This document shows, one piece after another, positions 1 through 64,000 of a stretch of 64,000 nt of DNA; position 1 is the first letter of the stretch, and each line of letters begins with the position of its first letter. Made by a program: the position numbers and the translations under genes. Source of the DNA: Bacteroidota bacterium (GTDB lineage: Bacteria > Bacteroidota > Bacteroidia > NS11-12g > UBA955); the NCBI GenBank assembly GCA_016787485.1, contig JAEUUL010000028.1, forward strand, positions 71,490 through 135,489, read 5' to 3'. Below the pieces are notes generated by a model, which had not been told where the DNA came from, did not search any database, and saw only the letters and a program-made list of their open reading frames with translations.

Positions 1-2
1 AT

Positions 3-2486
3 GGAAGTTATACCGCTTCTATATCATCTTCCACTGGTTGGACCCGGATTTACAGAGGTCGTCCTACCAGCATGGGTAGTCAGCAACCTACAATGGTTCC
101 TGTTTCCTGGTCCATGAAAAAAGGTCAGACCTACGGTATTTACATAGACTTGCCCGGCAATGGTCTGTTGTTTGATTATACCGGCGGTGCAACATATACC
201 AACGCAGACCTGCGTTTGCAAACAGGTACCGTAAATAATACAGGTTTCGGTGCATACACCAACGGATATGACTGGGACGGAGATATTTATTACCGTTATC
301 CTTTGTGCCCAAGTCCGACGGACAGTTCTACAGTAGTGGTAAAACCCACTCCTTTCGGAGCCTATCTTGATAAAGGCACACCTTTCCAGACTTCACCCAA
401 AAAGAGTGGAGCTGGTGTAAAAGGAAGCCCCCATGTAGTAGCTATGGGTGATACCCTGGCCTTCAACCTGATGGCACCAACCAACTTCCCCAACTCTACC
501 TATGGAACTGGTTGGAAAATGAAAAACGTAATGGTTCGTACCCTCAGTGGTCGTGTATTGTCATCTTATACCTGGTCAGATCCGGTGGGTGGTTCATCAC
601 CTGTAGCCGGTCGCCTGGCATACACGCCTACAACTACTGAAATTGACTCTGTAGTGTATGCCACTCTTTCCTTCCAGGATTTGGGCCCTTACAACTGCGA
701 TACAGTAATCAACCATTATATATATGTAGCACCTCTGCCTGAGCCCAGCTTTACACGCACAATCAAAGTGTGTGATGGTGATGTGGTTTCATTCAACAAC
801 ACCAGCAAAATCAAATCTGGTTACCTGGAGTACAAATGGCGTTTCGGAACCGGCGATACCAGTGAGGCTTCTGACCCTGTGTATGCCTACCCGACCTATG
901 GCACTTACTACCCTGTACTGGAAGCGACCAGTGGCATTTATGGATACATGAGAAGCCGCAAAGACACCCTGATTGTTACCCAAATACCCAAAGTAGCATT
1001 CAAAGTGACCAATGCCTGCGAGAAACAAACCCACCAGTTTACCAATCAAACGACCGTTTTGGGTGGTACGCTTTCCTATAAATGGGATTTTGGTGACGGT
1101 TCTCCCACAAGTACCGCAACAAGCCCAAGCCATAAGTATACTGCACCAGCTCAGTACAAGGTTACTCTGACTGCTTCGGCCAACGGATGTGCAGCATCGC
1201 TGACCAAGAATGCGTATCTGTTCCCGAAACCGAAAGCCTTGTTCACTTATCCTACCGGACCTGGTGTGAAATTCTGCACCAACAACGGCATTCAGTTTAA
1301 CGATATGAGCACGGTTTCCAGCGGAAGCGTAGGCCAGATCTGGAGCTTTGGCGATGGCCAGGTAGCTACCGACAACAGCCCGAAACATAAGTATGCCAAT
1401 GGCGGCACTTACAATGTTCGTGATATCGCGATTACGGAGTTCGGTTGTGCGGATACAATGATCAAATCGATTACAGTAAACACTGCACCTGTGGTAAGCT
1501 TTACCCATGGTCAGGTTTGTGATCTCACACCTACACAGTTTACCAACACTACTCCTGCGGTTTCCGGAACGGTTTCCAATACCAAATGGACTTTTGGTGA
1601 TGGAAGTTCCAGCACCGCAAACAGCCCTGCATACCAGTACGGCACACTCGGTCCTAAAAATGTGAAACTGATTGTTTCTCTGGACAATGGCTGTGTGGAC
1701 AGTGCCAGTCAGATGCTTTCGGTTGGAACCCAGCCCAGTGTGGATTTCAGTGTACAGAATACCTGCTCAGGCAAACCTGTACAGTTTGAGAACAAAACCA
1801 CATACAAGCAAGGCAGCATTACTTACAAATGGAACTTTGGAGACAACGATTCCACCACCCTGGCTGATCCGAGCAAAACCTACAATGTAACCAATTCTAC
1901 CACTTACAATGTAACATTGGTTGCTACTGTGGATGGAGTGTGCAGCAACACCACCACCAAGCCTGTAACTGTATTTGAACTGCCAAACAGCAACTTCACC
2001 ATTACGGATGACTGGACTCCTGGCGATGGATACCGAACAGTAAAAGTGACTGCTGCCGATGCCACGCTGCCCTTCTACCGCTATCAGTTCTCCGACGGAG
2101 GAAGCATGAACACATCTTCCGGTTTGTACCAGTTTGCTTACGAAGGTGACTTCACCATCACGCTGTGCACCAGGAATCAGGCAGATTGCGAAAGCTGCAA
2201 AACCCTGAACAAATCCATCCGCAACGTAACAGGTGTGAATGATATCACCGGTGGTCAGGTAAAACTGTACCCGAACCCCAGCAATGGTGTTGTGAACGTA
2301 GAAGCTACCTCAAACATTGTGAAACTGGAAGTATTCAATGTATTGGGTGAAACCACTGCAGCTTCTCAGAAACTGAATGGCAACAACGCCACCCTGAACT
2401 TCGGCTCAGTGGCTGGTGGGGTTTATCTGGTAAAAGTGACTACCGATACAGGTATCACCACCCGCCGGATTACCATCAACAAGTAA
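3..2486 (+). CDS. PKD-repeat surface protein with type IX secretion sorting domain (5'-partial)
   Basis: The frame is open from the window edge, so the true start and signal peptide lie upstream; the first internal ATG at 72 is not the start. The visible ~828 residues contain about five PKD-like domains, recognised by repeats of the form W-F-G-DG...SP.H.Y...G.Y.V. The protein ends in a type A T9SS sorting domain (VKLYPNPSNG ... GGVYLVKVTTD ... RRITINK). Such proteins are exported by Sec, cross the outer membrane by the type IX system, and are released or anchored after C-terminal cleavage. PKD domains usually serve adhesion or polymer binding; no enzymatic domain is visible here. A strong terminator follows, so it ends its transcript. 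Confidence 0.9.
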   Translation, partial: GSYTASISSSTGWTRIYRGRPTSMGSQQPTMVPVSWSMKKGQTYGIYIDLPGNGLLFDYTGGATYTNADLRLQTGTVNNTGFGAYTNGYDWDGDIYYRYPLCPSPTDSSTVVVKPTPFGAYLDKGTPFQTSPKKSGAGVKGSPHVVAMGDTLAFNLMAPTNFPNSTYGTGWKMKNVMVRTLSGRVLSSYTWSDPVGGSSPVAGRLAYTPTTTEIDSVVYATLSFQDLGPYNCDTVINHYIYVAPLPEPSFTRTIKVCDGDVVSFNNTSKIKSGYLEYKWRFGTGDTSEASDPVYAYPTYGTYYPVLEATSGIYGYMRSRKDTLIVTQIPKVAFKVTNACEKQTHQFTNQTTVLGGTLSYKWDFGDGSPTSTATSPSHKYTAPAQYKVTLTASANGCAASLTKNAYLFPKPKALFTYPTGPGVKFCTNNGIQFNDMSTVSSGSVGQIWSFGDGQVATDNSPKHKYANGGTYNVRDIAITEFGCADTMIKSITVNTAPVVSFTHGQVCDLTPTQFTNTTPAVSGTVSNTKWTFGDGSSSTANSPAYQYGTLGPKNVKLIVSLDNGCVDSASQMLSVGTQPSVDFSVQNTCSGKPVQFENKTTYKQGSITYKWNFGDNDSTTLADPSKTYNVTNSTTYNVTLVATVDGVCSNTTTKPVTVFELPNSNFTITDDWTPGDGYRTVKVTAADATLPFYRYQFSDGGSMNTSSGLYQFAYEGDFTITLCTRNQADCESCKTLNKSIRNVTGVNDITGGQVKLYPNPSNGVVNVEATSNIVKLEVFNVLGETTAASQKLNGNNATLNFGSVAGGVYLVKVTTDTGITTRRITINK

Positions 2487-2506
2487 TTCTGATTTCAGAC
2501 ATAGAG

Positions 2507-2539
2507 AACTCCCCCTGGCAACAGGGGGAGTTTTTTTTT
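2507..2539 (+). terminator. Rho-independent terminator
   Basis: A perfect 10-bp stem (AACTCCCCCT / AGGGGGAGTT) with a 6-nt loop runs into eight or more T residues, 20 nt after the stop of the PKD protein. Confidence 0.92.
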
Positions 2540-2559
2540 ATACATTCAGGGCTGGGTTG

Positions 2560-2567
2560 TAGGTTTG
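2560..2567 (+). promoter_or_regulatory. Bacteroidota -7 box for pdxH
   Basis: TAGGTTTG fits the TAnnTTTG consensus of the Bacteroidota primary sigma factor and ends 10 nt before the pdxH ATG, just downstream of the previous terminator. No TTG at the ideal -33 spacing is visible. Confidence 0.5.
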
Positions 2568-2577
2568 AACCGGATTT

Positions 2578-3222
2578 ATGGAAAACGAATATATCGCATC
2601 ACTCCGTAAGGAATATACCCTGTCTTCCCTGGAATTACAGGACTTTCCGGATGATCCTGTACTGGCGTTCCGGCATTGGTTTGATTTTGCCGTTGCGGAA
2701 CAGGTTTCGGAAGCCAATGCCATGGTTTTGGCCACTTCAGACAGCGTGGGTCAGCCGCATGCACGGGTCGTTTTGATGAAAGACATTACAAGGGACGGCA
2801 TTGTTTTTTTTACCAATTACAACAGCCACAAAGGGCAGGAGTTGGCAGAGAACCCCAAAGCCGCACTCGTGTTTTTTTGGGCGCAGCAGGAACGGCAAAT
2901 AAGGATTGAAGGCACCGTCCACAAAACAGATGATGCCGTGAATGATGAATATTTTTTATCCAGACCGGTATTGAGTCAGGCCGGGGCTATCGTTTCCAAT
3001 CAAAGCAGCCGGATAGAATCACGCCGTGAACTGGAGGAGGCTATGGAGAAAGTCATGCAGAATGCGGCATCCGGCCCTTTGGAAAGACCCAAAAACTGGG
3101 GTGGGTACTGTCTGAAACCGGCCCACTTTGAATTTTGGCAGGGACGTGCAGGCCGTGTACACGACCGCATCGCGTTCGACCAGACAGAGTCTGGTTGGGA
3201 GAAATACAGAATGTCTCCCTGA
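2578..3222 (+). CDS. pdxH: Pyridoxamine 5'-phosphate oxidase
   Basis: This 214-residue protein is full length for PdxH, the FMN enzyme that oxidises pyridoxamine- or pyridoxine-5'-phosphate to pyridoxal phosphate in the cytoplasm. Family hallmarks are present in order: an N-terminal DP...F..W segment, the PHARVVLMKD strand, FFTNYNSHKG, FFW...RQIRIEG, and the C-terminal W.GY.L.P...EFWQG...R.HDR..F block that binds FMN and substrate phosphate. It stands alone between a terminator and a convergent gene, with its own -7 box. Nothing is odd about length or motifs. Confidence 0.96.
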   Translation: MENEYIASLRKEYTLSSLELQDFPDDPVLAFRHWFDFAVAEQVSEANAMVLATSDSVGQPHARVVLMKDITRDGIVFFTNYNSHKGQELAENPKAALVFFWAQQERQIRIEGTVHKTDDAVNDEYFLSRPVLSQAGAIVSNQSSRIESRRELEEAMEKVMQNAASGPLERPKNWGGYCLKPAHFEFWQGRAGRVHDRIAFDQTESGWEKYRMSP

Positions 3223-3256
3223 CCCGGGAGTTCAAGCCACTGAATGAACGGTTATC

Positions 3257-3373
3257 TTACCGTTTGGCTTTCTTTTTCACCGGCTCTGCTTTCTTTGTCC
3301 TGTGCGGACGAAGTTTGCCAAATGTGCCCTTCCACAGTTTTCCTTTTCTGCTCTTTTTGTCGCCTTTTCCCAT
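3257..3373 (-). CDS. 30S ribosomal protein THX (38 aa)
   Basis: This short minus-strand ORF encodes a 38-residue peptide starting MGKGDKKSRKGKLWKGTFGK and ending in a lysine-rich tail. The start matches the Thermus THX peptide (MGKGD-R-RRGK-W-GT-GK), a small basic protein that sits in the head of the 30S subunit. It lies 38 nt downstream of fabI on the same strand, so it is probably the last gene of that transcript. It is too short for usual ORF cut-offs and is easily missed. The assignment rests on recognised sequence and composition. Confidence 0.88.
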   Translation of the reverse strand: MGKGDKKSRKGKLWKGTFGKLRPHRTKKAEPVKKKAKR

Positions 3374-3411
3374 GACTTTGATTGTTTGTGTTGGAAGACA
3401 AAAATAGACTA

Positions 3412-4245
3412 TCAGGAAGATTTTCCCAAAGCAGAATCAGAAAGTTGCTCCATAAACTCAGATGCAACTCCGGTGAAACTGAATCCGCCATCGTGAAACA
3501 GATTTTGCATGGTCACCATGCGGGTATAATCACTGAACAGACTCACACAATAGTTGGCGCAGGTCTCACTGTTCGCATTTCCCAGCGGACTCATGGTGTC
3601 GGCATAATTAAAGAATGCATCGAATCCCGCTACGCCACTGCCTGCTGTGGTTTTGGTGGGTGATTGTGAAATCGTATTGATGCGTACTTTGCTGCGTTTG
3701 CCAAAGTGGTAGCCAAAACTGCGGGTGATACTTTCCAGCAGTGATTTTGCGTCGGCCATTTCACTGTAATCCGGGAATACACGTTGTGCGGCGATATAGG
3801 TTAAGGCAACCACACTGCCCCATTCTGCCATAGCATCCTTAGCCCACAGGGTTTGCAGCAGGCGGTGCAGAGACATGGCAGATATATCAAGGGTTTGGTG
3901 CATGTACTCATAGTTGAGTTCCGGATAAGGAATTTTCTTGCGCACGTTTAAACTCATGCCTACGCTGTGAAGCACAAAGTCCAGCTGGCCACCCAGCTTT
4001 TCCATACTTTGAGAGACCAGGTTTTCAAGGTCTTCCATTTTTGTTACGTCGGCATAGATAAGGGGTGCGTTTAATTGTGTTGCCAAAGTCTCCGTTTGTC
4101 CCACACGGGCGGCAACAGGAGCATTGGTGAGTACAAACTCTGCACCTTCTTCTTTGCATTTGAGTGCCACCTGCCACGCGATGGAATTTTCATTCAGGGC
4201 ACCAAAGATGATGCCTCTCTTGCCTTTCAACAGATTGTTTCCCAT
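3412..4245 (-). CDS. fabI: Enoyl-[acyl-carrier-protein] reductase (NADH)
   Basis: A 277-residue short-chain dehydrogenase of the FabI type, which catalyses the last reduction of each fatty-acid elongation cycle. The N-terminal G-x5-S-IAW nucleotide-binding segment (FGALNENSIAW) is typical of FabI rather than a general SDR. The active-site pattern Y-x9-Y-x6-K is present in TYIAAQRVFPDYSEMADAK, with the second Tyr and the Lys catalytic. The SPTKTTAGSGV loop matches the FabI substrate-binding loop. A -7 box (TACCTTTG on the minus strand, 4256-4263) lies 10 nt before the ATG. THX follows in the same direction. Confidence 0.95.
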   Translation of the reverse strand: MGNNLLKGKRGIIFGALNENSIAWQVALKCKEEGAEFVLTNAPVAARVGQTETLATQLNAPLIYADVTKMEDLENLVSQSMEKLGGQLDFVLHSVGMSLNVRKKIPYPELNYEYMHQTLDISAMSLHRLLQTLWAKDAMAEWGSVVALTYIAAQRVFPDYSEMADAKSLLESITRSFGYHFGKRSKVRINTISQSPTKTTAGSGVAGFDAFFNYADTMSPLGNANSETCANYCVSLFSDYTRMVTMQNLFHDGGFSFTGVASEFMEQLSDSALGKSS

Positions 4246-4372
4246 AATGATTGGCCAAAGGTAAAAAAAAGATTCGGGATGACTGTCTAAAAAAAAATGT
4301 ATAAAAATTCAGACATTGGTTAAACCTTTCCTTTTTCCGTCCGTCAAAAGAGTATATAAAGGAGAAATGAGA

Positions 4373-5044
4373 ATGAAAACATCAATGATTGCACTGGTTT
4401 TGGCTATGGTTGCCATTCCGGTATTTGCCCACAAGGGCAGGGGAAACGAAAAAGATGTATGCGACCGGGTCAACAAGGTTGACAAATGGATGCACGACAG
4501 CCTGGATCTGACCGCTGAGCAGGGCACGAAAATCACAGCCATCAACCAGGAGGCTTGTGTAAAACTCAAAGCTGCAATGGAAAAAGCAGGGGGTGACAGG
4601 GAAAAATTCAAACCGGAAGCCAAAGCCATTATGCAGTCTGCCCGCGAGGCCTGGAAAGGGGTGCTTACACCCGCACAGACAGAGAAAATGAAAGCACGGG
4701 CTAAGGCGCATGGCAAGGGGAAAGGTGGACCCGGAGCTCATCACGGACCCAAAGGAGATATGGGGGCCAAAATGACCGAAAGGATGAAAACTGAACTGTC
4801 TCTGACAGAAGCCCAGGTGCCTCAGGTATTGGCTGCAAACACGGAGTTTGCAAACCGCATGAAGGGACTGAAAGAAAAAAAGGATGCCGGAACCGACAAA
4901 GAGACCCTGAAGAAGGAAATGAAACTGGTTCGGGAGGAACATCAGACCAAACTGAAAGGAATCCTTACTGCAGAACAGCTTACCCGTCTGGAACAGTTGC
5001 GTGAAGAGCATAAAAAGAAACGCCAGGAAGGAAAGGGAAAGTGA
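4373..5044 (+). CDS. Periplasmic LTxxQ-motif (Spy/CpxP-like) protein
   Basis: The 223-residue product starts with a signal peptide (MKTSMIALVLAMVAIPVFA). The ATG at 4373 has GGAG 8 nt upstream, whereas the ATG at 4367 is only 2 nt from it and farther in-frame starts lack support. The mature part is highly charged and helical, with four LTxxQ-type motifs (LTAEQG, LTPAQT, LTEAQV, LTAEQL), the signature of the Spy/CpxP family of periplasmic chaperones and metal- or stress-responsive proteins. A Gly/His/Lys-rich linker (GKGKGGPGAHHGPKG) splits two halves, suggesting an internal duplication. Function beyond a periplasmic helical protein is inferred from family. Confidence 0.8.
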   Translation: MKTSMIALVLAMVAIPVFAHKGRGNEKDVCDRVNKVDKWMHDSLDLTAEQGTKITAINQEACVKLKAAMEKAGGDREKFKPEAKAIMQSAREAWKGVLTPAQTEKMKARAKAHGKGKGGPGAHHGPKGDMGAKMTERMKTELSLTEAQVPQVLAANTEFANRMKGLKEKKDAGTDKETLKKEMKLVREEHQTKLKGILTAEQLTRLEQLREEHKKKRQEGKGK

Positions 5045-5060
5045 AACTGAAGAAAAAATG

Positions 5061-5094
5061 ACAAAGGGGGCCACGAGGTCCCCTTTGTTTTTTA
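5061..5094 (+). terminator. Rho-independent terminator
   Basis: A perfect 9-bp stem (ACAAAGGGG / CCCCTTTGT) with a 10-nt loop is followed by a run of T, 16 nt after the LTxxQ gene. Confidence 0.9.
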
Positions 5095-5132
5095 CGGAGA
5101 TTGTGTAATTTTACCATTTCATAAACTAGAAG

Positions 5133-7859
5133 ATGGTAAAGAATTACAGCATTTTCACCCTGTTTGCCCTCACTTTTTGCATGCAGGTAACTGCACAGTT
5201 TGTATCGGACGGACGCAAAATTACCGGCTCTTTGGATGTGCCTGTTGCGAAGAATCCGGGTACACGCAGTGCGTCAAAACCACAGGCCTGTAAAAGCGAT
5301 ACCAGCATGTTTCCGCGATATGGAACCACGGGTTACTATACACTGACCATACGGAACGGATCCAGTCTGGGTCAGTTTTATGGGGCCAATCAGAATATGA
5401 CTGTGAGTGGTTTTACTTTTTACGGGTATGCTTTAACCCCTACTCCTGTGCGGAATGTGAATATCCGGGTGCGGTGCAATCTTTACAAAGCAGGAGCTGA
5501 CTCTTTGCCCTCCGGCACTCCGCTGGCAAGTGATACCATCACACTGGACACGGTGCAGGGCTCAAACATTCTCCTTTCCCGAATTACCCGTATGGCTGTT
5601 TTTAAGAAGCCGGTAACACTGAATTACCCGTATATCCTGGTGGTAGAATGTGACAGTACTGCAGTGAGTGGAGTTGTGGTTACAAACAACTGGGTGAACA
5701 AGGATGGAAAGAAGAAAAACATCGGATGCGGTTCTGTCAGTGGCAAATGGTATCGCTGTCTTCAGCTGAACATCAGTGGTGTGCAGTTTGATGCCGATAT
5801 GCAGTACTATCCTTATGTGAAGTATGATTTCGGTACAGATTTTACCATTACAAACCAGTGCTATAACGGTCTTGATACGGTCCGTTTTCAGAATGCCTGG
5901 AAGAACAATGTGAGCAGTCAGGCCTATTACAATTATTATATTTATTACAATCTGCCCCAGTTCAGTCATCGCTGGAACTATGATGGCAATGGTGATTACT
6001 ACACGGTGGAAGGCAAATACAAACCAACTTCGCGCAAGAATTTTAATGTCCGTCTTATTTCCACGGTATACAGTTATATGTCTGGTCAATGCCAGGACAC
6101 TACGACTAAAACCGTGTATTTCAAACCGGACAAACCCACACTGAAGAAGCCTGCAAGGGCATGCCGCGGCGACAGCACCACGGTGGATATTGTAGCCAAT
6201 TCAGGTACCACAGTGAAATGGTTCAAAAATCCGGCTGATACTGGTGCCTTTTTTACCGGAACCTCCTATAAAATCAAAAACGCACAGAAAAACGACACCT
6301 TTTATGTGCGGGTAGACAATGTTAGCTGCCAGTCACCTATGGTCCGTATCGATTTTACGGTGTATGATTATCCCTCCGATCCGGTGGTGCGCAATGACAG
6401 TATATGCAAAGGTGCGGTTGCGAATCTGCAGGCAAAAACCAACCTTGGAAATCTGGAATGGTTTGATGATGTGGCAGGCGGAACCCTCCGATATTCCGGG
6501 TCTGATATTCAAACGGGTAAACTGGCTTCAGATTCATTTTATTACGTACAAGCAAACAACAGTGGTTGTCTGAACAAATCAGGCCGGATTAAAGTAGGTG
6601 CTTATGTAAGCAATAGTTTTGCTCCGTCCAGCCCGGTCATTACTGCTGATACCTCGGGTTGCTACAGCAGCGGGCAGTCTTTTACCCTGCGTGCCAGCCA
6701 CAGCGACCCTGCCGATACGCTGCGCTGGTATGACGTGAGTGTAGGGGGCAAACCCATTGCCAAAGGGGATAGTTTTGCGTTCACCCCGGGTGGCCGAAAC
6801 GATTATCAGTACTTTGTGGAAACCTGGAATGGCGTATGCGGCAGCGGAAGATCATCTTCTACAGTGCACATTCTCGCTGCACCGGATGTATATGGTGCAA
6901 CGGGTGATACCATTTGCCCGGGAGACTCTGCCAGGCCTTATCTGTCCGTTCCATGGGGTGCTGCACATTGGCATCTTACGGCCACAGACAACACTCCGGT
7001 GTTTACCGGCAAGCGCCCGGCCTTTGGCGGCCTGAACGGCAATCAGAACTATTTTATACGTACCTCTGAAGGCATATGCCAGGGGGGGGGTACAGACAGT
7101 GTCAGAATATTGGTAAACACACCTCCTGCTCCCACATCGGCCACGGCAAATTCAGTTTGTGCCAAAGCACCGGGGGTGTTTGAAGTGAAAGTTCCATACG
7201 GTGCGGTGAACTGGTATGAAGATTCTGTAACCACCACACCTTTGCTTACAGGCAGCCTTTACAATTATGGCATGATGCTGTCGAACGTTACACTGTATTA
7301 CGAAACAACTTACAAGGGCTGTGCTTCCAAGCGTAAACCCCTGACGGTTGTGATAAAACCCAGACCCACAGCCGGCTTTACATGGGCCCTGCAATGGCAG
7401 AACCGACTGGTTTGTACTCCTATCAGCACGACCAATACCACATTCCAGTGGTACTGGGGTGACGGACAGAACAGCAGCGGACTTCCGGGGGCACATCAGT
7501 ATGCAGCCAAAGGAAGCTATACGGTAAAGCAGGTAGCCACAAGCACTGCCAACGGTTGCAAAGACACGGCCGATATTCCGGTTCTGGTGGACCATACAAA
7601 TGTAAAAACCTGGTCTGGTGCACACTTCAAGCTGTATCCCATTCCCGTTCAGGCGGGTGAGTTGCTGCACTTTCCGGGTTGGGCCGGACAAAATGTTCAG
7701 GTGAAACTCTACACAACAGCAGGTCAGTTGGTATCCGGCGGGGCAAGTTTGAATGGACAGTATGCAATACCCTCACACCTGGTTGCCGGCAATTATATCG
7801 TTGTGCTTGAAAACAGCGGTGACAAGGTTCATGAAGTGATACGGATATATCGTCCTTGA
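5133..7859 (+). CDS. Secreted multi-domain Ig-like/PKD protein with T9SS sorting domain
   Basis: The 908-residue protein opens with a signal peptide (MVKNYSIFTLFALTFCMQVTAQ). An N-terminal region of about 230 residues is followed by a series of Ig-like modules sharing the pattern C.GD/..L.W..D..GG.....G....., then a PKD-like segment (TTFQWYWGDGQNSSG). The C-terminus fits a T9SS sorting domain (FKLYPIPVQAG ... LVAGNYIVVLENSGD). It is likely exported to the cell surface or medium; adhesion is a family-based inference. Its stop overlaps the start of the next gene, so the two are probably co-translated. Confidence 0.9.
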   Translation: MVKNYSIFTLFALTFCMQVTAQFVSDGRKITGSLDVPVAKNPGTRSASKPQACKSDTSMFPRYGTTGYYTLTIRNGSSLGQFYGANQNMTVSGFTFYGYALTPTPVRNVNIRVRCNLYKAGADSLPSGTPLASDTITLDTVQGSNILLSRITRMAVFKKPVTLNYPYILVVECDSTAVSGVVVTNNWVNKDGKKKNIGCGSVSGKWYRCLQLNISGVQFDADMQYYPYVKYDFGTDFTITNQCYNGLDTVRFQNAWKNNVSSQAYYNYYIYYNLPQFSHRWNYDGNGDYYTVEGKYKPTSRKNFNVRLISTVYSYMSGQCQDTTTKTVYFKPDKPTLKKPARACRGDSTTVDIVANSGTTVKWFKNPADTGAFFTGTSYKIKNAQKNDTFYVRVDNVSCQSPMVRIDFTVYDYPSDPVVRNDSICKGAVANLQAKTNLGNLEWFDDVAGGTLRYSGSDIQTGKLASDSFYYVQANNSGCLNKSGRIKVGAYVSNSFAPSSPVITADTSGCYSSGQSFTLRASHSDPADTLRWYDVSVGGKPIAKGDSFAFTPGGRNDYQYFVETWNGVCGSGRSSSTVHILAAPDVYGATGDTICPGDSARPYLSVPWGAAHWHLTATDNTPVFTGKRPAFGGLNGNQNYFIRTSEGICQGGGTDSVRILVNTPPAPTSATANSVCAKAPGVFEVKVPYGAVNWYEDSVTTTPLLTGSLYNYGMMLSNVTLYYETTYKGCASKRKPLTVVIKPRPTAGFTWALQWQNRLVCTPISTTNTTFQWYWGDGQNSSGLPGAHQYAAKGSYTVKQVATSTANGCKDTADIPVLVDHTNVKTWSGAHFKLYPIPVQAGELLHFPGWAGQNVQVKLYTTAGQLVSGGASLNGQYAIPSHLVAGNYIVVLENSGDKVHEVIRIYRP

Positions 7860-8335
7860 GGCTGATTCTGCTGTTCGGCATCTTTTTTATAGTGGGCAGG
7901 GCAGAGGCTCAGAAAGATTCATTGTGGTTTCCCGGAGGGGATGATGGGTTTTACCGCTATTTGTCTGATCGCCTTGATGCATTGGGCTCTGCCCGGCCTG
8001 AACTCCAGAGAAACGGAGAATCGGTGGCTTTCCGTTTCTGGCTTACAGATAGTGGAGTGGTAGACAGCGTGCAGGTTGGTCTTTGTTTCAATGCACAATT
8101 GTGCTACCAACTGCGTTTAATCCTGAATACAATGCCCCAGTGCAAACCCAGATGGGTGAACGGGAAACCCACAGCCAGCTGGAGTCATTACCAACTGGAC
8201 ATTGTTCCTGCGTTGGATGGCTTTGTGGTACAACCATCGCGAATGGCACAGCCCGCCACAGCCTTGCCATCCAAACTCAAATGGGGCATAGCCGTGATTG
8301 CTACCGTGGCCATGCTCATTGCCGTTTTTCATTAG
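7856..8335 (+). CDS. Small exported protein with TonB-C-like fold and C-terminal membrane segment
   Basis: The 159-residue ORF begins with TTG, whose last bases form the stop of the preceding gene (TTGA overlap). No ATG near the signal peptide (MRLILLFGIFFIVGRAEA) offers an alternative, so the TTG is accepted. Residues ~45-110 follow the TonB C-terminal pattern (F...L.DSG.VDSVQV ... L...L.TMP..KP.WVNGKP). A hydrophobic helix (LKWGIAVIATVAMLIAVF) ends the protein. True TonB has its membrane helix at the N-terminus, so this is not a standard energy transducer. Function is unknown; coupling suggests a link to the secreted protein upstream. Confidence 0.65.
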   Translation: MRLILLFGIFFIVGRAEAQKDSLWFPGGDDGFYRYLSDRLDALGSARPELQRNGESVAFRFWLTDSGVVDSVQVGLCFNAQLCYQLRLILNTMPQCKPRWVNGKPTASWSHYQLDIVPALDGFVVQPSRMAQPATALPSKLKWGIAVIATVAMLIAVFH

Positions 8336-8357
8336 CCCGGCTGTTTCTTTGCACATC

Positions 8358-9836
8358 ATGACCGGGCAACTATGGCGTAACATATGGCTGATTGCCCTTA
8401 TGCTCATTTCAACCGCAGCCGTACTGTACCGGCTGGATGCCATGCCCATGTATTTGTGGGACGAAAGCAGGCAGGCCAACAATGCGCTTGAAATGGCTGA
8501 GACCAACAATTTGGCCTATACCACCTATGATGGGCAGCCGGATTTCTGGAATACAAAACCACATCTTCTCGTCATTCTGCAATACATGTTTTTCAAGGCA
8601 TTGGGTCCGGGTACACTGGCCTTGCGTCTGCCTTCCGCACTTGCAGCAATTGTCTGCTTATGGGTGTGGCAACTTTTTCTGCTGCGCAGAAAGGGTTTGC
8701 TGGCGGCTACCGTGTTTACATGTGTCTTGTTATGCTGCAGGGGATTCAATGTGTACCACATAGCGCGTACCGGAGATTATGATGCCCTTCTGACCTTATG
8801 TATCAGCATCTGTGTTATGTATCTGTACCGTTTTGCGGAAGAAGGAAACCAACCGGTGCATTTCCGGAACGGAATGATCTGGTTTGCAATGGGATTTCTG
8901 GCCAAAGGTGTAGCCATGTTGCTATGGGGTCCCCCACTGGTTTTTTTATTACTCTTCAGGCAGCCGGCGCCCTGGAACTTGTTCAGGACAGTTTGGAAAT
9001 ATATCCTTATTCCTGTAGCGGTTATTTTATTTTATTATACGGCACATGAAGTTTTGACACCGGGATACCTGAGTGCCGTTTGGGACAATGAAATACACGG
9101 CAGGTACCTGCAGCAGAATGAAGGGCATGAAACCCCCTGGTGGTATTATTTATCTGAAATCTATACGGCCTATTTTCCGTGGTTCTGGACAGGATTATTC
9201 CTTGGGGCTTTGCATCTGGTATATGGGTTTAAAAAGAATGAATGGAGCCGGCCATACCTGCGCATGGGCGGCACAGTCCTGGTGTTTATAACGGTGCTGA
9301 GCCTGAGCCAGACCCGGATCCATTGGTACCTGGCACCGGCTATTCCATTGTTTGCATTTCTTCTGGCCTGGTATGCCCACGTGGTTGTTTATGCCCGCGC
9401 GATTCCATTGGGACGTGAAGGCATCATCCTGCTGACGTTGATCTCTGTAGCTGCCTGGTTCAATGCAAAAGAGCTCCGGGAGGCCAACCGATACCTGAGC
9501 AGCGTGAGTCAGGAGTGGGTTTTTATGCAGGTGGATAAGGGGAAAATGGCTTTTCCATATCAGGGAAAATGGCTTACAGCAGGATATGCCCCACTCGAGA
9601 AATTCTATAGCCGGAAATTCCACAAAATGGCAATACCCTTTATCGTTCAATCGAATTTTGAATTCCAGACCGGGGATACCGTTTTTGTTTCTCACATGGA
9701 ACATCTGGATTCGCTGGGCAAACGGTATTTTGTGAGACAATTGCATGCCCCGCAACCTTCATTGCCGGTTTGGGTTGTAGGCATTGAACCAAAATGGGAG
9801 ACCTCACAGGGTCCGAAGAAAATTCCCACTTTCTGA
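8358..9836 (+). CDS. GT39-type membrane glycosyltransferase (ArnT/PMT-like)
   Basis: The 492-residue protein has ten or more predicted transmembrane helices. An early acidic loop motif, LWDESRQANNALEMAETN, resembles the DE(A/S)R.A.....M motif of ArnT/PMT-family glycosyltransferases that use polyprenyl-phosphate sugars on the periplasmic face. The ATG at 8358 is chosen over the longer ORF because TTTCTTTG, close to the -7 consensus, ends 6 nt upstream and the first helix follows directly. The acceptor (lipid A, protein or glycan) cannot be told from sequence. The C-terminal soluble domain runs from about residue 390. Confidence 0.82.
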   Translation: MTGQLWRNIWLIALMLISTAAVLYRLDAMPMYLWDESRQANNALEMAETNNLAYTTYDGQPDFWNTKPHLLVILQYMFFKALGPGTLALRLPSALAAIVCLWVWQLFLLRRKGLLAATVFTCVLLCCRGFNVYHIARTGDYDALLTLCISICVMYLYRFAEEGNQPVHFRNGMIWFAMGFLAKGVAMLLWGPPLVFLLLFRQPAPWNLFRTVWKYILIPVAVILFYYTAHEVLTPGYLSAVWDNEIHGRYLQQNEGHETPWWYYLSEIYTAYFPWFWTGLFLGALHLVYGFKKNEWSRPYLRMGGTVLVFITVLSLSQTRIHWYLAPAIPLFAFLLAWYAHVVVYARAIPLGREGIILLTLISVAAWFNAKELREANRYLSSVSQEWVFMQVDKGKMAFPYQGKWLTAGYAPLEKFYSRKFHKMAIPFIVQSNFEFQTGDTVFVSHMEHLDSLGKRYFVRQLHAPQPSLPVWVVGIEPKWETSQGPKKIPTF

Positions 9837-9880
9837 TGTGTCTTAGTCAGGGACATTTGCACAATCTCTATTTTAGCACC

Positions 9881-10510
9881 ATGAAATCGTTGTTGCTGAT
9901 TTTTGGATCAGGCATAGCTATGTGCTTTTTTTCAGCGTGTAAGAAGAAAACCAGTGAACCGGGACCCACGGTTGCAAAAGAAAAAATAATAGAAATAAAA
10001 ACCCCGTATGGAACCATGTATATGTGGTTGTATAAGGAAACACCGCAGCACAGAGCCAATTTTTTGAAACTGGCAGGTGAAGGATTTTTTGACAGTTCCA
10101 CTTTTCACCGGGTGGTGTCAAATTTTGTAAGCCAGGGTGGGGACCCGAACAGCAAGGATGCCGATTCGACCAATGATGGTTTTGGAGGTCCCGGATACAC
10201 GGTTCCGGCGGAAATTCTGAGTACGCTGAAACACGATTACGGTGCAGTAGGAGCAGCAAGGGACAACAATCCGGCGAAGGCCAGCAACGGAAGCCAGTTT
10301 TACATCGTCAACAATTCAGCTGGGTATCCAAGCCTGAACAACAATTACACAGTATTCGGGAAAGTGTTCAGCGGGATACAGGCAGCGGTGGACATGGCCA
10401 AAGTGGCAAAAAATGCAAACAACCGACCATACAAAGCCATTAAAATGGATGTGAATGTGGTAGAAAAAACCCTGGAAGAATTGAAAACCGAATTTGGATT
10501 TGTGCCCTGA
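9881..10510 (+). CDS. Lipoprotein cyclophilin-type peptidyl-prolyl isomerase
   Basis: The 209-residue product starts with a lipoprotein signal (MKSLLLIFGSGIAMCFFSAC), the Cys being the lipobox residue; the ATG at 9881 is the only start that places it correctly. The cyclophilin fold follows with FHRVVSNFVSQGGDP, GAVGAARDNNP, GSQFYIV and YTVFGKV blocks, covering the catalytic Arg and the substrate pocket. It should catalyse prolyl cis-trans isomerisation during folding of periplasmic or outer-membrane proteins. The usual tryptophan of cyclosporin-binding forms is absent, as in many bacterial enzymes. Confidence 0.92.
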   Translation: MKSLLLIFGSGIAMCFFSACKKKTSEPGPTVAKEKIIEIKTPYGTMYMWLYKETPQHRANFLKLAGEGFFDSSTFHRVVSNFVSQGGDPNSKDADSTNDGFGGPGYTVPAEILSTLKHDYGAVGAARDNNPAKASNGSQFYIVNNSAGYPSLNNNYTVFGKVFSGIQAAVDMAKVAKNANNRPYKAIKMDVNVVEKTLEELKTEFGFVP

Positions 10511-10515
10511 AAATT

Positions 10516-11028
10516 TTAATTTATTCTGAGCAGAGCATTGCCGCTGCGCGCATACTTGCATGGAATCAGACTGCGGTTAATAATTACCCTGTACCATCCA
10601 AACCTTTCTTCCTTAATAAATTCCGGTTCATACAATTTGCCATTTGCTGTGTATTCTGTTTTCACAGATACCAGATTGTACCAATTCAGTTCCAGCGTAT
10701 CCCGGTTCACCTGAAAAAAGGGCAGATAACTGATGGAGCCGGATTGCAACACACCCCAGTGAAGGCAAATCGTTTTGTTGTCCGCTGAAGCCATAGAAAG
10801 TGAATTTGTAAATTCTGTTTTGGGAAAACTATCTTTTTCGTATTGAAAAAGTACAGCTGAATCAACTTTCCATTCTCTTTCTTTTTTTGTGTTCAGGCAA
10901 ATATATCCCGGACCATTCAGGCTGTCGGGCAGCAGAGTGGTATCGGTGCTCTGATCCTGCAATACCGTGGTTTTAGTTTGACAAGACAGGAGGAAAGATA
11001 ACAAAGCAATGGGAAAAAGAATCCTCAT
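10516..11028 (-). CDS. Hypothetical lipoprotein
   Basis: The 170-residue protein begins MRILFPIALLSFLLSC, a clear lipoprotein signal with Cys after LLS. The ATG at 11028 overlaps the stop of the upstream glycosyltransferase (ATGA), supporting this start over the longer ORF at 11067. The mature part has no family I recognise; it is mixed alpha/beta with several Trp and Tyr residues. Coupling with a GT2 enzyme and a WcaF-like acetyltransferase suggests an envelope or exopolysaccharide setting, but no function is assigned. Confidence 0.7.
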   Translation of the reverse strand: MRILFPIALLSFLLSCQTKTTVLQDQSTDTTLLPDSLNGPGYICLNTKKEREWKVDSAVLFQYEKDSFPKTEFTNSLSMASADNKTICLHWGVLQSGSISYLPFFQVNRDTLELNWYNLVSVKTEYTANGKLYEPEFIKEERFGWYRVIINRSLIPCKYARSGNALLRIN

Positions 11029-11765
11029 TTCAGGAACTGAAAAATCTTGATAAAATATTTCAGCCATATCAGCGGATACCAGGAAAAGAATCCGTTTTTG
11101 CGCAAACTCCTGTGGTCTTCCCTGTTGGCTTTGGCAATGGCTGAAAATCCGCGCTGACTTTCGCCTCCGCTGCGCATACTTACGGTTACCCGGCCTGTTC
11201 TTTTCGTTTTAAATGCATGTACGGAAATCAGGCGCAGCATCATGTCAAAATCAGCTGCAATTCGAAATTGGGTGTCGAAATTACCGGCAGCATCATAGCA
11301 TTTTTTGCGTGCAAAAAAACCGGGGTGGGGCGGTTGATGGCCTATGCGGAACATCCAGGGTTTCCATTTCAGGCAGGAATAGTAACGGATAACCTTGTCC
11401 GGACTTCCATCGAATATTTCAATGTCCGTGCAAAGGCAATCCGTATCGCTGTCAAAGGCGTCAGCAACCCAGGCCAGCACTCCGTTGTCGTGATACAGGT
11501 CATCCGAGTTCAGTATCCCTATAACCTCTCCTGTTGCCAGCGCCAACCCTTTGTTCATCGCATCATAAATGCCCTTGTCGGGCTCCGAAACAAAATGGCT
11601 TATCCGGTCACGGTATTTGGAAACAATCTCTGCGGTGTTGTCTTTGGAGGCACCATCTATGATAATATATTCGGTATCCGGGTGGGTTTGGCTGATTACG
11701 GATTCAATGGTTTGCTCCAGGGTAGCCGCGGAATTGTAACAAACGGTAATAATTGAAATTTTCAC
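11025..11765 (-). CDS. Glycosyltransferase family 2
   Basis: Translation probably begins at the GTG at 11765 (VKISIITVCYNSAATLEQTI), which overlaps the stop of the upstream acetyltransferase (GTGA). The longer ORF from 11918 would add a cysteine-rich stretch unlike the family. The 246-residue enzyme has the GT-A hallmarks: N-terminal SIITVCYN, DGASKDNT, GI(Y/M)DAMNKG and the metal-binding ILNSDDLY (DxD-like), then an FDTQFRIAADFDM acceptor-side motif. It should transfer a nucleotide-activated sugar to a growing surface glycan. The three-gene run 12313-10516 has overlapping ends and is an operon. Confidence 0.9.
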   Translation of the reverse strand: MKISIITVCYNSAATLEQTIESVISQTHPDTEYIIIDGASKDNTAEIVSKYRDRISHFVSEPDKGIYDAMNKGLALATGEVIGILNSDDLYHDNGVLAWVADAFDSDTDCLCTDIEIFDGSPDKVIRYYSCLKWKPWMFRIGHQPPHPGFFARKKCYDAAGNFDTQFRIAADFDMMLRLISVHAFKTKRTGRVTVSMRSGGESQRGFSAIAKANREDHRSLRKNGFFSWYPLIWLKYFIKIFQFLK

Positions 11766-12313
11766 GAGCCCAACACCCTTTCTCTTACAAATACTGCGGG
11801 ATTCCCTGCATATATTTTCATGGGTTCCATATTCTTTGTGGCGACACTGCCGGCACTGAGAACACTGTGTTCCCCGCATTGCACTCCCGGGCACACCACA
11901 GATTTGGCACCTATCCACACCCCGTTGGCCAGGGTAATTGGTTGTACCATTAAATCGAAAGTTTCCTTTTTATAGTCGTGGTTTCCGCACAATAAAAATG
12001 CGCCCTGACTCAGACAACAGTTTGACCCGATCACCACTTCTCCCAGATTGTCTATCCAAACATTTTCGCCTATCCATGTGTGTGCCCCTATAGTCAGATT
12101 CCAGGGATATTTGATATTGACACAGGGTTTAATCACCACCCCTTTACCCATTTTGGCGCCAAACAACCGTAGCAGGGAACTGCGCCATCTGCTGCCGGGC
12201 AGGGAAGATTTCATCAGGCCGGCATTTGCCAGAAACCACAGTGCACGCACAATGGCTGGCCTTCCGGGGTCATACCAGTCATTGTTGAACCGACTCAGAT
12301 CTGTGGCTGCCAT
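11762..12313 (-). CDS. WcaF-like hexapeptide acetyltransferase
   Basis: The 183-residue protein shows left-handed beta-helix hexapeptide turns from ~residue 55 (GKGVVIKPCVNI, IGAHTWIGENVWI, VVIGSNCCLSQGAF) and the family motifs CGNHDYKKETFDL, WIGAKSVVCPGV and NPAVFVRER. These match the WcaF/colanic-acid type acetyltransferases that acetylate sugars with acetyl-CoA. The His in GNHD is the expected catalytic base. It is the first gene of the overlapping operon with GT2 and the lipoprotein, consistent with modification of an exopolysaccharide. Confidence 0.9.
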   Translation of the reverse strand: MAATDLSRFNNDWYDPGRPAIVRALWFLANAGLMKSSLPGSRWRSSLLRLFGAKMGKGVVIKPCVNIKYPWNLTIGAHTWIGENVWIDNLGEVVIGSNCCLSQGAFLLCGNHDYKKETFDLMVQPITLANGVWIGAKSVVCPGVQCGEHSVLSAGSVATKNMEPMKIYAGNPAVFVRERVLGS

Positions 12314-12443
12314 ACAATTCCGGCACGAATTTAGACATTATCCGGGCAGTAGCATGAATGCACCTTCACTTTCAATATTCTGCTGCCATTCCATGCTGCA
12401 CGATGAAATGGAATAAACGTTCGGTTTATTTAGAACAAATGTT

Positions 12444-13625
12444 CTAATTGTAGACTTCCAACCTCAGGATTTCGTCCTGGGTAAGCTCGGTTTCTCCGGG
12501 TTTCAAACCTTCAAAAGCGGGTTCACAAACCAGATAGGGTTTTCCCAGATAGCGAAAAGTATATCCGGGTGCTTTGTCGGGCAATTCTATGGCACAACAC
12601 ACATGGGTTTGTGAACGGCTGTAAAGCAAAACACAATCTGCACTCAGGTATTTTGTTGCCAGATAACAGAACAATGCAGCTTTGTCTTCGCAATCCACAA
12701 ACTTATCTGCAAGGGTTTGTTCCACGAAATTTCTTTTTTCCCGTGCACGATAGTCGCTGTCTGCCTTATACGGGAATGCGGATTGTACCAGTGCCAGTAA
12801 GAACGTGAGTTGGTCGTTATAGGTCTTTCCCCTGAGCCAGTATTTGAGACTGTCATCCAGACTGTATTGGGCATCGTCGCTGGGCTGATAGGTATATAAA
12901 TACGAACCTATCCGAAAACTCGGCAAATCGTTCAGGTAATTGACCAGATGCTGATTGTAGCGGGTGTTCAGGGTGAATACATGGTCGTTGTATTCAAATT
13001 TCCGCTGCTGGTACCTGATATCCATGCCGAGTCTGGGTGTTGTAAATACGTCAAGCTGAAGGGGTGCCCTCGCACTGTCCTGCAGCAGTTGCAATTTGTA
13101 CACCTCCAGCAGGCTGTATGTGTATTTGTCATTGCTGATACTCACGTATTTTTTACCCTGATGGGAAAGAGAAAACCCACCATCGGGACTGTTTTCCATC
13201 ACAACGAATACATTAAAATAATCTGTACTGCCGGCTACCAGTGCATCTGTGCCATTTTGGCGCAGGCCATACCATACCAGTGCTTTTCTGAAATTGATGG
13301 TTTGCGCTGGAAAACAGCGCTGGGAATACAGTTTCATCAGTTGCATGAATCCAACATTATCCAGCGCCATCTGCTTAGCTGCAATTTTCAGTTGGGCAAT
13401 GGTTTCGTCCAGTTTTAATTCGTGCATGGTGTTCAGTGATCTGGCAACGGATATATAGGATATGGCCTTGTCGGGAAATACAACCGATTTGAGTTTTTTC
13501 TCTGCCTGAACTTCCACCTGCACCCCGTAAAAAGTGAATTGATGGGTTTCGGGGTCGGTAAAAGCCGACAATGATCCGCAAAAAAGCAGGGTGAATAAAC
13601 CCGCGATATTGAAAATACCCCTCAT
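12444..13625 (-). CDS. Secreted transglutaminase-like protein
   Basis: The 393-residue product has a signal peptide (MRGIFNIAGLFTLLFCGSLSA). The N-terminal ~270 residues match no family I know. The C-terminal part has a transglutaminase/cysteine-protease-like core: KFVDCEDKAALFCYLATKYL supplies the candidate nucleophile Cys, SRSQTHVCCAIELP the His, and YLVCEPAFEG an acidic partner. In Bacteroidota such proteins are often periplasmic and of unknown substrate. It is transcribed alone, divergent from pdhB. Confidence 0.65.
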   Translation of the reverse strand: MRGIFNIAGLFTLLFCGSLSAFTDPETHQFTFYGVQVEVQAEKKLKSVVFPDKAISYISVARSLNTMHELKLDETIAQLKIAAKQMALDNVGFMQLMKLYSQRCFPAQTINFRKALVWYGLRQNGTDALVAGSTDYFNVFVVMENSPDGGFSLSHQGKKYVSISNDKYTYSLLEVYKLQLLQDSARAPLQLDVFTTPRLGMDIRYQQRKFEYNDHVFTLNTRYNQHLVNYLNDLPSFRIGSYLYTYQPSDDAQYSLDDSLKYWLRGKTYNDQLTFLLALVQSAFPYKADSDYRAREKRNFVEQTLADKFVDCEDKAALFCYLATKYLSADCVLLYSRSQTHVCCAIELPDKAPGYTFRYLGKPYLVCEPAFEGLKPGETELTQDEILRLEVYN

Positions 13626-13715
13626 ACTTACTGCAAATAACGCGAATACCGTGCCGAATCACATGTGAAGTGAAAGGAAAGAAAGAGATTGAAGAATCGG
13701 GCCGCATAAATGTGC

Positions 13716-13723
13716 TATTTTTG
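13716..13723 (+). promoter_or_regulatory. Bacteroidota -7 box for pdhB
   Basis: TATTTTTG matches TAnnTTTG in the divergent gap between the transglutaminase-like gene and pdhB, 34 nt before the pdhB ATG. The nearest TTG (13689) gives a 24-nt spacer, longer than ideal. Confidence 0.45.
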
Positions 13724-13757
13724 CAACCCCTTGCAGGTTTCTGGCCTGTATTATACT

Positions 13758-14738
13758 ATGAGAGAATTGCAATTCAGAGAAGCCCTGCGTGAAGCAATGC
13801 AGGAGGAAATGCGCCGCGACGAACGTGTGTTTTTGCTGGGCGAAGAAGTGGCAGAATACAACGGTGCCTATAAAGTGAGCCAGGGTATGCTGGCTGAATT
13901 CGGAGCCAAACGGGTGATTGATACCCCGATCGCAGAACTGGGATTTGCAGGGATTGCCGTGGGTGCTGCCATGAATGGCCTGCGTCCCATTTGCGAGTTC
14001 ATGACCTTCAACTTTTCTCTGGTTGCGATAGACCAGGTAATCAACTCTGCGGCCAAAATCAACAGCATGAGTGACGGGCAGTTTACCGCGCCTATGGTAT
14101 TTCGTGGTCCTACCGCCAGTGCAGGCCAGTTGGGTCAGCAGCACAGCCAGGCTTTTGAAAACTGGTATGCCAATACCCCGGGTTTAAAAGTCATTGTTCC
14201 CAGCAATCCGGCCGATGCCAAGGGTCTGCTCAAATCTGCCATACGTGATGACAATCCGGTTATTTTTATGGAAAGTGAACAGATGTATGGCAACAAGGGT
14301 CTGGTTCCTGAAGAGGAATACCTGATTCCCATTGGAAAAGCTGATGTTGTAAAGCAAGGCTCAGATGTTACGCTGGTTTCTTTTGGCAAAATGATGCTTC
14401 GTTGCCACACTGCAGTTGAAGAATTGGCCAAAGAAGGAATACAGGTGGAACTCATTGATCTGCGCACAGTGCGCCCGATTGATTACGACACAGTGATTGA
14501 AAGTGTAAAGAAAACAAACCGGTTGGTGATTGTGGAAGAGGCATGGCCTTTGGCGAGTATCAGCAGTGAACTGGCTTATATGATTCAACGTCGTGCATTT
14601 GATTATCTGGATGCACCGGTACAGCGCGTTACCACTCAGGACACACCTTTGCCCTATGCACCCACATTGGTCGAGGCGTTTTTGCCCACGGTATCCAAAA
14701 TTGCGGAAGCAGTAAAAGCCGTTTCTTACAGGGGTTGA
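13758..14738 (+). CDS. pdhB: Pyruvate (alpha-ketoacid) dehydrogenase E1 subunit beta
   Basis: The 326-residue protein is full length for the beta subunit of heterotetrameric E1. With the alpha subunit and thiamine diphosphate it decarboxylates pyruvate and acetylates the E2 lipoyl domain. Visible blocks are FREALREAMQEEM, VFLLGEEVAEYNGAYKVSQG, RVIDTPIAELGFAGIAVGAA, the transketolase central region, and the C-terminal DLRTVRPIDYDT and EEAWPLASISSELA motifs. The ATG at 13758 fits the family start. The alpha subunit is not adjacent. The stop is immediately followed by the convergent selD stop with no spacer. Confidence 0.93.
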   Translation: MRELQFREALREAMQEEMRRDERVFLLGEEVAEYNGAYKVSQGMLAEFGAKRVIDTPIAELGFAGIAVGAAMNGLRPICEFMTFNFSLVAIDQVINSAAKINSMSDGQFTAPMVFRGPTASAGQLGQQHSQAFENWYANTPGLKVIVPSNPADAKGLLKSAIRDDNPVIFMESEQMYGNKGLVPEEEYLIPIGKADVVKQGSDVTLVSFGKMMLRCHTAVEELAKEGIQVELIDLRTVRPIDYDTVIESVKKTNRLVIVEEAWPLASISSELAYMIQRRAFDYLDAPVQRVTTQDTPLPYAPTLVEAFLPTVSKIAEAVKAVSYRG

Positions 14739-15782
14739 TTATTGCACGATGAGCCGGGGTTCTGAATCAGAACCTGTTTCCGTAAAACCACCAATCTTTT
14801 CAGCGCAGAGGCCCATCTGGCTGAGCACCTGAACCACATCAGATTCCGAAGCAGGATCTGCCGCTATCAGCAATCCACCGTTTGTTTGCGGATCTACCAA
14901 CCAGGGGAAAACGGATTGATTTTCCAAAGTGATGTACTTTTCAAACGCATTCCAGTTGCGCATGGCATTGTCTGGCAAAACAAAAGATGCGGCAAGTGGC
15001 TCCGCCTCGTGAATACGGGGAATCGATTCTGCAAGCAACCAGGACTGAAGATGGGCTGCCCTGCACATTTCCAGCAAGTGGCCGGCCAGTCCGAATCCTG
15101 TCACATCTGTCATTGCATGCACTGCCGGCAATTTGCCCAGTTTATCGCCCACAGCATTCAACTGCTGCAAGGCGTGATACAAGGCCTGATCCTGTTCGGG
15201 AGAACTTATGCCTTTTTTATGTGCAGCTGCCAGCATGCCCACCCCGAGTGGCCGGGTCAGGAACAGAATATCACCCGGTTTGGCTCCGGCATTGGTCTTT
15301 AATTCTGCTCTGCTGCATATACCCGAAACACTCAGGCCGAAAAGAGGTTCCTGCCCTTCTATACTGTGTCCGCCTGACAGCGCAATACCTGCCTTTGCGC
15401 AACAATCAGCTCCACCCTGCAGTACCTGTCTGGCCATTTCCAGGGGCAGTACATCCAGTGGCCAGCTGAAAACAGCGTTTGCCATCAGAGGCCGGCCTCC
15501 CATGGCCCAGATATCACCCAGGCTGTTTGCGGCAGCAGCGTAACCGAATACATAGGGGTCATTCACCAGCGGGGTAAAAAAGTCCACCGTTTGCAGCAAC
15601 AATTGTCCGTTATCTATATCCAGCACACTGCAGTCATCGTTCAGGTCATTGCCAACCAGCAGCAATTCGTTGCCACCCCTGATGCGCAATCCATGCAGCA
15701 TTTCATGCAGCACTGCAGGCTGAATCTTGCAGCCACAGCCTGAGCCTTTGGACAATGAGGTAAGCAACGGCAATCCGGTCAT
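14739..15782 (-). CDS. selD: Selenide, water dikinase
   Basis: The 347-residue enzyme makes selenophosphate from selenide and ATP, the donor for selenocysteine or 2-selenouridine. The N-terminal glycine-rich loop KGSGCGCKIQP carries the catalytic Cys (not Sec) and Lys. Then come DFFTPLVNDPYVFG(YAAAANSLGD), the magnesium/ATP block GGHSIEGQEPLFGLSVSG and MTDVTGFGLAGHLLEM. The ATG at 15782 is chosen because family proteins start just before this loop. No selA, selB or tRNA-Sec is in the window, so the downstream use of selenophosphate cannot be judged. Confidence 0.94.
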   Translation of the reverse strand: MTGLPLLTSLSKGSGCGCKIQPAVLHEMLHGLRIRGGNELLLVGNDLNDDCSVLDIDNGQLLLQTVDFFTPLVNDPYVFGYAAAANSLGDIWAMGGRPLMANAVFSWPLDVLPLEMARQVLQGGADCCAKAGIALSGGHSIEGQEPLFGLSVSGICSRAELKTNAGAKPGDILFLTRPLGVGMLAAAHKKGISSPEQDQALYHALQQLNAVGDKLGKLPAVHAMTDVTGFGLAGHLLEMCRAAHLQSWLLAESIPRIHEAEPLAASFVLPDNAMRNWNAFEKYITLENQSVFPWLVDPQTNGGLLIAADPASESDVVQVLSQMGLCAEKIGGFTETGSDSEPRLIVQ

Positions 15783-15835
15783 GCAGCAAATATCCTCTTT
15801 TCTTTTCGTCGAAAGAAAAGAATAGTTGGTACAAA

Positions 15836-15862
15836 TTGGTACTATGTGTTGCATAGTACCAA
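15836..15862. promoter_or_regulatory. Probable PadR operator (perfect inverted repeat)
   Basis: TTGGTACTATG / CATAGTACCAA are perfect 11-bp arms separated by 5 nt. A second GGTAC half-site lies just upstream. The palindrome sits 30 nt before padR, and its loop contains the TTG of the padR promoter, the usual layout for PadR autorepression. The same site also lies upstream of selD. Confidence 0.75.
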
Positions 15863-15880
15863 AACATGCATATATCTTTG
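15849..15880 (+). promoter_or_regulatory. padR-pspC promoter
   Basis: TTG at 15849-15851 and TATCTTTG at 15873-15880 (spacer 21 nt) match the Bacteroidota -33/-7 elements. The -7 box ends 11 nt before the padR ATG, and the -33 element falls inside the inverted repeat. Confidence 0.65.
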
Positions 15881-15891
15881 CATCATCAACT

Positions 15892-16224
15892 ATGGCACTA
15901 GAAAATACACAGAGTCAGATGCGGAAGGGTGTGCTGGAGTACTGCGTACTCTGCGTGATTGCCCGCCGGGAAATCTACTCGTCAGACATTATAGACATAC
16001 TCACTTCGGCAAAGCTGCTGGTGGCAGAAGGCACATTGTATCCACTCCTCACCCGGTTAAAAAACAGCGGACTGGTTACCTATAAATGGGTGGAAAGCAC
16101 ACAGGGCCCGCCGAGAAAATACTTTGCCATTACACAATCAGGATTGGATTATATCCGGGAACTGGACCAAACCTGGAAAGAACTGATAGAAACCGTATCA
16201 AACATCAAAGAGAATAAATCATGA
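15892..16224 (+). CDS. PadR-family transcriptional regulator
   Basis: The 110-residue protein is a typical short PadR winged helix: QMRKGVLEYCVLCVIARREIYSSDIIDIL, then LLVAEGTLYPLLTRLKNSGLVTY and the wing W.ES.QGPPRKYF.IT..G. The ATG at 15892 follows the promoter; the longer ORF would run through the operator. PadR proteins repress by binding a palindrome as dimers. The stop overlaps the start of the PspC-domain gene (ATGA), so it probably controls that gene and itself. Confidence 0.93.
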   Translation: MALENTQSQMRKGVLEYCVLCVIARREIYSSDIIDILTSAKLLVAEGTLYPLLTRLKNSGLVTYKWVESTQGPPRKYFAITQSGLDYIRELDQTWKELIETVSNIKENKS

Positions 16225-18293
16225 ATAAGGTAATACAAATAAGGCTTGGACACTATGTGCTCACTGCCGATGAGGATGCAGCACGCAGAGTATCGGAATA
16301 TACCGATGTGCTGAAGAAAAGATACGCCACTGAAGAGGGCGGAGCTGAAATTGTGGAGGACATAGAGGAACGCATTGGCGAACTGCTGAGTCAGAAACAA
16401 CAACTTCAGAACAGAACCTATACGGTCCTGGCAGATGTGGAAGAAGTACTGGCCCAGATAGGCCCTGCTGAAGATGAGCCGGCAGGTCATTCAGCAGAAA
16501 CCACTGCTCCTGCTGAAAACATAAGACGCCGTTTATTCCGCGACCCGGACAATAAAATCATAGGTGGTGTATGCGGCGGACTTGGCAATTATTTCGATAT
16601 GGACCCGCTGATTTTCCGTCTTGTATGGATTGTTTCGGTTTTTGTATTTGGTTTTGGATTGCCGCTTTATATTATCTTCTGGATCATTGTTCCCGAAGCA
16701 CAAAGCACTGCGGAAAAACTGATGATGCGCGGACAGGCCCCCACACGCCGGAACATAGAGGAAAATATAAAGGCCGAATGGCAGGGTGTGGCCGACCGGG
16801 TGAGAAACGGCTCACCGGCCATGGATGCTTTCAGCCGCAGTTTGCGTGCTGTGGTAAAATCCATTGGCCTGATTCTGATGGCTGTATTTCGTGTAGCGGG
16901 CTGGGTTATCACGGCGGTACTCATTTCTCTGCTGGTTGTTCTGTTGCTGGGTCTCACTACAGAAATGGCAGAAATACGCACTCCCTGGATGGACATTTAC
17001 GGGAGTGCAGGCATGAACCAGTTGTTGGGATGGACCCACCTTCATCCGGTTTGGGTAAAAGGGATACTGATTGGTTTCATTTTGCTGGCTATTGCTGTTA
17101 TCGTCCTGAAATCGATGGGAATTGCACGCAAGCGACCTGAGGTAAAAACATCTGTGAGAATACTGGGCATTTTCACTTTTGTTTTGTTCACAGCGGCCGT
17201 AGTCATTGCCGCAAATGCCGCTTCGCGTTTCCGTTTTCAGCAATTGCGGCAGGGGGAACGTGAGAAACTGACCATAACCGGCGATACGCTGTTTCTCTCT
17301 TCGTCGCCTTACAACCCCAATGATGGTGGCATTTATTTAAAGGCAGAGTTGGAAGATGTGCTCGTGAGCCCAGACAGCAATTATTATATCAGTCAGGATA
17401 TCCGGAGTTTCGGCAGATACAATACGCAGGGTAATCTGAGCCCTTCAAAGGCATGGACGCTGAATGCAAATGTGCTGAATCTGGAAACAGCCCGAAAATT
17501 ACCTGAGAATCAAAATCAGGGATTGCAGCATATCCGGTTTACCATTTATGTGCCTGCCGGCAAAAAATTGTCCGTGCGCAAAGACTGGTACTTTGCGTCA
17601 CAGAACAGTTCAGGCGTCATTGGCCCTTCATCTCACTATGCCATGGGTCGGCAGGGTTATCTTTCACAGGGTGGACATCCTGTATTTATCGGGTTTGGCG
17701 AAGAACCAGAAACACTGGAAGCAGCAGGGAATTTCGATGTGCGGATTGTACAGGATGAAAAAAACGGACTGGAGCTGGTGAGTGGTCCGGTATTGCAGCA
17801 TCAGGACTGGGTTGAAATAGAAAATGGCAGAGTGCACCTGGAGTCGCACGGACTGGATGACGACCATCAGAAATCGGTGGTTGTACTGCACACCCGGCAT
17901 TTAAACAGGCTTCAACTCTCCGGGGCCTGCAAGGCTGGTTTCAATCAATGGCAGGCAGATGCACTGCAGATAGATTGTGAGGGTGCCTGTGGTGTTACCG
18001 GTATCCTCAATGTGAAAAGACTGCAGGTAGATATGGATGGTGCTTGTGAGTTTCATCCCGAAGGACAGGTGGGACATTTTCAGTCCCGGCTTACCGGAGC
18101 ATGCGCCATTCTGGGAGAACGGATGGAATGTGAAACCGTGCGGCTGGATATGGAAGGCGCTGGCAAAGCCACAGTTTGGGCCACACTTACCATAGAAGCA
18201 GATCTCTCTGGTGTGAGTGAACTGGGTCTGAAAGGCAATCCGCGAAACAATCAGGTGCGCACTTCAGGCACGGCCAGGTACCGCAGATTGTAA
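16221..18293 (+). CDS. PspC-domain membrane protein with C-terminal GIN (DUF2807) domain
   Basis: The 690-residue protein starts with a soluble region (~1-95), followed by a PspC domain (~101-160: RRRLFRDPDNKIIGGVCGGLGNYFDMDP and one long helix pair). Further transmembrane helices lie at ~210-240, 275-300 and 315-335. A large outer domain follows, ending (~500-690) in a repetitive beta structure (LSGACKAGF, CEGACGVTG, MDGACEFHP, LTGACAILG, MEGAGKATV) typical of DUF2807, the GIN-type head domain. PspC proteins respond to envelope stress. The overlap with padR marks a two-gene operon commonly seen in Bacteroidota. Confidence 0.88.
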   Translation: MNKVIQIRLGHYVLTADEDAARRVSEYTDVLKKRYATEEGGAEIVEDIEERIGELLSQKQQLQNRTYTVLADVEEVLAQIGPAEDEPAGHSAETTAPAENIRRRLFRDPDNKIIGGVCGGLGNYFDMDPLIFRLVWIVSVFVFGFGLPLYIIFWIIVPEAQSTAEKLMMRGQAPTRRNIEENIKAEWQGVADRVRNGSPAMDAFSRSLRAVVKSIGLILMAVFRVAGWVITAVLISLLVVLLLGLTTEMAEIRTPWMDIYGSAGMNQLLGWTHLHPVWVKGILIGFILLAIAVIVLKSMGIARKRPEVKTSVRILGIFTFVLFTAAVVIAANAASRFRFQQLRQGEREKLTITGDTLFLSSSPYNPNDGGIYLKAELEDVLVSPDSNYYISQDIRSFGRYNTQGNLSPSKAWTLNANVLNLETARKLPENQNQGLQHIRFTIYVPAGKKLSVRKDWYFASQNSSGVIGPSSHYAMGRQGYLSQGGHPVFIGFGEEPETLEAAGNFDVRIVQDEKNGLELVSGPVLQHQDWVEIENGRVHLESHGLDDDHQKSVVVLHTRHLNRLQLSGACKAGFNQWQADALQIDCEGACGVTGILNVKRLQVDMDGACEFHPEGQVGHFQSRLTGACAILGERMECETVRLDMEGAGKATVWATLTIEADLSGVSELGLKGNPRNNQVRTSGTARYRRL

Positions 18294-18395
18294 TTTTTTT
18301 ATTTCCTTTTGGGGGTATGATCCCTAAAAAGTGTTCAGTAAAGTACACAGTTTGGCACGGGAATTGAAAAACTGTAAATAGAAAAGGACACTATC

Positions 18396-19214
18396 ATGAA
18401 AAGGAATGCAATCGTAGGACTTACCGCACTCGGCTTACTGGTCGGTGTGCAATCGTTTGGTACCAAAGACAAGTATCAGGCAGAGCAGTCGTTTGAGTAT
18501 CGCAAAATGGGGAATACAGCCTTTCAGGCTGGTGAAAAGCTGAAATTCCGGGCACACTACGGGGTTATCAATGCTGCTGTCATCACCATGTCCGTGGGCG
18601 CTACCACCAGCAACATCGGCGGCCGCACTGCCTATGCCGTAAAATGCGAAGGTGAAACCCTGAAAAGTTTCGACTGGGCATACAAAGTGCGCGACAAATT
18701 TGAAAGTTGGGTAGACGTTCAGGCCCTGGCCCCGTTGCGCTATGCCAAAACCGTTCGGGAAAACAAGTATTTCGACGAGGACCTGGCCATTTACATGCAC
18801 GATAAGAAAAAGATGCGAAACAGCGATGGTGAACTGGCCATGCCTATCTATACACAGGATATTGCCTCTGCCCTCTACTATGCACGCAATCTGAATTTTA
18901 CCAATGCTGTCATCAATCAGTCTTTCCCGATTGATGTTTACCTGGACAACAAAGTATACAACCTGAACTTTACCTACCTTGGAAAAGAGACCCTGAACTC
19001 GGATATCGGAAAGGTAAAATGCATCAAGCTGCGTCCGAAACTGGTTGTAGACCGCGTGTTTAAAAGCAGCAATGACATGACTGTATGGATCAGCGATGAT
19101 GCGAACCACATTCCCATCCGCGTGCAGTCTGCCATCAAAGTGGGTTCCATCAAAGTGGATCTTACTTCATACGAAGGATTAAGAAATACCTTCACCGCCA
19201 AAGTGGTGAAATAA
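18396..19214 (+). CDS. DUF3108-family exported protein
   Basis: The 272-residue product has an N-terminal signal (MKRNAIVGLTALGLLVGVQSFG). The body fits DUF3108: FQAGEKLKFRAHYGVINAA..TMSV, YAVKCEGETLKSFDW.YKVRDKFESWVD, and a C-terminal TVWISDDANHIPIRVQSAIKVGSIKVDL block. The family is a periplasmic beta-rich fold of unknown role, often near outer-membrane or lipid-binding genes. Purine-rich GGA lies about 10 nt before the ATG. A terminator follows, so it is probably monocistronic. Confidence 0.85.
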   Translation: MKRNAIVGLTALGLLVGVQSFGTKDKYQAEQSFEYRKMGNTAFQAGEKLKFRAHYGVINAAVITMSVGATTSNIGGRTAYAVKCEGETLKSFDWAYKVRDKFESWVDVQALAPLRYAKTVRENKYFDEDLAIYMHDKKKMRNSDGELAMPIYTQDIASALYYARNLNFTNAVINQSFPIDVYLDNKVYNLNFTYLGKETLNSDIGKVKCIKLRPKLVVDRVFKSSNDMTVWISDDANHIPIRVQSAIKVGSIKVDLTSYEGLRNTFTAKVVK

Positions 19215-19270
19215 AGAATATGCCGTAAGGCACAAGAAAGTACTCAAATTGAGTCCCTTTTCTACGGAAG

Positions 19271-19302
19271 GTCCCGCAAGCAGCGGGACTTTCTGTTTTT
19301 TT
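19271..19302 (+). terminator. Rho-independent terminator
   Basis: GTCCCGC / GCGGGAC form a perfect 7-bp stem with a 5-nt loop, followed by TTTCTGTTTTTTT, 56 nt after the DUF3108 stop. Confidence 0.85.
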
Positions 19303-19552
19303 ACCGGAAGAGAAATAATCCGGCACCTGGCATCAGCATAAGTTCTGACAATTTTGATAAACCGGCCATTGCATTTTCGGAATACCCCGTTTTATGTATC
19401 TATTTCTGCCTTTGTCCAGATTTCCGGTTTGCAATAAGAATTCATCCGTGGCTTTCACGCGCATTTGCATCCCTTGTTTCATTTAAAATCCGGAAACATT
19501 TCATCCCGGTCTTATTGATTACTTAAACTTTATAGGCTGACCATGATGACAG
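19303..19552. other. Intergenic gap between terminator and photolyase end
   Basis: No ORF with a plausible start, no repeat and no RNA gene signature was found here. It lies between two gene 3' ends. Confidence 0.5.
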
Positions 19553-21028
19553 TTACAGTTTGAAATCGTTTGCAGTCCGGGCCATGTTCTTTTTTTTCTC
19601 CTCACTCATTTTGTCATAAGTTTTAATGAGCATACCAAGCCTGGGGTTTGAAAGAAAAAAATCTCTGTGAGTATGCATGAATTGCCAGAAAAGGGCATCC
19701 CAGATTTCACACCATCTGCCCTTTTTGAAATGACTCATTTTCAAAATATAACTGCTACCACTGATATAGGGTTTGGTTGACATTATCCCCCCATCGGCAA
19801 ACTGACTCATTCCATATACATTCGGCACCATCACCCAATCATAGGCATCAATGTACATTTCCATAAACCAACGGTATACTGCATCAGGGTGGTACTCACA
19901 CAACAGCATAAAATTGCCGATGACCATCAGTCGTTCTATATGATGATTGTATGATGTTCTCAGCAGCTTTTTTATGCTTTGATCCACGGGTTCTATCCCT
20001 GTGGTTCCGTTATAAAATGAGGCAGACAGAGGCTTGTGAAAATTCCAGAAGTTTTGTGTTCTTTCCTGCACGCCTTTGTATAAATAAACACCACGGATAA
20101 ATTCTCTCCAGCCTGTGATTTGCCGTATAAAACCTTCCTGCGAATTCAGGGGAATTTTATTTTCGTCAGCAACTTTTAAGGCGGCATTCACCACCTGCAT
20201 GGGTGTCAGCAGCCCTGTATTCAGCATGGGTGTGAGTACACTGTGGTTCAGAAAACTTTCTTCTCCCGATATGGCATCTTCATATACCCCGAAATCTGAA
20301 AACCGGTTTTCCAAAAACTGCATTAACCACGACCTGCTTTGTGCATGTGTGTGTGGATACACAATGTCCGGTGGGAGTGTACCATAATTGTCGGGAAAAT
20401 TCCGTTCTACAAATTCAACAGCCTCCCTGTACAAATCGGATTTCTCAGGAAATACAACGGAAGGTGGTTTTTTTTCTGCAGGGTAACGCTGCCTGTTTTC
20501 TGCATCAAAACTCCATTTTCCACCGATGGGTTTGCCCTTTTCATCCAAAAGCAACCGCAGTTTTTTTCTTTGCTGAATATAAAAGTCTGTCTGAAAATAC
20601 CGGTTTTTGTTTTCAAAAAAGGGTTTTAAATCTTCTTTGCTATTGATGAACATGGGACTTTCATATTCTGTACGCTGAATCCCATATTCCCGGCATTTTT
20701 CTGCTATTCTTTTTTCAAGCCAGTAATCACATACATCATAATGCCTGATTTCTCTGATTCCTGATTTCCCCAGCTCATCCAGCAGGTTACGGATATCCGA
20801 CCGGATATCCGTCGATTCTATATATTCCATTTTAATCCCGGAATCCTTCAGAAAAGCGGCATAGTATTTCATGCCGGCCCTGTGCAATACCAGTTTTTGT
20901 TTGTGAAACGGATATTGCCGGAAGAAAAGAAACTCTTCTGTAAGGTAGACGGTATCTGCCTGCATGAGCAATCCGGTATCCTCAAACAATTGATGGGGGA
21001 ATACCAGAAAAACTGTATTATGTGTCAT
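19553..21028 (-). CDS. Prokaryotic cryptochrome/photolyase (FeS-BCP clade) lacking most cluster cysteines
   Basis: The 491-residue protein follows the bacterial (6-4) photolyase/CryPro layout: an N-terminal DPRP Rossmann domain ([12 protein letters not shown]), then the FAD-binding helical domain with [35 protein letters not shown] and [19 protein letters not shown]. In studied members four Cys ligate a [4Fe-4S] cluster. Here the first position (TGIEPVDQ) and the following pair ([10 protein letters not shown]) lack Cys; only C440 remains at the fourth position, with C377 nearby. A cluster therefore looks unlikely. The ATG at 21028 overlaps the DUF2256 stop (ATGA). Confidence 0.88.
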
Positions 21029-21165
21029 CGTTTCATTCTGCAGGAATCGCTGCAATATTTCACTTCATGCCATACTTTTTCCCATTTCTTTCTCCAGGTA
21101 AAAGGGCGATTGCATGCAGCACATAGTTTGCGGGGTAATTGACTTTTAAGGATACGCTTTGTCAT
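21025..21165 (-). CDS. DUF2256 small zinc-ribbon-like protein (46 aa)
   Basis: This unlisted 46-residue ORF has CAAC and CSDSC cysteine knuckles around [17 protein letters not shown], the hallmark of DUF2256. The family often neighbours or is fused to cryptochrome/photolyase-like genes; here its stop overlaps the photolyase ATG, so the two are translationally coupled. Four cysteines suggest one bound zinc. Its role is unknown, though conserved linkage suggests help with photolyase function or DNA binding. Confidence 0.88.
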
Positions 21166-21309
21166 GCCTTACATCGTTTTAATATGGGATCAGAAACAGC
21201 GGGTTGATTCCAGTCTGATAATTCATTCGGGATACAGACTTACAGGAACAATACGGTCAGAAAAAAGTTTTAAATGGTTCGGAGAAACACTCAGGCAGCG
21301 GCATGAACG

Positions 21310-23766
21310 CTAATTTTCACCCACGTACTCACGACGCACCCGCTGCGAAACAGCAGTGAGTATTTCATACGGAATGGTGCCACACTGCTCTGCCAGTGTT
21401 TCTACACGCTGATGCCGGCCAAAAATTTCAGCTTCATCCCCTTCAAGACATGGTATTCCGGTTACATCCACCATGCACATATCCATACAGATATTGCCGA
21501 CGAAATGCGCACTTTGACCATGGATGTTTACAGTACCTGCTCCGTTTCCGAGTCTGCGCCAAAGACCGTCGGCGTAGCCGATAGGCAGGGTTGCAATAAC
21601 CCGGTCATGGTCTGTTATGGCCTTACGGGCATAGCCCACACTTTCGCCGGCAGGCACATGGCGCAACTGGCTGATTTGTGTTTTGAGGGTGGCCACAACT
21701 TCAAGATTGGGATTCACAATTCCGGTGGGGTCTGTTCCGTAAAGACCAATACCCAGCCGCACCATATCCATGTGGGCCTGAGGGAAACGCAGAATGGCAC
21801 CGGTATTGGCGATATGCCTGAGAAAAGGTTTTCCCAGCGCTGCCTGAATCTGATCACATTGTTCCTTAAACCGCTGCAGTTGAATCAGCGTAAAAGCGTC
21901 GTGCTGTTCATCTTCGCTGGCAGACAGGTGCGAGAAAACAGAAACGATGTGCAGGCTTTCCGGGAAATTCCGGAATGCCTGTTCCACGTCCTCTTTGTCA
22001 AAACCCAACCTGTGCATGCCTGTGTCCAGTTCTATATGTACATTTAATGCATAACCTGATTGGCCGAACGCATGGATGCCCTCCAGGTTGAATAGCACAG
22101 GCTCAAGGTGATATTCGTACAAGGCGGGTGCGTCTTCGATGCCGCAATTCATCACCATCACAGGAATTTGAATGCCTGCATTTCTCAGCGCCACACCTTC
22201 ATCGGTATAAGCAACTGCAAGGTATTCTGCCCCGGCAAACTGCAATGTACGTGCCGCCTCAAAAGAACCGCTGCCATACCCAAAGGCTTTTACCATGGCC
22301 ATCATCCGGGTTCCCGGTTTCAGTAAACTGCGGAAATGGGTGAAATTGTTGCGCAATGCATTCAGGTCTATTTCCAGCACGGTCTGATGCATTTGTCTGC
22401 GCAGTCTTGCCGCAACTTTTTCCAGTTGAAAACTACGGGCACCTTTGATCAATATGGCTTTGCCATTGATTTTTTCGAGGGTATCTGCCTGCAGTAAAAC
22501 CGGCGTATTTGAAAAAGAATGCACTGTAAAACCCTGAAAAACATGCTTGTATTGTTGCAATTCAGGTCCAACTGTAATGAGTTCCCTGCAATTGTTTTCA
22601 CGCAATATGGAAGCAACTTTGGCATACAGAATTTCCTTGTTGGCATCAGATTGTTCCAGGTCTGAAAGTACCACCAGATGAGGCTTGCCGGGTTGTTGTC
22701 TCTGAAAAAAATCAAGGGCTACCTGCAGACTGTCTGTATCATTGCTGTAGCTGTCATTTACGATATAATTGTTATTTTTACCTTCAAAAAAAGATAAGCG
22801 GTTTTCCAATCCGGGCAACCGCAAAAAGAGATCGGTGTGGGCTGAATCCCAGCGTTCAAAAGCAGCCAGGGTGCACAAACAGGACATGGCATTTTCTACC
22901 GATGCTTCATCTGTAAAAGGAATAATGAATACATGTTCTGTACCACGGTGATAATAGGTGATTTCAGATGCGCCGGCCGTTTTTTTCACATGTAATATCC
23001 GGTATGATGCGCCTTCTTTTTTACCCCAGGTGATTGTTTTCAGAAGCGGTTTTCTTGCCCGCAATTTGTCAACTGCATATTTTATTTCTGCAGAATCGCA
23101 GGGATATACCAATACATCGCAGTCTTCAAAGAGCAATACTTTTTCATCGGCTTTTTGTTGCCTGCCGGTAAACTGAGCATCATGCGCCGCACCCAAATGG
23201 GTAATAATGCCCAATGAGGGTTTGATCATGTTTTCCAGCACGGTCATTTCCCCGGGTTGTGAGATTCCGGCTTCAATGATTGCCATGTTGTGCTGCGGTT
23301 CTATGCCCAGCAGGGAAATTGCCACACCCAGACCACTGTTGTAACTGCGCGGACTGCGTGCAATTTCAAAATCATATTTGAGCAGATGATACAGCCATTC
23401 TTTGACCACGGTTTTGCCATTGCTGCCGGTGATTCCTACTACCGGACCAGTAAAGGTTTTTCTATGCAGAGCAGCCAGTTTTTGCAGGGCTTTCAGCGGA
23501 TTTTCCGTCTGTAAAAAATTCGCTTCCGGAAGCACTGAAATTTCAAAATGCAATGAAACAACAAAATTGCGTACGCCTTTTTCCCAGGCCTGTTTTACAT
23601 AATTTTCGCCGTTCCGGCTGTTTCCCGGCAATGCAAAAAACAGCACCTGCGCAGCACTCTTCAGCCTGCGGCTGTCGAAACCTACCTCTGTAACCGGCAA
23701 TCCCGGAATGCGGATATGGGCCGAAACTTCAGTAAGACGGGCTACTTCTTCAATGCTGTATTTCAT
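21310..23766 (-). CDS. MurF-alanine racemase fusion
   Basis: The 818-residue protein joins two peptidoglycan-precursor enzymes. Residues ~1-440 are MurF, which adds D-Ala-D-Ala to UDP-MurNAc-tripeptide: P-loop GITGSNGKTVVKEW, and NDSYSNDTDSLQVALDFF for the central domain. Residues ~450-818 are a PLP alanine racemase: LEIDLNALRNNF, the PLP Lys in MAMVKAFGYGSGS, GIGLYGTDP, and the TLPIGYADG/VGNICMDMCMVDV blocks. The fusion, typical of Bacteroidota, links D-alanine supply with its use. It follows the nucleotidyltransferase by 3 nt. Confidence 0.95.
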   Translation of the reverse strand: MKYSIEEVARLTEVSAHIRIPGLPVTEVGFDSRRLKSAAQVLFFALPGNSRNGENYVKQAWEKGVRNFVVSLHFEISVLPEANFLQTENPLKALQKLAALHRKTFTGPVVGITGSNGKTVVKEWLYHLLKYDFEIARSPRSYNSGLGVAISLLGIEPQHNMAIIEAGISQPGEMTVLENMIKPSLGIITHLGAAHDAQFTGRQQKADEKVLLFEDCDVLVYPCDSAEIKYAVDKLRARKPLLKTITWGKKEGASYRILHVKKTAGASEITYYHRGTEHVFIIPFTDEASVENAMSCLCTLAAFERWDSAHTDLFLRLPGLENRLSFFEGKNNNYIVNDSYSNDTDSLQVALDFFQRQQPGKPHLVVLSDLEQSDANKEILYAKVASILRENNCRELITVGPELQQYKHVFQGFTVHSFSNTPVLLQADTLEKINGKAILIKGARSFQLEKVAARLRRQMHQTVLEIDLNALRNNFTHFRSLLKPGTRMMAMVKAFGYGSGSFEAARTLQFAGAEYLAVAYTDEGVALRNAGIQIPVMVMNCGIEDAPALYEYHLEPVLFNLEGIHAFGQSGYALNVHIELDTGMHRLGFDKEDVEQAFRNFPESLHIVSVFSHLSASEDEQHDAFTLIQLQRFKEQCDQIQAALGKPFLRHIANTGAILRFPQAHMDMVRLGIGLYGTDPTGIVNPNLEVVATLKTQISQLRHVPAGESVGYARKAITDHDRVIATLPIGYADGLWRRLGNGAGTVNIHGQSAHFVGNICMDMCMVDVTGIPCLEGDEAEIFGRHQRVETLAEQCGTIPYEILTAVSQRVRREYVGEN

Positions 23767-23769
23767 CGG

Positions 23770-24768
23770 TTAACTGTCCCGGAGGTTTATTTCAGCGCTG
23801 TCTCCGATGTTCAGACTGTGCACCGCACCTATCAGTGAAGCATCGCTGCCGATGAGTGAGTTTTCCAGAATGGCATTCTGTAACTCTGCGTACGGTCCAA
23901 TGATGGTGTTCTTTACGATGGTCCGGGAAATGACCGCGTGGTCACCTATGCTCACATCCGGACCGATAATGCTGTTTTCCACCCTGGCACTGGGCGAAAT
24001 GTACACCGGAGGTACAATGATGTTCGATTTTTCTACCCCAACCGGCAATTCCGGATTTTCCCGTTTCAGCAAATTCCGGTTGGTTTGCAGGATAATTTCT
24101 TTTTTTCCGCAGTCAAACCAACTGTCCACCTGAAAGGTTTCCATGCGGACCCCGCGGTCTATCATACATTGCAGGGCATCGGTGAGGTGGTATTCATTCT
24201 GTGTCCGAATCTCGTTTTCAATGTTGAAACCCAGACAATCTTTCAAAATGCCTGTTTCGCGGATATAATACAATCCCACCAGCGCCAGGTTTGAACGCGG
24301 TATCGCAGGCTTTTCATTCAATCGACGGATACTTCCGTCATCATTCAGTTCTGCCACACCAAACAAGCGGGGATCATCCACTTTTTTCACACCCAGACTG
24401 CTTACCCCGCCCTGTATCACGTTGCTCAGATTGGCCTCAAAAATGGTATCGCCCAGCACAATCAATACGGGTTCTTCGTCTTCAAACTCTTCCCGGGCCA
24501 GCCATATCGCGTGACCGATGCCTTTTCCCAGGGTTTGAATCACAAACTTGCTCCGGCAGTTGGCATAATGGTCAGAGATATACTGCTCTATCTTGTCTCC
24601 CAGATAACCGATGATGAAGACAAAATCTGTGATGCCCGCAGCCGTAAGGTTATCTACAATATGCCCCAAAATGGGCTTGCCGGCAACCGGTATCAGCGAC
24701 TTTGGCTGGGTATGCGTATGTGGTTTTAGCCTGCTGCCAATGCCGGCTACAGGAATAATGGCTTTCAT
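23770..24768 (-). CDS. Sugar-phosphate nucleotidyltransferase
   Basis: The 332-residue protein starts MKAIIPVAGIGSRLKPHT with the nucleotidyl-transfer signature G-x-G-xR-L-P and KSLIPVAGKPIL. LIVLGDTIFE carries the metal-binding Asp, and LVGLYYIRE and NEYHLTDALQ are typical of the RmlA/GlmU-like family. The C-terminal ~90 residues are hexapeptide turns (VYISPSARVENSIIGPDVSIGDHAVI). The sugar and nucleotide cannot be fixed from sequence. The ATG at 24768 is preferred over 24798 because the nucleotide-binding loop follows directly. It is the middle gene of the tilS-to-murF run. Confidence 0.88.
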   Translation of the reverse strand: MKAIIPVAGIGSRLKPHTHTQPKSLIPVAGKPILGHIVDNLTAAGITDFVFIIGYLGDKIEQYISDHYANCRSKFVIQTLGKGIGHAIWLAREEFEDEEPVLIVLGDTIFEANLSNVIQGGVSSLGVKKVDDPRLFGVAELNDDGSIRRLNEKPAIPRSNLALVGLYYIRETGILKDCLGFNIENEIRTQNEYHLTDALQCMIDRGVRMETFQVDSWFDCGKKEIILQTNRNLLKRENPELPVGVEKSNIIVPPVYISPSARVENSIIGPDVSIGDHAVISRTIVKNTIIGPYAELQNAILENSLIGSDASLIGAVHSLNIGDSAEINLRDS

Positions 24769-24849
24769 AGATGGTGTTTTCTTTTTTGTCTCACCCAAAC
24801 GTGGCTTTCAGGTGAGTCATGTGCAAATGTAATTCAAAGCGGCAAATGC

Positions 24850-26172
24850 CTACAGCGATTCCGTCCTGCACCAGGAAATGACCAAAACGGCTTCTGTGTT
24901 GCTCTTTACCGGATATAAGGCACTTCGCCTGATGCCGGCCAGCCCGAGTATGCCCGCAGGAGATTCTATCACGGGTATCTGTGCTTTTTTGTAATTCTCT
25001 ATCCGGGCTTCAGTGAGTATATCACTCAGCTTTTTGTGCCCTTTCATGCCAAAGGGTTGCATACGGTCCCCCGTTTCCCAGCTTCGGATCTGCAATGGAA
25101 ACAAACCCGGATCCCAATGAAAATACCAGGTTTGAGAATCCGGGGAAACGGACTGGTCCATTTTTGCCAGCTGAAACCGGATTGTGCTCCCACCGAATTC
25201 AATTGCGGCAGGCAATGAATGCAATGGCAAGGTTACGGGATTTGGTTCTGCTGTGATATCCGCTGTTACATATTCCCAGCCCATGCGGGTGGTGTGTATT
25301 TTCCCGGCCGTTGCATGAAATGCATGTCCGCTTTCCCTGCATGCCACCGCTTTGGACACTTCACGCACATCCAGGCCTTTGGATCTCATCCATCTGGCAG
25401 CGATTAATCTCCCGTCTGCATCGTTCATAACAGTATACAGGAGGGTTTCGCCCTGCAGGTATCGGGACATTTTGCTGTTCAGCCGCGCATTCTGCCGCTG
25501 CATCCATTGATCCATATCTGCACTCAGCGCATCAAAGATTTCCATGGCCTCTGGATAAGAGTCCAGCACATCCGGCATTATCCAGTGTCTGATTTTATTC
25601 CGCAAATAGACAGTGTGTGCATTGCTGCGGTCTTCCCGCCACTGCAGGCCCACGGAAACGGCAAAGTCCTGTAATTCCTGTCTCGGAAAACAGCGGAGAG
25701 GCCTTATGGTTTGACCCTCTGTATTGCGGATTCCGTGCAGGGCCGTGGCCGGACTGTTGCGCATGAGATACAGGAAAAAATGTTCCAGGTTGTCCTGCGC
25801 GTGGTGTGCTGTTGCCAGATGCTGCATTCCGTGTGTTTTCATCAGTTCAGCAAACCACTGATAGCGGAGTGTTCTGGCCGCCATTTGTGTGCTTTGGCCG
25901 GTTTCCTCCTTCATGGCTGGGACATTCATGCGTTTGCTGTGAAACGGAATGTTGTGCCTGGCGCAATAGTCACGCACCCATTGCTCATCTCCGTCGCTTT
26001 CCGCACCCCGCAGCCCGAAATTGGCATGGGCTACATGGCAGACATAACCGGCTTGCCGGAACAGTTCCAGCATAACCATGGAATCCAGACCACCACTCAC
26101 AGCCAGCAGGGTTTTCCCTGTTTTCAGGTCCCAATTCTGGCTTTCGCAAAAGGAGATGAAGCGGTTTAGCAC
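24850..26172 (-). CDS. tilS: tRNA(Ile)-lysidine synthetase
   Basis: The 440-residue enzyme attaches lysine to C34 of the CAU-anticodon tRNA(Ile), changing its reading to AUA. The PP-loop SGGLDS lies at ~26-31, followed by AHANFGLRGAESDGDE, the ATAHHAQDNLEHFFL segment and RPLRCFPRQEL. The C-terminal TilS_C domain has WETGDRMQPFGMKGHKKLSDIL. The start codon is GTG at 26172. A near-consensus -7 box (TTACTTTG on the minus strand) lies 8 nt upstream, in a 38-nt gap shared with the divergent OstA-like gene. Confidence 0.94.
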   Translation of the reverse strand: MLNRFISFCESQNWDLKTGKTLLAVSGGLDSMVMLELFRQAGYVCHVAHANFGLRGAESDGDEQWVRDYCARHNIPFHSKRMNVPAMKEETGQSTQMAARTLRYQWFAELMKTHGMQHLATAHHAQDNLEHFFLYLMRNSPATALHGIRNTEGQTIRPLRCFPRQELQDFAVSVGLQWREDRSNAHTVYLRNKIRHWIMPDVLDSYPEAMEIFDALSADMDQWMQRQNARLNSKMSRYLQGETLLYTVMNDADGRLIAARWMRSKGLDVREVSKAVACRESGHAFHATAGKIHTTRMGWEYVTADITAEPNPVTLPLHSLPAAIEFGGSTIRFQLAKMDQSVSPDSQTWYFHWDPGLFPLQIRSWETGDRMQPFGMKGHKKLSDILTEARIENYKKAQIPVIESPAGILGLAGIRRSALYPVKSNTEAVLVISWCRTESL

Positions 26173-26210
26173 GTTATTTGCAAAGTAATTCCAAAACTCC
26201 CAGCCCCTGA

Positions 26211-27797
26211 ATGTTTTCTCTGCGATTCATTTTTACCCTTTTGCTGCTTTCGGTCTCTCTGCTCGCGGTTGCCCAGCCCATCAGCCTTTCGGCCAACCGC
26301 ATGAAAGGGGAGAAGCGGGATGGAAAAATGTTTCAGATCCTGAAAGGGGATGTGAGTTTTGAACAGAATGGCAACCTGGTAACCTGCGACAATGCGGAAT
26401 ATGACAGTGAAGAGGAGGAACTTACCGGCACCGGGCATGTTTCCATCCGCAGCAGCGAAGGGGTGGTTGTTACGGGGTCTACCCTCATTTTCAACAATAA
26501 AAATCACACAGCAAGGGTTTCCGGAGGGGTAAAACTCACAGACCGTGACATGGTGCTCACCACCCCCTGGATCAATTACCATACAGATACCAAAATCGGC
26601 TACTATGGCAGTGGGGGACGCATTGTGGATGGCGATCAGATTCTCACCTCGGGCACAGGGTCCTACAATCCGAACATACACACCCTGTTTTTCAGATACA
26701 ACGTGGTGCTGGTTCATCCGGACTACACCGTTCGTACCGATACCCTGCAATACAACAGCCAGACGGGTGAAACCCGCTTTTTTGCCTACACCGAAATCCA
26801 GAGTGAGGATAACACCATTCTTTGCAATTATGGCGTGTACAATGCCAAGACCGGTAAATCTTACTTTACCCGCAATGCGGCCATTTTATCCAAAGAAAAC
26901 ATCATCCGCGCAGATACACTCAGCTACGACCGGAATACGGGAATCGGACAGGCATTCGGGCGACTTTGGGTAAAAGATACCCAGCAACGCATCACCATTT
27001 TCGGACAACGCGGGTATTACGACAAAAAGCAGAAATATACCCGTGTGGCAGGTAGTCCACTGGCCCGCAAATTCGAAAAGAACGGGGACAGTCTCCTGCT
27101 TCGGGCAGATACATTTGTTTACAATCAGGACTCAGCAGCCGGGAAGCGTTTCCTGTATTGTTTTCCCTCCGTGCGCATGTGGCGGCCCGATTTCAGTGGT
27201 ACTGCAGACAGCATCAGTTATGTAACGGAAGACAGCCAATTCTATTTGTACGGAAAGCCAGTGCTGTGGAATTCGAACACACGGCTCAACAGCGATACCA
27301 TGCGCATCTGGCTGAAACAGTCCCGGATTGCAAAAATGGAAATGCGCAGGGGCTCTTTTGTATCCATTCAGGAAGATTCCGGGCGTTACAGCCAGATTAG
27401 CGGGGAAAACATGGACAATTATTTTTCGGATGACAACAAACTGAAATCTGTATTTGTGCAGAAGAACGGTCAGGCCGTGTATTTTGTCAAAGAGAAAGAC
27501 AGTGCGGTTACAAGTGCCAACGTGGTTACCTGTGCCAATCTCAGAATACTGATGGACAGTGGGAAAGTAAATCAGGTGCGGTTTTACGGATCTCCGGAGG
27601 GCAATATTTATCCCATCGATCAAATGCCGGCGGACAAAACAAAATTGGCCGGATTTATCTGGGACCCTGCGAACCGTCCGGAAGCTGCGCAATTCACCCC
27701 GGGCTTTGTGGTGCCTGAATTGCCCTCAAAACGCGGAAATGCAATGGTACCCGCCCAACAGAAAAATAAACCTGAAAAGCCCAAAAACAAGAAGTGA
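26211..27797 (+). CDS. OstA/LptA-like outer-membrane biogenesis protein
   Basis: The 528-residue protein has a signal peptide (MFSLRFIFTLLLLSVSLLAVAQ) and OstA-type repeats from the start of the mature part: ILKGDVSFEQNGNLVTCDNAEY, ELTGTGHVSIRSSEGVVVTGS, then further beta-jellyroll repeats with D(T/S)L.Y motifs. OstA/LptA proteins form a periplasmic bridge for lipopolysaccharide or act in outer-membrane assembly. This one is much longer than LptA (~180 aa) and ends in a Lys/Pro-rich tail, as Bacteroidota OstA-like proteins often do. Exact substrate unproven. Confidence 0.85.
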   Translation: MFSLRFIFTLLLLSVSLLAVAQPISLSANRMKGEKRDGKMFQILKGDVSFEQNGNLVTCDNAEYDSEEEELTGTGHVSIRSSEGVVVTGSTLIFNNKNHTARVSGGVKLTDRDMVLTTPWINYHTDTKIGYYGSGGRIVDGDQILTSGTGSYNPNIHTLFFRYNVVLVHPDYTVRTDTLQYNSQTGETRFFAYTEIQSEDNTILCNYGVYNAKTGKSYFTRNAAILSKENIIRADTLSYDRNTGIGQAFGRLWVKDTQQRITIFGQRGYYDKKQKYTRVAGSPLARKFEKNGDSLLLRADTFVYNQDSAAGKRFLYCFPSVRMWRPDFSGTADSISYVTEDSQFYLYGKPVLWNSNTRLNSDTMRIWLKQSRIAKMEMRRGSFVSIQEDSGRYSQISGENMDNYFSDDNKLKSVFVQKNGQAVYFVKEKDSAVTSANVVTCANLRILMDSGKVNQVRFYGSPEGNIYPIDQMPADKTKLAGFIWDPANRPEAAQFTPGFVVPELPSKRGNAMVPAQQKNKPEKPKNKK

Positions 27798-27895
27798 ATC
27801 CAATCGTTCGCGTCAATCTTTTATCGGCTGATTTACAGATTCTGTCTACCTTTACGTAACAAATCAACCCCTTCATACGTTTTTTGTACATCCAT

Positions 27896-30358
27896 ATGCG
27901 GCGCCTGCTTTTGTTTCTCTGTTTGTTTTGCTTCGCAATCAGCTCCCGTGCCCAGTATCTGCGTGTGTCGGGCTATGTGGCAGACAGCAGCCTGGCGCCC
28001 ATACCGGACGTAGCCATCTTTATCACCAATGGTTCAATTGTGGGGAGTACCGATGCCAGCGGACATTATTCCATTGAATTGCGCACCGGTGATTATCAGC
28101 TGGTCTTCACCCACAGTCATTTCCAGCAGGTAAAAGTAAATGTGGTTCTCTCCGACAGGAATGACACATTGAATGTGATATTGCCGGGACTCGTGCAAAA
28201 TATCGGTGTGGTGGACATCACCGCCAGATATAAAGATCCCGGTCCTGAAATGATGCGCAGGGCCATCGCCAGGCGTGAATACTGGGCTGCGAAACAGCCT
28301 CCGCAAAGTGCAGAGGTGTACATACGGGCGTTTGAACAGTACAATAAGCCCAAAAAGACGGTAAATGTCTGGGCAGAAACCAGCAAAGACACATCCGCAA
28401 AAAAGAAAAAGAAAAATCAGGAAAACGACCCTGAAGCCAATATGGCCGAAATTCTGCTCACGCGTGATTTTCAGCCCCCGGATAAAATAAAGGAAACCCG
28501 CACCGGAGTGAGTATACGCGGTGATAAAACAGGGTTGTTTTATACCAGCACCACCGAAGGAAGTTTTGATTTTTATACAAACCTGATGAAGATTCCCGGG
28601 CTTGGGGATATGCCGGTCATGTCACCGCTGAGTGGCACTGCATTGCTGGCTTATAAGTTCAACTTTCTGGGCAGTTATAAAGATGAAAAAGGCCGACGCA
28701 TTCTGAAAATTAAAATGCAGCCCCGTGCCCTCAGTAATTCGGTATTCAGTGGTGAAATTCACCTGGTGGATACGTTGTTTTACATTTACAGGATTGAAGC
28801 AGAATATCCCAAAACACAGCTGAATGAGTACAACCAGTTTGTGGTAAGTCAGGAATACGGGTTCAGCAGCGATTCCATTCCCGTTTTGCAGCGGCAGCGT
28901 TTTGATTATTATGCCAAAGCAGGAAAGGGAAAATACAGCGGATATACTTTGGTGGCCTACCGCAATCTGGAATTGCATAAATCATTTACCAAACGATATT
29001 TCGGCCTTGAAAAAAGCAGCAGTACAGACAGTGCATACGACCGCGACACTGCCTTCTGGAACCGCAGCCGGGTGCTGCCTCTGAACAGCAGTGAAATCCG
29101 GTTTATGAACCGAAGCGACAGTGTAAAAAGGGTACATAACAGCAAAGAATATCTGGACAGTATTGAGAAAGTAACCAATAAAATTACCCTCACCAAATTG
29201 TTCTTAAAAGGACAGGAATATCAGAACCGGGAAAAAGGATGGAATCTCGACTTTCAACCGCTGATGTTTATTGTACAGCCCTGGTTTCCCGGTGGTACCC
29301 GTATCAATTTGTGGAACACCATGGAGAAGAAATTCAAGAGCAAACGCGAGATCAGTTTTGTTGAGAATATATCGTATGGAATCAATAACAAAGATGTCCG
29401 GGGTACGGTGATTTTTAATACGTTATACAATCCGTACCGCCGCGCCAATATTTATCTTTCGGCGGGCCGTGACTTTGGCCTGGTGAATGGAAATGCGGCC
29501 TATCTGGATTTGTTCCGCAGGGCGAATTTTTACCAGAACACCCATTTTTCTGCCTATCACCGCCAGGAAATTGTGAACGGTTTGTTCCTGCGCGTGATGG
29601 GTGAATTTAGCGACCGGAAAGACATATCCAACTTTAAATTTGATTCATTCGGCGACAGTTTGTTTGAGAATAACCGCACGCTTTCTTTCCAAAGTCACAG
29701 GGCATTCTTTGCAGATTTCACCCTGAGTTACACCCCCGGACAAAAGTATATCCGCGAACCCCGGCAGAAGGTCATCCTTGGCAGCCGCTGGCCCACACTG
29801 GTGTTGCAGTACAGAAAAGCTTTGCCTGGTGTTTTTAACTCATCGATAGATTATGATTATCTCGAAGCCCGCGTGGAGCATGATTTTCCGCTGGGATTGC
29901 TCGGCCGCAGCGAGTTCAGGGCTGTCAGCGGCAGTTTTTTAACACGCAAAAATGTGTCGGTCATAGATTACAGATACCAGCGCCGGGGTGATGTATTTCT
30001 CTTTACCCCGCCCATGTATGCTTACCAGACTCTGGATAGTACTTTCATTACCTGGAAACGGTTCTATGAATTCCATTACCGGCATCATTTCAACGGCGCA
30101 CTGGTAAACCGTTTGCCTTTTCTGAAACCCCTGCGTATCCGTGAAAGTGCAGGTGGCAATATTTTGTATGCACCGGAACGGAGGGGTATGCTCTTTTATG
30201 AAGTCTACGGCGGGATTGACAAATTGATCCGGATCTGGCGCGAACGGTTTAAAATCGGGATTTATTACAGCGTGGGGTATTCCAATATTTTTGAAAAACC
30301 CAGATACGGTTTCAAGATCAACTTTGAGTATTTCGACCGGCGCAACAACAGTTGGTAA
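27896..30358 (+). CDS. DUF5686 outer-membrane protein with carboxypeptidase-like regulatory domain
   Basis: The 820-residue protein begins MRRLLLFLCLFCFAISSRAQ; the ATG at 27896 sits next to the signal, four codons inside the longest ORF. Residues ~22-105 form a CarboxypepD_reg-like beta domain (LRVSGYVADSSLAPIPDVAIFI...DASGHYSIEL). The rest matches DUF5686: a helical/charged stretch (EMMRRAIARREYW), a middle domain (FNFLGSYKDEKGRRILKI), and a C-terminal region with outer-membrane beta-strand periodicity ending in an aromatic-rich terminus (NFEYFDRRNNSW). Family members sit in the outer membrane; function is unknown. Confidence 0.85.
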   Translation: MRRLLLFLCLFCFAISSRAQYLRVSGYVADSSLAPIPDVAIFITNGSIVGSTDASGHYSIELRTGDYQLVFTHSHFQQVKVNVVLSDRNDTLNVILPGLVQNIGVVDITARYKDPGPEMMRRAIARREYWAAKQPPQSAEVYIRAFEQYNKPKKTVNVWAETSKDTSAKKKKKNQENDPEANMAEILLTRDFQPPDKIKETRTGVSIRGDKTGLFYTSTTEGSFDFYTNLMKIPGLGDMPVMSPLSGTALLAYKFNFLGSYKDEKGRRILKIKMQPRALSNSVFSGEIHLVDTLFYIYRIEAEYPKTQLNEYNQFVVSQEYGFSSDSIPVLQRQRFDYYAKAGKGKYSGYTLVAYRNLELHKSFTKRYFGLEKSSSTDSAYDRDTAFWNRSRVLPLNSSEIRFMNRSDSVKRVHNSKEYLDSIEKVTNKITLTKLFLKGQEYQNREKGWNLDFQPLMFIVQPWFPGGTRINLWNTMEKKFKSKREISFVENISYGINNKDVRGTVIFNTLYNPYRRANIYLSAGRDFGLVNGNAAYLDLFRRANFYQNTHFSAYHRQEIVNGLFLRVMGEFSDRKDISNFKFDSFGDSLFENNRTLSFQSHRAFFADFTLSYTPGQKYIREPRQKVILGSRWPTLVLQYRKALPGVFNSSIDYDYLEARVEHDFPLGLLGRSEFRAVSGSFLTRKNVSVIDYRYQRRGDVFLFTPPMYAYQTLDSTFITWKRFYEFHYRHHFNGALVNRLPFLKPLRIRESAGGNILYAPERRGMLFYEVYGGIDKLIRIWRERFKIGIYYSVGYSNIFEKPRYGFKINFEYFDRRNNSW

Positions 30359-30371
30359 ACCTTACCGGTTT

Positions 30372-30401
30372 TTGCCGGCTATGCTGTAACTCTTACATTT
30401 G
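30372..30401 (+). promoter_or_regulatory. Bacteroidota promoter (TTG-N19-TACATTTG)
   Basis: TTG at 30372-30374 and TACATTTG at 30394-30401 have the ideal 19-nt spacing. The box ends 7 nt before the ATG of the next gene, so the transcript should have almost no leader. Confidence 0.72.
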
Positions 30402-30408
30402 CAGCAGA

Positions 30409-31452
30409 ATGAAACTGCTGTTCCTGCCTCTTATGCTGGGTTTTACCCTGCTCTCTGCCCAGAAGGTCGACCTGGACCCCTATAACTTTGGTTTCAGTTA
30501 CCGCGATTTACCGCACAGTGTTACGGATTCCACCCTCAAAACCTACGCGGTGAAAGTGGACATTTCCGGCCGTATGGAAGAGTATATGACCGCTGATGTC
30601 ATCAGCAGCAAACTGGCGATACAGGGCAGGGAAAAAGTTTACCGCAGTCCCAAAATCCGCTGGGAATTTCAGGTGGAAGACCTGGTGCTTGAAAAATTTG
30701 AAATCAAAGAGAAGGTTACATCTACCACCAATAAGGATAAAACGGTTACCAAAACCACCACCTATTGGGTGCAACTGACGTATAACATTTCCGGCAAGTC
30801 CCGCCTGCTGGATGCCAATGGCCTGGCACTTTCCCGCGAACTGGATTTGTTCAACGGCAGGTCTTTTGTCTGGGACAGCAAAGAGTTTTCTTACCGGTCT
30901 GATGCATCGTCGTTTTACTATGCAAACAGGGCTTCTCTCATGTCTAAAATGGTGCGCGAAAAAATGGATTATGCCATCGGTTACGCAAACCGCTGGGCCA
31001 ATGAGCAGGCAGGTTTCCCGGAAATGAGCACACGCATGTATTTGTGGTTGGTAGACAACAAAAATCACCCGGAATACGAGCCCATGTCACAGCGCTGGAA
31101 TGCCCTTAAACCCGCTTTGGAAGGCATTTATCCCGATGAATTGCGTGCAGAGGATTCATCCAAAATTGCACAGATGATTCTGTATTTCGACGGATTGAAA
31201 ACCAAATACAGCAAGGACGAAAAGGCCGACAGGAAAATCCGTTATGCTGCATGGTACAACAATGCCGTGCTGTATATGATTCTGGACCAGCCCGAAAAAG
31301 CCATAGAGCAAACGGTGGGCTTGATATCCAATGATTTTGATACAAAAGACGGGGAAACCTTGCAGAAACAGGCAAACCAATTGCAGGACCTGTTCAGAAG
31401 AAACAGCGTGTATACGAGGCATTTCCCGCTGAACGAAATCCCTTACAGGTAG
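30409..31452 (+). CDS. Exported hypothetical protein
   Basis: The 347-residue product has a short signal peptide (MKLLFLPLMLGFTLLSAQ). The ATG at 30409 is fixed by this signal and the promoter just upstream; the longer ORF from 30352 would overlap the DUF5686 gene. No family is recognised. The N-terminal half is beta-rich with a TNKDKTVTKTTTYWVQL segment; the C-terminal third is helical and TPR-like (AAWYNNAVLYMILDQPEKAIEQ). A periplasmic role is likely, function unknown. Confidence 0.75.
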   Translation: MKLLFLPLMLGFTLLSAQKVDLDPYNFGFSYRDLPHSVTDSTLKTYAVKVDISGRMEEYMTADVISSKLAIQGREKVYRSPKIRWEFQVEDLVLEKFEIKEKVTSTTNKDKTVTKTTTYWVQLTYNISGKSRLLDANGLALSRELDLFNGRSFVWDSKEFSYRSDASSFYYANRASLMSKMVREKMDYAIGYANRWANEQAGFPEMSTRMYLWLVDNKNHPEYEPMSQRWNALKPALEGIYPDELRAEDSSKIAQMILYFDGLKTKYSKDEKADRKIRYAAWYNNAVLYMILDQPEKAIEQTVGLISNDFDTKDGETLQKQANQLQDLFRRNSVYTRHFPLNEIPYR

Positions 31453-31498
31453 GGGTTTTCTTTTATAGTTAATCAGAACAACCGGGAAATAGTATGAT

Positions 31499-31666
31499 AA
31501 CAGATTTTTTCTGATTGCTGAACACACCCCGGAGGGTTGCCGGGAGTTGTGTGTGTGAGGTCTTCCCCCTCTCAAGAGGGGATGTGGGTTGGCGGATGGC
31601 CCATTTTTGTATAGCATGCGAAAGAATCGTTTGGCGGCCTCAAGGAGTGGAGGCTGTCATGGTGCT
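31499..31666. repeat. Intergenic direct repeat, copy 1
   Basis: A ~168-nt unit is repeated at 31748-31914. The first ~105 nt differ at only three positions. It contains a small hairpin (CCCCTC/GAGGGG) and ends in GAGGCTGTC.TGGTGCT. No coding potential is convincing. Confidence 0.85.
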
Positions 31667-31747
31667 TGCCTGTTGAACCATACAGGCTGTCGACAACCCC
31701 GGCGAATGGGAATGTCTTGGGTAAAGCCAAAAAGAGAAGGAATGGGA

Positions 31748-31914
31748 AACAGATTTTTTCTGATTGCTGAACACACCCCTGAGGGTTGCCGGGAGTTGCG
31801 TGTGTGAGGTCTTCCCCCTCTCAAGAGGGGATGTGGGTTAGCGGATGGCCCAATTTGTATAACCGGCGTACGAATCGTTTGGCGGCCTCATGCAATGGAG
31901 GCTGTCGTGGTGCT
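31748..31914. repeat. Intergenic direct repeat, copy 2
   Basis: Second copy of the 31499 unit, ~81 nt after copy 1. It is followed to about 31990 by degenerate GAGCTTGTCGTGGTGAGCTTGTCGAACCA-type tracts, a motif seen in dispersed Bacteroidota repeats. The whole 31453-31994 gap holds no gene. Confidence 0.85.
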
Positions 31915-31994
31915 AAACAGGACAACGCCTCGTGTTGACAACCCGGAGCAACGCCTCTTGGGAGCTTGTCGTGGTGAGCTTGTCGAACCACAAA

Positions 31995-32558
31995 TCACCC
32001 GACAATCCTGATTTTGTATTTCACCAGCAGGCCCAGGGCCTGCTCTGTGGTAAAGGATGCACCTGTGATTGTATTCAGGTCAGGGTGAAGAAACAGGTTT
32101 TGTGCACCGGTGAAATCCACCTTTTCCAGCCGGGTTTGTTCAAAACGTGTTCCCTGCAGATTGCATCCTGAAAAGGATGAGCCGGTGAGGTCACATTCTG
32201 CAAAATCGGCATCCGTCAGATCGCAGTTCGTAAATCCGGTGTTTTTCAGTTTCAGTTTGAAAAAGGAAACCATCCCCAGTACACAATGCTCAAAACGAAA
32301 GGAAAGCAGGAGTGGGGCGCAGCGCTGAAGTGAAGTCCCTGTGAGCTTGCATTCTTTAAAAACCACCTCAGAAAACGTGGTATTGTCCACGCGTATCATG
32401 CTGAAATCGCAATGCAGAAAGGTGCAGTTTCTGAAAATAAAGTCCGACAAATCGGCTTGCGGACAGCGGAAATTCCGGATTTCGCAATACTCATATTCCC
32501 CGGGCAGCAAAAGGTCGCCCTTCAGCCCGTCCAACGTTTGATCTTCGAAATAACCCAC
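31995..32558 (-). CDS. Pentapeptide-repeat protein
   Basis: The 187-residue protein contains tandem A(D/N)LxF-type pentapeptides, for example FRNCTFLHCDFSMIRVDNTT, FKECKLTGTSLQRC and LTDADFAECDLTGSSFSGCN. They should fold into a right-handed quadrilateral beta-helix. Some relatives (MfpA/Qnr) mimic DNA and protect gyrase, but most have no known role. The repeat region covers ~30-165, with a short tail. Confidence 0.9.
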   Translation of the reverse strand: MGYFEDQTLDGLKGDLLLPGEYEYCEIRNFRCPQADLSDFIFRNCTFLHCDFSMIRVDNTTFSEVVFKECKLTGTSLQRCAPLLLSFRFEHCVLGMVSFFKLKLKNTGFTNCDLTDADFAECDLTGSSFSGCNLQGTRFEQTRLEKVDFTGAQNLFLHPDLNTITGASFTTEQALGLLVKYKIRIVG

Positions 32559-32585
32559 CCGAATATTTGTTCGGTAACCGAATGA

Positions 32586-34427
32586 TTATTCTACTGTTAC
32601 GGATTTGGCCAGATTGCGGGGCTGGTCTACATTGCAACCGCGCATCACCGCAATGTGATAGCTCAGCAACTGCAGGGGTATGGTGTTGATCAGCGGACTC
32701 AGGCTTTCATCTGTTTCCGGCACTTCGATCACATGGTCTGCAAGTTCGTTGAGTCCTTTGTTTCCTTCGGTTACAATGGCAATGATGTTGCCTTTGCGGG
32801 CTTTTACTTCCTGTATATTGCTCACCACTTTTTCGTAGTGGGCACTGTTGGTGGCGATAACCACCACGGGCATGTTCTCGTCAATCAGGGCAATGGGACC
32901 GTGTTTCATCTCGGCGGCAGGGTATCCTTCTGCGTGGATGTAGCTGATTTCTTTGAGTTTCAGTGCCCCTTCCAGTGCCACCGGAAAATTGTAGCCACGG
33001 CCCAGGTACAGGAAGTTCTGGGAATCCTTGTACAGTTCGCTGATTTTTACAATCTGCTCATTCAGTTTCAGGGCTTTTTCCACCTTGGCAGGTATGCTTT
33101 CCAGTTCGTACATGAGTCCGCGCACCTGCTCTGCAGTAAGGGTTCCGCGCAGTTTTCCCATGGCCATGGCAATGAGGGAAAGCACGGTCACCTGTGCGGT
33201 AAAGGCTTTGGTACTGGCCACCCCGATTTCCGGACCGGCATGGGTGTATGCACCGGCATGGCTCATGCGGGGAATGCTGCTACCCACTACGTTGCAAACT
33301 CCAAATACTGTGGCTCCCTTGCTCTTGGCCAGCTCCATGGCGGCCAGGGTATCTGCGGTTTCGCCGCTTTGGCTGATGGCCAGGATGAGATCATCGCCAT
33401 AAATCACCGGATTGCGGTAACGGAACTCACTCGCATATTCCACTTCCACGGGGATGCGGGCAAACTCTTCGAACAAATATTCGGCCACGAGACCGGCATG
33501 CCAGCTGGTTCCGCAGCCAATCAATATCAGTCGGTTGATGTTGCGCAGTTTTTCTTCATAGTCCAGAATGCTGCGCATGATGATATCGCCCGTGGCGGGG
33601 TCTATGCGTCCGCGGAAACTGTCCAGTATGGATTTGGGTTGCTCATAAATTTCCTTGAGCATGAAATGCTCGTAGCCTCCCTTTTCCAGTTGCTCCAGGT
33701 TCATTTCCAGTTCGTGGATATAGGGCGTCTGGATTTCGTTGTTGATGGTTTTGATGGTGAGTTCGTCATTTTCCACCACTGCGATTTCCCCATCGTTCAG
33801 GTAAACGACCTGACGGGTGTATTCCACAATGGGGGTGGCGTCGCTGGCCAGGAAGAACTCACCGCGTTGTGCACCGATGCCCACCACCAGCGGACTGCCT
33901 TTGCGGGCAGCGATGAGGTGTTCGGGATGGTTTTTGCTGAGAATCACAATGGCATACGCACCCACCACCTGTTTCAGCGCCACACGCACCGCTTCTGCCA
34001 GTGTAAGTCCGGCGTTCTGCATGATGTCTTCAATCAGGTGAATGAGGACTTCGGTATCGGTATCGCTGCTGAAGGTATGTCCGCGGCTCACCAGTCCGGC
34101 TTTCAGGGTGGCGTAGTTTTCGATGATGCCGTTGTGAATCACACTCAGGTCGCCGCTTTGGCTCACATGGGGGTGGGCATTCACATCATTGGGTGCGCCA
34201 TGGGTGGCCCAGCGGGTATGTCCCATGCCAATCTGCCCGGTTTTGTCGGAATCCAGCAGACTGTCTTCCAGGTCTGCCACCTTGCCCTTTTTCTTGTAGA
34301 TCTTCATGTTCCCGTCCAGCAGGGCAATTCCCGCACTGTCGTATCCACGGTATTCCAGTCTTTTCAGGCCTTTGATGATAATGGGGTAGGCCTCACGCTG
34401 GCCGATGTAAGCAACAATTCCGCACAT
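32586..34427 (-). CDS. glmS: Glutamine-fructose-6-phosphate aminotransferase (isomerizing)
   Basis: The 613-residue enzyme makes glucosamine-6-phosphate, the first committed step to UDP-GlcNAc. The ATG at 34427 gives MCGIVAYIG, exposing the catalytic Cys2 after Met removal; the longer ORF would bury it. The glutaminase domain includes GYDSAGIAL, GHTRWATHG and the SDTDTEVL strand. Two SIS domains follow (GCGTSWHAGL, SQSGETADTL, GRGYNFPVALEGALKLKE). The terminal DQPRNLAKSVTVE is the conserved C-tail. No glmS ribozyme is apparent in the short leader. Confidence 0.97.
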   Translation of the reverse strand: MCGIVAYIGQREAYPIIIKGLKRLEYRGYDSAGIALLDGNMKIYKKKGKVADLEDSLLDSDKTGQIGMGHTRWATHGAPNDVNAHPHVSQSGDLSVIHNGIIENYATLKAGLVSRGHTFSSDTDTEVLIHLIEDIMQNAGLTLAEAVRVALKQVVGAYAIVILSKNHPEHLIAARKGSPLVVGIGAQRGEFFLASDATPIVEYTRQVVYLNDGEIAVVENDELTIKTINNEIQTPYIHELEMNLEQLEKGGYEHFMLKEIYEQPKSILDSFRGRIDPATGDIIMRSILDYEEKLRNINRLILIGCGTSWHAGLVAEYLFEEFARIPVEVEYASEFRYRNPVIYGDDLILAISQSGETADTLAAMELAKSKGATVFGVCNVVGSSIPRMSHAGAYTHAGPEIGVASTKAFTAQVTVLSLIAMAMGKLRGTLTAEQVRGLMYELESIPAKVEKALKLNEQIVKISELYKDSQNFLYLGRGYNFPVALEGALKLKEISYIHAEGYPAAEMKHGPIALIDENMPVVVIATNSAHYEKVVSNIQEVKARKGNIIAIVTEGNKGLNELADHVIEVPETDESLSPLINTIPLQLLSYHIAVMRGCNVDQPRNLAKSVTVE

Positions 34428-34442
34428 GGGGTAGTAGTACTG

Positions 34443-34450
34443 CAAAAATA
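34443..34450 (-). promoter_or_regulatory. Bacteroidota -7 box for glmS
   Basis: On the minus strand TATTTTTG matches TAnnTTTG, 15 nt before the glmS ATG. A TTG lies 22 nt farther upstream. Confidence 0.5.
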
Positions 34451-34552
34451 CAAGGTTTTAGGGGATAGCCCCCAATGGAATCTGCCGGATTTGGTCAAAT
34501 GGACGGATTGGCGGATGAACCGGGGAATTTGCGGTGTTCGCTGAGCCTATCG

Positions 34553-34593
34553 CACTTATGAGCTTCCATTCCCTGAGGCCGAGCCGTCAAAAA
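34553..34593. repeat. Dispersed repeat module shared with 63732-63772
   Basis: About 32 of 41 positions match the module at 63732 (CACTTAT...CATT.CCTGAGGCCG.GCC..CAAAA). It lies between glmS and the DUF1810 gene. Confidence 0.6.
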
Positions 34594-34599
34594 AGTATT

Positions 34600-35034
34600 T
34601 CACTCAGAAATCCCTGACATAATCAGGGTTCGTTTATCCGGCAGGCCATTGTAAAACCGGTCCAGCACCTGCTGAAACACCGGGTCGGCGCCCGGCACCC
34701 TGGAGAACAGGGTCATGCAGCTGCGCAGCTTCAGGTCATCCGGACTGCCGAAAATTTGTGTGGCTGTGCGACCGCTGAGACTCAGCAGCACGTTGGACAC
34801 CTGCACCAGCCTGCGTCCGATTACCGGATGCTGCAGGTATTCGGCAGCTTCTTCCAAATCCCGGATGCCATAATGGTCTGCCGTGGAACTGTGCCCCAAC
34901 CCCTTCAGCTGGGGAAAGATAAACCACATCCAGTGCCCGGTTTTGCGGCCACGCTTCAGTTCTTCCAGCACATAGGGATACAGGGTTTCCTGGGCATGAA
35001 TGAAGCGTTGCAAACCCGATGGATTCGTATTCAT
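34600..35034 (-). CDS. DUF1810-family protein
   Basis: The 144-residue protein matches DUF1810 throughout: LQRFIHAQETLYPYVLEELKRGRKTGHWMWFIFPQLKGLG, then STADHYGIRDLEEAAEYLQHPVIG and FGSPDDLKLRSCMTLF. The ATG at 35034 overlaps the stop of the upstream gene (ATGA); the longer ORF in that gene's territory is rejected. The family is a small helical cytoplasmic protein of unknown role. Confidence 0.92.
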   Translation of the reverse strand: MNTNPSGLQRFIHAQETLYPYVLEELKRGRKTGHWMWFIFPQLKGLGHSSTADHYGIRDLEEAAEYLQHPVIGRRLVQVSNVLLSLSGRTATQIFGSPDDLKLRSCMTLFSRVPGADPVFQQVLDRFYNGLPDKRTLIMSGISE

Positions 35035-36155
35035 CCCTGTTTCCTTTCCAGCCGGGTTCTCAGCCATTTCAGGATTTCTGCATCCTTCATCCGGTCTCCC
35101 AGGTGCATCAGGGTATAGGTCTTCTCCGGCACAAAGTGTTTTTTCAGCAACCGCCGTTTGGTCTTTGGGTCCAGGTGGCTGTAATACACAGCCCACAGCA
35201 TCACCCCGGCCTTGTAGGTCTCCAGTTGACCGTAAAACTTTTCACCCGCCTTCTCCAGATCAGGCACCTGCACCCCCAGTGTCCGGTGGTCGCGGGATTC
35301 CATTTTAAAGCCGGGTCTTTTCTCAAAGCCGGGAATGGGATTCTGCTCAAATTTCCGTTTACTCACAAACGGATACACATTGAAATCTGCTTCATTGAAC
35401 AGATCAGGCCATTCCTCCCGCAGCAGGGCAGTGCTCCGGTGTTCATCCATCATTTCACTGATGCGGCGCACATCCCGCCGGTTCATTTCCTCAAAATCGG
35501 CAGACAGTACTGCGGCGTCCATGGTATAATCGGGATCCAGGTCCAGCACACGACCCAGCAGTTCAGCCCTGCGGTAGCAGTATTCCACATTGTTCATCTG
35601 CTGCAGCGCCCAGCGGCTGATGGTTTCATGGGCAGCCGGATAGCGCAGCACGCGGTTCAGGGCCCGTTCATTGTGGGCTGAAAGCAGAATCAGTTCCTGC
35701 ATCTGGGCTTCGTCCAGCGCCACCCGACGGAGCAGCCGGTTTCCCAGCATGCGGGCCAGCTCCCACTGTCTGACGGGCAATGGCAAAGCCGGTGCAGAAA
35801 TCAGCTCGGTGGCAAAACCGACCATCATGACGTTGGTTTCGGGAAGAAGGTCCTGCGAAAAAACATCAGGTACCCGGCTATAGTATTCCATGCGTTTTGG
35901 CGCTGAATCCCGCTTGCGGTAATCCACCAGGCATTGCAGCATCTGCAGGCGGTTGGCCCGTTGTCCGGTATGCCACAGATCCAGCGTGAGTTCCAGCAGG
36001 CGGTGGTACACCTTTGCGTTATATTGCATGCTGGGCAGATAAGCACGCCAGCGCAAAAAGTCCTTCTGATCCCTGATAAAATCATCCGGGATTTTGCGCT
36101 GTTGCAGCCTCTCAATGGCCGCCGTCAGCTGCTTTTCCAGTTTTTTATCTGCCAT
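35031..36155 (-). CDS. Hypothetical protein, coupled to DUF1810
   Basis: I do not recognise this 374-residue protein. It is mostly helical and rich in Arg, Leu and Glu, without signal peptide or membrane helix, so it should be cytoplasmic. The middle part (RDVRRISEMMDEHRSTALLREEW) and the Lys/Arg-rich end (DPKTKRRLLKKHF) are notable. Its stop overlaps the DUF1810 start, so the two proteins are probably made together. Codon use resembles the core genome rather than the AT-rich genes that follow. Confidence 0.7.
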   Translation of the reverse strand: MADKKLEKQLTAAIERLQQRKIPDDFIRDQKDFLRWRAYLPSMQYNAKVYHRLLELTLDLWHTGQRANRLQMLQCLVDYRKRDSAPKRMEYYSRVPDVFSQDLLPETNVMMVGFATELISAPALPLPVRQWELARMLGNRLLRRVALDEAQMQELILLSAHNERALNRVLRYPAAHETISRWALQQMNNVEYCYRRAELLGRVLDLDPDYTMDAAVLSADFEEMNRRDVRRISEMMDEHRSTALLREEWPDLFNEADFNVYPFVSKRKFEQNPIPGFEKRPGFKMESRDHRTLGVQVPDLEKAGEKFYGQLETYKAGVMLWAVYYSHLDPKTKRRLLKKHFVPEKTYTLMHLGDRMKDAEILKWLRTRLERKQG

Positions 36156-36209
36156 GTAATTCGGTAGGTTGATAACTATACATCGATTACAAAAAATTTA
36201 TACGATCCA

Positions 36210-39200
36210 TTAATTATCATAACCAAACAATTCTGTCTGATAAGCCCCACCTTTGATTTTGTTTATTAATTCCCTGATAAATTCATAATGCTTAACATAT
36301 TGATTGGGTACAAAAAGTATCTTTACATTTTTACCTTTGAATAATTCCATTTTCAATGTATCTGATTTTATTCTTTTTGGATTGTTATAGTGTTCTTTGC
36401 CGTTTAATTCAAAAACTACTTTGGGTTCATTCTTTTCATATATAACCCCATCAAACTCTTTTCCCTTTGCTAAGGTATTGTTCATTTCTTCAGGAAACAC
36501 ATCTATAACTTTAACATTTCTCGCATACCTTACACCCTTAATACTGCAATAATGTTGCATTGTTTTATAAAATTCATCTTCAAATTTGGAATTATTGGAT
36601 TTCCCAATGGTTAGCTTATTGGCTTCACTTGCTGACAATTCGGTTGTGCCTTTCTTCTGAACATAATCCACAAGGGCATACAGGTCATCGTCCTTTCGTG
36701 AGAGAGTATCTATTGCTCTTAAATCAGTCACAACGATGAGCCTTTCCCTGGCTCTGGTTACTGCAACATTGATTAACTGGCTGTTGTTCTTAATCCAGTC
36801 GTAGGTTTTTGGACTCGTCTTTTCTGAAATTGCGGTGGACAGAATAATGGTATTGTTCTCCTGACCCTGAATTTTGTGAATGGTTCCACACCTTACCGTA
36901 TCTGCAATCTCTCCTTTGCTTTTTGCTATTTCAAGATAGTGATTGATGACTTCTTCCTGATTTCGAAAAGGTGTTATAATGAATACATCGGTCAACTGAT
37001 TATCCCTTATATATTCTACAATTGCTGATGCTTCTTCTAATTGCGCGTTTTTCGCTTTTTGATTTGCATTTTTCACATTCAGCAACTTAAGCTCTCCGAC
37101 CTTCTTTACCGCAGATATGTTCAGCTTGTTGTCATAATATCGTGCATTTGAATAGTTGATAATTTTCTTTCCACATCGGTAATGATAGCTTAGCAAAATA
37201 TCAGATGATATATTATCCACCTGCCTGTATGCGGAAAGAATTGAATTATTAAAGTAATCGTATTCCTCTTCAATACCATACTTTTGCATTAACTGCTGGT
37301 TCCTGCTTTCCTCAAAAATCACAATGGGCTTTAATTGATTGGTGTCACCAATCAATACCATATTTTTACATTTGGATATTGGAATCAGACTCGTAGCAAT
37401 GTCACATTGACCTGCTTCGTCCATTGCAAGGAGATCAAACTTGAATCTCCTACCCAGTCTTCTGCTTGACAAGTTTGTTGTGAGTATCACCGGGAAAACC
37501 TTTGTGAATGCCAGTAAATTCTTATCTGAAGCCAGCCACTTGTAAAATTCCTTTACCTTTTCCTCCTCGTTCTCCTGGTAAACGATTTCAATAAGATCCT
37601 TGAATTCCTTACCCCTCAATCGCTTCAAGTATCTGAGTGAATCAAAATAAAAGTACTGCAGCAGTGAATAATTATCACGAATAACCACAAATTCACCTTT
37701 AACATTCTCATTGGTAGTCTCTGGTATTTCTTTCAGGCTCTTCAGAATCTTGTGCTGTTCTTTCTCTAAAGCCCAGTTCGTTCCTTTTTTCAGCAATGCA
37801 TTAACAAACTCAAGATACTGTTTCAACTCCTCACGATCTTCATACCATTCCAACTTTTTTTGTAAATTCTGATTTTTACTTTTTGTTTTTTCCTTCAAAT
37901 TTCTGAGAAGTTTATCTTTAGGTATATCTTTCGTATCAAACTCGTAAAGATCCCTGATTTTATTCATGGCTTCCAGTGTGTATCTTTTATTGCCAAGTCT
38001 GATAAAGGGTAACAGAATCTCTTTATTGTTGTATAAACCCAGTTTTAGCTTGTCGGTAATACCATCTATTGGTGTGTTGTTATTGGATGTAATTAACAAG
38101 GTCCGGTTATTGATCAGAAAATTAACCACGATATTCAGGATTGTGTGTGTTTTCCCTGTTCCCGGAGGCCCCTGCACATAGGTAACCGGATATTTTAAAG
38201 CATTATATATGGTGCGCATCTGGTCAATATTGACCTGTTCATCATAGAGAACAATATCCGGTTTTGTGTTGTTCTTTCTGTACAATTGAGACATGTTCTG
38301 AAAGAATGCCTTCAAAGGAACCCCCAGTTCATCCCTGGCATGCTCAATACTGATATTGTCATAGATGTCGGAGATGTCGATCTGGGCATAACCCAAAACT
38401 ACGATTTCCGGGCGCGTATTCAGAATTTCTCCGGATCTGAAACTATCCCTGAGTGCCTCTATAGTATTGGATTTATTGTTCAGATAAGATGCCTCAAAAT
38501 CTGCGGGACTGATATCGGTATAATATGACAATGTATATTTGTTGTCTTTAATATAAAAACTAGAATTAAAAAAGATTTTATCTCCAATTCGAAGAATTCT
38601 CTCTACCGGATCAAAGGTCAACTTTCTGTATGCGATAACATATTTACCACGGGATTCCAAATCAATTGAAAATTCTGACAATGCCAATTCATATTCAAAG
38701 TAGACATTATAGTCATTGTGATAGATGTCTTTAATAATCGTCTTTTGCTGTTCTTCACTTAACAGATAGGGTTTTTTTATAATCAGTTCATTCAGATCTA
38801 TGCCGGGAATCAGGTGCTGTTTGTGAAGAAATGGGTCCTGGTTCGATTTATAACAGTCCAGATAATAGTTTAATATATTACTGTCAAATCTGTCGAAATG
38901 ATATATTTCAAGTTCCGTATCATTTTCAATTTTATTCAGCAATACTTCCGTAACAGGATAATGCGAAAACTTCAGTATTTCAGCCGTTTGAATACCAGAA
39001 ATAAAAATCTTTTTATTGAGAAGGGGTTCATCTTTGGTGACATTGAACATGTTTACATATAATTCTCCTTTTGCATTGATATCCAAAATGGAAATCCAAA
39101 AGGGATTGATTTCACCATTCTTGTTCTCATATGTAATGCTCAGATATTTGCCTTCTCGAATTGCCCTGCCTATGAGTGCTGTAATGTTTTTATTGATGTT

Positions 39201-39218
39201 CAATCCGGCCGGATTCAT
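36210..39218 (-). CDS. WYL-like / superfamily 1 helicase / PD-(D/E)XK protein
   Basis: This AT-rich 1002-residue protein has three parts. Residues ~10-85 resemble a WYL-like fold (LIGRAIREGKYLSITYENKNGE). Residues ~340-830 are a UPF1/DNA2-like SF1 helicase: GPPGTGKT 350-357, DEAGQ 600-604, GDTNQLKP 624-631, GTIHKIQGQE and VAVTRARERL 818-827. Residues ~878-985 resemble a Vsr/DUF2726-type PD-(D/E)XK nuclease: D923, E937-L-N939, then KEHY and a later SD..K. This order is known among anti-phage helicase-nuclease proteins; a defence role is inferred. Confidence 0.82.
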   Translation of the reverse strand: MNPAGLNINKNITALIGRAIREGKYLSITYENKNGEINPFWISILDINAKGELYVNMFNVTKDEPLLNKKIFISGIQTAEILKFSHYPVTEVLLNKIENDTELEIYHFDRFDSNILNYYLDCYKSNQDPFLHKQHLIPGIDLNELIIKKPYLLSEEQQKTIIKDIYHNDYNVYFEYELALSEFSIDLESRGKYVIAYRKLTFDPVERILRIGDKIFFNSSFYIKDNKYTLSYYTDISPADFEASYLNNKSNTIEALRDSFRSGEILNTRPEIVVLGYAQIDISDIYDNISIEHARDELGVPLKAFFQNMSQLYRKNNTKPDIVLYDEQVNIDQMRTIYNALKYPVTYVQGPPGTGKTHTILNIVVNFLINNRTLLITSNNNTPIDGITDKLKLGLYNNKEILLPFIRLGNKRYTLEAMNKIRDLYEFDTKDIPKDKLLRNLKEKTKSKNQNLQKKLEWYEDREELKQYLEFVNALLKKGTNWALEKEQHKILKSLKEIPETTNENVKGEFVVIRDNYSLLQYFYFDSLRYLKRLRGKEFKDLIEIVYQENEEEKVKEFYKWLASDKNLLAFTKVFPVILTTNLSSRRLGRRFKFDLLAMDEAGQCDIATSLIPISKCKNMVLIGDTNQLKPIVIFEESRNQQLMQKYGIEEEYDYFNNSILSAYRQVDNISSDILLSYHYRCGKKIINYSNARYYDNKLNISAVKKVGELKLLNVKNANQKAKNAQLEEASAIVEYIRDNQLTDVFIITPFRNQEEVINHYLEIAKSKGEIADTVRCGTIHKIQGQENNTIILSTAISEKTSPKTYDWIKNNSQLINVAVTRARERLIVVTDLRAIDTLSRKDDDLYALVDYVQKKGTTELSASEANKLTIGKSNNSKFEDEFYKTMQHYCSIKGVRYARNVKVIDVFPEEMNNTLAKGKEFDGVIYEKNEPKVVFELNGKEHYNNPKRIKSDTLKMELFKGKNVKILFVPNQYVKHYEFIRELINKIKGGAYQTELFGYDN

Positions 39219-39289
39219 GACTGCTACTTTATTTTTATCCGATTAATGAGGGCACAATTTATACAAAACTAAGGAATCGGGTTTGCATA

Positions 39290-40321
39290 TCATGATTTCA
39301 TATTTTGACTAAATCCCTTCCTGCGCCCCTTCACCACCTTCTCCGCATCCTCCAGAATCTGTTGCTTCAGCCACCGGGGCTTCAGTACCTGCACTCCGCT
39401 GCCGTAACTGCGGATGAGCATCAACAGTTCGGCGGAAACGTGCACTTCCAGTGTGATTCGTAATCCTTTGGCATGGTTGTGCAGGATTTTCAGGGACGGG
39501 TGCAATTGAGTGGACAACACATAGGGCGCAGCCTCCGGTTGGAAAAGCAATTCCACCCGGGTGGGCTTTTCACCATTGTATACTGTTATGCCGAAGGCAT
39601 GCTTGAAATAATCTTCCGCATCAAACGGGGTTTCAAACGTATCTGCGGTTTTTTTGAACCGGCTGATGCGGTCCAGGCCATAAATGCGGATATCATCCAG
39701 GCCGCGATTGTGTGCCACCAGATACCAGCGGTTGCGGTATTCTTTCAGGAGAAAAGGATAGACAATAAACGGTCTGCTCTCTTTTCCCCCATAGGGCGTG
39801 TAGCGCAATTCCAGCATCTGTTTATGCTGTATACATTGGATACAGGTCTCGAACAAATCCATATCCACTGCCTGGTCTGGTATTTCCATTTGCACCACCT
39901 GGTTGTTGGTCCACTTCCCGGTGTTCTGGCCAATGCTAAGAATGCGTTCCAACTGCTGAACCGGTACATAAATTTCAGACAGATAAGGCACATGGGTAAA
40001 CCGGGATAAAATGCCGGCTGCAATTTTTAATTTTTCAAGGTCTTCCTGGCTGATGGGAATACCGGTGATGGAATAGTCCGGATCAGAATAATAATAGCCG
40101 CCTTCGGTTTTGTTGTATTCAATGGGGGCGTTATAGCCCAGACCCGTGTCATAGCGCATGTCAGCAATGTCCTGCTCCAGGGTACGCACCCCAATGGTTT
40201 CTCCGGTTTTTTCCTCAATCAGGTCTATCAATTCCTGCTTGCTGGGAAAGGGTCTCTGCCGGTTTCGGAAAGCCTGATCCAGCAGGCGGTATCGTCTCAG
40301 GGCGGATTTGTTGGAAGGCAT
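39290..40321 (-). CDS. WYL-domain transcriptional regulator
   Basis: The 343-residue protein has an N-terminal winged helix (ALRRYRLLDQAF...FPSKQELIDLI...IGVRTLEQDIADMR) and a WYL domain with YTPYGGKESRPFIVYPFLLKEYRNRWYLVAHN, then a WCX-type C-terminal extension. WYL regulators sense nucleic acid or nucleotide ligands and often control defence loci. The ATG at 40321 suits the winged-helix start; the longer ORF overlaps the divergent promoter. It lies 71 nt upstream of the helicase gene, on the same strand, and could regulate it. Confidence 0.88.
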   Translation of the reverse strand: MPSNKSALRRYRLLDQAFRNRQRPFPSKQELIDLIEEKTGETIGVRTLEQDIADMRYDTGLGYNAPIEYNKTEGGYYYSDPDYSITGIPISQEDLEKLKIAAGILSRFTHVPYLSEIYVPVQQLERILSIGQNTGKWTNNQVVQMEIPDQAVDMDLFETCIQCIQHKQMLELRYTPYGGKESRPFIVYPFLLKEYRNRWYLVAHNRGLDDIRIYGLDRISRFKKTADTFETPFDAEDYFKHAFGITVYNGEKPTRVELLFQPEAAPYVLSTQLHPSLKILHNHAKGLRITLEVHVSAELLMLIRSYGSGVQVLKPRWLKQQILEDAEKVVKGRRKGFSQNMKS

Positions 40322-40381
40322 GTAGCGAAAATAGTTGACTCTTCGCAAATACACAGCGGTGTGCGTCATTCTCTTTGTCGC

Positions 40382-41179
40382 ATGGACTCAAACCCTTCCC
40401 TCAGCCGGATTCACCTGCTTGTGGATGAACTGAACCTGCTGGCCGGAAAACCCGATGTCCCCGATTTTAAAAACCGCGCAGAAGCCTGCACCCGGGAAGT
40501 GCATGACCTCGGCTACCGCATCCTTTCCGTGTATACCCTGGATACCCCGGAACTGATGACCCTGCCGGAGATTCCTCCTGAGCTGCTTACACAGTTACAA
40601 GCCCTGATCCGCAGACTGGATGAGCCGGAAATGGACCAGCAGGAAATCTTTGATATCCGTTCCGACATACGCCAAACCGAACGGGAACTGGTAAAGGCCT
40701 ATATGCTCAGCGACAAACATACCTGGTTCCAACTGGTGAGCCATGACAACCGACTCATTGTCTATGCTGAAACGGCCGGCCAACCCATGAACCAATACGC
40801 GGAGAAATACCTGTGCCGCAAACTGATTGACATCCGCACGGAATACGAAAGCTGGCTGTGGACCGTGAAACAGAAATACCCGGAAACCCCTGATGAAAAA
40901 ACCCTGCTTCAGCTCCTGCAGCAGAACAGGAATGAACTATTCAAAATCCATATCCCCCTGATTTTTGAAGCCCTGAAACACACTGAACACCGGAAAGATT
41001 ATTTATTCTCCAACCAACTGGTTCAAGCGCTGAATACTTTCCTTATGCAGGCCATGCGGCTCAACGACCCCAACCTGTTCCGCACTTACCTGTTCTGGCA
41101 TATTTGGGACAAGGTGCGCTGTGCATTGACCGCACCCAAAGCAGATGGAATTCCGGGCCGGACAGAAACATTTTTTTAA
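40382..41179 (+). CDS. Hypothetical helical protein divergent from the WYL regulator
   Basis: No family is recognised for this 265-residue protein. It is helical and charged, with a coiled-coil-like stretch (EMDQQEIFDIRSDIRQTERELVKAY, ~80-105) and a Trp/Tyr-rich middle. It has no signal peptide. It starts 60 nt from the divergent WYL regulator, with TCTCTTTG (one off the -7 consensus) ending 4 nt before the ATG. Its base composition is like the core genome, so it may be an older resident. Confidence 0.65.
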   Translation: MDSNPSLSRIHLLVDELNLLAGKPDVPDFKNRAEACTREVHDLGYRILSVYTLDTPELMTLPEIPPELLTQLQALIRRLDEPEMDQQEIFDIRSDIRQTERELVKAYMLSDKHTWFQLVSHDNRLIVYAETAGQPMNQYAEKYLCRKLIDIRTEYESWLWTVKQKYPETPDEKTLLQLLQQNRNELFKIHIPLIFEALKHTEHRKDYLFSNQLVQALNTFLMQAMRLNDPNLFRTYLFWHIWDKVRCALTAPKADGIPGRTETFF

Positions 41180-41333
41180 CCGCAAATACGCTGCGATGTG
41201 ACCTGATTGATTTGTAACATGGAATCTGTGAAGAGAGGAGAAGTGGGGGGCAGAGGAAAAATAATGGGATTTCAGTGGAACTGACCCCATAAATTCGAGA
41301 TTCTCAAATCCATTTATTAAATTGCCGTAACTT

Positions 41334-42179
41334 ATGACAACTATAACATTCCAACATCCGCCAGCTTTGGATAAATCAGGATATCCAAGCACTGACCCAT
41401 TCAACGATTTTGATCCTTCATGTGCTGATCATTATCCAACTGGCCATGGTATTTATATTTATGGTATCCGAAAGAATACACAAATTAACAATGTGAATAA
41501 AAAGATATTTATACCCCAGTATGTAGGTCAGGGCAATTTGCAAAATAGGTTATTTACTTCTCACTATATGGGTATAAAAATGAATGGAAATCATCTCAGT
41601 GAATTATGGGATTGGGAATCTAAACATAGTGATATTGATGTAAACAAAGTATATACACAAATGAATTCATTTGATGGTTTAGGTGTGAGTAAGGTGAAAA
41701 ACTTGCTATCCATTTTGGGTTCCATTCCTGACCTGATTTGGTTCAATGACAAATCCTTTTTTGACGCTAAAATACCCAAATTTAAAAGTAAATACATCGG
41801 AAGTTCTGGTCAAATGCATAGCATTGGCAAAACCGGTGATCTTGATGTCACAGGAAATCCTCATGCAGTCGCCTTAAAACAGAAAATTGAATTGAATAAA
41901 ATTTCCTTCAATAAAGATTTTTATTTTATTTACATTTCACAAAAACATGTTGACGACAATTCAATCCTTTTGAATAGTCCTATTTTACATGATTTGGAAG
42001 CAATTGTAAAAGAAAGACTAAAATCAATATTAATTCATACAACTGCGAAAGCAAATCCATCGAAAGTGATAACTAAACCTGTCCAAGTTGATCTCTCCCA
42101 AATTCAAGATCGTCTCATCTGTTTGCCTGGAAATAGCTACGGATATCCTAATTATACCAAACCCTTAATATTAAAATAA
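41334..42179 (+). CDS. GIY-YIG nuclease-like protein
   Basis: The AT-rich 281-residue protein has GHGIYIYGI (G39-I-Y) and, after a 20-residue loop, PQYVGQGNLQNRL (Y63-V-G, R72) with SHY. This is the layout of GIY-YIG nucleases, where the Arg and Tyr residues are catalytic. A possible late Glu sits in HDLEAIVKERL (~232). The rest resembles nothing I know. The next gene starts 1 nt after its stop, so they are likely one unit. Family is inferred from motif only; activity is unproven. Confidence 0.55.
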   Translation: MTTITFQHPPALDKSGYPSTDPFNDFDPSCADHYPTGHGIYIYGIRKNTQINNVNKKIFIPQYVGQGNLQNRLFTSHYMGIKMNGNHLSELWDWESKHSDIDVNKVYTQMNSFDGLGVSKVKNLLSILGSIPDLIWFNDKSFFDAKIPKFKSKYIGSSGQMHSIGKTGDLDVTGNPHAVALKQKIELNKISFNKDFYFIYISQKHVDDNSILLNSPILHDLEAIVKERLKSILIHTTAKANPSKVITKPVQVDLSQIQDRLICLPGNSYGYPNYTKPLILK

Positions 42180-42180
42180 C

Positions 42181-42612
42181 ATGACAACCCCGCAGAACCC
42201 AACCCTCAAGGCCATTCTCGAACTCTGTGCCTTCCTGGATCAGCGCCCCGAAACCTTTACCAAAGAATGGATTGACGACCCCCACAACAGTATTGGCGAA
42301 TTTGCCCTCTGCTATGATTATGCTGATGTCAATTTTAAAAACAAAGTTGTCTTTGGCGTTTATAAAATTCCATTGAATCTGGACAATAAAAAGCTGCTTG
42401 AAGCATACCGAAAACTTGAAAATCGCAAATTAAACCATAACTTTACCCAGGTAAAAGATCAAATGATGATTGTTATGGAACACAAAGGCCTGCAAATTTT
42501 GCAACATTTAGAGATGTATAATGGAATTGCGGATGACTACAACGCGATTGCAGAATTAATCAATGAAATCAAAGTATGGCCGAGGATCATGAGCAATAAA
42601 TACGGAATTTAA
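42181..42612 (+). CDS. Hypothetical protein paired with the GIY-YIG-like gene
   Basis: This 143-residue protein matches no family I know. It is soluble, with acidic and aromatic patches (GEFALCYDYADVNFKNKVVFG) and a helical C-terminal half. Its ATG follows the previous stop by 1 nt, and the DUF2779 gene starts 13 nt after it, so three genes probably share a transcript. Confidence 0.6.
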   Translation: MTTPQNPTLKAILELCAFLDQRPETFTKEWIDDPHNSIGEFALCYDYADVNFKNKVVFGVYKIPLNLDNKKLLEAYRKLENRKLNHNFTQVKDQMMIVMEHKGLQILQHLEMYNGIADDYNAIAELINEIKVWPRIMSNKYGI

Positions 42613-42625
42613 TTCTATCCATTTA

Positions 42626-44512
42626 ATGCCCCCCACCCTCTCCAAATCCGACTTTCAGCTGGCCGGCAGTTGTGCGAGAAAACTGGTCTACAAGAAGCAG
42701 GGCTACCCCACCGCCAATGACACCAATGAATACATGCAGATGCTTGCCGAAGGCGGCTATGTGGTGGGCAAAATGGCCACCATGCTGTATCCTGAAGGCA
42801 TTGAGATTGAAGGCGATACCCGCAGTTGCGTGGAACAAACAAGGCAATGGCTGGAACAGGACGAAGTGGTGCTGTTCGAAGCAGCCATCATGCACGGGCA
42901 GCGGCTCATCCGCATTGATATCCTGAAAAAGCAGGGCAACAAAGTAGAACTGATCGAGGTGAAGGCCAAGTCGCACGATTCTGAGGACGAAAAACAGGAG
43001 GCGAAACTGAAGGAGTATATCCGCGATGTGGCCTACCAGTACTATGTTTTAACCGGTGCGTATCCTGATTTTAAGGTGAAACCCTTCCTGCTGATGCCGG
43101 ATAAGAGCAAACGCACCACCATCGATGCGCTGGCCGGCTGGTTTACCATGCAGAAGGACCACGAAAACACGGAAACGGAAGAACTGCCCGCCCAGCAGCA
43201 CCCGCGCTTTCACCGCCCCGTGGTAAAGTTCGTCCATGATGAACACCCGGACCGCGACCGCTTCCTGCAGCAATTACGGGATGAGGGCATTTTGTCGGCC
43301 CTGGACGTCAGTGACAGCGTGCAGGACATGCTGCCGGAAATCGAAAGTGAATCAACGCGGCTGCTGCGCATCCTGAATGAGGGCATCAGCGGCGACGACT
43401 ATGTGCTCTGCAAGGCCTGCAAGGCTTGTGAGTTCTATACCCCGGGCCTGGAGAAGAACGGCTACCATGAATGTTGGGGCGACACGGGCTTTACCACACC
43501 GCACATTTTCGACCTGTACTACGGCGGCTCTGTCAGCAGCGAAACACATACCAGTTACCTGGATGAGCTGATCGCTGAGAAAAAGACGTCCCTGTTCGAT
43601 ATCGACACCAAACGACTGTGCAAGAAGAATGGCGAAATCGGCACGCGGGCAGCGCGGCAGTTGCTGCAGATTGAGCAAACCCAAAATAACGGCGAGTGGT
43701 TCAGCGAAGAACTGGCAGGGGAAATAAACAGTCTGAAATACCCGCTGCATTTTATCGATTTCGAGACCTACACCGGCGCCATTCCTTTCCACCGGAACAT
43801 GCGCCCCTACGAACTGCTGGCCTTCCAGTGGAGCTGCCACACCATTGATGAACCGGGGGCCGCACCCAGGCACGCGGAATGGATCCACACCGGGCCCATG
43901 TTCCCCGATGGCAATGCCTTCCCCAATTTCGAATTCGCCCGTTCGCTGATGCGGCACATTGGTGATACCGGCACGCCCCTGATGTGGGCCACCCACGAGA
44001 ACACCACCCTGCGTGCCATCCTGAACCAGATGCCCGTTTATAAAGAAACAGACAAGGAACTGGAAGCCTGGTTGACCCGCATCACCAAAGATACCAAGCG
44101 TCCCGGCCGCTTTGTGGATATGAACCAGATGACGCTGAAGCATTACTTCCACCCCTACATGCAGGGCCGCACGTCCATCAAGAAGGTACTGCCCGCCGTG
44201 TGGAGCCACCACCCCTACCTGCACGAGATCCTCTGGTTCCGGGAATACGCGCCCGAACCCTTCCTGCAGGGCATCATTGATCCCTACGATACCTTGACCG
44301 GCGGGCAGCACCTGGGCAGCGACGAGGACGACGTGGTGAAGGGCGGCACCGATGCCATGCGCGCCTACTACCGCATCCGATTCGACAATACGCTATCACC
44401 CGAACACAAAACTGAACTCCGCAACCAATTGCTGCAATACTGTCGCCTGGATACCATGGCCATGGTGATTATTTGGGAGCATTGGAGGAATATTAATAAT
44501 GATAGAAATTGA
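42626..44512 (+). CDS. DUF2779 protein: Cas4-like Fe-S nuclease plus DnaQ-like exonuclease
   Basis: The 628-residue protein joins two nuclease folds. The N-terminal half is a RecB/Cas4-like PD-(D/E)XK domain with D98 (RIDIL) and E111-V-K113 (LIEVKAK), and cysteines C16, C262, C265/C268 and C283 placed like the Fe-S ligands of AddB/Cas4. The C-terminal half is a DEDD exonuclease: FIDFETY (D378, E380) and YCRLDTMAM (Y605, D609). It should process DNA or RNA ends. Location suggests defence. Its stop overlaps the start of a decayed DUF2130 gene. Confidence 0.88.
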   Translation: MPPTLSKSDFQLAGSCARKLVYKKQGYPTANDTNEYMQMLAEGGYVVGKMATMLYPEGIEIEGDTRSCVEQTRQWLEQDEVVLFEAAIMHGQRLIRIDILKKQGNKVELIEVKAKSHDSEDEKQEAKLKEYIRDVAYQYYVLTGAYPDFKVKPFLLMPDKSKRTTIDALAGWFTMQKDHENTETEELPAQQHPRFHRPVVKFVHDEHPDRDRFLQQLRDEGILSALDVSDSVQDMLPEIESESTRLLRILNEGISGDDYVLCKACKACEFYTPGLEKNGYHECWGDTGFTTPHIFDLYYGGSVSSETHTSYLDELIAEKKTSLFDIDTKRLCKKNGEIGTRAARQLLQIEQTQNNGEWFSEELAGEINSLKYPLHFIDFETYTGAIPFHRNMRPYELLAFQWSCHTIDEPGAAPRHAEWIHTGPMFPDGNAFPNFEFARSLMRHIGDTGTPLMWATHENTTLRAILNQMPVYKETDKELEAWLTRITKDTKRPGRFVDMNQMTLKHYFHPYMQGRTSIKKVLPAVWSHHPYLHEILWFREYAPEPFLQGIIDPYDTLTGGQHLGSDEDDVVKGGTDAMRAYYRIRFDNTLSPEHKTELRNQLLQYCRLDTMAMVIIWEHWRNINNDRN

Positions 44513-44928
44513 GCAACACAAACAAAATCAATTGCCCGAATTGCGATACAGTAATTGATGTAAATGACATATTTGCCCAAAAGCAGGATGCAGAAATTCA
44601 GAATAAATTCAACTTAGAAATAGCCGAATGTAAGAATTAATTGAAAGCCAGGGAAATCCGAATTGCAAAACTAAAAGTACTATTGGTGGTGAAAAGTTTA
44701 CAGCGAACTGAAACCGTGTTGATGGAATTGTAGAAGTATTTACTTATTTGCAAGACGGTCTTCAAAAAGAAAAAAAACATTGAAAAGATAGAATGAAAAG
44801 GAAAAGCAAATACTTTGTGTAGTAAAATAAATGTTGTACTCTAAGGCAGTATCAAAGGAATAACCGGTGCCAGATTGCCGGAAATTAAGGCATTGGAAGC
44901 TGGTAGCGAAGAAGAATGGGAGGAGTAG
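44509..44928 (+). pseudogene. Decayed DUF2130 gene
   Basis: An N-terminal piece (SNTNKINCPNCDTVIDVND...) ends in a stop at 44638-44640. Downstream, fragments in other frames recall the W.KR...K part, and the final 28 codons read GSIKGITGARLPEIKALEAG...WEE, the known DUF2130 C-terminus, ending at 44928. The intact family is ~400 aa; only ~420 nt remain, with stops, frame shifts and a large deletion. The first codon (TTG) overlaps the stop of the DUF2779 gene. Confidence 0.75.
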
Positions 44929-44934
44929 GTGTTT

Positions 44935-45522
44935 CTATTTTTTTCCTTTAGAAAAGTTTAAATGGCTGGGCATTAATTCTAATTCTGTTTTTTTGGCAAT
45001 ACACATAACTTCTTCGAGAATTTTTTCTATTTCCTCTTTTTGATACGAAGTAGAAACTCTATGGTATTCTTTTCTCATTTTTTCTTTACTTAAATGCTGC
45101 CCATTTCTTATGTCAGCTGTTAATTTTTTAATATTTGGTAAACATTCTAAATTTTCTTTAATCAAGTTATAAAAAGATATTTTATGATCTAAAGTAATAT
45201 ATTTAATATTACTGTCAATCAATTTGAAATTCATTAATTGTTCTTTTATTCCTGAAGATATTATATAAACCTCATTGTTTTCAATTGCAATAGAGTCAAT
45301 TTTAGAAAATAATATTGTCTTACTTGGGTTGATCCGAATTTTAATATTGAGAATCAACTGGTCATATATTGATTTTAATGAATTCTTTAAATTAGTATCA
45401 TTTTTACAAAGCTTAGCATAAAGTCTAGGTGTGTAATAAATACCAATATCATTATAAGCCCTCTCCTGAGTTCTTAGTCTTGAAATAAAAGATTTTTTTA
45501 ATTGATCTGTATGTATTTTCAT
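44935..45522 (-). CDS. Hypothetical AT-rich protein, last of the minus-strand RM run
   Basis: The 195-residue protein is Lys- and Ile-rich, soluble and mostly helical; no family is recognised. It is separated from the glycosylase-like gene by 49 nt and ends 6 nt before the DUF2130 remnant. Strong AT bias in codon use suggests recent acquisition. It may belong to the type I RM operon by position alone. Confidence 0.6.
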   Translation of the reverse strand: MKIHTDQLKKSFISRLRTQERAYNDIGIYYTPRLYAKLCKNDTNLKNSLKSIYDQLILNIKIRINPSKTILFSKIDSIAIENNEVYIISSGIKEQLMNFKLIDSNIKYITLDHKISFYNLIKENLECLPNIKKLTADIRNGQHLSKEKMRKEYHRVSTSYQKEEIEKILEEVMCIAKKTELELMPSHLNFSKGKK

Positions 45523-45571
45523 ATTTTACGTATTTCTTCAATGGGATTTCCGCTTTTTAAATAATGATTAA

Positions 45572-46234
45572 TTAAGTTTTTCTTATATAGTATCCTAAAG
45601 CCTGTATGTCTATTCTAATATCCATTTCTTCTGTTAGACAAGCCTTAATAACACTGTACTTATCAGCAAACTTATGGGCGACATTCAGATCCGAAATATA
45701 ACGATATGGTCTTCCTCTGAAATCAATATCTTTTTGGGGTAAACCAATTCTGACAGAAGAAATTATTTCCGTCTTTTCTGCCGATGCAAACGCCTTGAGT
45801 GCAATAGAATTTGAGGGAGCATAAGCATTCCCGATTGCCCGAAACAATTCTTTTAAAACAATAGTTGGCCCACTGAAATATTCATTTTTTGCTATGTTTT
45901 TCACTCCTCGAATCAGAAGTCCGGCTTCAACCCCATATTGACTATTTCCCACTGTAAGATCCAGGCCAAAGCCATTAAAATACCAGGTACAAAAATTACC
46001 CTGTTCAGTTGTCCTGTGGGTATAAATATCCTGATGGCAATCTGACCAGTAATACATTTCTGTTTCCACAATTTGGTATCGATGCTCACCGACATCAATA
46101 ACCGAATTCTGCATTATATATAATGCCAATTCCCGAATAAATCCAGGTAAATCATCCTTGTCAGACTGATAACAATCAAGTGCTTTGGATGCTAATCTGG
46201 AAAGAAAATCTGAATCAAACATAGCAACAATCAC
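45572..46234 (-). CDS. Alkyladenine DNA glycosylase (Aag/MPG)-like protein
   Basis: The 220-residue protein matches the Aag fold by pattern: IVETEMYY (E59 fits the catalytic Glu of IVETEAY), a following His (H73), FNGFGLDLTVGN, GLLIRG (~106-110), SGPTIVLKELFRAIG, and a late RIGLPQKDIDF...PYRYI. Aag removes alkylated or deaminated purines. The GTG at 46234 overlaps the hsdR stop (GTGA); an ATG at 46222 is an alternative. Identity is modest by eye and no assay-relevant residues beyond these can be judged. Repair or modified-base surveillance is inferred. Confidence 0.6.
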   Translation of the reverse strand: MIVAMFDSDFLSRLASKALDCYQSDKDDLPGFIRELALYIMQNSVIDVGEHRYQIVETEMYYWSDCHQDIYTHRTTEQGNFCTWYFNGFGLDLTVGNSQYGVEAGLLIRGVKNIAKNEYFSGPTIVLKELFRAIGNAYAPSNSIALKAFASAEKTEIISSVRIGLPQKDIDFRGRPYRYISDLNVAHKFADKYSVIKACLTEEMDIRIDIQALGYYIRKT

Positions 46235-49200
46235 CCCCTCAAAATCCTCTTCAATGTATCCTGCATGGCCAGTTTAAAGGCATCATCGGTGCTCAGCATG
46301 CGGTACAGGTCCAGCTCATTGCGCCGTTGTTTGGACATCACCTCATCAAATATTTTGTTGAAAGCTATTTCCCTGTTCTGGCTGTCCTGGTTTTCGGCAT
46401 ACTTGGTTTTATAGTCGGGGTGCTCCTGAATGCGCTGGGCCAGACTGATGAACTTGACCCGCTGCTCCTCAGGTGTGGCTTCCCAGCCCTGAAACCAGCG
46501 TTCATTGAAACTCCGGATGATTACATCCAGGGGATCTTCCTCTTTACCACCTGTATGTGCGCCGCGCGGATTGGGATTCTGGGGGTCCAGCTCCGTGGGA
46601 GAATCATCCAGGCCTATGCGGGTATTCAGTTTAACCCTTTCCAGTCCATAGGTTGATAAATCCACAGAATCCAGCAATTCATCCAGGGCATCTTTATCCG
46701 GGTCTTTCACAATCAACTTGGGAATCAGAAACTTCAGGAACCAGAACAATTTTTCCCAGTCCACCATTTCAAATTGCATGATGGAGGCCATTTGCCCATA
46801 TATCTTGACAAACTGCTTGGCCTTAATTTTATAATCCGCTTTCTCTTTATCCGTTAACTCAAAGCCACTGTTAAACCGGTCTGCCGCTACGTCTATGATG
46901 GGGCTCAGCTGCTGCGCATCCGCACCTGTGAAATACTTTTCATTGAACTCTTCCACTTCCGACCATTCATAAACACCGGGGCTGTCCAGCGAATCCTTCA
47001 GTTCATGCAGCACATTGATATCTGTGGCTCCACTGAGTGATGTGGCTGCATAAAACGGATCAAATGCAGCTTTGATATCCTCCACACTGTTGTAGAAATC
47101 CAGAATAAACAGGTCTTCTGTTTTCTTGCCCAGTTCATTGGCGCTTCGGTTCAGCCTTGATAATGCCTGCACGGCCTTTACCCCCTGCAGCTTCTTGTCC
47201 ACATACATGGCCGTGAGCTTGGGTTGGTCAAATCCGGTGAGATATTTATCTGCCACCACCAGCATGCGGTATTCATCCATGTCAAAATACCGTGCGATTT
47301 TATCTGCGATATACCCCGGATCTCCCGGCTTTGCAGTATCAAGGCCCGGAGGAAAATCATTCAGGGAGTCCTCTGTCTGTTCAATTCCTTTGATTCTTCT
47401 TGTCCCTGTGAATGCAATCGCTATCCTGAACGGGTTTCCGCGCTTTGCGAGCAGGTCTTTTAGGGCAAAAAAGTACTTGATGGCAGAATCAATACTCTGG
47501 GCAGCCACAATGGCCTTGGCTTTCCCTTTCAGCCGTTTGGTATTTACTATTTTTGTGATAAAGTGATCCAGCATCACCTCTGCCTTATTTTCAATAGGCT
47601 GCTGCTCACTTTCCACATATCTCCGCAGTGCTTTTTGCGCTTTTGCCGTATCAAACAGCGGGTTGTCTTCTATTGATTTTTCAATCTCGTAATAACTTTT
47701 GTATGTGGTATAGTTGGCCAGCACATCAAGGATAAAACCTTCCTCAATGGCCTGTTTCATGGAATACAAATGGAAAGGATGAAATGTACCATCCGCATGT
47801 TTGACCCCAAACTTTTCCAAGGTCGCATTTTTTGGAGTGGCGGTAAAGGCCAGATAAGATGCATTGCCCCTCATTTTGCGTGACTGCATGGTATTCAGAA
47901 TCAATTCCTCTGCGTCCGGTTCTTCCTCTTCGCCGGCATTTGCATTGCCCATGGCTTCATTCATTTTACCTGCGTCTATACCTGACTGGCTGCTGTGGGC
48001 TTCGTCAATAATCACAGCAAACCGCTTTTCACTCAGATCTGAAATGCCATCCACTATAAATGGGAACTTTTGAATGGTGGTAATGATGATTTTCTTTCCG
48101 GTCTCCAGGGCTTGTTTCAGGTCGGTTGAGGAATAAGCAGGAGCAATGATGTTCTTAATCTCCGAAAACTCCCGGATGTTTTCCCGCAGTTGCTTATCCA
48201 GCAGTTTGCGGTCGGTCACTACGATCACAGAGTCAAACAAGGGATTATGCAAGCCTTTACTGCCGGGCAATCCCTCACGTTCCGGATAGACTTCTATCAG
48301 CTGGTACGCTGCCCAGGTAATGGAATTGGATTTGCCGGAACCCGCTGAGTGCTGTATCAGATAAAATTGACCCACACCATTGGCTGATGCATCTGCAATG
48401 AGTTTGCGCACCACATCCAACTGGTGGTATCTGGGAAAATACAGGTTGCGGGTATTCAGCGGGTCGGTTTCCTTGCCATCAAAACGCACAAAGTGCTGGA
48501 TGATATTGGCCACGCTTTCGCGGGTAAATACCTGCTCCCAGATATAGCTGGTTTTGTGGCCGAACGGATTGGGCGGATTCCCTTTGCCGAAATTATGACC
48601 CAGATTGAACGGTAGAAAAAATGTATTGGCACCTTTCAGCTTGGTGGTCATATAGGCTTCATCAGTATCTACCGTAAAATGCACCATACAGCGGCCAAAT
48701 TGCAGCAGGGGTTGGGTGTGGTCGCGTTTAAAACGGTACTGATTTTGTCCGTGCACCCTGGCATTCTGGCCGGTCCAGTGATTTTTTAGTTCCATGGTGG
48801 CGAAGGGTATGCCATTGATGAACATCACCATATCCATTTCCTCACGCGGATTATCCACCGAATAACGCAACTGACGGGAAACGCTGAAGCGATTACTGTC
48901 AAAATCGTTGATTACCTTTTCGCTGCTGCTGGCCAGTGGCAGCGGATAAATGAGGGTGAAATGTGCATCATCCACATCCAGACCTTTACGCAACAGTCGG
49001 AGCAGACCGTATTTTTTAATCATCCGATCAAGCCGTTCTGTTATTTTATGTTTCCAGTCGGCTTGCTTCTGCAGTTTGGCCAGTTCAGCCTGCTGGGTGG
49101 CTTCCAGAAATTCAAACAGTTGAAATTCGTCCAAGGCATTTCGGGCATTGAAATCATCCGGAGAGCCCATGAAATAGCCGATGCCGGAACGATACAATTC

Positions 49201-49317
49201 CCTGCGATCGGCTACTGTACCCGCCTGAATTTGCCCGCGTAATTCTTCTGTGGTATAGCCGGTAAGGTTTTTCTCTATGGAGGCTTCTAATGCCTGTTCG
49301 TTGGTTTGGCTGGTCAT
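46231..49317 (-). CDS. hsdR: Type I restriction endonuclease subunit R
   Basis: The 1028-residue protein is full length for HsdR. An N-terminal PD-(D/E)XK nuclease shows DMVMFINGIPFATMELKNHW (D...E-L-K). The SF2 translocase has Walker A SAGSGKSNS, DEAH (VIIDEAHSSQSG), TATP and the motif VI ALSRLNRSA. R uses ATP to translocate DNA when the site is unmethylated, then cuts. It is separated from hsdS by two accessory genes and reads into the glycosylase-like gene by overlap. Confidence 0.96.
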   Translation of the reverse strand: MTSQTNEQALEASIEKNLTGYTTEELRGQIQAGTVADRRELYRSGIGYFMGSPDDFNARNALDEFQLFEFLEATQQAELAKLQKQADWKHKITERLDRMIKKYGLLRLLRKGLDVDDAHFTLIYPLPLASSSEKVINDFDSNRFSVSRQLRYSVDNPREEMDMVMFINGIPFATMELKNHWTGQNARVHGQNQYRFKRDHTQPLLQFGRCMVHFTVDTDEAYMTTKLKGANTFFLPFNLGHNFGKGNPPNPFGHKTSYIWEQVFTRESVANIIQHFVRFDGKETDPLNTRNLYFPRYHQLDVVRKLIADASANGVGQFYLIQHSAGSGKSNSITWAAYQLIEVYPEREGLPGSKGLHNPLFDSVIVVTDRKLLDKQLRENIREFSEIKNIIAPAYSSTDLKQALETGKKIIITTIQKFPFIVDGISDLSEKRFAVIIDEAHSSQSGIDAGKMNEAMGNANAGEEEEPDAEELILNTMQSRKMRGNASYLAFTATPKNATLEKFGVKHADGTFHPFHLYSMKQAIEEGFILDVLANYTTYKSYYEIEKSIEDNPLFDTAKAQKALRRYVESEQQPIENKAEVMLDHFITKIVNTKRLKGKAKAIVAAQSIDSAIKYFFALKDLLAKRGNPFRIAIAFTGTRRIKGIEQTEDSLNDFPPGLDTAKPGDPGYIADKIARYFDMDEYRMLVVADKYLTGFDQPKLTAMYVDKKLQGVKAVQALSRLNRSANELGKKTEDLFILDFYNSVEDIKAAFDPFYAATSLSGATDINVLHELKDSLDSPGVYEWSEVEEFNEKYFTGADAQQLSPIIDVAADRFNSGFELTDKEKADYKIKAKQFVKIYGQMASIMQFEMVDWEKLFWFLKFLIPKLIVKDPDKDALDELLDSVDLSTYGLERVKLNTRIGLDDSPTELDPQNPNPRGAHTGGKEEDPLDVIIRSFNERWFQGWEATPEEQRVKFISLAQRIQEHPDYKTKYAENQDSQNREIAFNKIFDEVMSKQRRNELDLYRMLSTDDAFKLAMQDTLKRILRG

Positions 49318-49326
49318 AATTCTATT

Positions 49327-49905
49327 CTAAAGGTGACCGATCAAAGGATTAAACTCATAATTCAATGGCTTTTCAAGTACCTTCAGATAATTCCTGAATT
49401 CAGGCTCAAACTGCCAGATTTTAATATTGACGATTAAATCTATCTCATCTGCCCAGTGAATTAACTGCAGGCCACTTTCACTTTTGGGATAATACCCAAA
49501 ATGCACAAACAATCTTCCAACCACATCTGTCTCACTTTTTCCAATATACAAGGTTGGTGAATGAAGCGGCGGATTTATCTTTACAGCAGGCGTGGGTTTT
49601 GAACCCTGACTTTGTTTGTAGCGGCTAAAAGTATCAAAAACTCTCGTACCTGTGGCATTTTCATATTCAAACACATACAATGCAGGCAAATTCCTATTGG
49701 TTATTTTTTTATTGATAGCATTATCAAAAGTGGCAAATAATGCCTCATGACCCGGCACGGGTGTCTTTTCGAATGATTGCACTTTCAATCCATTTATCTC
49801 TGTGTAAGCTGCATTGAATGAGTCGGAGGCGAGTTTCTCCATGGCAGAAATACCACCTTTTATTTCCTTAATGATTCCACCGGGTAATTCCCTTTTATTT
49901 GTCAT
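49327..49905 (-). CDS. GIY-YIG nuclease-like protein between hsdS and hsdR
   Basis: The 192-residue protein has ALYVFEYEN (75-83), then a long loop and LYIGKSETDVVGRLF (119-133, R131), with a C-terminal LEKPLNYEFNP (E178). This order, aromatic strand, YIG, Arg, late Glu and NP, fits GIY-YIG nucleases, with an unusually long insertion. It starts 3 nt after the upstream gene and ends 9 nt before hsdR, so it belongs to the RM operon. Activity is inferred only. Confidence 0.55.
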   Translation of the reverse strand: MTNKRELPGGIIKEIKGGISAMEKLASDSFNAAYTEINGLKVQSFEKTPVPGHEALFATFDNAINKKITNRNLPALYVFEYENATGTRVFDTFSRYKQSQGSKPTPAVKINPPLHSPTLYIGKSETDVVGRLFVHFGYYPKSESGLQLIHWADEIDLIVNIKIWQFEPEFRNYLKVLEKPLNYEFNPLIGHL

Positions 49906-49908
49906 AAA

Positions 49909-50460
49909 TTACCCAATTTGCTTCCAGCCTTCTTTCTTAAAAACATAACCTTCCCATTCAAAATCACTTTGATAACCGAAGATAAAGAGCAAATTCTCTA
50001 ATTCCGAAATTTGGTCACCGTGCCGTGAACTTTTAATGATGGTATGTATAAAATCCATTACAGTGTCAGTAGGCTTATATCCGATAGGACCCTGCGGGTA
50101 AGTAACAATAACTTTTAGATCAGCGCAAACCGTCAACATTTTACACGTTTCTGTGTACAAGTGTTTATCAAACTTATTCTCATGTTCAAAAGCAACTGAT
50201 ATGCCTGTAATTCCAAAGGTATTGGCAACTACACCATCAACAATATCTTCTTTTTTGTACAATAGTGCATCAATAAAATAATAGTCCTTCGGATAACATT
50301 CCAGCTTTAATTCCCTTGCTACATCGAAGATTATAGTTCCATTATCTCCTTTGATGAAATTAGTAAATTCTGTAGGATTTTGCCATTTCTTTTTTAATTC
50401 TTCCTTGTGTTCATTTACTGCTTTTTTCCAAGCATTTAAAAATTTTATAGCTGTATTCAT
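49909..50460 (-). CDS. Putative PD-(D/E)XK-like accessory protein
   Basis: No named family is recognised for this 183-residue protein. The middle holds DYYFIDALLY ... GISVAFEHENKFDKHLYTETCKML..ADLKVIVTYP, a beta-strand/acidic pattern reminiscent of small restriction-enzyme-fold proteins (D, E-x-E, later K). It lies 22 nt after hsdS and 3 nt before the GIY-YIG-like gene. An accessory role in the RM locus is inferred from position. Confidence 0.55.
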   Translation of the reverse strand: MNTAIKFLNAWKKAVNEHKEELKKKWQNPTEFTNFIKGDNGTIIFDVARELKLECYPKDYYFIDALLYKKEDIVDGVVANTFGITGISVAFEHENKFDKHLYTETCKMLTVCADLKVIVTYPQGPIGYKPTDTVMDFIHTIIKSSRHGDQISELENLLFIFGYQSDFEWEGYVFKKEGWKQIG

Positions 50461-50482
50461 TTTGATAAATATTATTTAACTT

Positions 50483-51814
50483 TTAACAAACCTTTACCTT
50501 TCCCGTTACCACCTCATTGATCAGTGTGGCTTTGTATTCTTTGAGTTTTTCGATTTCTTGCTTTTTTATATTTAAGGTTGAATATATTTTATCAGAAATA
50601 TTTAATATATATTCACAAATATTAATTATTTGTTCTTTGGGTGGGACAGGTAATTTTACACTTGCCAACCTATCCATTGTAAGCTTCGGTTGTGCTGCAC
50701 CAGAAATGTAAATTGTATAATCAACGCTGCTCAGCAATTCTGACCAAAATTCGAAACCAGGTAACATTGGCTTTAAAATATGTGCATGATTATTCACCCA
50801 ATACTTACCCTGTGCAATGAAGGCCAACGGAGTCGATTTACTCAATAAATTAGCTCCATCTTCTGCAATTAAGATTAAAGTATCGTCAAATAAATAATCA
50901 TTTACATAGTCAATTATTCCACTTGCCCCATAATAAGGATATTCACCTTGCATTTTTTCTCTTTCTTCACCACTCAATGGAACTCTTTTCGTATTTAGAA
51001 ATTTGAATAGTCTTCTCAAATGGATCACCTCCCACCCCTCCGGTATCTCCCCAATCCACTCCACACCGCTGTCTTTCAATTTGGCGTTGGGGTTGAGGCC
51101 GCGGGTAACGGCGCGTTGGATGAGGATCTGCCGGCGTTCCTTCAGCAGTTCTATCTGCTTCTGCTTAATGGCAATGGCCTTGTCAATCAGCGCGGTTTTG
51201 CGGTCCAGAAAGGCAGCAATGGCGGTTTGTTCGGGGAGGGGTGGGATCCAAATACTAGCCCTTTTAAGCTGTGGCCAATAGAGATTTCTTTGAATCGTTC
51301 CAACTCCTTTAGAGGAAATCAAATAATAACTAACCATCGATGGATCGCGAAATATATAATTCGCGTAAATTGGGTCTATTTCATTAGATAATGCCAGTAC
51401 AATATATGCTGGACTTACTATACCTTCAAACTTCGAAACACCAACAGACCCTCGCCATGCTTGTTGATTATTGAGAACAAGATTACCAGGTTTGACTAAT
51501 TGATATTTCGACAAATCCTCGCTTGTTGCATTGGTTCTTTTCTCATTTACATCCGAGAACTTGATTACTCCTTTATCAAGGTATACTGATAACAACTCTT
51601 TGTCTTCACATTCTGAAGTAGAGACTAGTTTAGCAATTGAAAAAAGAGGTTTAACATTCCAACGTCTTGGAATTTGGCCAACCCACTCTATTCCAGAATC
51701 TTTGTATTCAGAATACCTTCTCATTGTCTGAATCACGGATTTTTCTGGATTTTCGGATTGCACGGATTGGGTACCTGTTTGCTTTTGTGTTTTATGTGCT
51801 TCCGTGTTGTTCAT
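50483..51814 (-). CDS. hsdS: Type I restriction-modification specificity subunit S
   Basis: The 443-residue protein has two target-recognition domains, each opening with the S-subunit phrase KDSGIEWVGQIP...W and KDSGVEWIGEIPEGW, and coiled-coil linkers (PPLPEQTAIAAFLDRKTALIDKAI). It sets the sequence bound by the M2S complex. The ATG at 51814 overlaps the GxxExxY stop, but residues 1-30 are encoded by a transposon-like terminal repeat; Met31 (51724) is probably the ancestral start, lying 2 nt outside that repeat. Confidence 0.95.
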   Translation of the reverse strand: MNNTEAHKTQKQTGTQSVQSENPEKSVIQTMRRYSEYKDSGIEWVGQIPRRWNVKPLFSIAKLVSTSECEDKELLSVYLDKGVIKFSDVNEKRTNATSEDLSKYQLVKPGNLVLNNQQAWRGSVGVSKFEGIVSPAYIVLALSNEIDPIYANYIFRDPSMVSYYLISSKGVGTIQRNLYWPQLKRASIWIPPLPEQTAIAAFLDRKTALIDKAIAIKQKQIELLKERRQILIQRAVTRGLNPNAKLKDSGVEWIGEIPEGWEVIHLRRLFKFLNTKRVPLSGEEREKMQGEYPYYGASGIIDYVNDYLFDDTLILIAEDGANLLSKSTPLAFIAQGKYWVNNHAHILKPMLPGFEFWSELLSSVDYTIYISGAAQPKLTMDRLASVKLPVPPKEQIINICEYILNISDKIYSTLNIKKQEIEKLKEYKATLINEVVTGKVKVC

Positions 51815-52268
51815 AATACAAGCCTTTTAAAGGTTAAAGATTTACTACCGAAATTAATTAACAGACCCACAGCAATTTTATAGGCTTTGAGATAATTCAA
51901 TGCCTGGGCCATGTGCACATCTTCCAGTTGAATGATGGCCTTAAGTTCTACCAGCACTTTGCCTTCTACTACAAAATCTGCCCTCCGGGTTCCTATAGGT
52001 TCTTCAAGCTCTTTGTAAAAAATATCCTGCTCAATTTCACGGGCGAAATCCAATCCCGCTTTACGCATTTCATAGGCCAGTGCCCGCTGGTATATCACTT
52101 CCTGAAAACCGTTGCCTAAAAACTTATGCACCTCAAACGAAGCACCGATAATCTTTTCCGTTATATCCCTGTATTTTAATTCAACTTCGGCCATCAGCTT
52201 GTAACCATTAAATATTCCGTCTTCATAATCTGTGTAATCCTTCCATCCGTATCATCCGTGATTCAGAC
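51726..52268. mobile_element. Terminal-inverted-repeat element carrying the GxxExxY gene
   Basis: Perfect 15-nt inverted repeats, GTCTGAATCACGGAT (51726-51740) and ATCCGTGATTCAGAC (52254-52268), bound a 543-bp unit; similarity continues inward imperfectly for ~35 nt (GGATTGCACGGATT versus GGATTACACAGATT). The right repeat supplies the hsdM stop codon (TGA at 52263-52265) and the left lies just inside hsdS. The unit has no transposase, so it would be non-autonomous. Confidence 0.7.
51811..52194 (-). CDS. GxxExxY protein (PD-(D/E)XK-like)
   Basis: The 127-residue protein contains GFQEVIY (G-x-x-E-x-x-Y) at ~29-35 and the nuclease-like RRADFVVEGKVLVELKA (D..E-L-K), the features of the TIGR04256 family. 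These small proteins are often multi-copy in Bacteroidota; function is unproven. It sits inside the inverted-repeat element between hsdM and hsdS, and its stop overlaps the hsdS ATG (ATGA). Confidence 0.93.
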   Translation of the reverse strand: MAEVELKYRDITEKIIGASFEVHKFLGNGFQEVIYQRALAYEMRKAGLDFAREIEQDIFYKELEEPIGTRRADFVVEGKVLVELKAIIQLEDVHMAQALNYLKAYKIAVGLLINFGSKSLTFKRLVL

Positions 52269-54629
52269 TATTTGTAATATTTCCTTTATCAACCCATCAC
52301 TTTCCTGTTCCAGTGCCACAATGTCCGCAGTTACCTCTTCCAGACTGCGCAGGGGCTTGTGGCGGTAGAAGTATTTGTTGAAACTGATTTCATAGCCGAT
52401 TTTGGTGGCGTCCATATTGATCCAGGCTTCTGCCACATGGGGCTTTACTTCCCGCAGATAATAGGCATGAATGTTTTCTTTTGAGGGTACGTTTTCCGTG
52501 TCCCGCAGCTCGCTTTCGCTTTCGTAGGTGAGGTATTCGCTGTTGCTGCCGGTGGGGTAATAGCCATAATCAGGCAGTTCGGCCTCGCTGCAATCCAGGC
52601 GGGTCAGCAGTTTCTCCAGCTTGTCACCGCTGAGCTTCACGGTGCTCTTCAAAACCTTTTCTGCATTTTCATTGTACCAGCTCACGGCATTCAGTATGGC
52701 ATTCCTTTCTGCTGCACTCAGTTTCACCTTCATGCTTTTCAGGGCGGCATCCACTTGTTCGCTGAATACATTGAAATGGCTATGCTCTTCACTACCCAAA
52801 GCCTTCATGAGATCTTGGGCCACCTTCAGCAACTCCAGTTGTTTGTTCCAGGTATTTGCATCCTCCAAAGCGCGGCTCTGTTTGGCATTCAGATTCAGTT
52901 CCTGTTTTTCACACCATTCCTGAATGTCTTTTGCAATCTGTTTCAGGTCGGTGTACACGCGGTCGCCATAGGTTTCATACGCCCAGGCCATGGGTTCACG
53001 CAGGCTCTTGTCAAAGCGCAGCTCTGAAATCCGTTCTTCGGTGAACTGTGCTTTCAGGCGTTTGGGCCTTTCGATGGTGACTTTGTAATACCCGAAATCG
53101 GCATTGTCAAACACCTGTGCCGCTATGCCCAGTTCTTCCCTGGTTTCAGGATGTATTTCGCGCTTCACCTCCTGCATGGTTGAATATACCGATACGATTT
53201 CACGGATATGTTCAGGGGCGAATTCACAATTTTTATTGCCCAGGTTTTTGCGCAGCTTGCGGAACAAAAGGCCCGCATCAATCAATTGTACTTTCCCCTT
53301 GCGGTGCGCAGCCTTATTGTTGCTCAGCACCCAGATGTAAGTGGTGATGCCGGTGTTATAAAACAGGTTGTTCGGCAACTGAATGATGGCTTCCAGCAGA
53401 TCGTTTTCAATGATGTAACGCCGGATATTGCTCTCACCCCCGCCTGCATCGCCTGTAAACAGGCTGCTGCCGTTGTGTACGGAAGCGATGCGCGTGCCCA
53501 GTGGACTCTGGCTCAGGGGCTTCATCTTGCTCACCATTTCCATCAGAAACAGCAACTGCCCGTCAGACGAACGCGGGGTTGCATCCGCCTCATCTTCCAC
53601 ACCCCAGTAGTCTTTCAGCCGCACCACAAAGCGCGGGTCTATGACATCTTTCCCATCCTTAATATATTTTAATTCGCTGGCCCAGGATTTTCCGTAGGGT
53701 GGATTGGAAAGCATGAAGTCAAAGGTGGTGCCTGCAAATTCATCTGTGGACAGGGTAGAACCCACGCGGATGTTCTCGGGGTCGTTGCCCTTGATCATCA
53801 TGTCAGACTTGCAGATGGCATAGGTCTCATCATTGATTTCCTTGCCATACAGATATACATCACCCTTCGCACGTATTACGCCCTCCTCATCCTTTATAAA
53901 ATTCTGTGATTCGGTAAGCATGCCTCCACTGCCGCAGGCCGGGTCGTAGATGGTCATGACAGGGGGCAGCTGGTCTTTCACCGGCTCAAAAATGATGTGG
54001 GTCATCAGGTCGATTACCTCGCGCGGTGTGAAGTGTTCCCCGGCTTCCTCGTTGTTTTCTTCATTGAACTTCCTGATAAGCTCTTCGAACACATAGCCCA
54101 TGCCCAGGTTGCTCAGGGCCGGCAGCTTTCTGCCCTCGGGGTCTGCCTTTTCAAAGGGCGTGAGGTTGATGTATGGCGAAGTAAATTTCTCCAGAACATC
54201 CAGCAGCACATCTTTGGAGGCCATGTGCCTTACCTGGCTTTTCAGTTTGAATTTCTCAATAATCTCCTTGACGTTGGCGCTGTAGCCATTCAGGTAATCC
54301 TCAAAATTGGCCTGCAGTATCTGTTGGTTGTTGGTGGCAGTATCTCGCAGTCGCTGCAGTGTCCAGGGACTGGTATTGTAGAACACGTAACCCGAAGCCT
54401 GACGGAGACCATTTTCATCCCATTCGGTAAATTTGGCCTCATCCCGCTGGAAGGCCAGCTCTTCCATCACCGCTTCCTTGGTGGGCTCCAGCAGGGCATC
54501 CAGGCGGCGCAGCACCACCATTGGCAGGATCACATCGCGGTACTTGCCGCGCACATACACATCGCGCAGGCAGTCATCGGCAATGGACCAGATAAAGGAT
54601 ACAAGTTTGTTATGGACGGCGTTGTTCAT
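52263..54629 (-). CDS. hsdM: Type I restriction-modification DNA methyltransferase subunit M
   Basis: The 788-residue protein has an N-terminal helical domain (HNKLVSFIWSIADDCLR), the N6-adenine methyltransferase motifs DPACGSGGM (motif I, SAM) and SNPPYGKSW (motif IV), and a long C-terminal extension. With HsdS it methylates adenine in the bipartite target. The final codons lie inside a mobile element repeat, which provides the stop. An unrelated AT-rich gene ends 23 nt upstream. Confidence 0.97.
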   Translation of the reverse strand: MNNAVHNKLVSFIWSIADDCLRDVYVRGKYRDVILPMVVLRRLDALLEPTKEAVMEELAFQRDEAKFTEWDENGLRQASGYVFYNTSPWTLQRLRDTATNNQQILQANFEDYLNGYSANVKEIIEKFKLKSQVRHMASKDVLLDVLEKFTSPYINLTPFEKADPEGRKLPALSNLGMGYVFEELIRKFNEENNEEAGEHFTPREVIDLMTHIIFEPVKDQLPPVMTIYDPACGSGGMLTESQNFIKDEEGVIRAKGDVYLYGKEINDETYAICKSDMMIKGNDPENIRVGSTLSTDEFAGTTFDFMLSNPPYGKSWASELKYIKDGKDVIDPRFVVRLKDYWGVEDEADATPRSSDGQLLFLMEMVSKMKPLSQSPLGTRIASVHNGSSLFTGDAGGGESNIRRYIIENDLLEAIIQLPNNLFYNTGITTYIWVLSNNKAAHRKGKVQLIDAGLLFRKLRKNLGNKNCEFAPEHIREIVSVYSTMQEVKREIHPETREELGIAAQVFDNADFGYYKVTIERPKRLKAQFTEERISELRFDKSLREPMAWAYETYGDRVYTDLKQIAKDIQEWCEKQELNLNAKQSRALEDANTWNKQLELLKVAQDLMKALGSEEHSHFNVFSEQVDAALKSMKVKLSAAERNAILNAVSWYNENAEKVLKSTVKLSGDKLEKLLTRLDCSEAELPDYGYYPTGSNSEYLTYESESELRDTENVPSKENIHAYYLREVKPHVAEAWINMDATKIGYEISFNKYFYRHKPLRSLEEVTADIVALEQESDGLIKEILQIV

Positions 54630-54652
54630 TTATTTCTTCAAATAAAATATGG

Positions 54653-55396
54653 TTAAATGTATGTTGCGATAAATATTAATCCGTGGTAATGCCATGAGTC
54701 CTTTTCATATTCGCGTTTTGTTTTTTGAACAACTTGATCACTGAATTTAATAATCCCTAGCCAATTCGGCGATAAAACCCTTTTGCCAAATTTGATATCC
54801 ATTTGATAATAATTCTTTATTAATTGGTTCCAATCTTCATCTGTAAAATCAGTTTGAGTTGCTTTATTTTTAGTTTTTAATACAACAGTCTGAATGGCCA
54901 AGTGATACACTTTTGATGTATCTGTGTTAAATTCATTGGTTTCTATGGATTGATGGAGCTGTTCAAACAATTTTCCTTGTTTTAGCAATACATCTTTATT
55001 GGGCAATTTACTGTTGCGTGCCACATAACTATGCTTTGATTCAATATAAAAATCCTGAATTCCAAACCTTGCCCAAAAGTCTACACGACCATGTCTGTCT
55101 GTGCGGTCAGCTATTTTTCTAGCCCCATTTTTCCTTCTGGTTGAAGTTTCAGAAATACAGGCATCTGTAAAATTAGACAGCGCAATCAATAAAGCACCAT
55201 TCATTTCCCTTTCGGTCCATAAATATGGTGTGTCTCCATTGGTCACATCGACATATTTTTTAGCGTAATAATTAAACTCCTTTATCCACTTATTTAAGAA
55301 TTCAAGTTTTTTACCTCCAAATTTGGATGATTCATAATGGGAAACAGTAATACCCAACGATTTTGACGTATTCCTCAGAATAGTTTCAGTAATCAT
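54653..55396 (-). CDS. Putative PD-(D/E)XK nuclease upstream of hsdM
   Basis: The 247-residue AT-rich protein has GRVDFWARFGIQDFYIESKHS, a D-x11-E-S-K arrangement typical of the restriction-enzyme fold. No full family is recognised. The ATG at 55396 is preferred over a TTG at 55417. It starts 40 nt after the 112-residue ORF and ends 23 nt before hsdM, so it lies in the RM run. Nuclease activity is inferred from the motif. Confidence 0.6.
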   Translation of the reverse strand: MITETILRNTSKSLGITVSHYESSKFGGKKLEFLNKWIKEFNYYAKKYVDVTNGDTPYLWTEREMNGALLIALSNFTDACISETSTRRKNGARKIADRTDRHGRVDFWARFGIQDFYIESKHSYVARNSKLPNKDVLLKQGKLFEQLHQSIETNEFNTDTSKVYHLAIQTVVLKTKNKATQTDFTDEDWNQLIKNYYQMDIKFGKRVLSPNWLGIIKFSDQVVQKTKREYEKDSWHYHGLIFIATYI

Positions 55397-55436
55397 TATT
55401 AAAATTATTTGATGCAATATTAATTGTTTTCCCTCA

Positions 55437-55775
55437 TCACACCCCCCACTCCCTCACCGCCACATTGATCTTGCTCAGGTACCGCAACTTCAGTCCCTTT
55501 TCCAGGTCCTGCAGGTTTGCGGTTATTTCCTTCTGGTACAGCGGGTCCTGGTACAATGCGTTGTCCTGCGTCAGGGCAAGAAAATACTCCGTGAGTAGCC
55601 GGATGGTGGCGGCATCGGTCTCCAGGTCGTAGTCCAGCCAGATGCCGTTGTGGGCCTGCACAAAGGGGTAGTGTTCCAGCAGGTAGCGCAGGTCCCACCA
55701 GCGCAGGGTGACGGACAGTTTCAGTTTTTGTTTTTTGCCGGTGTAGAACTCCACCCGGCGCGTGAAGCCGCCCAT
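55437..55775 (-). CDS. Hypothetical protein coupled to the agmatine-deiminase-family gene
   Basis: The 112-residue protein has no recognised family. It is rich in Leu, Tyr and Trp (LRWWDLRYLLEHYPFVQ) and has no signal peptide. Its ATG shares one base with the upstream stop (TGATG), which favours a real coupled gene over the overlapping ORF in another frame. Confidence 0.6.
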   Translation of the reverse strand: MGGFTRRVEFYTGKKQKLKLSVTLRWWDLRYLLEHYPFVQAHNGIWLDYDLETDAATIRLLTEYFLALTQDNALYQDPLYQKEITANLQDLEKGLKLRYLSKINVAVREWGV

Positions 55776-56689
55776 CAGTAGGTTCCTCCTTTCTGGTCTT
55801 TGGCCGTATCGGAGTCCGGGCCGGGCCGGACTGACGTATTGGGGTTAAACCATCGCGTCCAGCTGATGCAATTCAGGATGCCGCCCTCCTTTGCAAGTGG
55901 AGTGCAAGGAACGGCCAAAATCCGTTTGTGCGGAAAGTGGTCTTCCAGCTCACGCCGGGCCGCAGCATCGCAGACTGACAGGTGGCCGCCAAACTCGGGA
56001 AACAGGATGGCATCGGGCAGTTCCAGATAATTCAGGTAAGTGCCGCTGGCATCCAGCCAGGTGTGGTTGTCATACGGATTGTAAGGTAGGGTGTGTACTT
56101 TCAGTCCGTAGCGGTTCAGTTTGCTTTTCAGCTTTTCACGGTAGCTATGGTCTGCGGTGTTGTAATCGCTGATCAGCACTTTGCTTTCATCCATAAAACG
56201 CACCAGACCATCGGCATGTCCGATTTCGTCGCGGCTTTGTACCGGAATGAAAACCACCTCGCGGTCCAGGTATTCCATGAGGATTTTGGCTACCCTGGTT
56301 CCGGGAACATGGGCATTTTCTGTAAACACCCGTTCCGAAACAATGGCCAGGTTCTGGTTCATCACCACATTGCCGCCATCCAGTTTCAGCGGCACCACCC
56401 AGATCTGCGCTTCCGGATCCAGTGCCTGCAGGTAGTCCACCCCGGCAATGGCATCCAGCCGGTCCTGAGGATATTTGTTCAGGTAAGAAGGGTCGTAGCG
56501 GAATTGCACATACACACCCTCACGCACTTCCACCGGCATATAATCGCGGGCCCAGATGCTTTGGGTGCCTTTTATCCAACCGTAGGGAATCCCTACCGGG
56601 TCCAGCACATCCAACAGGCTGTGGGTAAAGTCTTGCCATTTTTTCTGCTGCAAACTGTCGGGCAGCCAGAGTATGGTTTCCGTTTCCAT
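55775..56689 (-). CDS. Agmatine/peptidyl-arginine deiminase-family protein
   Basis: The 304-residue protein shows guanidine-hydrolase-fold motifs: SIWARDYMPVE, LDGGNVV, SRDEIGHADGLVRF and a C-terminal GGILNCIS carrying the nucleophile Cys. Agmatine deiminases make N-carbamoyl-putrescine; other members deiminate arginine residues. Substrate cannot be fixed, and the residue count is shorter than typical AguA (~370). It opens the minus-strand run that leads into hsdM; whether it belongs with restriction is unclear. Confidence 0.8.
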   Translation of the reverse strand: METETILWLPDSLQQKKWQDFTHSLLDVLDPVGIPYGWIKGTQSIWARDYMPVEVREGVYVQFRYDPSYLNKYPQDRLDAIAGVDYLQALDPEAQIWVVPLKLDGGNVVMNQNLAIVSERVFTENAHVPGTRVAKILMEYLDREVVFIPVQSRDEIGHADGLVRFMDESKVLISDYNTADHSYREKLKSKLNRYGLKVHTLPYNPYDNHTWLDASGTYLNYLELPDAILFPEFGGHLSVCDAAARRELEDHFPHKRILAVPCTPLAKEGGILNCISWTRWFNPNTSVRPGPDSDTAKDQKGGTY

Positions 56690-56777
56690 GCCACAAAGCT
56701 AGGCGGGCAGACCGCAGGGTATGTGCGGAGTGGGGGGAATATCACCATATTTGAAATTTGATTTAATTTGCTTCTCT

Positions 56778-57536
56778 ATGACCGCCCTGTTTGTCCTTAT
56801 CATAGTCCTTGCTCTGCTGGCCGCATACTTGGGCTATAAACTCTGGCGCACCCGGGTTGTACTGATGAAAAGACTCAGGGAACTGGACCGGCTGAGAAGT
56901 CTGGCAAACCAGAAAGTCGAACAACTGGAACTGGAAACCACCAAATTCGAACTGAATCCGCATTTTTTCCGTAACAGTCTCAGCACCCTTCAGAATACCA
57001 TCAACAAAAGCCTTATGTCGGTGGAGAAGTTGAGTGAAGTACTGGAATATGCACTGTATGACTCTCAGTCCAACTTTGTGAGTCTTGCGCGTGAACTGGA
57101 GTTTGCCCAAAAATTCACGGAGTACAATGAAACACGGACAAGTGCCCGGTTCCTTGTTCAGTTCAATTCACATATAGACCCAAATGACCCTTTCAAGGAT
57201 ACGAATCTGATTGCCCCGATGATTACTGCCTATTTTATAGAGAATGCCTTCAAACACAGCGACCTAAAAAGTACGGATGGCTTTGTACGGGTGCAAGCCA
57301 GCCTTGAGGATGGCTTGTTTACCTTTGAGGTGCAGAATAAAGCTAGGGAAGCCGGGGAAACCAAGCTGAAAGGGGGGCTTGGAAAGGAGAGTATGCGAAA
57401 ACGACTGATTACCTACTATAAGGACCGGTTTAACGTGTCCTACCAGTATGACGAAAATTCCCGGATACACACAGCAACTTTAACCCTGAATCTAAACCAT
57501 GAAAAAATTGCGATGCATTCTGCTGGACGAGGATGA
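56778..57536 (+). CDS. LytS-like sensor histidine kinase (minimal)
   Basis: The 252-residue protein has one N-terminal transmembrane helix (~1-25) and no sensory domain. It has the His_kinase box KFELNPHFFRNSLSTLQNTIN with the expected His, then a HATPase-like region (APMITAYFIENAFKHS; GGLGKESMRKRL). The ATG at 56778 follows TTAATTTG by 7 nt. Its 3' end overlaps the LytTR regulator by 38 nt. It probably phosphorylates that partner; the trigger is unknown. Confidence 0.88.
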   Translation: MTALFVLIIVLALLAAYLGYKLWRTRVVLMKRLRELDRLRSLANQKVEQLELETTKFELNPHFFRNSLSTLQNTINKSLMSVEKLSEVLEYALYDSQSNFVSLARELEFAQKFTEYNETRTSARFLVQFNSHIDPNDPFKDTNLIAPMITAYFIENAFKHSDLKSTDGFVRVQASLEDGLFTFEVQNKAREAGETKLKGGLGKESMRKRLITYYKDRFNVSYQYDENSRIHTATLTLNLNHEKIAMHSAGRG

Positions 57537-58212
57537 AGACCAGCTGAGTTTACTGAAGTCCAAACTGTCGGGTCTACCTGAAGTAGAAATTGCTGCTTCA
57601 TTTACGGATTCCCGGGAATTCCTGAAGAGCATTTCCATGCTTCCATCTTATGATTTGCTGATTACGGATATCGACATGCCGGGTTTTGACGGTTTCGAGG
57701 TGGCACGTAAAATTGATCCACAACCTGTTTTATTTGTAACTGGGTATCCTGAAAAAGGCATTGATTATAGTGAAGTTCCCAATGCTATTGGGGCAATTAA
57801 AAAACCGGTCAGACTGGAAATGCTAACCCGCCTCCTTAAGCAAATTACACCAACTCAAAATACAGTCGTGCTAAAAACAGACCGCGGAAAGGCACATGAA
57901 ATAGAAATACAAACTATTGCTTACATTAAAACCGCCGATAAAGAACCACGCGATAAAGAAATACATTTCCGGGATGGCCATATGATAACTGCAAAAACCA
58001 TTAAACTGGATGACCTGATTTCTCATATCGCATCCCCCCATGTGCTTAAGGCAAATAATTCAGAAGCCTTGCACACGAATCATATTGTTGCCCGCTTATC
58101 TACCTACACGGTTGGTGTGGCTTGTGGTAGTAAAATCATAGAAGTAGAAGTTCAGCCAGAAGCGTTGAATAAAATTAAGAAAGTAAAGCCACATTTGTTT
58201 CATTCCAATTGA
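57499..58212 (+). CDS. LytTR-family response regulator
   Basis: The 237-residue protein has a receiver (~1-118) with the phospho-acceptor Asp in LLITDIDMPGFDGF, VTGYPEK and IKKPVR, and a LytTR DNA-binding domain (~125-230: VVLKTDRGKAHEIEIQTIAYIKT...). It lies 77 nt upstream of the viperin gene on the same strand, so it may regulate that operon. LytTR sites are short direct repeats; none could be confirmed by eye in the gap. Confidence 0.92.
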   Translation: MKKLRCILLDEDEDQLSLLKSKLSGLPEVEIAASFTDSREFLKSISMLPSYDLLITDIDMPGFDGFEVARKIDPQPVLFVTGYPEKGIDYSEVPNAIGAIKKPVRLEMLTRLLKQITPTQNTVVLKTDRGKAHEIEIQTIAYIKTADKEPRDKEIHFRDGHMITAKTIKLDDLISHIASPHVLKANNSEALHTNHIVARLSTYTVGVACGSKIIEVEVQPEALNKIKKVKPHLFHSN

Positions 58213-58289
58213 AGCAGAATTGATTACATAAAACAGCCATTGGATTCCAGAGGCTGATTGCCAGGCATTCCGGGCAGTTCCTTTGAATC

Positions 58290-59690
58290 ATGTTTAACTA
58301 CATGAAATTCAAAGAACTAACGGTGAATTATCACCTCACAAAAGCTTGCAACATGCGTTGCAAGTTCTGCTACGCCACCTTTACAGATTTGGGTTGCGTA
58401 AAGCATGATTATGAAAAATCTGTTCAACTTATCCATGCCCTGGCTCGGGCCGGATTTGGCAAAATCACCTTTGCAGGCGGCGAACCCACACTGGTCAGGG
58501 AGTTGCCTGCACTTGTAAAACTCGCCAAATCACTGGGAATGACTACTTGTGTTGTCACCAATGGCAGCCGGCTTCTGAACGATGGATTTGTGGATTTGCT
58601 GGCTCCGCATCTGGACTGGCTTGCCTTATCCATAGACAGCCTTGATGAAGCCATAAATATGAAATCCGGGCGGAAACTATCCGGCGACCAGACATTGGAT
58701 GCAGATTACTTTGAAAAAGTAATAGCAGAGTACAGGAAATATGGCGTAAAGATTAAAATCAATACGGTGGTTTCCCAATACAATGTGCATGAAGATTTAA
58801 ACGTCTTCATTTTGAGAAATAAACCCAACCGGTGGAAGGTGCTTCAGGCCACCGCAGTAGAAGGGCAAAATTCAGACCATACAGGGCAATTTGAGGTATC
58901 AGACAATGAGTTTGATGCATTCATTCAGAGGCATTACCCTGTAGAAAACCGCATCTGCACTGTACCTGAAGAAAGCAACCTGATACGCGGAAGCTACGTA
59001 ATGGTGAGCCCGGATGGCTGCTTTTTTGATAGTTCCATGGGCTATCATACATACAGCAATCCAATACTGCAAACCGGTGTGGAAGCCGCCTTACAACAAA
59101 TACATTTTGATTTTGAAAAGTTCAAACAAAGAGGCGGGATATATGATTTGAAGAAAAACCATACACTTCCGAAAGTAATCACATTTTCCGGTGAGGTTGG
59201 ATCCGGTAAAAGTTCAGCAGGAAAAATATTGGCACAACTGCTGGGTTATACCTTTCATTCACTTGGCAACAGTGCGAGAGAAAGGGCCAGGGAAATGGGA
59301 ATGGGTATTGTTGAGTTTCAGTCATACTGTCAGCAAAATCCTGAATATGACCAATACCTGGATATTGAGTTTGCTTCAAAGTGCAATGGACTGACAAACG
59401 CGGTGATAGACTTCAGGATGGGATATAAGTTTATTCCTGAAGCATTTCATGTTTTTTTAAAAGTGGGAGCTATGGAAGCTGCCAGGAGACTAAATGCAGA
59501 TATGAGAGAGGGCGAAAACACCAATACAATTGAGCAGAGAAATTTTTCATTTAAAAACCAATTTAACCAAAACTATGGAGAGGACTACACCAATGAAAAT
59601 CATTATCACCTTGTAATTGACACAGAAAAGTTTAACTCACCCTACGAAGTGGCAGTTTTCATAATCCGCAGTATAAAATCAAACCAATAA
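58290..59690 (+). CDS. Prokaryotic viperin fused to CMP-kinase-like domain
   Basis: The 466-residue protein has two parts. Residues ~5-285 are a viperin-type radical SAM enzyme: CxxxCxxC at C20, C24, C27; GGEP 63-66; KINTVVSQYNVHEDL, RWKVLQ, EGQN, then the viperin-like C-terminus (SYVMVSPDGCFF...GVEAAL...RGGIYD). It should convert CTP or another NTP to its 3'-deoxy-3',4'-didehydro form, a chain terminator for phage RNA polymerase. Residues ~295-466 resemble archaeal CMP kinase: GEVGSGKS 301-308, LGNSARERAREMGM, AVIDFRMG. Start at 58290 or Met5 (58302). Confidence 0.9.
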   Translation: MFNYMKFKELTVNYHLTKACNMRCKFCYATFTDLGCVKHDYEKSVQLIHALARAGFGKITFAGGEPTLVRELPALVKLAKSLGMTTCVVTNGSRLLNDGFVDLLAPHLDWLALSIDSLDEAINMKSGRKLSGDQTLDADYFEKVIAEYRKYGVKIKINTVVSQYNVHEDLNVFILRNKPNRWKVLQATAVEGQNSDHTGQFEVSDNEFDAFIQRHYPVENRICTVPEESNLIRGSYVMVSPDGCFFDSSMGYHTYSNPILQTGVEAALQQIHFDFEKFKQRGGIYDLKKNHTLPKVITFSGEVGSGKSSAGKILAQLLGYTFHSLGNSARERAREMGMGIVEFQSYCQQNPEYDQYLDIEFASKCNGLTNAVIDFRMGYKFIPEAFHVFLKVGAMEAARRLNADMREGENTNTIEQRNFSFKNQFNQNYGEDYTNENHYHLVIDTEKFNSPYEVAVFIIRSIKSNQ

Positions 59691-59712
59691 AATACAGTAT
59701 CCAATAAAAAAC

Positions 59713-60132
59713 ATGAAAAAAACAATATTCATTGACATGGATGGAGTCCTCGTTCAAAAAGGAGAGTTGAATTTTCAGGAACACAAACTAAAGAAAGGTT
59801 TCTTTCTTGATAAAGATCCTGTAAGGGGCGCAGTTGAATCATTCCAAATATTATCCGAAATGCACGATTGCTATATAGCTAGCACACCTGTATGGAACAA
59901 TGTATACTGCTGGTCAGAAAAGCGAATCTGGGTGGAAAAGCACCTTGGAAAGGCTGCCGAAAAGAGACTTATCCTTTTGCATCATAAAAACTTGCTGAAC
60001 GGGGATTATCTGGTGGATGATACAAAAGACCATGGGGTTCAAATGTTTAAAGGAGAGCATATCCATTTTGGAATAGGGCACTTCCCGGATTGGCCTTCTG
60101 TAATAGAGTATCTAATGAGCAAACAGGGCTGA
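59713..60132 (+). CDS. 5'(3')-deoxyribonucleotidase-like HAD protein (NT5C type)
   Basis: The 139-residue protein has the HAD catalytic IFIDMDGVL (D8, D10), ASTPVWNNV, the W..EKHLG....RLILLHHK segment and GDYLVDDTKDHG, matching short NT5C-type nucleotidases. Such enzymes dephosphorylate (deoxy)nucleoside monophosphates. It starts 22 nt after the viperin fusion gene and shares its AT-rich style, so the two form an operon. It may act on ddh-nucleotide monophosphates or alter the nucleotide pool, but this is inference. Confidence 0.85.
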   Translation: MKKTIFIDMDGVLVQKGELNFQEHKLKKGFFLDKDPVRGAVESFQILSEMHDCYIASTPVWNNVYCWSEKRIWVEKHLGKAAEKRLILLHHKNLLNGDYLVDDTKDHGVQMFKGEHIHFGIGHFPDWPSVIEYLMSKQG

Positions 60133-60224
60133 TATAATTACAGAAAACTCCGATTTTATGACAAAAATATATGCGGTGTTTACATCTCTTAAAAAGCGGG
60201 TATTTCAAAAATTTAATTTGAATC

Positions 60225-60347
60225 ATGTTTAAGCAATTAAATCACAAAGCGATATTACTTGAAAGAGTGCAAAATGAGGCTGGAGTGAAGGGTTTTCAGC
60301 AGTATTCCCTTTGCAACAGGTACAAAAGTGAAACGGATATCTTGTAA
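60225..60347 (+). CDS. Small ORF, 40 aa
   Basis: A 40-residue ORF starts MFKQLNHKAILLERVQNEAG and ends 2 nt before the next start, suggesting coupled translation. It matches no family I know. The weak point is its size; no ribosome site stands out. Basic and polar overall. Confidence 0.4.
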   Translation: MFKQLNHKAILLERVQNEAGVKGFQQYSLCNRYKSETDIL

Positions 60348-60349
60348 TA

Positions 60350-60646
60350 ATGGAAAGAAGAATTTCACTTTATCGTAAGACCGAGCACTTCATGCTGAGA
60401 CAATGGGAACGGCAGGTATCGGAAAAAGTCCTTCGGAGGATATTGTTCCGTATCGTTCCGGTGTCCGGTTGCAGATTGCTGGTTATCCGAAGGGAAGTGC
60501 TGTCAAGGATAGATCCGGGAAACGGAGATAAGGAGCTCATTATCAAAACAGATGGTGACCAGTTGATTACCTGCTTTTACTGTGAGTTTGCTGAATACAG
60601 AACGCGGTGTCGGGAATGTAGCATACTCATCGTGCGGTGGGTATAA
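60350..60646 (+). CDS. Hypothetical DUF4258-like small protein (98 aa)
   Basis: The 98-residue protein contains TEHFMLRQWERQVSEKVLRRIL, resembling the H...R...R.(I/V)S...(V/L)...(I/L) start of DUF4258/RelE-like small domains. It ends with a Cys-rich stretch (CFYCEFAEYRTRCREC). Such proteins can be toxins or orphan domains; no antitoxin-like partner is convincing. It starts 2 nt after the 40-residue ORF. Confidence 0.5.
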   Translation: MERRISLYRKTEHFMLRQWERQVSEKVLRRILFRIVPVSGCRLLVIRREVLSRIDPGNGDKELIIKTDGDQLITCFYCEFAEYRTRCRECSILIVRWV

Positions 60647-60737
60647 AGAAATTGGTTTTACGGATTGTACCTGAAAAATCCGACAAGGCAGCCGAAAATT
60701 GAACAGAGTAGGCATAGAAATAATAATACTTATATAA

Positions 60738-60812
60738 TATGAGTAAAAAAGGATGCGGAGGCTGGCCCAGTACCACAGGCAAGCCCTCAGGCGGCGGACG
60801 TTGCAACAACTA
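60738..60812 (+). CDS. Small Gly-rich peptide, 24 aa
   Basis: ATG-initiated ORF encoding MSKKGCGGWPSTTGKPSGGG followed by RCNN. The composition (Gly, Ser, Pro, Lys) is not random. No family is confirmed. It lies between the DUF4258-like gene and the 47-residue ORF. Confidence 0.4.
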
Positions 60813-60877
60813 AGCTTGAAAAAGAGTGTTCACGGGAAATTGCGTTCCCACATGTCCCACCGTTCAAACAAATAACC

Positions 60878-61021
60878 ATGTCAAAAGGAAAAATCAAACC
60901 CAGCGACAACAGCGCGAACCAACAGAACCTCAATAAAGGAACGCCGGGCACAAACCGGCAGTATGACCAAAACCAGGGGAACCGTGGTAAGCAGCTGAAT
61001 CCGAATACGAAGAAAGCTTAA
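60878..61021 (+). CDS. Small Asn/Gln-rich peptide, 47 aa
   Basis: A 47-residue ORF starts MSKGKIKPSDNSANQQNLNK; it is strongly polar (Asn, Gln, Gly, Lys) and lacks hydrophobic segments, so it is likely disordered. It is followed after 5 nt by a strong terminator, which supports expression. Its start resembles that of the 24-residue peptide (MSK-KG/GK). Confidence 0.5.
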   Translation: MSKGKIKPSDNSANQQNLNKGTPGTNRQYDQNQGNRGKQLNPNTKKA

Positions 61022-61026
61022 TTGGG

Positions 61027-61059
61027 AAACAGGCATCCGATGGGGTGCCTGTTTTATTT
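61027..61059 (+). terminator. Rho-independent terminator
   Basis: AAACAGGCATCC pairs with GGGGTGCCTGTTT (one G-U pair, 4-nt loop) and is followed by TTTTATTT. It ends the small-ORF cluster. Confidence 0.9.
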
Positions 61060-61195
61060 CAAAAAGGGATTTGAGGGCATTAATATTTTCTTGCATTTGT
61101 TATTGATGAATAAAAAATGAAAAACCACCCTATATATTCATCAGATTATCCGGACCTTAACGACAACATTTAGTGATAGTTAAGGGCTGCATGAA

Positions 61196-61225
61196 TTGTA
61201 TTAAAGAAACTTTCGGATAATTTTG
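61196..61225 (+). promoter_or_regulatory. Bacteroidota promoter (TTG-N19-TAATTTTG)
   Basis: TTG at 61196-61198 and TAATTTTG at 61218-61225 have exactly 19 nt between them. The box ends 5 nt before the ATG of the next gene, so the transcript should be near-leaderless. Confidence 0.8.
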
Positions 61226-61230
61226 CTTGA

Positions 61231-62049
61231 ATGAAAACGAACGCAATTATAATCCTCATGATCCTTCCGTACATCCCCACCAGGGCCCAAACCCTCTGGA
61301 ATTTCAAGGTGGTGGATATGATGATGTTGCAGCGGTTGACCCCTTGCTATGGGTTGCAGGTGGAGAACAAATCGTTGCGTTTGGAATTTTCCACGCCGTA
61401 TTCCTTAAAAACAGACCAGAACCGGTTTATGGAAGCCACAGCTAGGCCGGATAAGCCGGTGAGATTTGTACACGGGAGGTTTGGCATTACCGCCATGCAA
61501 ACCAATCCGGTAACCAAAAAACGGGATCTAAGCGGGTATTACAAAGACAAATACCTGGGTAACGGTTGGTGGACGTTGAAGTGGGAAACCATCCATACCA
61601 TTTTTGACGACAATCTGATCTTTGAACCCGGCATCGATTATTACCAGTATTTTGCCACCACAAAAGGAGATGCTATGATTTATGGCACCAACGGACAGTC
61701 TGTGGGCAGAGTCGTTGGCTCGAATATGCGGGTGTACAGCGGTTATGTAAGACTTTCTTTGCAGCGCAGTTATGAAATCGGTGTCGCCCGGTTGTTTGCA
61801 GAGTACCTTCGCGCTTTCAACATGACGTTTGACGATGTGAATTATGGCCTGCTGACCACCGGATTAAAGCCGGGTGGAAATTCGGGTTTTGATGTAAAAA
61901 AATGGGGTTGGAGACTGGGTCTGGAATTGTATGCAAAGAAAATGATCAGCACCCGGTTTGTGCTGGGAACAGCGCCGGGGATTAAAGGGAGAAATGCATT
62001 CGCTACCTATGTGAATCTCGGTTTTCCGCTTGTACTGGGTTCGAAATGA
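61231..62049 (+). CDS. Exported hypothetical protein, possible outer-membrane barrel
   Basis: The 272-residue product has a signal peptide (MKTNAIIILMILPYIPTRAQ). The body is beta-rich with alternating aromatic and polar residues (GYVRLSLQRSYEIGVARLF, WRLGLELYAKKMISTRF), suggesting an outer-membrane barrel or periplasmic lipocalin-like fold. No family is recognised. It is transcribed from a near-perfect promoter and ends at a bidirectional terminator. Confidence 0.75.
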   Translation: MKTNAIIILMILPYIPTRAQTLWNFKVVDMMMLQRLTPCYGLQVENKSLRLEFSTPYSLKTDQNRFMEATARPDKPVRFVHGRFGITAMQTNPVTKKRDLSGYYKDKYLGNGWWTLKWETIHTIFDDNLIFEPGIDYYQYFATTKGDAMIYGTNGQSVGRVVGSNMRVYSGYVRLSLQRSYEIGVARLFAEYLRAFNMTFDDVNYGLLTTGLKPGGNSGFDVKKWGWRLGLELYAKKMISTRFVLGTAPGIKGRNAFATYVNLGFPLVLGSK

Positions 62050-62067
62050 TGGCTTTTTTCACAAAAA

Positions 62068-62093
62068 AAAATCCCGGAATTACCCGGGATTTT
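62068..62093. terminator. Bidirectional terminator between convergent genes
   Basis: ATCCCGG (62071-62077) pairs with CCGGGAT (62084-62090), flanked by an A-run on the left and T-run on the right. It lies between the plus-strand exported protein and the metK stop. Confidence 0.8.
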
Positions 62094-62117
62094 CTATGTG
62101 TATGAATGGAATGAAAA

Positions 62118-63413
62118 TTACAGTTTAAATGCTTTTTTCACCGCAGGAACCGCGTTGAGTTCTTCCCAGGGGAAGAGTTTTACTTTGACTGATTTTTCGT
62201 GTTCCTTGCCTTTGTTGAAGACCTTGGTCACGGTTTCGGTTTTGCGTCCCATGTGTCCGTAGGCTGCGGTTTCCAGGTAAATGGGGCTGCGCAGGTTGAA
62301 ACGGGTTTCAATGTCGTAGGGGCGCAGACTGAATTCCTTCATTTTCAGGATGGTGTCGGCAATTTGTCCGTCGGTCATTTTTACACGGGCCGTTCCACGG
62401 GTGTCTACAAACAGACCTACCGGATCGGCCACACCAATGGCGTAGCTTACCTGCACCAGGGCTTCGTCGCACACACCGGCTGCCACCAGGTTTTTGGCAA
62501 TGTGGCGGGTGGCATAGGCTGCGCTGCGGTCTACCTTGCTGGGGTCTTTGCCGCTGAAGGCACCGCCCCCGTGGGCTCCGCGTCCGCCGTATGTATCCAC
62601 AATGATTTTGCGTCCGGTGAGACCCGTGTCGCCATGCGGACCACCAATCACGAATTTGCCTGTGGGGTTGATATGGTATTTGATGTCGCTGCCAAACAGT
62701 TTTTGGATGCGCTTGGGCAGTTTTTTCAGAATGCGGGGGATGAGGATGGTTTTCATATCCTTGCTGATGCCTGACAGCATTTCGTCGTCGGCCTTTTTCA
62801 CGTCGGCCGCTTTGCCCGATTTGGGTTTAACCCAGTCGTCGTGCTGTGTGCTGATCACGATGGCATCGATGCGCTGGGGTTTGTGGTCGTCGCTGTACTC
62901 AATGGTTACCTGGCTTTTGGCATCGGGGCGCAGGTATTTCATTTTTTTGCCTTCGCGGCGCAGTTCGGCCAGTTCCTGCAGCAGCAGGTGAGCCAGCATC
63001 AGCGGCAGGGGCATGTAGGTATCGGTTTCGTTGGTGGCAAAGCCAAACATCATGCCCTGGTCTCCGGCACCCTGTTCTTCGCGCTTTTTGCGGTCCACAC
63101 CCTGATTGATGTCCGGGCTTTGCTCGTGGATGGCACTGAGAATACCGCAGCTGTTGGCTTCGAACATGTATTCGCTTTTAGTGTATCCGATGCGGCGGAT
63201 CACGTCGCGTGCAATGTCCTGCACATCCAGGTAGGCTTTGGATTTAACCTCACCCGCGAGGACAACCTGACCGGTGGTTACCAGGGTTTCGCAGGCCACC
63301 TTGCTTTCGGGGTCATACGCGAGGAAATGGTCTATGAGTGCGTCGGAAATCTGGTCGGCAACCTTGTCGGGGTGACCTTCGGAAACGGATTCAGAGGTGA
63401 AGAAATATGGCAT
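62118..63413 (-). CDS. metK: S-adenosylmethionine synthase
   Basis: The 431-residue enzyme makes S-adenosylmethionine from methionine and ATP. Family motifs are complete: [19 protein letters not shown] near the N-terminus, GDQGMMFG(F)[25 protein letters not shown] and [22 protein letters not shown] (GGGAFSxKDP). Length is slightly above the usual ~385-400 residues owing to a Lys-rich insertion near 195-240. No SAM riboswitch was seen in the leader. It probably supplies the radical SAM viperin and HsdM, among others. Confidence 0.97.
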
Positions 63414-63464
63414 GTGATTTTGGAGCCGCGAATATACTGCCGTTGGGGCAAAAAATAATTGGGT

Positions 63465-63497
63465 TCAGGGTTTTGCACTGCCGGGCAGTTTTCCCAG
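63465..63497. repeat. 33-bp direct repeat, left copy
   Basis: Matches 63796-63828 at 32 of 33 positions. The right copy is the 3' end of the EEP-family gene; this copy is a detached duplicate of that gene end. Confidence 0.85.
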
Positions 63498-63576
63498 GTT
63501 AAGGTTGGGTAAAACGGCTTACCTATTCATATCTATGTAGGATGATTGAACACACTGAATTTCAATTCATTATTTT

Positions 63577-63646
63577 CCACTTTTGGCTTGACCCAAAAGT
63601 GGAGCAAATCCCGATAGCTATCGGGATCAAGGCTTCAGGACCTGAA
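63577..63646. repeat. Cluster of three palindromes
   Basis: CCACTTTTGG/CCAAAAGTGG (63577-63602), a perfect 20-nt palindrome ATCCCGATAGCTATCGGGAT (63608-63627), and CTTCAGG/CCTGAAG (63632-63646) lie in succession. Together with the 63732 module they suggest a dispersed structured repeat. The 63414-63795 gap holds no gene. Confidence 0.75.
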
Positions 63647-63731
63647 GTCTGAACGTTTGCAACCCGTCGAATGCCGTCGGTGATCTCCTCGGTTTCTCGG
63701 AGCTTCCTTGGCATTTCGCGCCGGCTTGCTG

Positions 63732-63772
63732 CACTTATCCGCCTTCATTTCCTGAGGCCGCGCCACCAAAAC
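63732..63772. repeat. Dispersed repeat module shared with 34553-34593
   Basis: About 32 of 41 positions match the copy near glmS, including CCTGAGGCCG.GCC. It lies inside the hairpin-rich gap between metK and the EEP-family gene. Confidence 0.6.
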
Positions 63773-63795
63773 GGCTTTGTGCGACAGCGCGGGAA

Positions 63796-63828
63796 TCAGG
63801 GTTTTGCACTCCCGGGCAGTTTTCCCAG
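63796..63828. repeat. 33-bp direct repeat, right copy
   Basis: Encodes the last codons and stop of the EEP-family gene on the minus strand; near-identical to 63465-63497 (one mismatch). Confidence 0.85.
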
Positions 63829-64000
63829 ATCCAGTGTGGCGGAAATGAACTTGTGGTCACCGGGTATATTCAGTGTGCTGTTGTACGCGGTGCAACCCAG
63901 GTTTTTGGAGAAGAGGATGTAGTCTATGCGAAAACTGGGGAAGGGGCCTTTGTATGTGCGTTCAATGCCGTTGCCTGCCTCGGTAAATGCATCGAGCAGG
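63796..64000 (-). CDS. Endonuclease/exonuclease/phosphatase-family protein (C-terminal part, cut by window)
   Basis: The last 68 codons are open from the window edge. They read DAFTEAGNGIERTYKGPFPSF, then RIDYILFSKNLG and GDHKFISATLDL. The RIDYIL and (S/G)DH motifs are the C-terminal metal- and substrate-binding hallmarks of the EEP superfamily, with His at the catalytic position. Members hydrolyse phosphodiesters of DNA, RNA or inositol lipids; subfamily cannot be told from this part. Confidence 0.8.
   Translation of the reverse strand, partial: LLDAFTEAGNGIERTYKGPFPSFRIDYILFSKNLGCTAYNSTLNIPGDHKFISATLDLGKLPGSAKP

Follow-up and report, generated by a model that had tools for sequence, protein, structure and literature searches.

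A viperin fused to a nucleotide kinase lies, in the window (the whole 64,000-nucleotide stretch of Bacteroidota DNA that we analysed), directly behind a two-component pair and a set of direct repeats and just ahead of a nucleotidase gene. We consider it fairly probable that these genes form a prokaryotic viperin module that a signal induces, made up, as proposed below, of histidine kinase and response regulator, repeats, viperin–kinase and an NT5C-type nucleotidase. At the level of sequence we establish which families the enzymes belong to and that they keep the conserved residues, as well as the recurrence of the gene set and the repeat. Viperins remove water from the ribose of NTPs to give 3'-deoxy-3',4'-didehydro-NTPs (ddhNTPs), terminators of viral RNA chains, and in animals viperin is switched on by interferon. 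A 2021 study by Bernheim, as cited in PMC11291487, reportedly showed antiphage activity for viperins of the pVip family. The locus makes two questions testable: the control of bacterial viperins, through a specific regulator and its candidate binding site, and the survival of a cell that makes RNA chain terminators, through a nucleotidase with an assayable substrate.

The viperin–kinase fusion and its relatives

The fusion protein (58290–59690, + strand; 466 aa, with an alternative start M5 at 58302) runs from viperin through kinase in one frame with no stop between, and carries C20/C24/C27, KINTVVSQYNVHEDL, RWKVLQ and EGQN followed by GEVGSGKS at residues 301–308. Motifs and domain matches confirm what the earlier note on this DNA had observed, namely viperin and kinase in one ORF with the nucleotidase ORF starting 22 nt after it. 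The viperin radical SAM domain (58320–59147, + strand; residues 11–286, with CxxxCxxC at C20/C24/C27) matches the NCBIfam viperin equivalog NF038283 over residues 9–282, scoring 296 bits (cut-off 180), and PADLOC pVip models match the fusion protein at 1e-82 to 1e-130. The AlphaFold model of the fused protein has a mean pLDDT of 93.6 and a pTM of 0.76, and its N-terminal part superimposes in Foldseek on CTP-bound mouse viperin (6q2p) with a TM of 0.88 (target length) and 35% identity. With the equivalog cut-off passed and both the CxxxCxxC motif and the viperin fold present, the N-terminal domain is an intact viperin and its identity is firm, as the earlier note had proposed. A MoaA identity, which that note had named as the finding that would overturn its assignment, was dropped, the MoaA models scoring far under their own cut-offs.

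The C-terminal domain (59178–59669, + strand; residues 297–460) is a cytidylate-kinase-like P-loop NMP kinase domain that matches PF13189 (Cytidylate_kin2) over residues 296–447 with 49.5 bits against a cut-off of 28, and PADLOC VakA at 8e-24. The P-loop, D374-x-R376 and lid-type Arg/Glu are kept across 22 relatives, comprising fused kinases of both domain orders and adjacent kinases, so that the loss of catalytic residues considered in the earlier note did not materialize. From the Pfam match together with the P-loop and the NMP-binding and lid residues, we take this domain to be an intact Cytidylate_kin2-type NMP kinase, its base left unspecified. The (d)CMP kinase equivalog TIGR02173 reaches 51 bits, under its cut-off of 102; we therefore do not claim CMP specificity. 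Human CMPK2, whose gene adjoins the viperin gene, is a reported CTP provider for viperin and reportedly prefers CDP and UDP (PMC10150978), and a CMPK2-like kinase adjoins 15% of bacterial viperins (PMC11249213).

Searching 84,980 species genomes yielded 80 viperin loci, and the addition of plasmid, viral and sampled-genome loci brought the set to 102 viperin domains, of which Bacteroidota contribute 53. Viperin precedes kinase (VK) in 10 proteins, the window's included and all from Bacteroidota; the order is reversed (KV) in five, and in eight cases the two are adjacent genes. Because independent genomes share the fused architecture, chance and a frameshift or assembly artefact were dropped as explanations of the fusion. 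In the kinase tree, the kinases of VK proteins fall together with unfused kinases encoded downstream of viperin, and those of KV proteins with an unfused kinase encoded upstream, at moderate support; this separation suggests two separate fusions from neighbouring genes. In the viperin tree the window protein shares a starred clade with L011, L012, L021 and L024, and other VK proteins lie apart from it. L021, although of this clade, lacks a fused kinase; directly after its nucleotidase gene stands a thymidylate-kinase-like gene (3487–4092 of that locus), an apparent kinase swap in which NT5C was retained. The kinase is thus not the fixed part that had been supposed, being fused at either end, encoded by a separate neighbour or replaced by a thymidylate-kinase-like enzyme as in L021. 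That viperin and kinase are fused in both orders speaks for their direct functional coupling.

Comparison with known systems sets the fusion in context. It shares with prokaryotic viperins (pVips, NF038283) the radical SAM CxxxCxxC, the viperin motifs and a score above the equivalog cut-off, but it carries a C-terminal kinase where these have a free C-terminus, and a two-component pair adjoins it. A viperin–kinase fusion is not a new kind as such: PADLOC-DB 2.0.0 already holds PDLC02905, “Viperin-kinase fusion”, in which the same two domain families stand in one chain in the opposite order. Proteins of the L025 type align with that kinase-first model end to end at 1020 bits, whereas the window protein and other VK proteins align as two swapped pieces and are not collinear with it. 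Loci of the PDLC02905 type often have the same partners as the window, namely histidine kinase, response regulator, NT5C and the small protein SP97 described below. Like PADLOC VakA (PDLC02911) and animal CMPK2 beside RSAD2, the window pairs a nucleotide kinase with viperin; unlike them, its kinase is fused. That kinase is of the Cytidylate_kin2/archaeal (d)CMP kinase type; L021 has, as a separate partner, one that resembles thymidylate kinase. The novelty of the links to NT5C and to the two-component pair was judged against PADLOC models and the literature searched.

With the full fusion as query, the viral collection returned no relative, and with the viperin alignment as query it returned about 15 viperins, none with a fused kinase; phage records gave one distant radical SAM match only. 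Among plasmid records 46 matched, none over more than 80% of the query, and two plasmid-derived rows were left out of the alignment used for folding. Two variants were observed at individual loci: N-terminal kinase remains split from viperin (L026:5564–5960), a decayed KV fusion, and a viperin with a C-terminal TauD-type 2-oxoglutarate dioxygenase (L027:4914–6422), which lies behind the same histidine kinase and response regulator pair as the window's viperin.

A two-component pair and direct repeats before viperin

The two genes directly upstream of viperin (56721–58212), absent from the earlier note, encode a histidine kinase and a response regulator. The kinase (56721–57536, + strand; PF06580, Pfam E 6e-11) is of LytS type with one N-terminal hydrophobic segment. 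The regulator (57499–58212, + strand) combines a receiver (Pfam Response_reg, 1e-10) with a C-terminal half that by alignment is diverged and LytTR-like. We use the term LytTR-like only, since the window's regulator matches Response_reg alone and falls short of the LytTR Pfam cut-off; its homologues give weak LytTR matches, at 1e-4 in L025 (22.5 bits against a cut-off of 22.6) and at 4e-3 in L023.

Where enough upstream sequence is available, a regulator is found at 29 of 48 Bacteroidota viperins and at none of the 46 loci not assigned to Bacteroidota. Similarly, with at least 1.8 kb upstream, the histidine kinase is found at 21 of 48 and at none of the 46 others. The pair lies before viperin on the same strand or divergent from it, and at the Chryseobacterium and Kaistella viperin loci the regulator alone was detected. 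One profile search of the window's genome, which serves as our background, found 13 PF06580-type kinases, the viperin-adjacent one at 230 bits and the next at 130, and therefore a chance adjacency of about 2.7% per locus; for 21 of 48 this corresponds to a binomial value of 1e-20, which ignores the relatedness of the loci. The two-component wiring of viperin is supported by this distribution. In the literature searched, we found no paper naming viperin together with a histidine kinase and response regulator.

Between the regulator and viperin lies a putative regulator operator (58221–58275, + strand), with ATTAC at 58223, ATTCC at 58244 (21 bp on) and ATTCC at 58267 (23 bp on); the first two copies are clear and the third stands at 23 bp. 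Relatives have two to three direct repeats, spaced by about 21 and 20 bp, between regulator or histidine kinase and viperin or between the divergent genes, and a scan that assumes no motif has its maxima at lags 20 and 21. Our first test, with single fixed lags, was weak at some loci because both lags occur, and a motif-based test was cleaner. An ATT[ACG]C pair 19–22 bp apart is present at 10 of 21 same-strand loci, the window included (shuffle mean 0.15), and a TC[CA]CAAA repeat at 7 of 9 divergent loci (shuffles 0), the shuffle figures being descriptive since we derived the motifs from these very sequences. At the 71 viperins without a regulator, no ATT[ACG]C pair was found.

In L209 and L210, TTTCAT occurs three times, about 21 bp apart, before a TauD-type dioxygenase gene, the same place as the repeats of the viperin loci. 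Since these two loci combine the two-component pair and the repeats with a dioxygenase and no viperin, it seems that one enzyme can replace another within the regulatory frame. We note that each runs from histidine kinase and response regulator through a TauD-like dioxygenase, so called by its resemblance to L027, a 174-aa protein and SP97 to a GGWPS peptide (L209:5117–8123; L210:5334–8340). In common with LytS/LytTR systems, the window has a PF06580 kinase, a LytTR-like regulator and tandem direct repeats as the likely binding site; it differs from them in its diverged DNA-binding half, in viperin as the apparent target and in the triple repeat, whose spacing in the viperin loci is 21 + 20 bp.

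The nucleotidase and small downstream proteins

The gene that follows the fusion (59713–60132, + strand; 139 aa) encodes an NT5C-type HAD 5'-nucleotidase with a shortened cap. It matches PF06941 with 50 bits against a cut-off of 24.8, and its DxD, T, K and DD motifs (D8/D10, T58, K92, D102/D103) are kept in homologues, placing it in the family; its profile matches 5'(3')-deoxyribonucleotidases at E 8.5e-19. It shares the HAD core and all catalytic motifs with human cdN and mdN (PF06941), but unlike them it is viperin-linked, and relative to cdN about 38 residues are missing between the DxDGV motif and the conserved core, that is, in the cap region. This shortened cap suggests an altered specificity. 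NT5C-type enzymes act on nucleoside-analogue monophosphates.

NT5C adjoins 10 of the 102 viperins, every time with a kinase beside, and none of the 69 kinase-less ones. The nine outside the window, at 53–59% identity, comprise three VK loci (L012, L017, L018), five KV loci (L022, L025, L028, L033, L035) and L021. Among loci with enough downstream sequence, it is present at 9 of 27 kinase-linked and 0 of 69 kinase-less viperins (Fisher 3.6e-6, a value that ignores the relatedness of loci, which inflates the association). Mapped on the tree, about three independent pairs show kinase and NT5C changing in concert and none shows the opposite, a result not significant alone. A housekeeping neighbour was considered and dropped: 14 of 36 viperin genomes have NT5C, and 10 of the 16 copies are viperin-linked. 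Since the viperins it adjoins are always kinase-linked, in VK, KV and kinase-swapped (thymidylate kinase) loci alike, NT5C is by its distribution a real recurrent partner and no accidental neighbour, and the partnership suspected in the earlier note withstands the neighbourhood survey. In many VK loci, however, NT5C or SP97 is missing, which counts against the module. We found no description of the NT5C–viperin link in the PADLOC models and the literature searched.

Further downstream lies SP97 (60350–60646, + strand), a conserved 97-aa protein with family members at 13 viperin loci, the window included. Among 295 class genomes it has 10 carriers, five of them beside viperin and two in the frame of two-component pair and dioxygenase. 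No Pfam, PADLOC or PDB sequence match was found for it. Its model (pLDDT 88.5) has HigB2/RelE-type chains among its weak top structural matches (Z 4.1–5.1), tied with unrelated pantothenate kinases, and in Foldseek RelE/HigB-type toxins match it weakly at E 1.2, too little to sustain a reading of SP97 as a RelE-like toxin. With 217 nt between NT5C and SP97, the latter is only a possible member of the operon.

Two microprotein ORFs follow, both of uncertain membership in the module. The Gly-rich 24-aa one (KGCGGWPSTTGKPSGGGRCNN; 60739–60813, + strand) occurs in 7 of 149 class genomes, its copies in G442 and G511 adjoin SP97 in a locus of two-component pair and dioxygenase, and a similar peptide stands just after the distant viperin L103. 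The other, MP47 (60878–61021, + strand; 47 aa, Asn/Gly/Lys-rich, ...GNRGKQLNPN...), is conserved beside viperins L014, L024, L025, L026, L028, L033 and L041 and is fused to the kinase end in L050. It also occurs elsewhere without viperin. The family, which has a further member at L235:5597–5746, is rare (6 of 247 class genomes), with two copies in the window's genome.

Proposed mechanism, alternatives and surroundings

The locus would work as follows. A signal would lead the histidine kinase and its LytTR-like regulator to bind the tandem repeats before the viperin gene and switch the operon on, and the viperin domain, by analogy, would make a ddhNTP from a ribonucleoside triphosphate. The fused kinase may convert an NMP (perhaps a pyrimidine one) to the NDP, which host NDP kinase would turn into the NTP substrate, or it may re-phosphorylate ddhNMP. 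NT5C would dephosphorylate NMPs, with ddhNMP or competing dNMPs as the likeliest substrates, thereby limiting self-poisoning or ending the response. We infer the stimulus, the binding of the regulator, which way the kinase and nucleotidase steps run and the antiviral function; the induction step draws on gene order and repeats, ddhNTP synthesis on family identity and the later steps on family knowledge.

The earlier note had read viperin, kinase and nucleotidase as a self-contained set. Its viperin, its kinase residues and its recurrent nucleotidase are sustained, but the set is not self-contained, since comparison adds a two-component pair, a repeat before viperin and a small protein, and the kinase is not fixed. 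A constitutive module of three activities, with the pair a chance neighbour, could be argued from the abundance of LytS-type kinases in the genome (13) and from the 19 of 48 Bacteroidota viperins without the pair. We regard it as quite improbable, because the regulator adjoins 29 of 48 loci, tandem or divergent, because the histidine kinase adjoins 21 of 48 where chance would give about 2.7% per locus, and because no specific repeat precedes viperin unless a regulator is present. Nucleotide-depleting defences, for example dCTP deaminase, are an established kind, and NT5C might accordingly be an effector itself, an induced drain of dNMPs or NMPs that starves phage replication with viperin as a second arm. 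The shortened cap would suit such a role. This is nonetheless unlikely, as NT5C never stands beside a kinase-less viperin in our set and a monophosphate cycle fits better than a stand-alone poison.

We give a similarly small chance to a cassette that makes a nucleoside-type secondary metabolite or signal instead of an intracellular antiviral; viperin and kinase would build it, the nucleotidase would free the nucleoside for export and the pair would sense an outside cue. In its favour are the frame of two-component pair and SP97 that in L209 and L210 holds a TauD-type dioxygenase in place of viperin (repeats of about 21 bp), the single viperin–TauD fusion (L027), and the glycosyltransferase-like and second radical SAM genes at the viperin or viperin-like loci L090, L213 and L239. 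Some viperin-like radical SAM genes in fact lie in biosynthesis-like clusters with glycosyltransferases, which counts against an antiviral module. However, the window locus has no transporter or full biosynthetic cluster, restriction and helicase genes are nearby, and viperins of the family reportedly have tested antiphage activity (Bernheim 2021, as cited in PMC11291487). Returning to the inducible viperin module, a possible if still tentative wider reading is that Bacteroidota have in it their equivalent of the viperin that interferon induces in animals: a two-component system of its own would sense infection or nucleotide stress and, through the conserved triple repeat, would induce viperin–kinase together with a terminator-clearing nucleotidase, and the frame may carry other effectors such as the dioxygenase or the viperin–dioxygenase fusion.

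Other genes of the window are of defence type as well. The stretch 36210–54629 includes a WYL regulator, a DUF2779 protein, a helicase with Mokosh-like PADLOC matches (36210–39218) and a type I restriction system (46231–54629), with two ORFs without family (49327–50460) between its R and S genes. In other genomes, the loci L074, L090, L207, L208, L213 and L239 encode, opposite their viperin or large viperin-like radical SAM genes, a divergent protein of some 600 aa (WHYTTHGVAYLKHIL or similar), often with glycosyltransferase-like genes.
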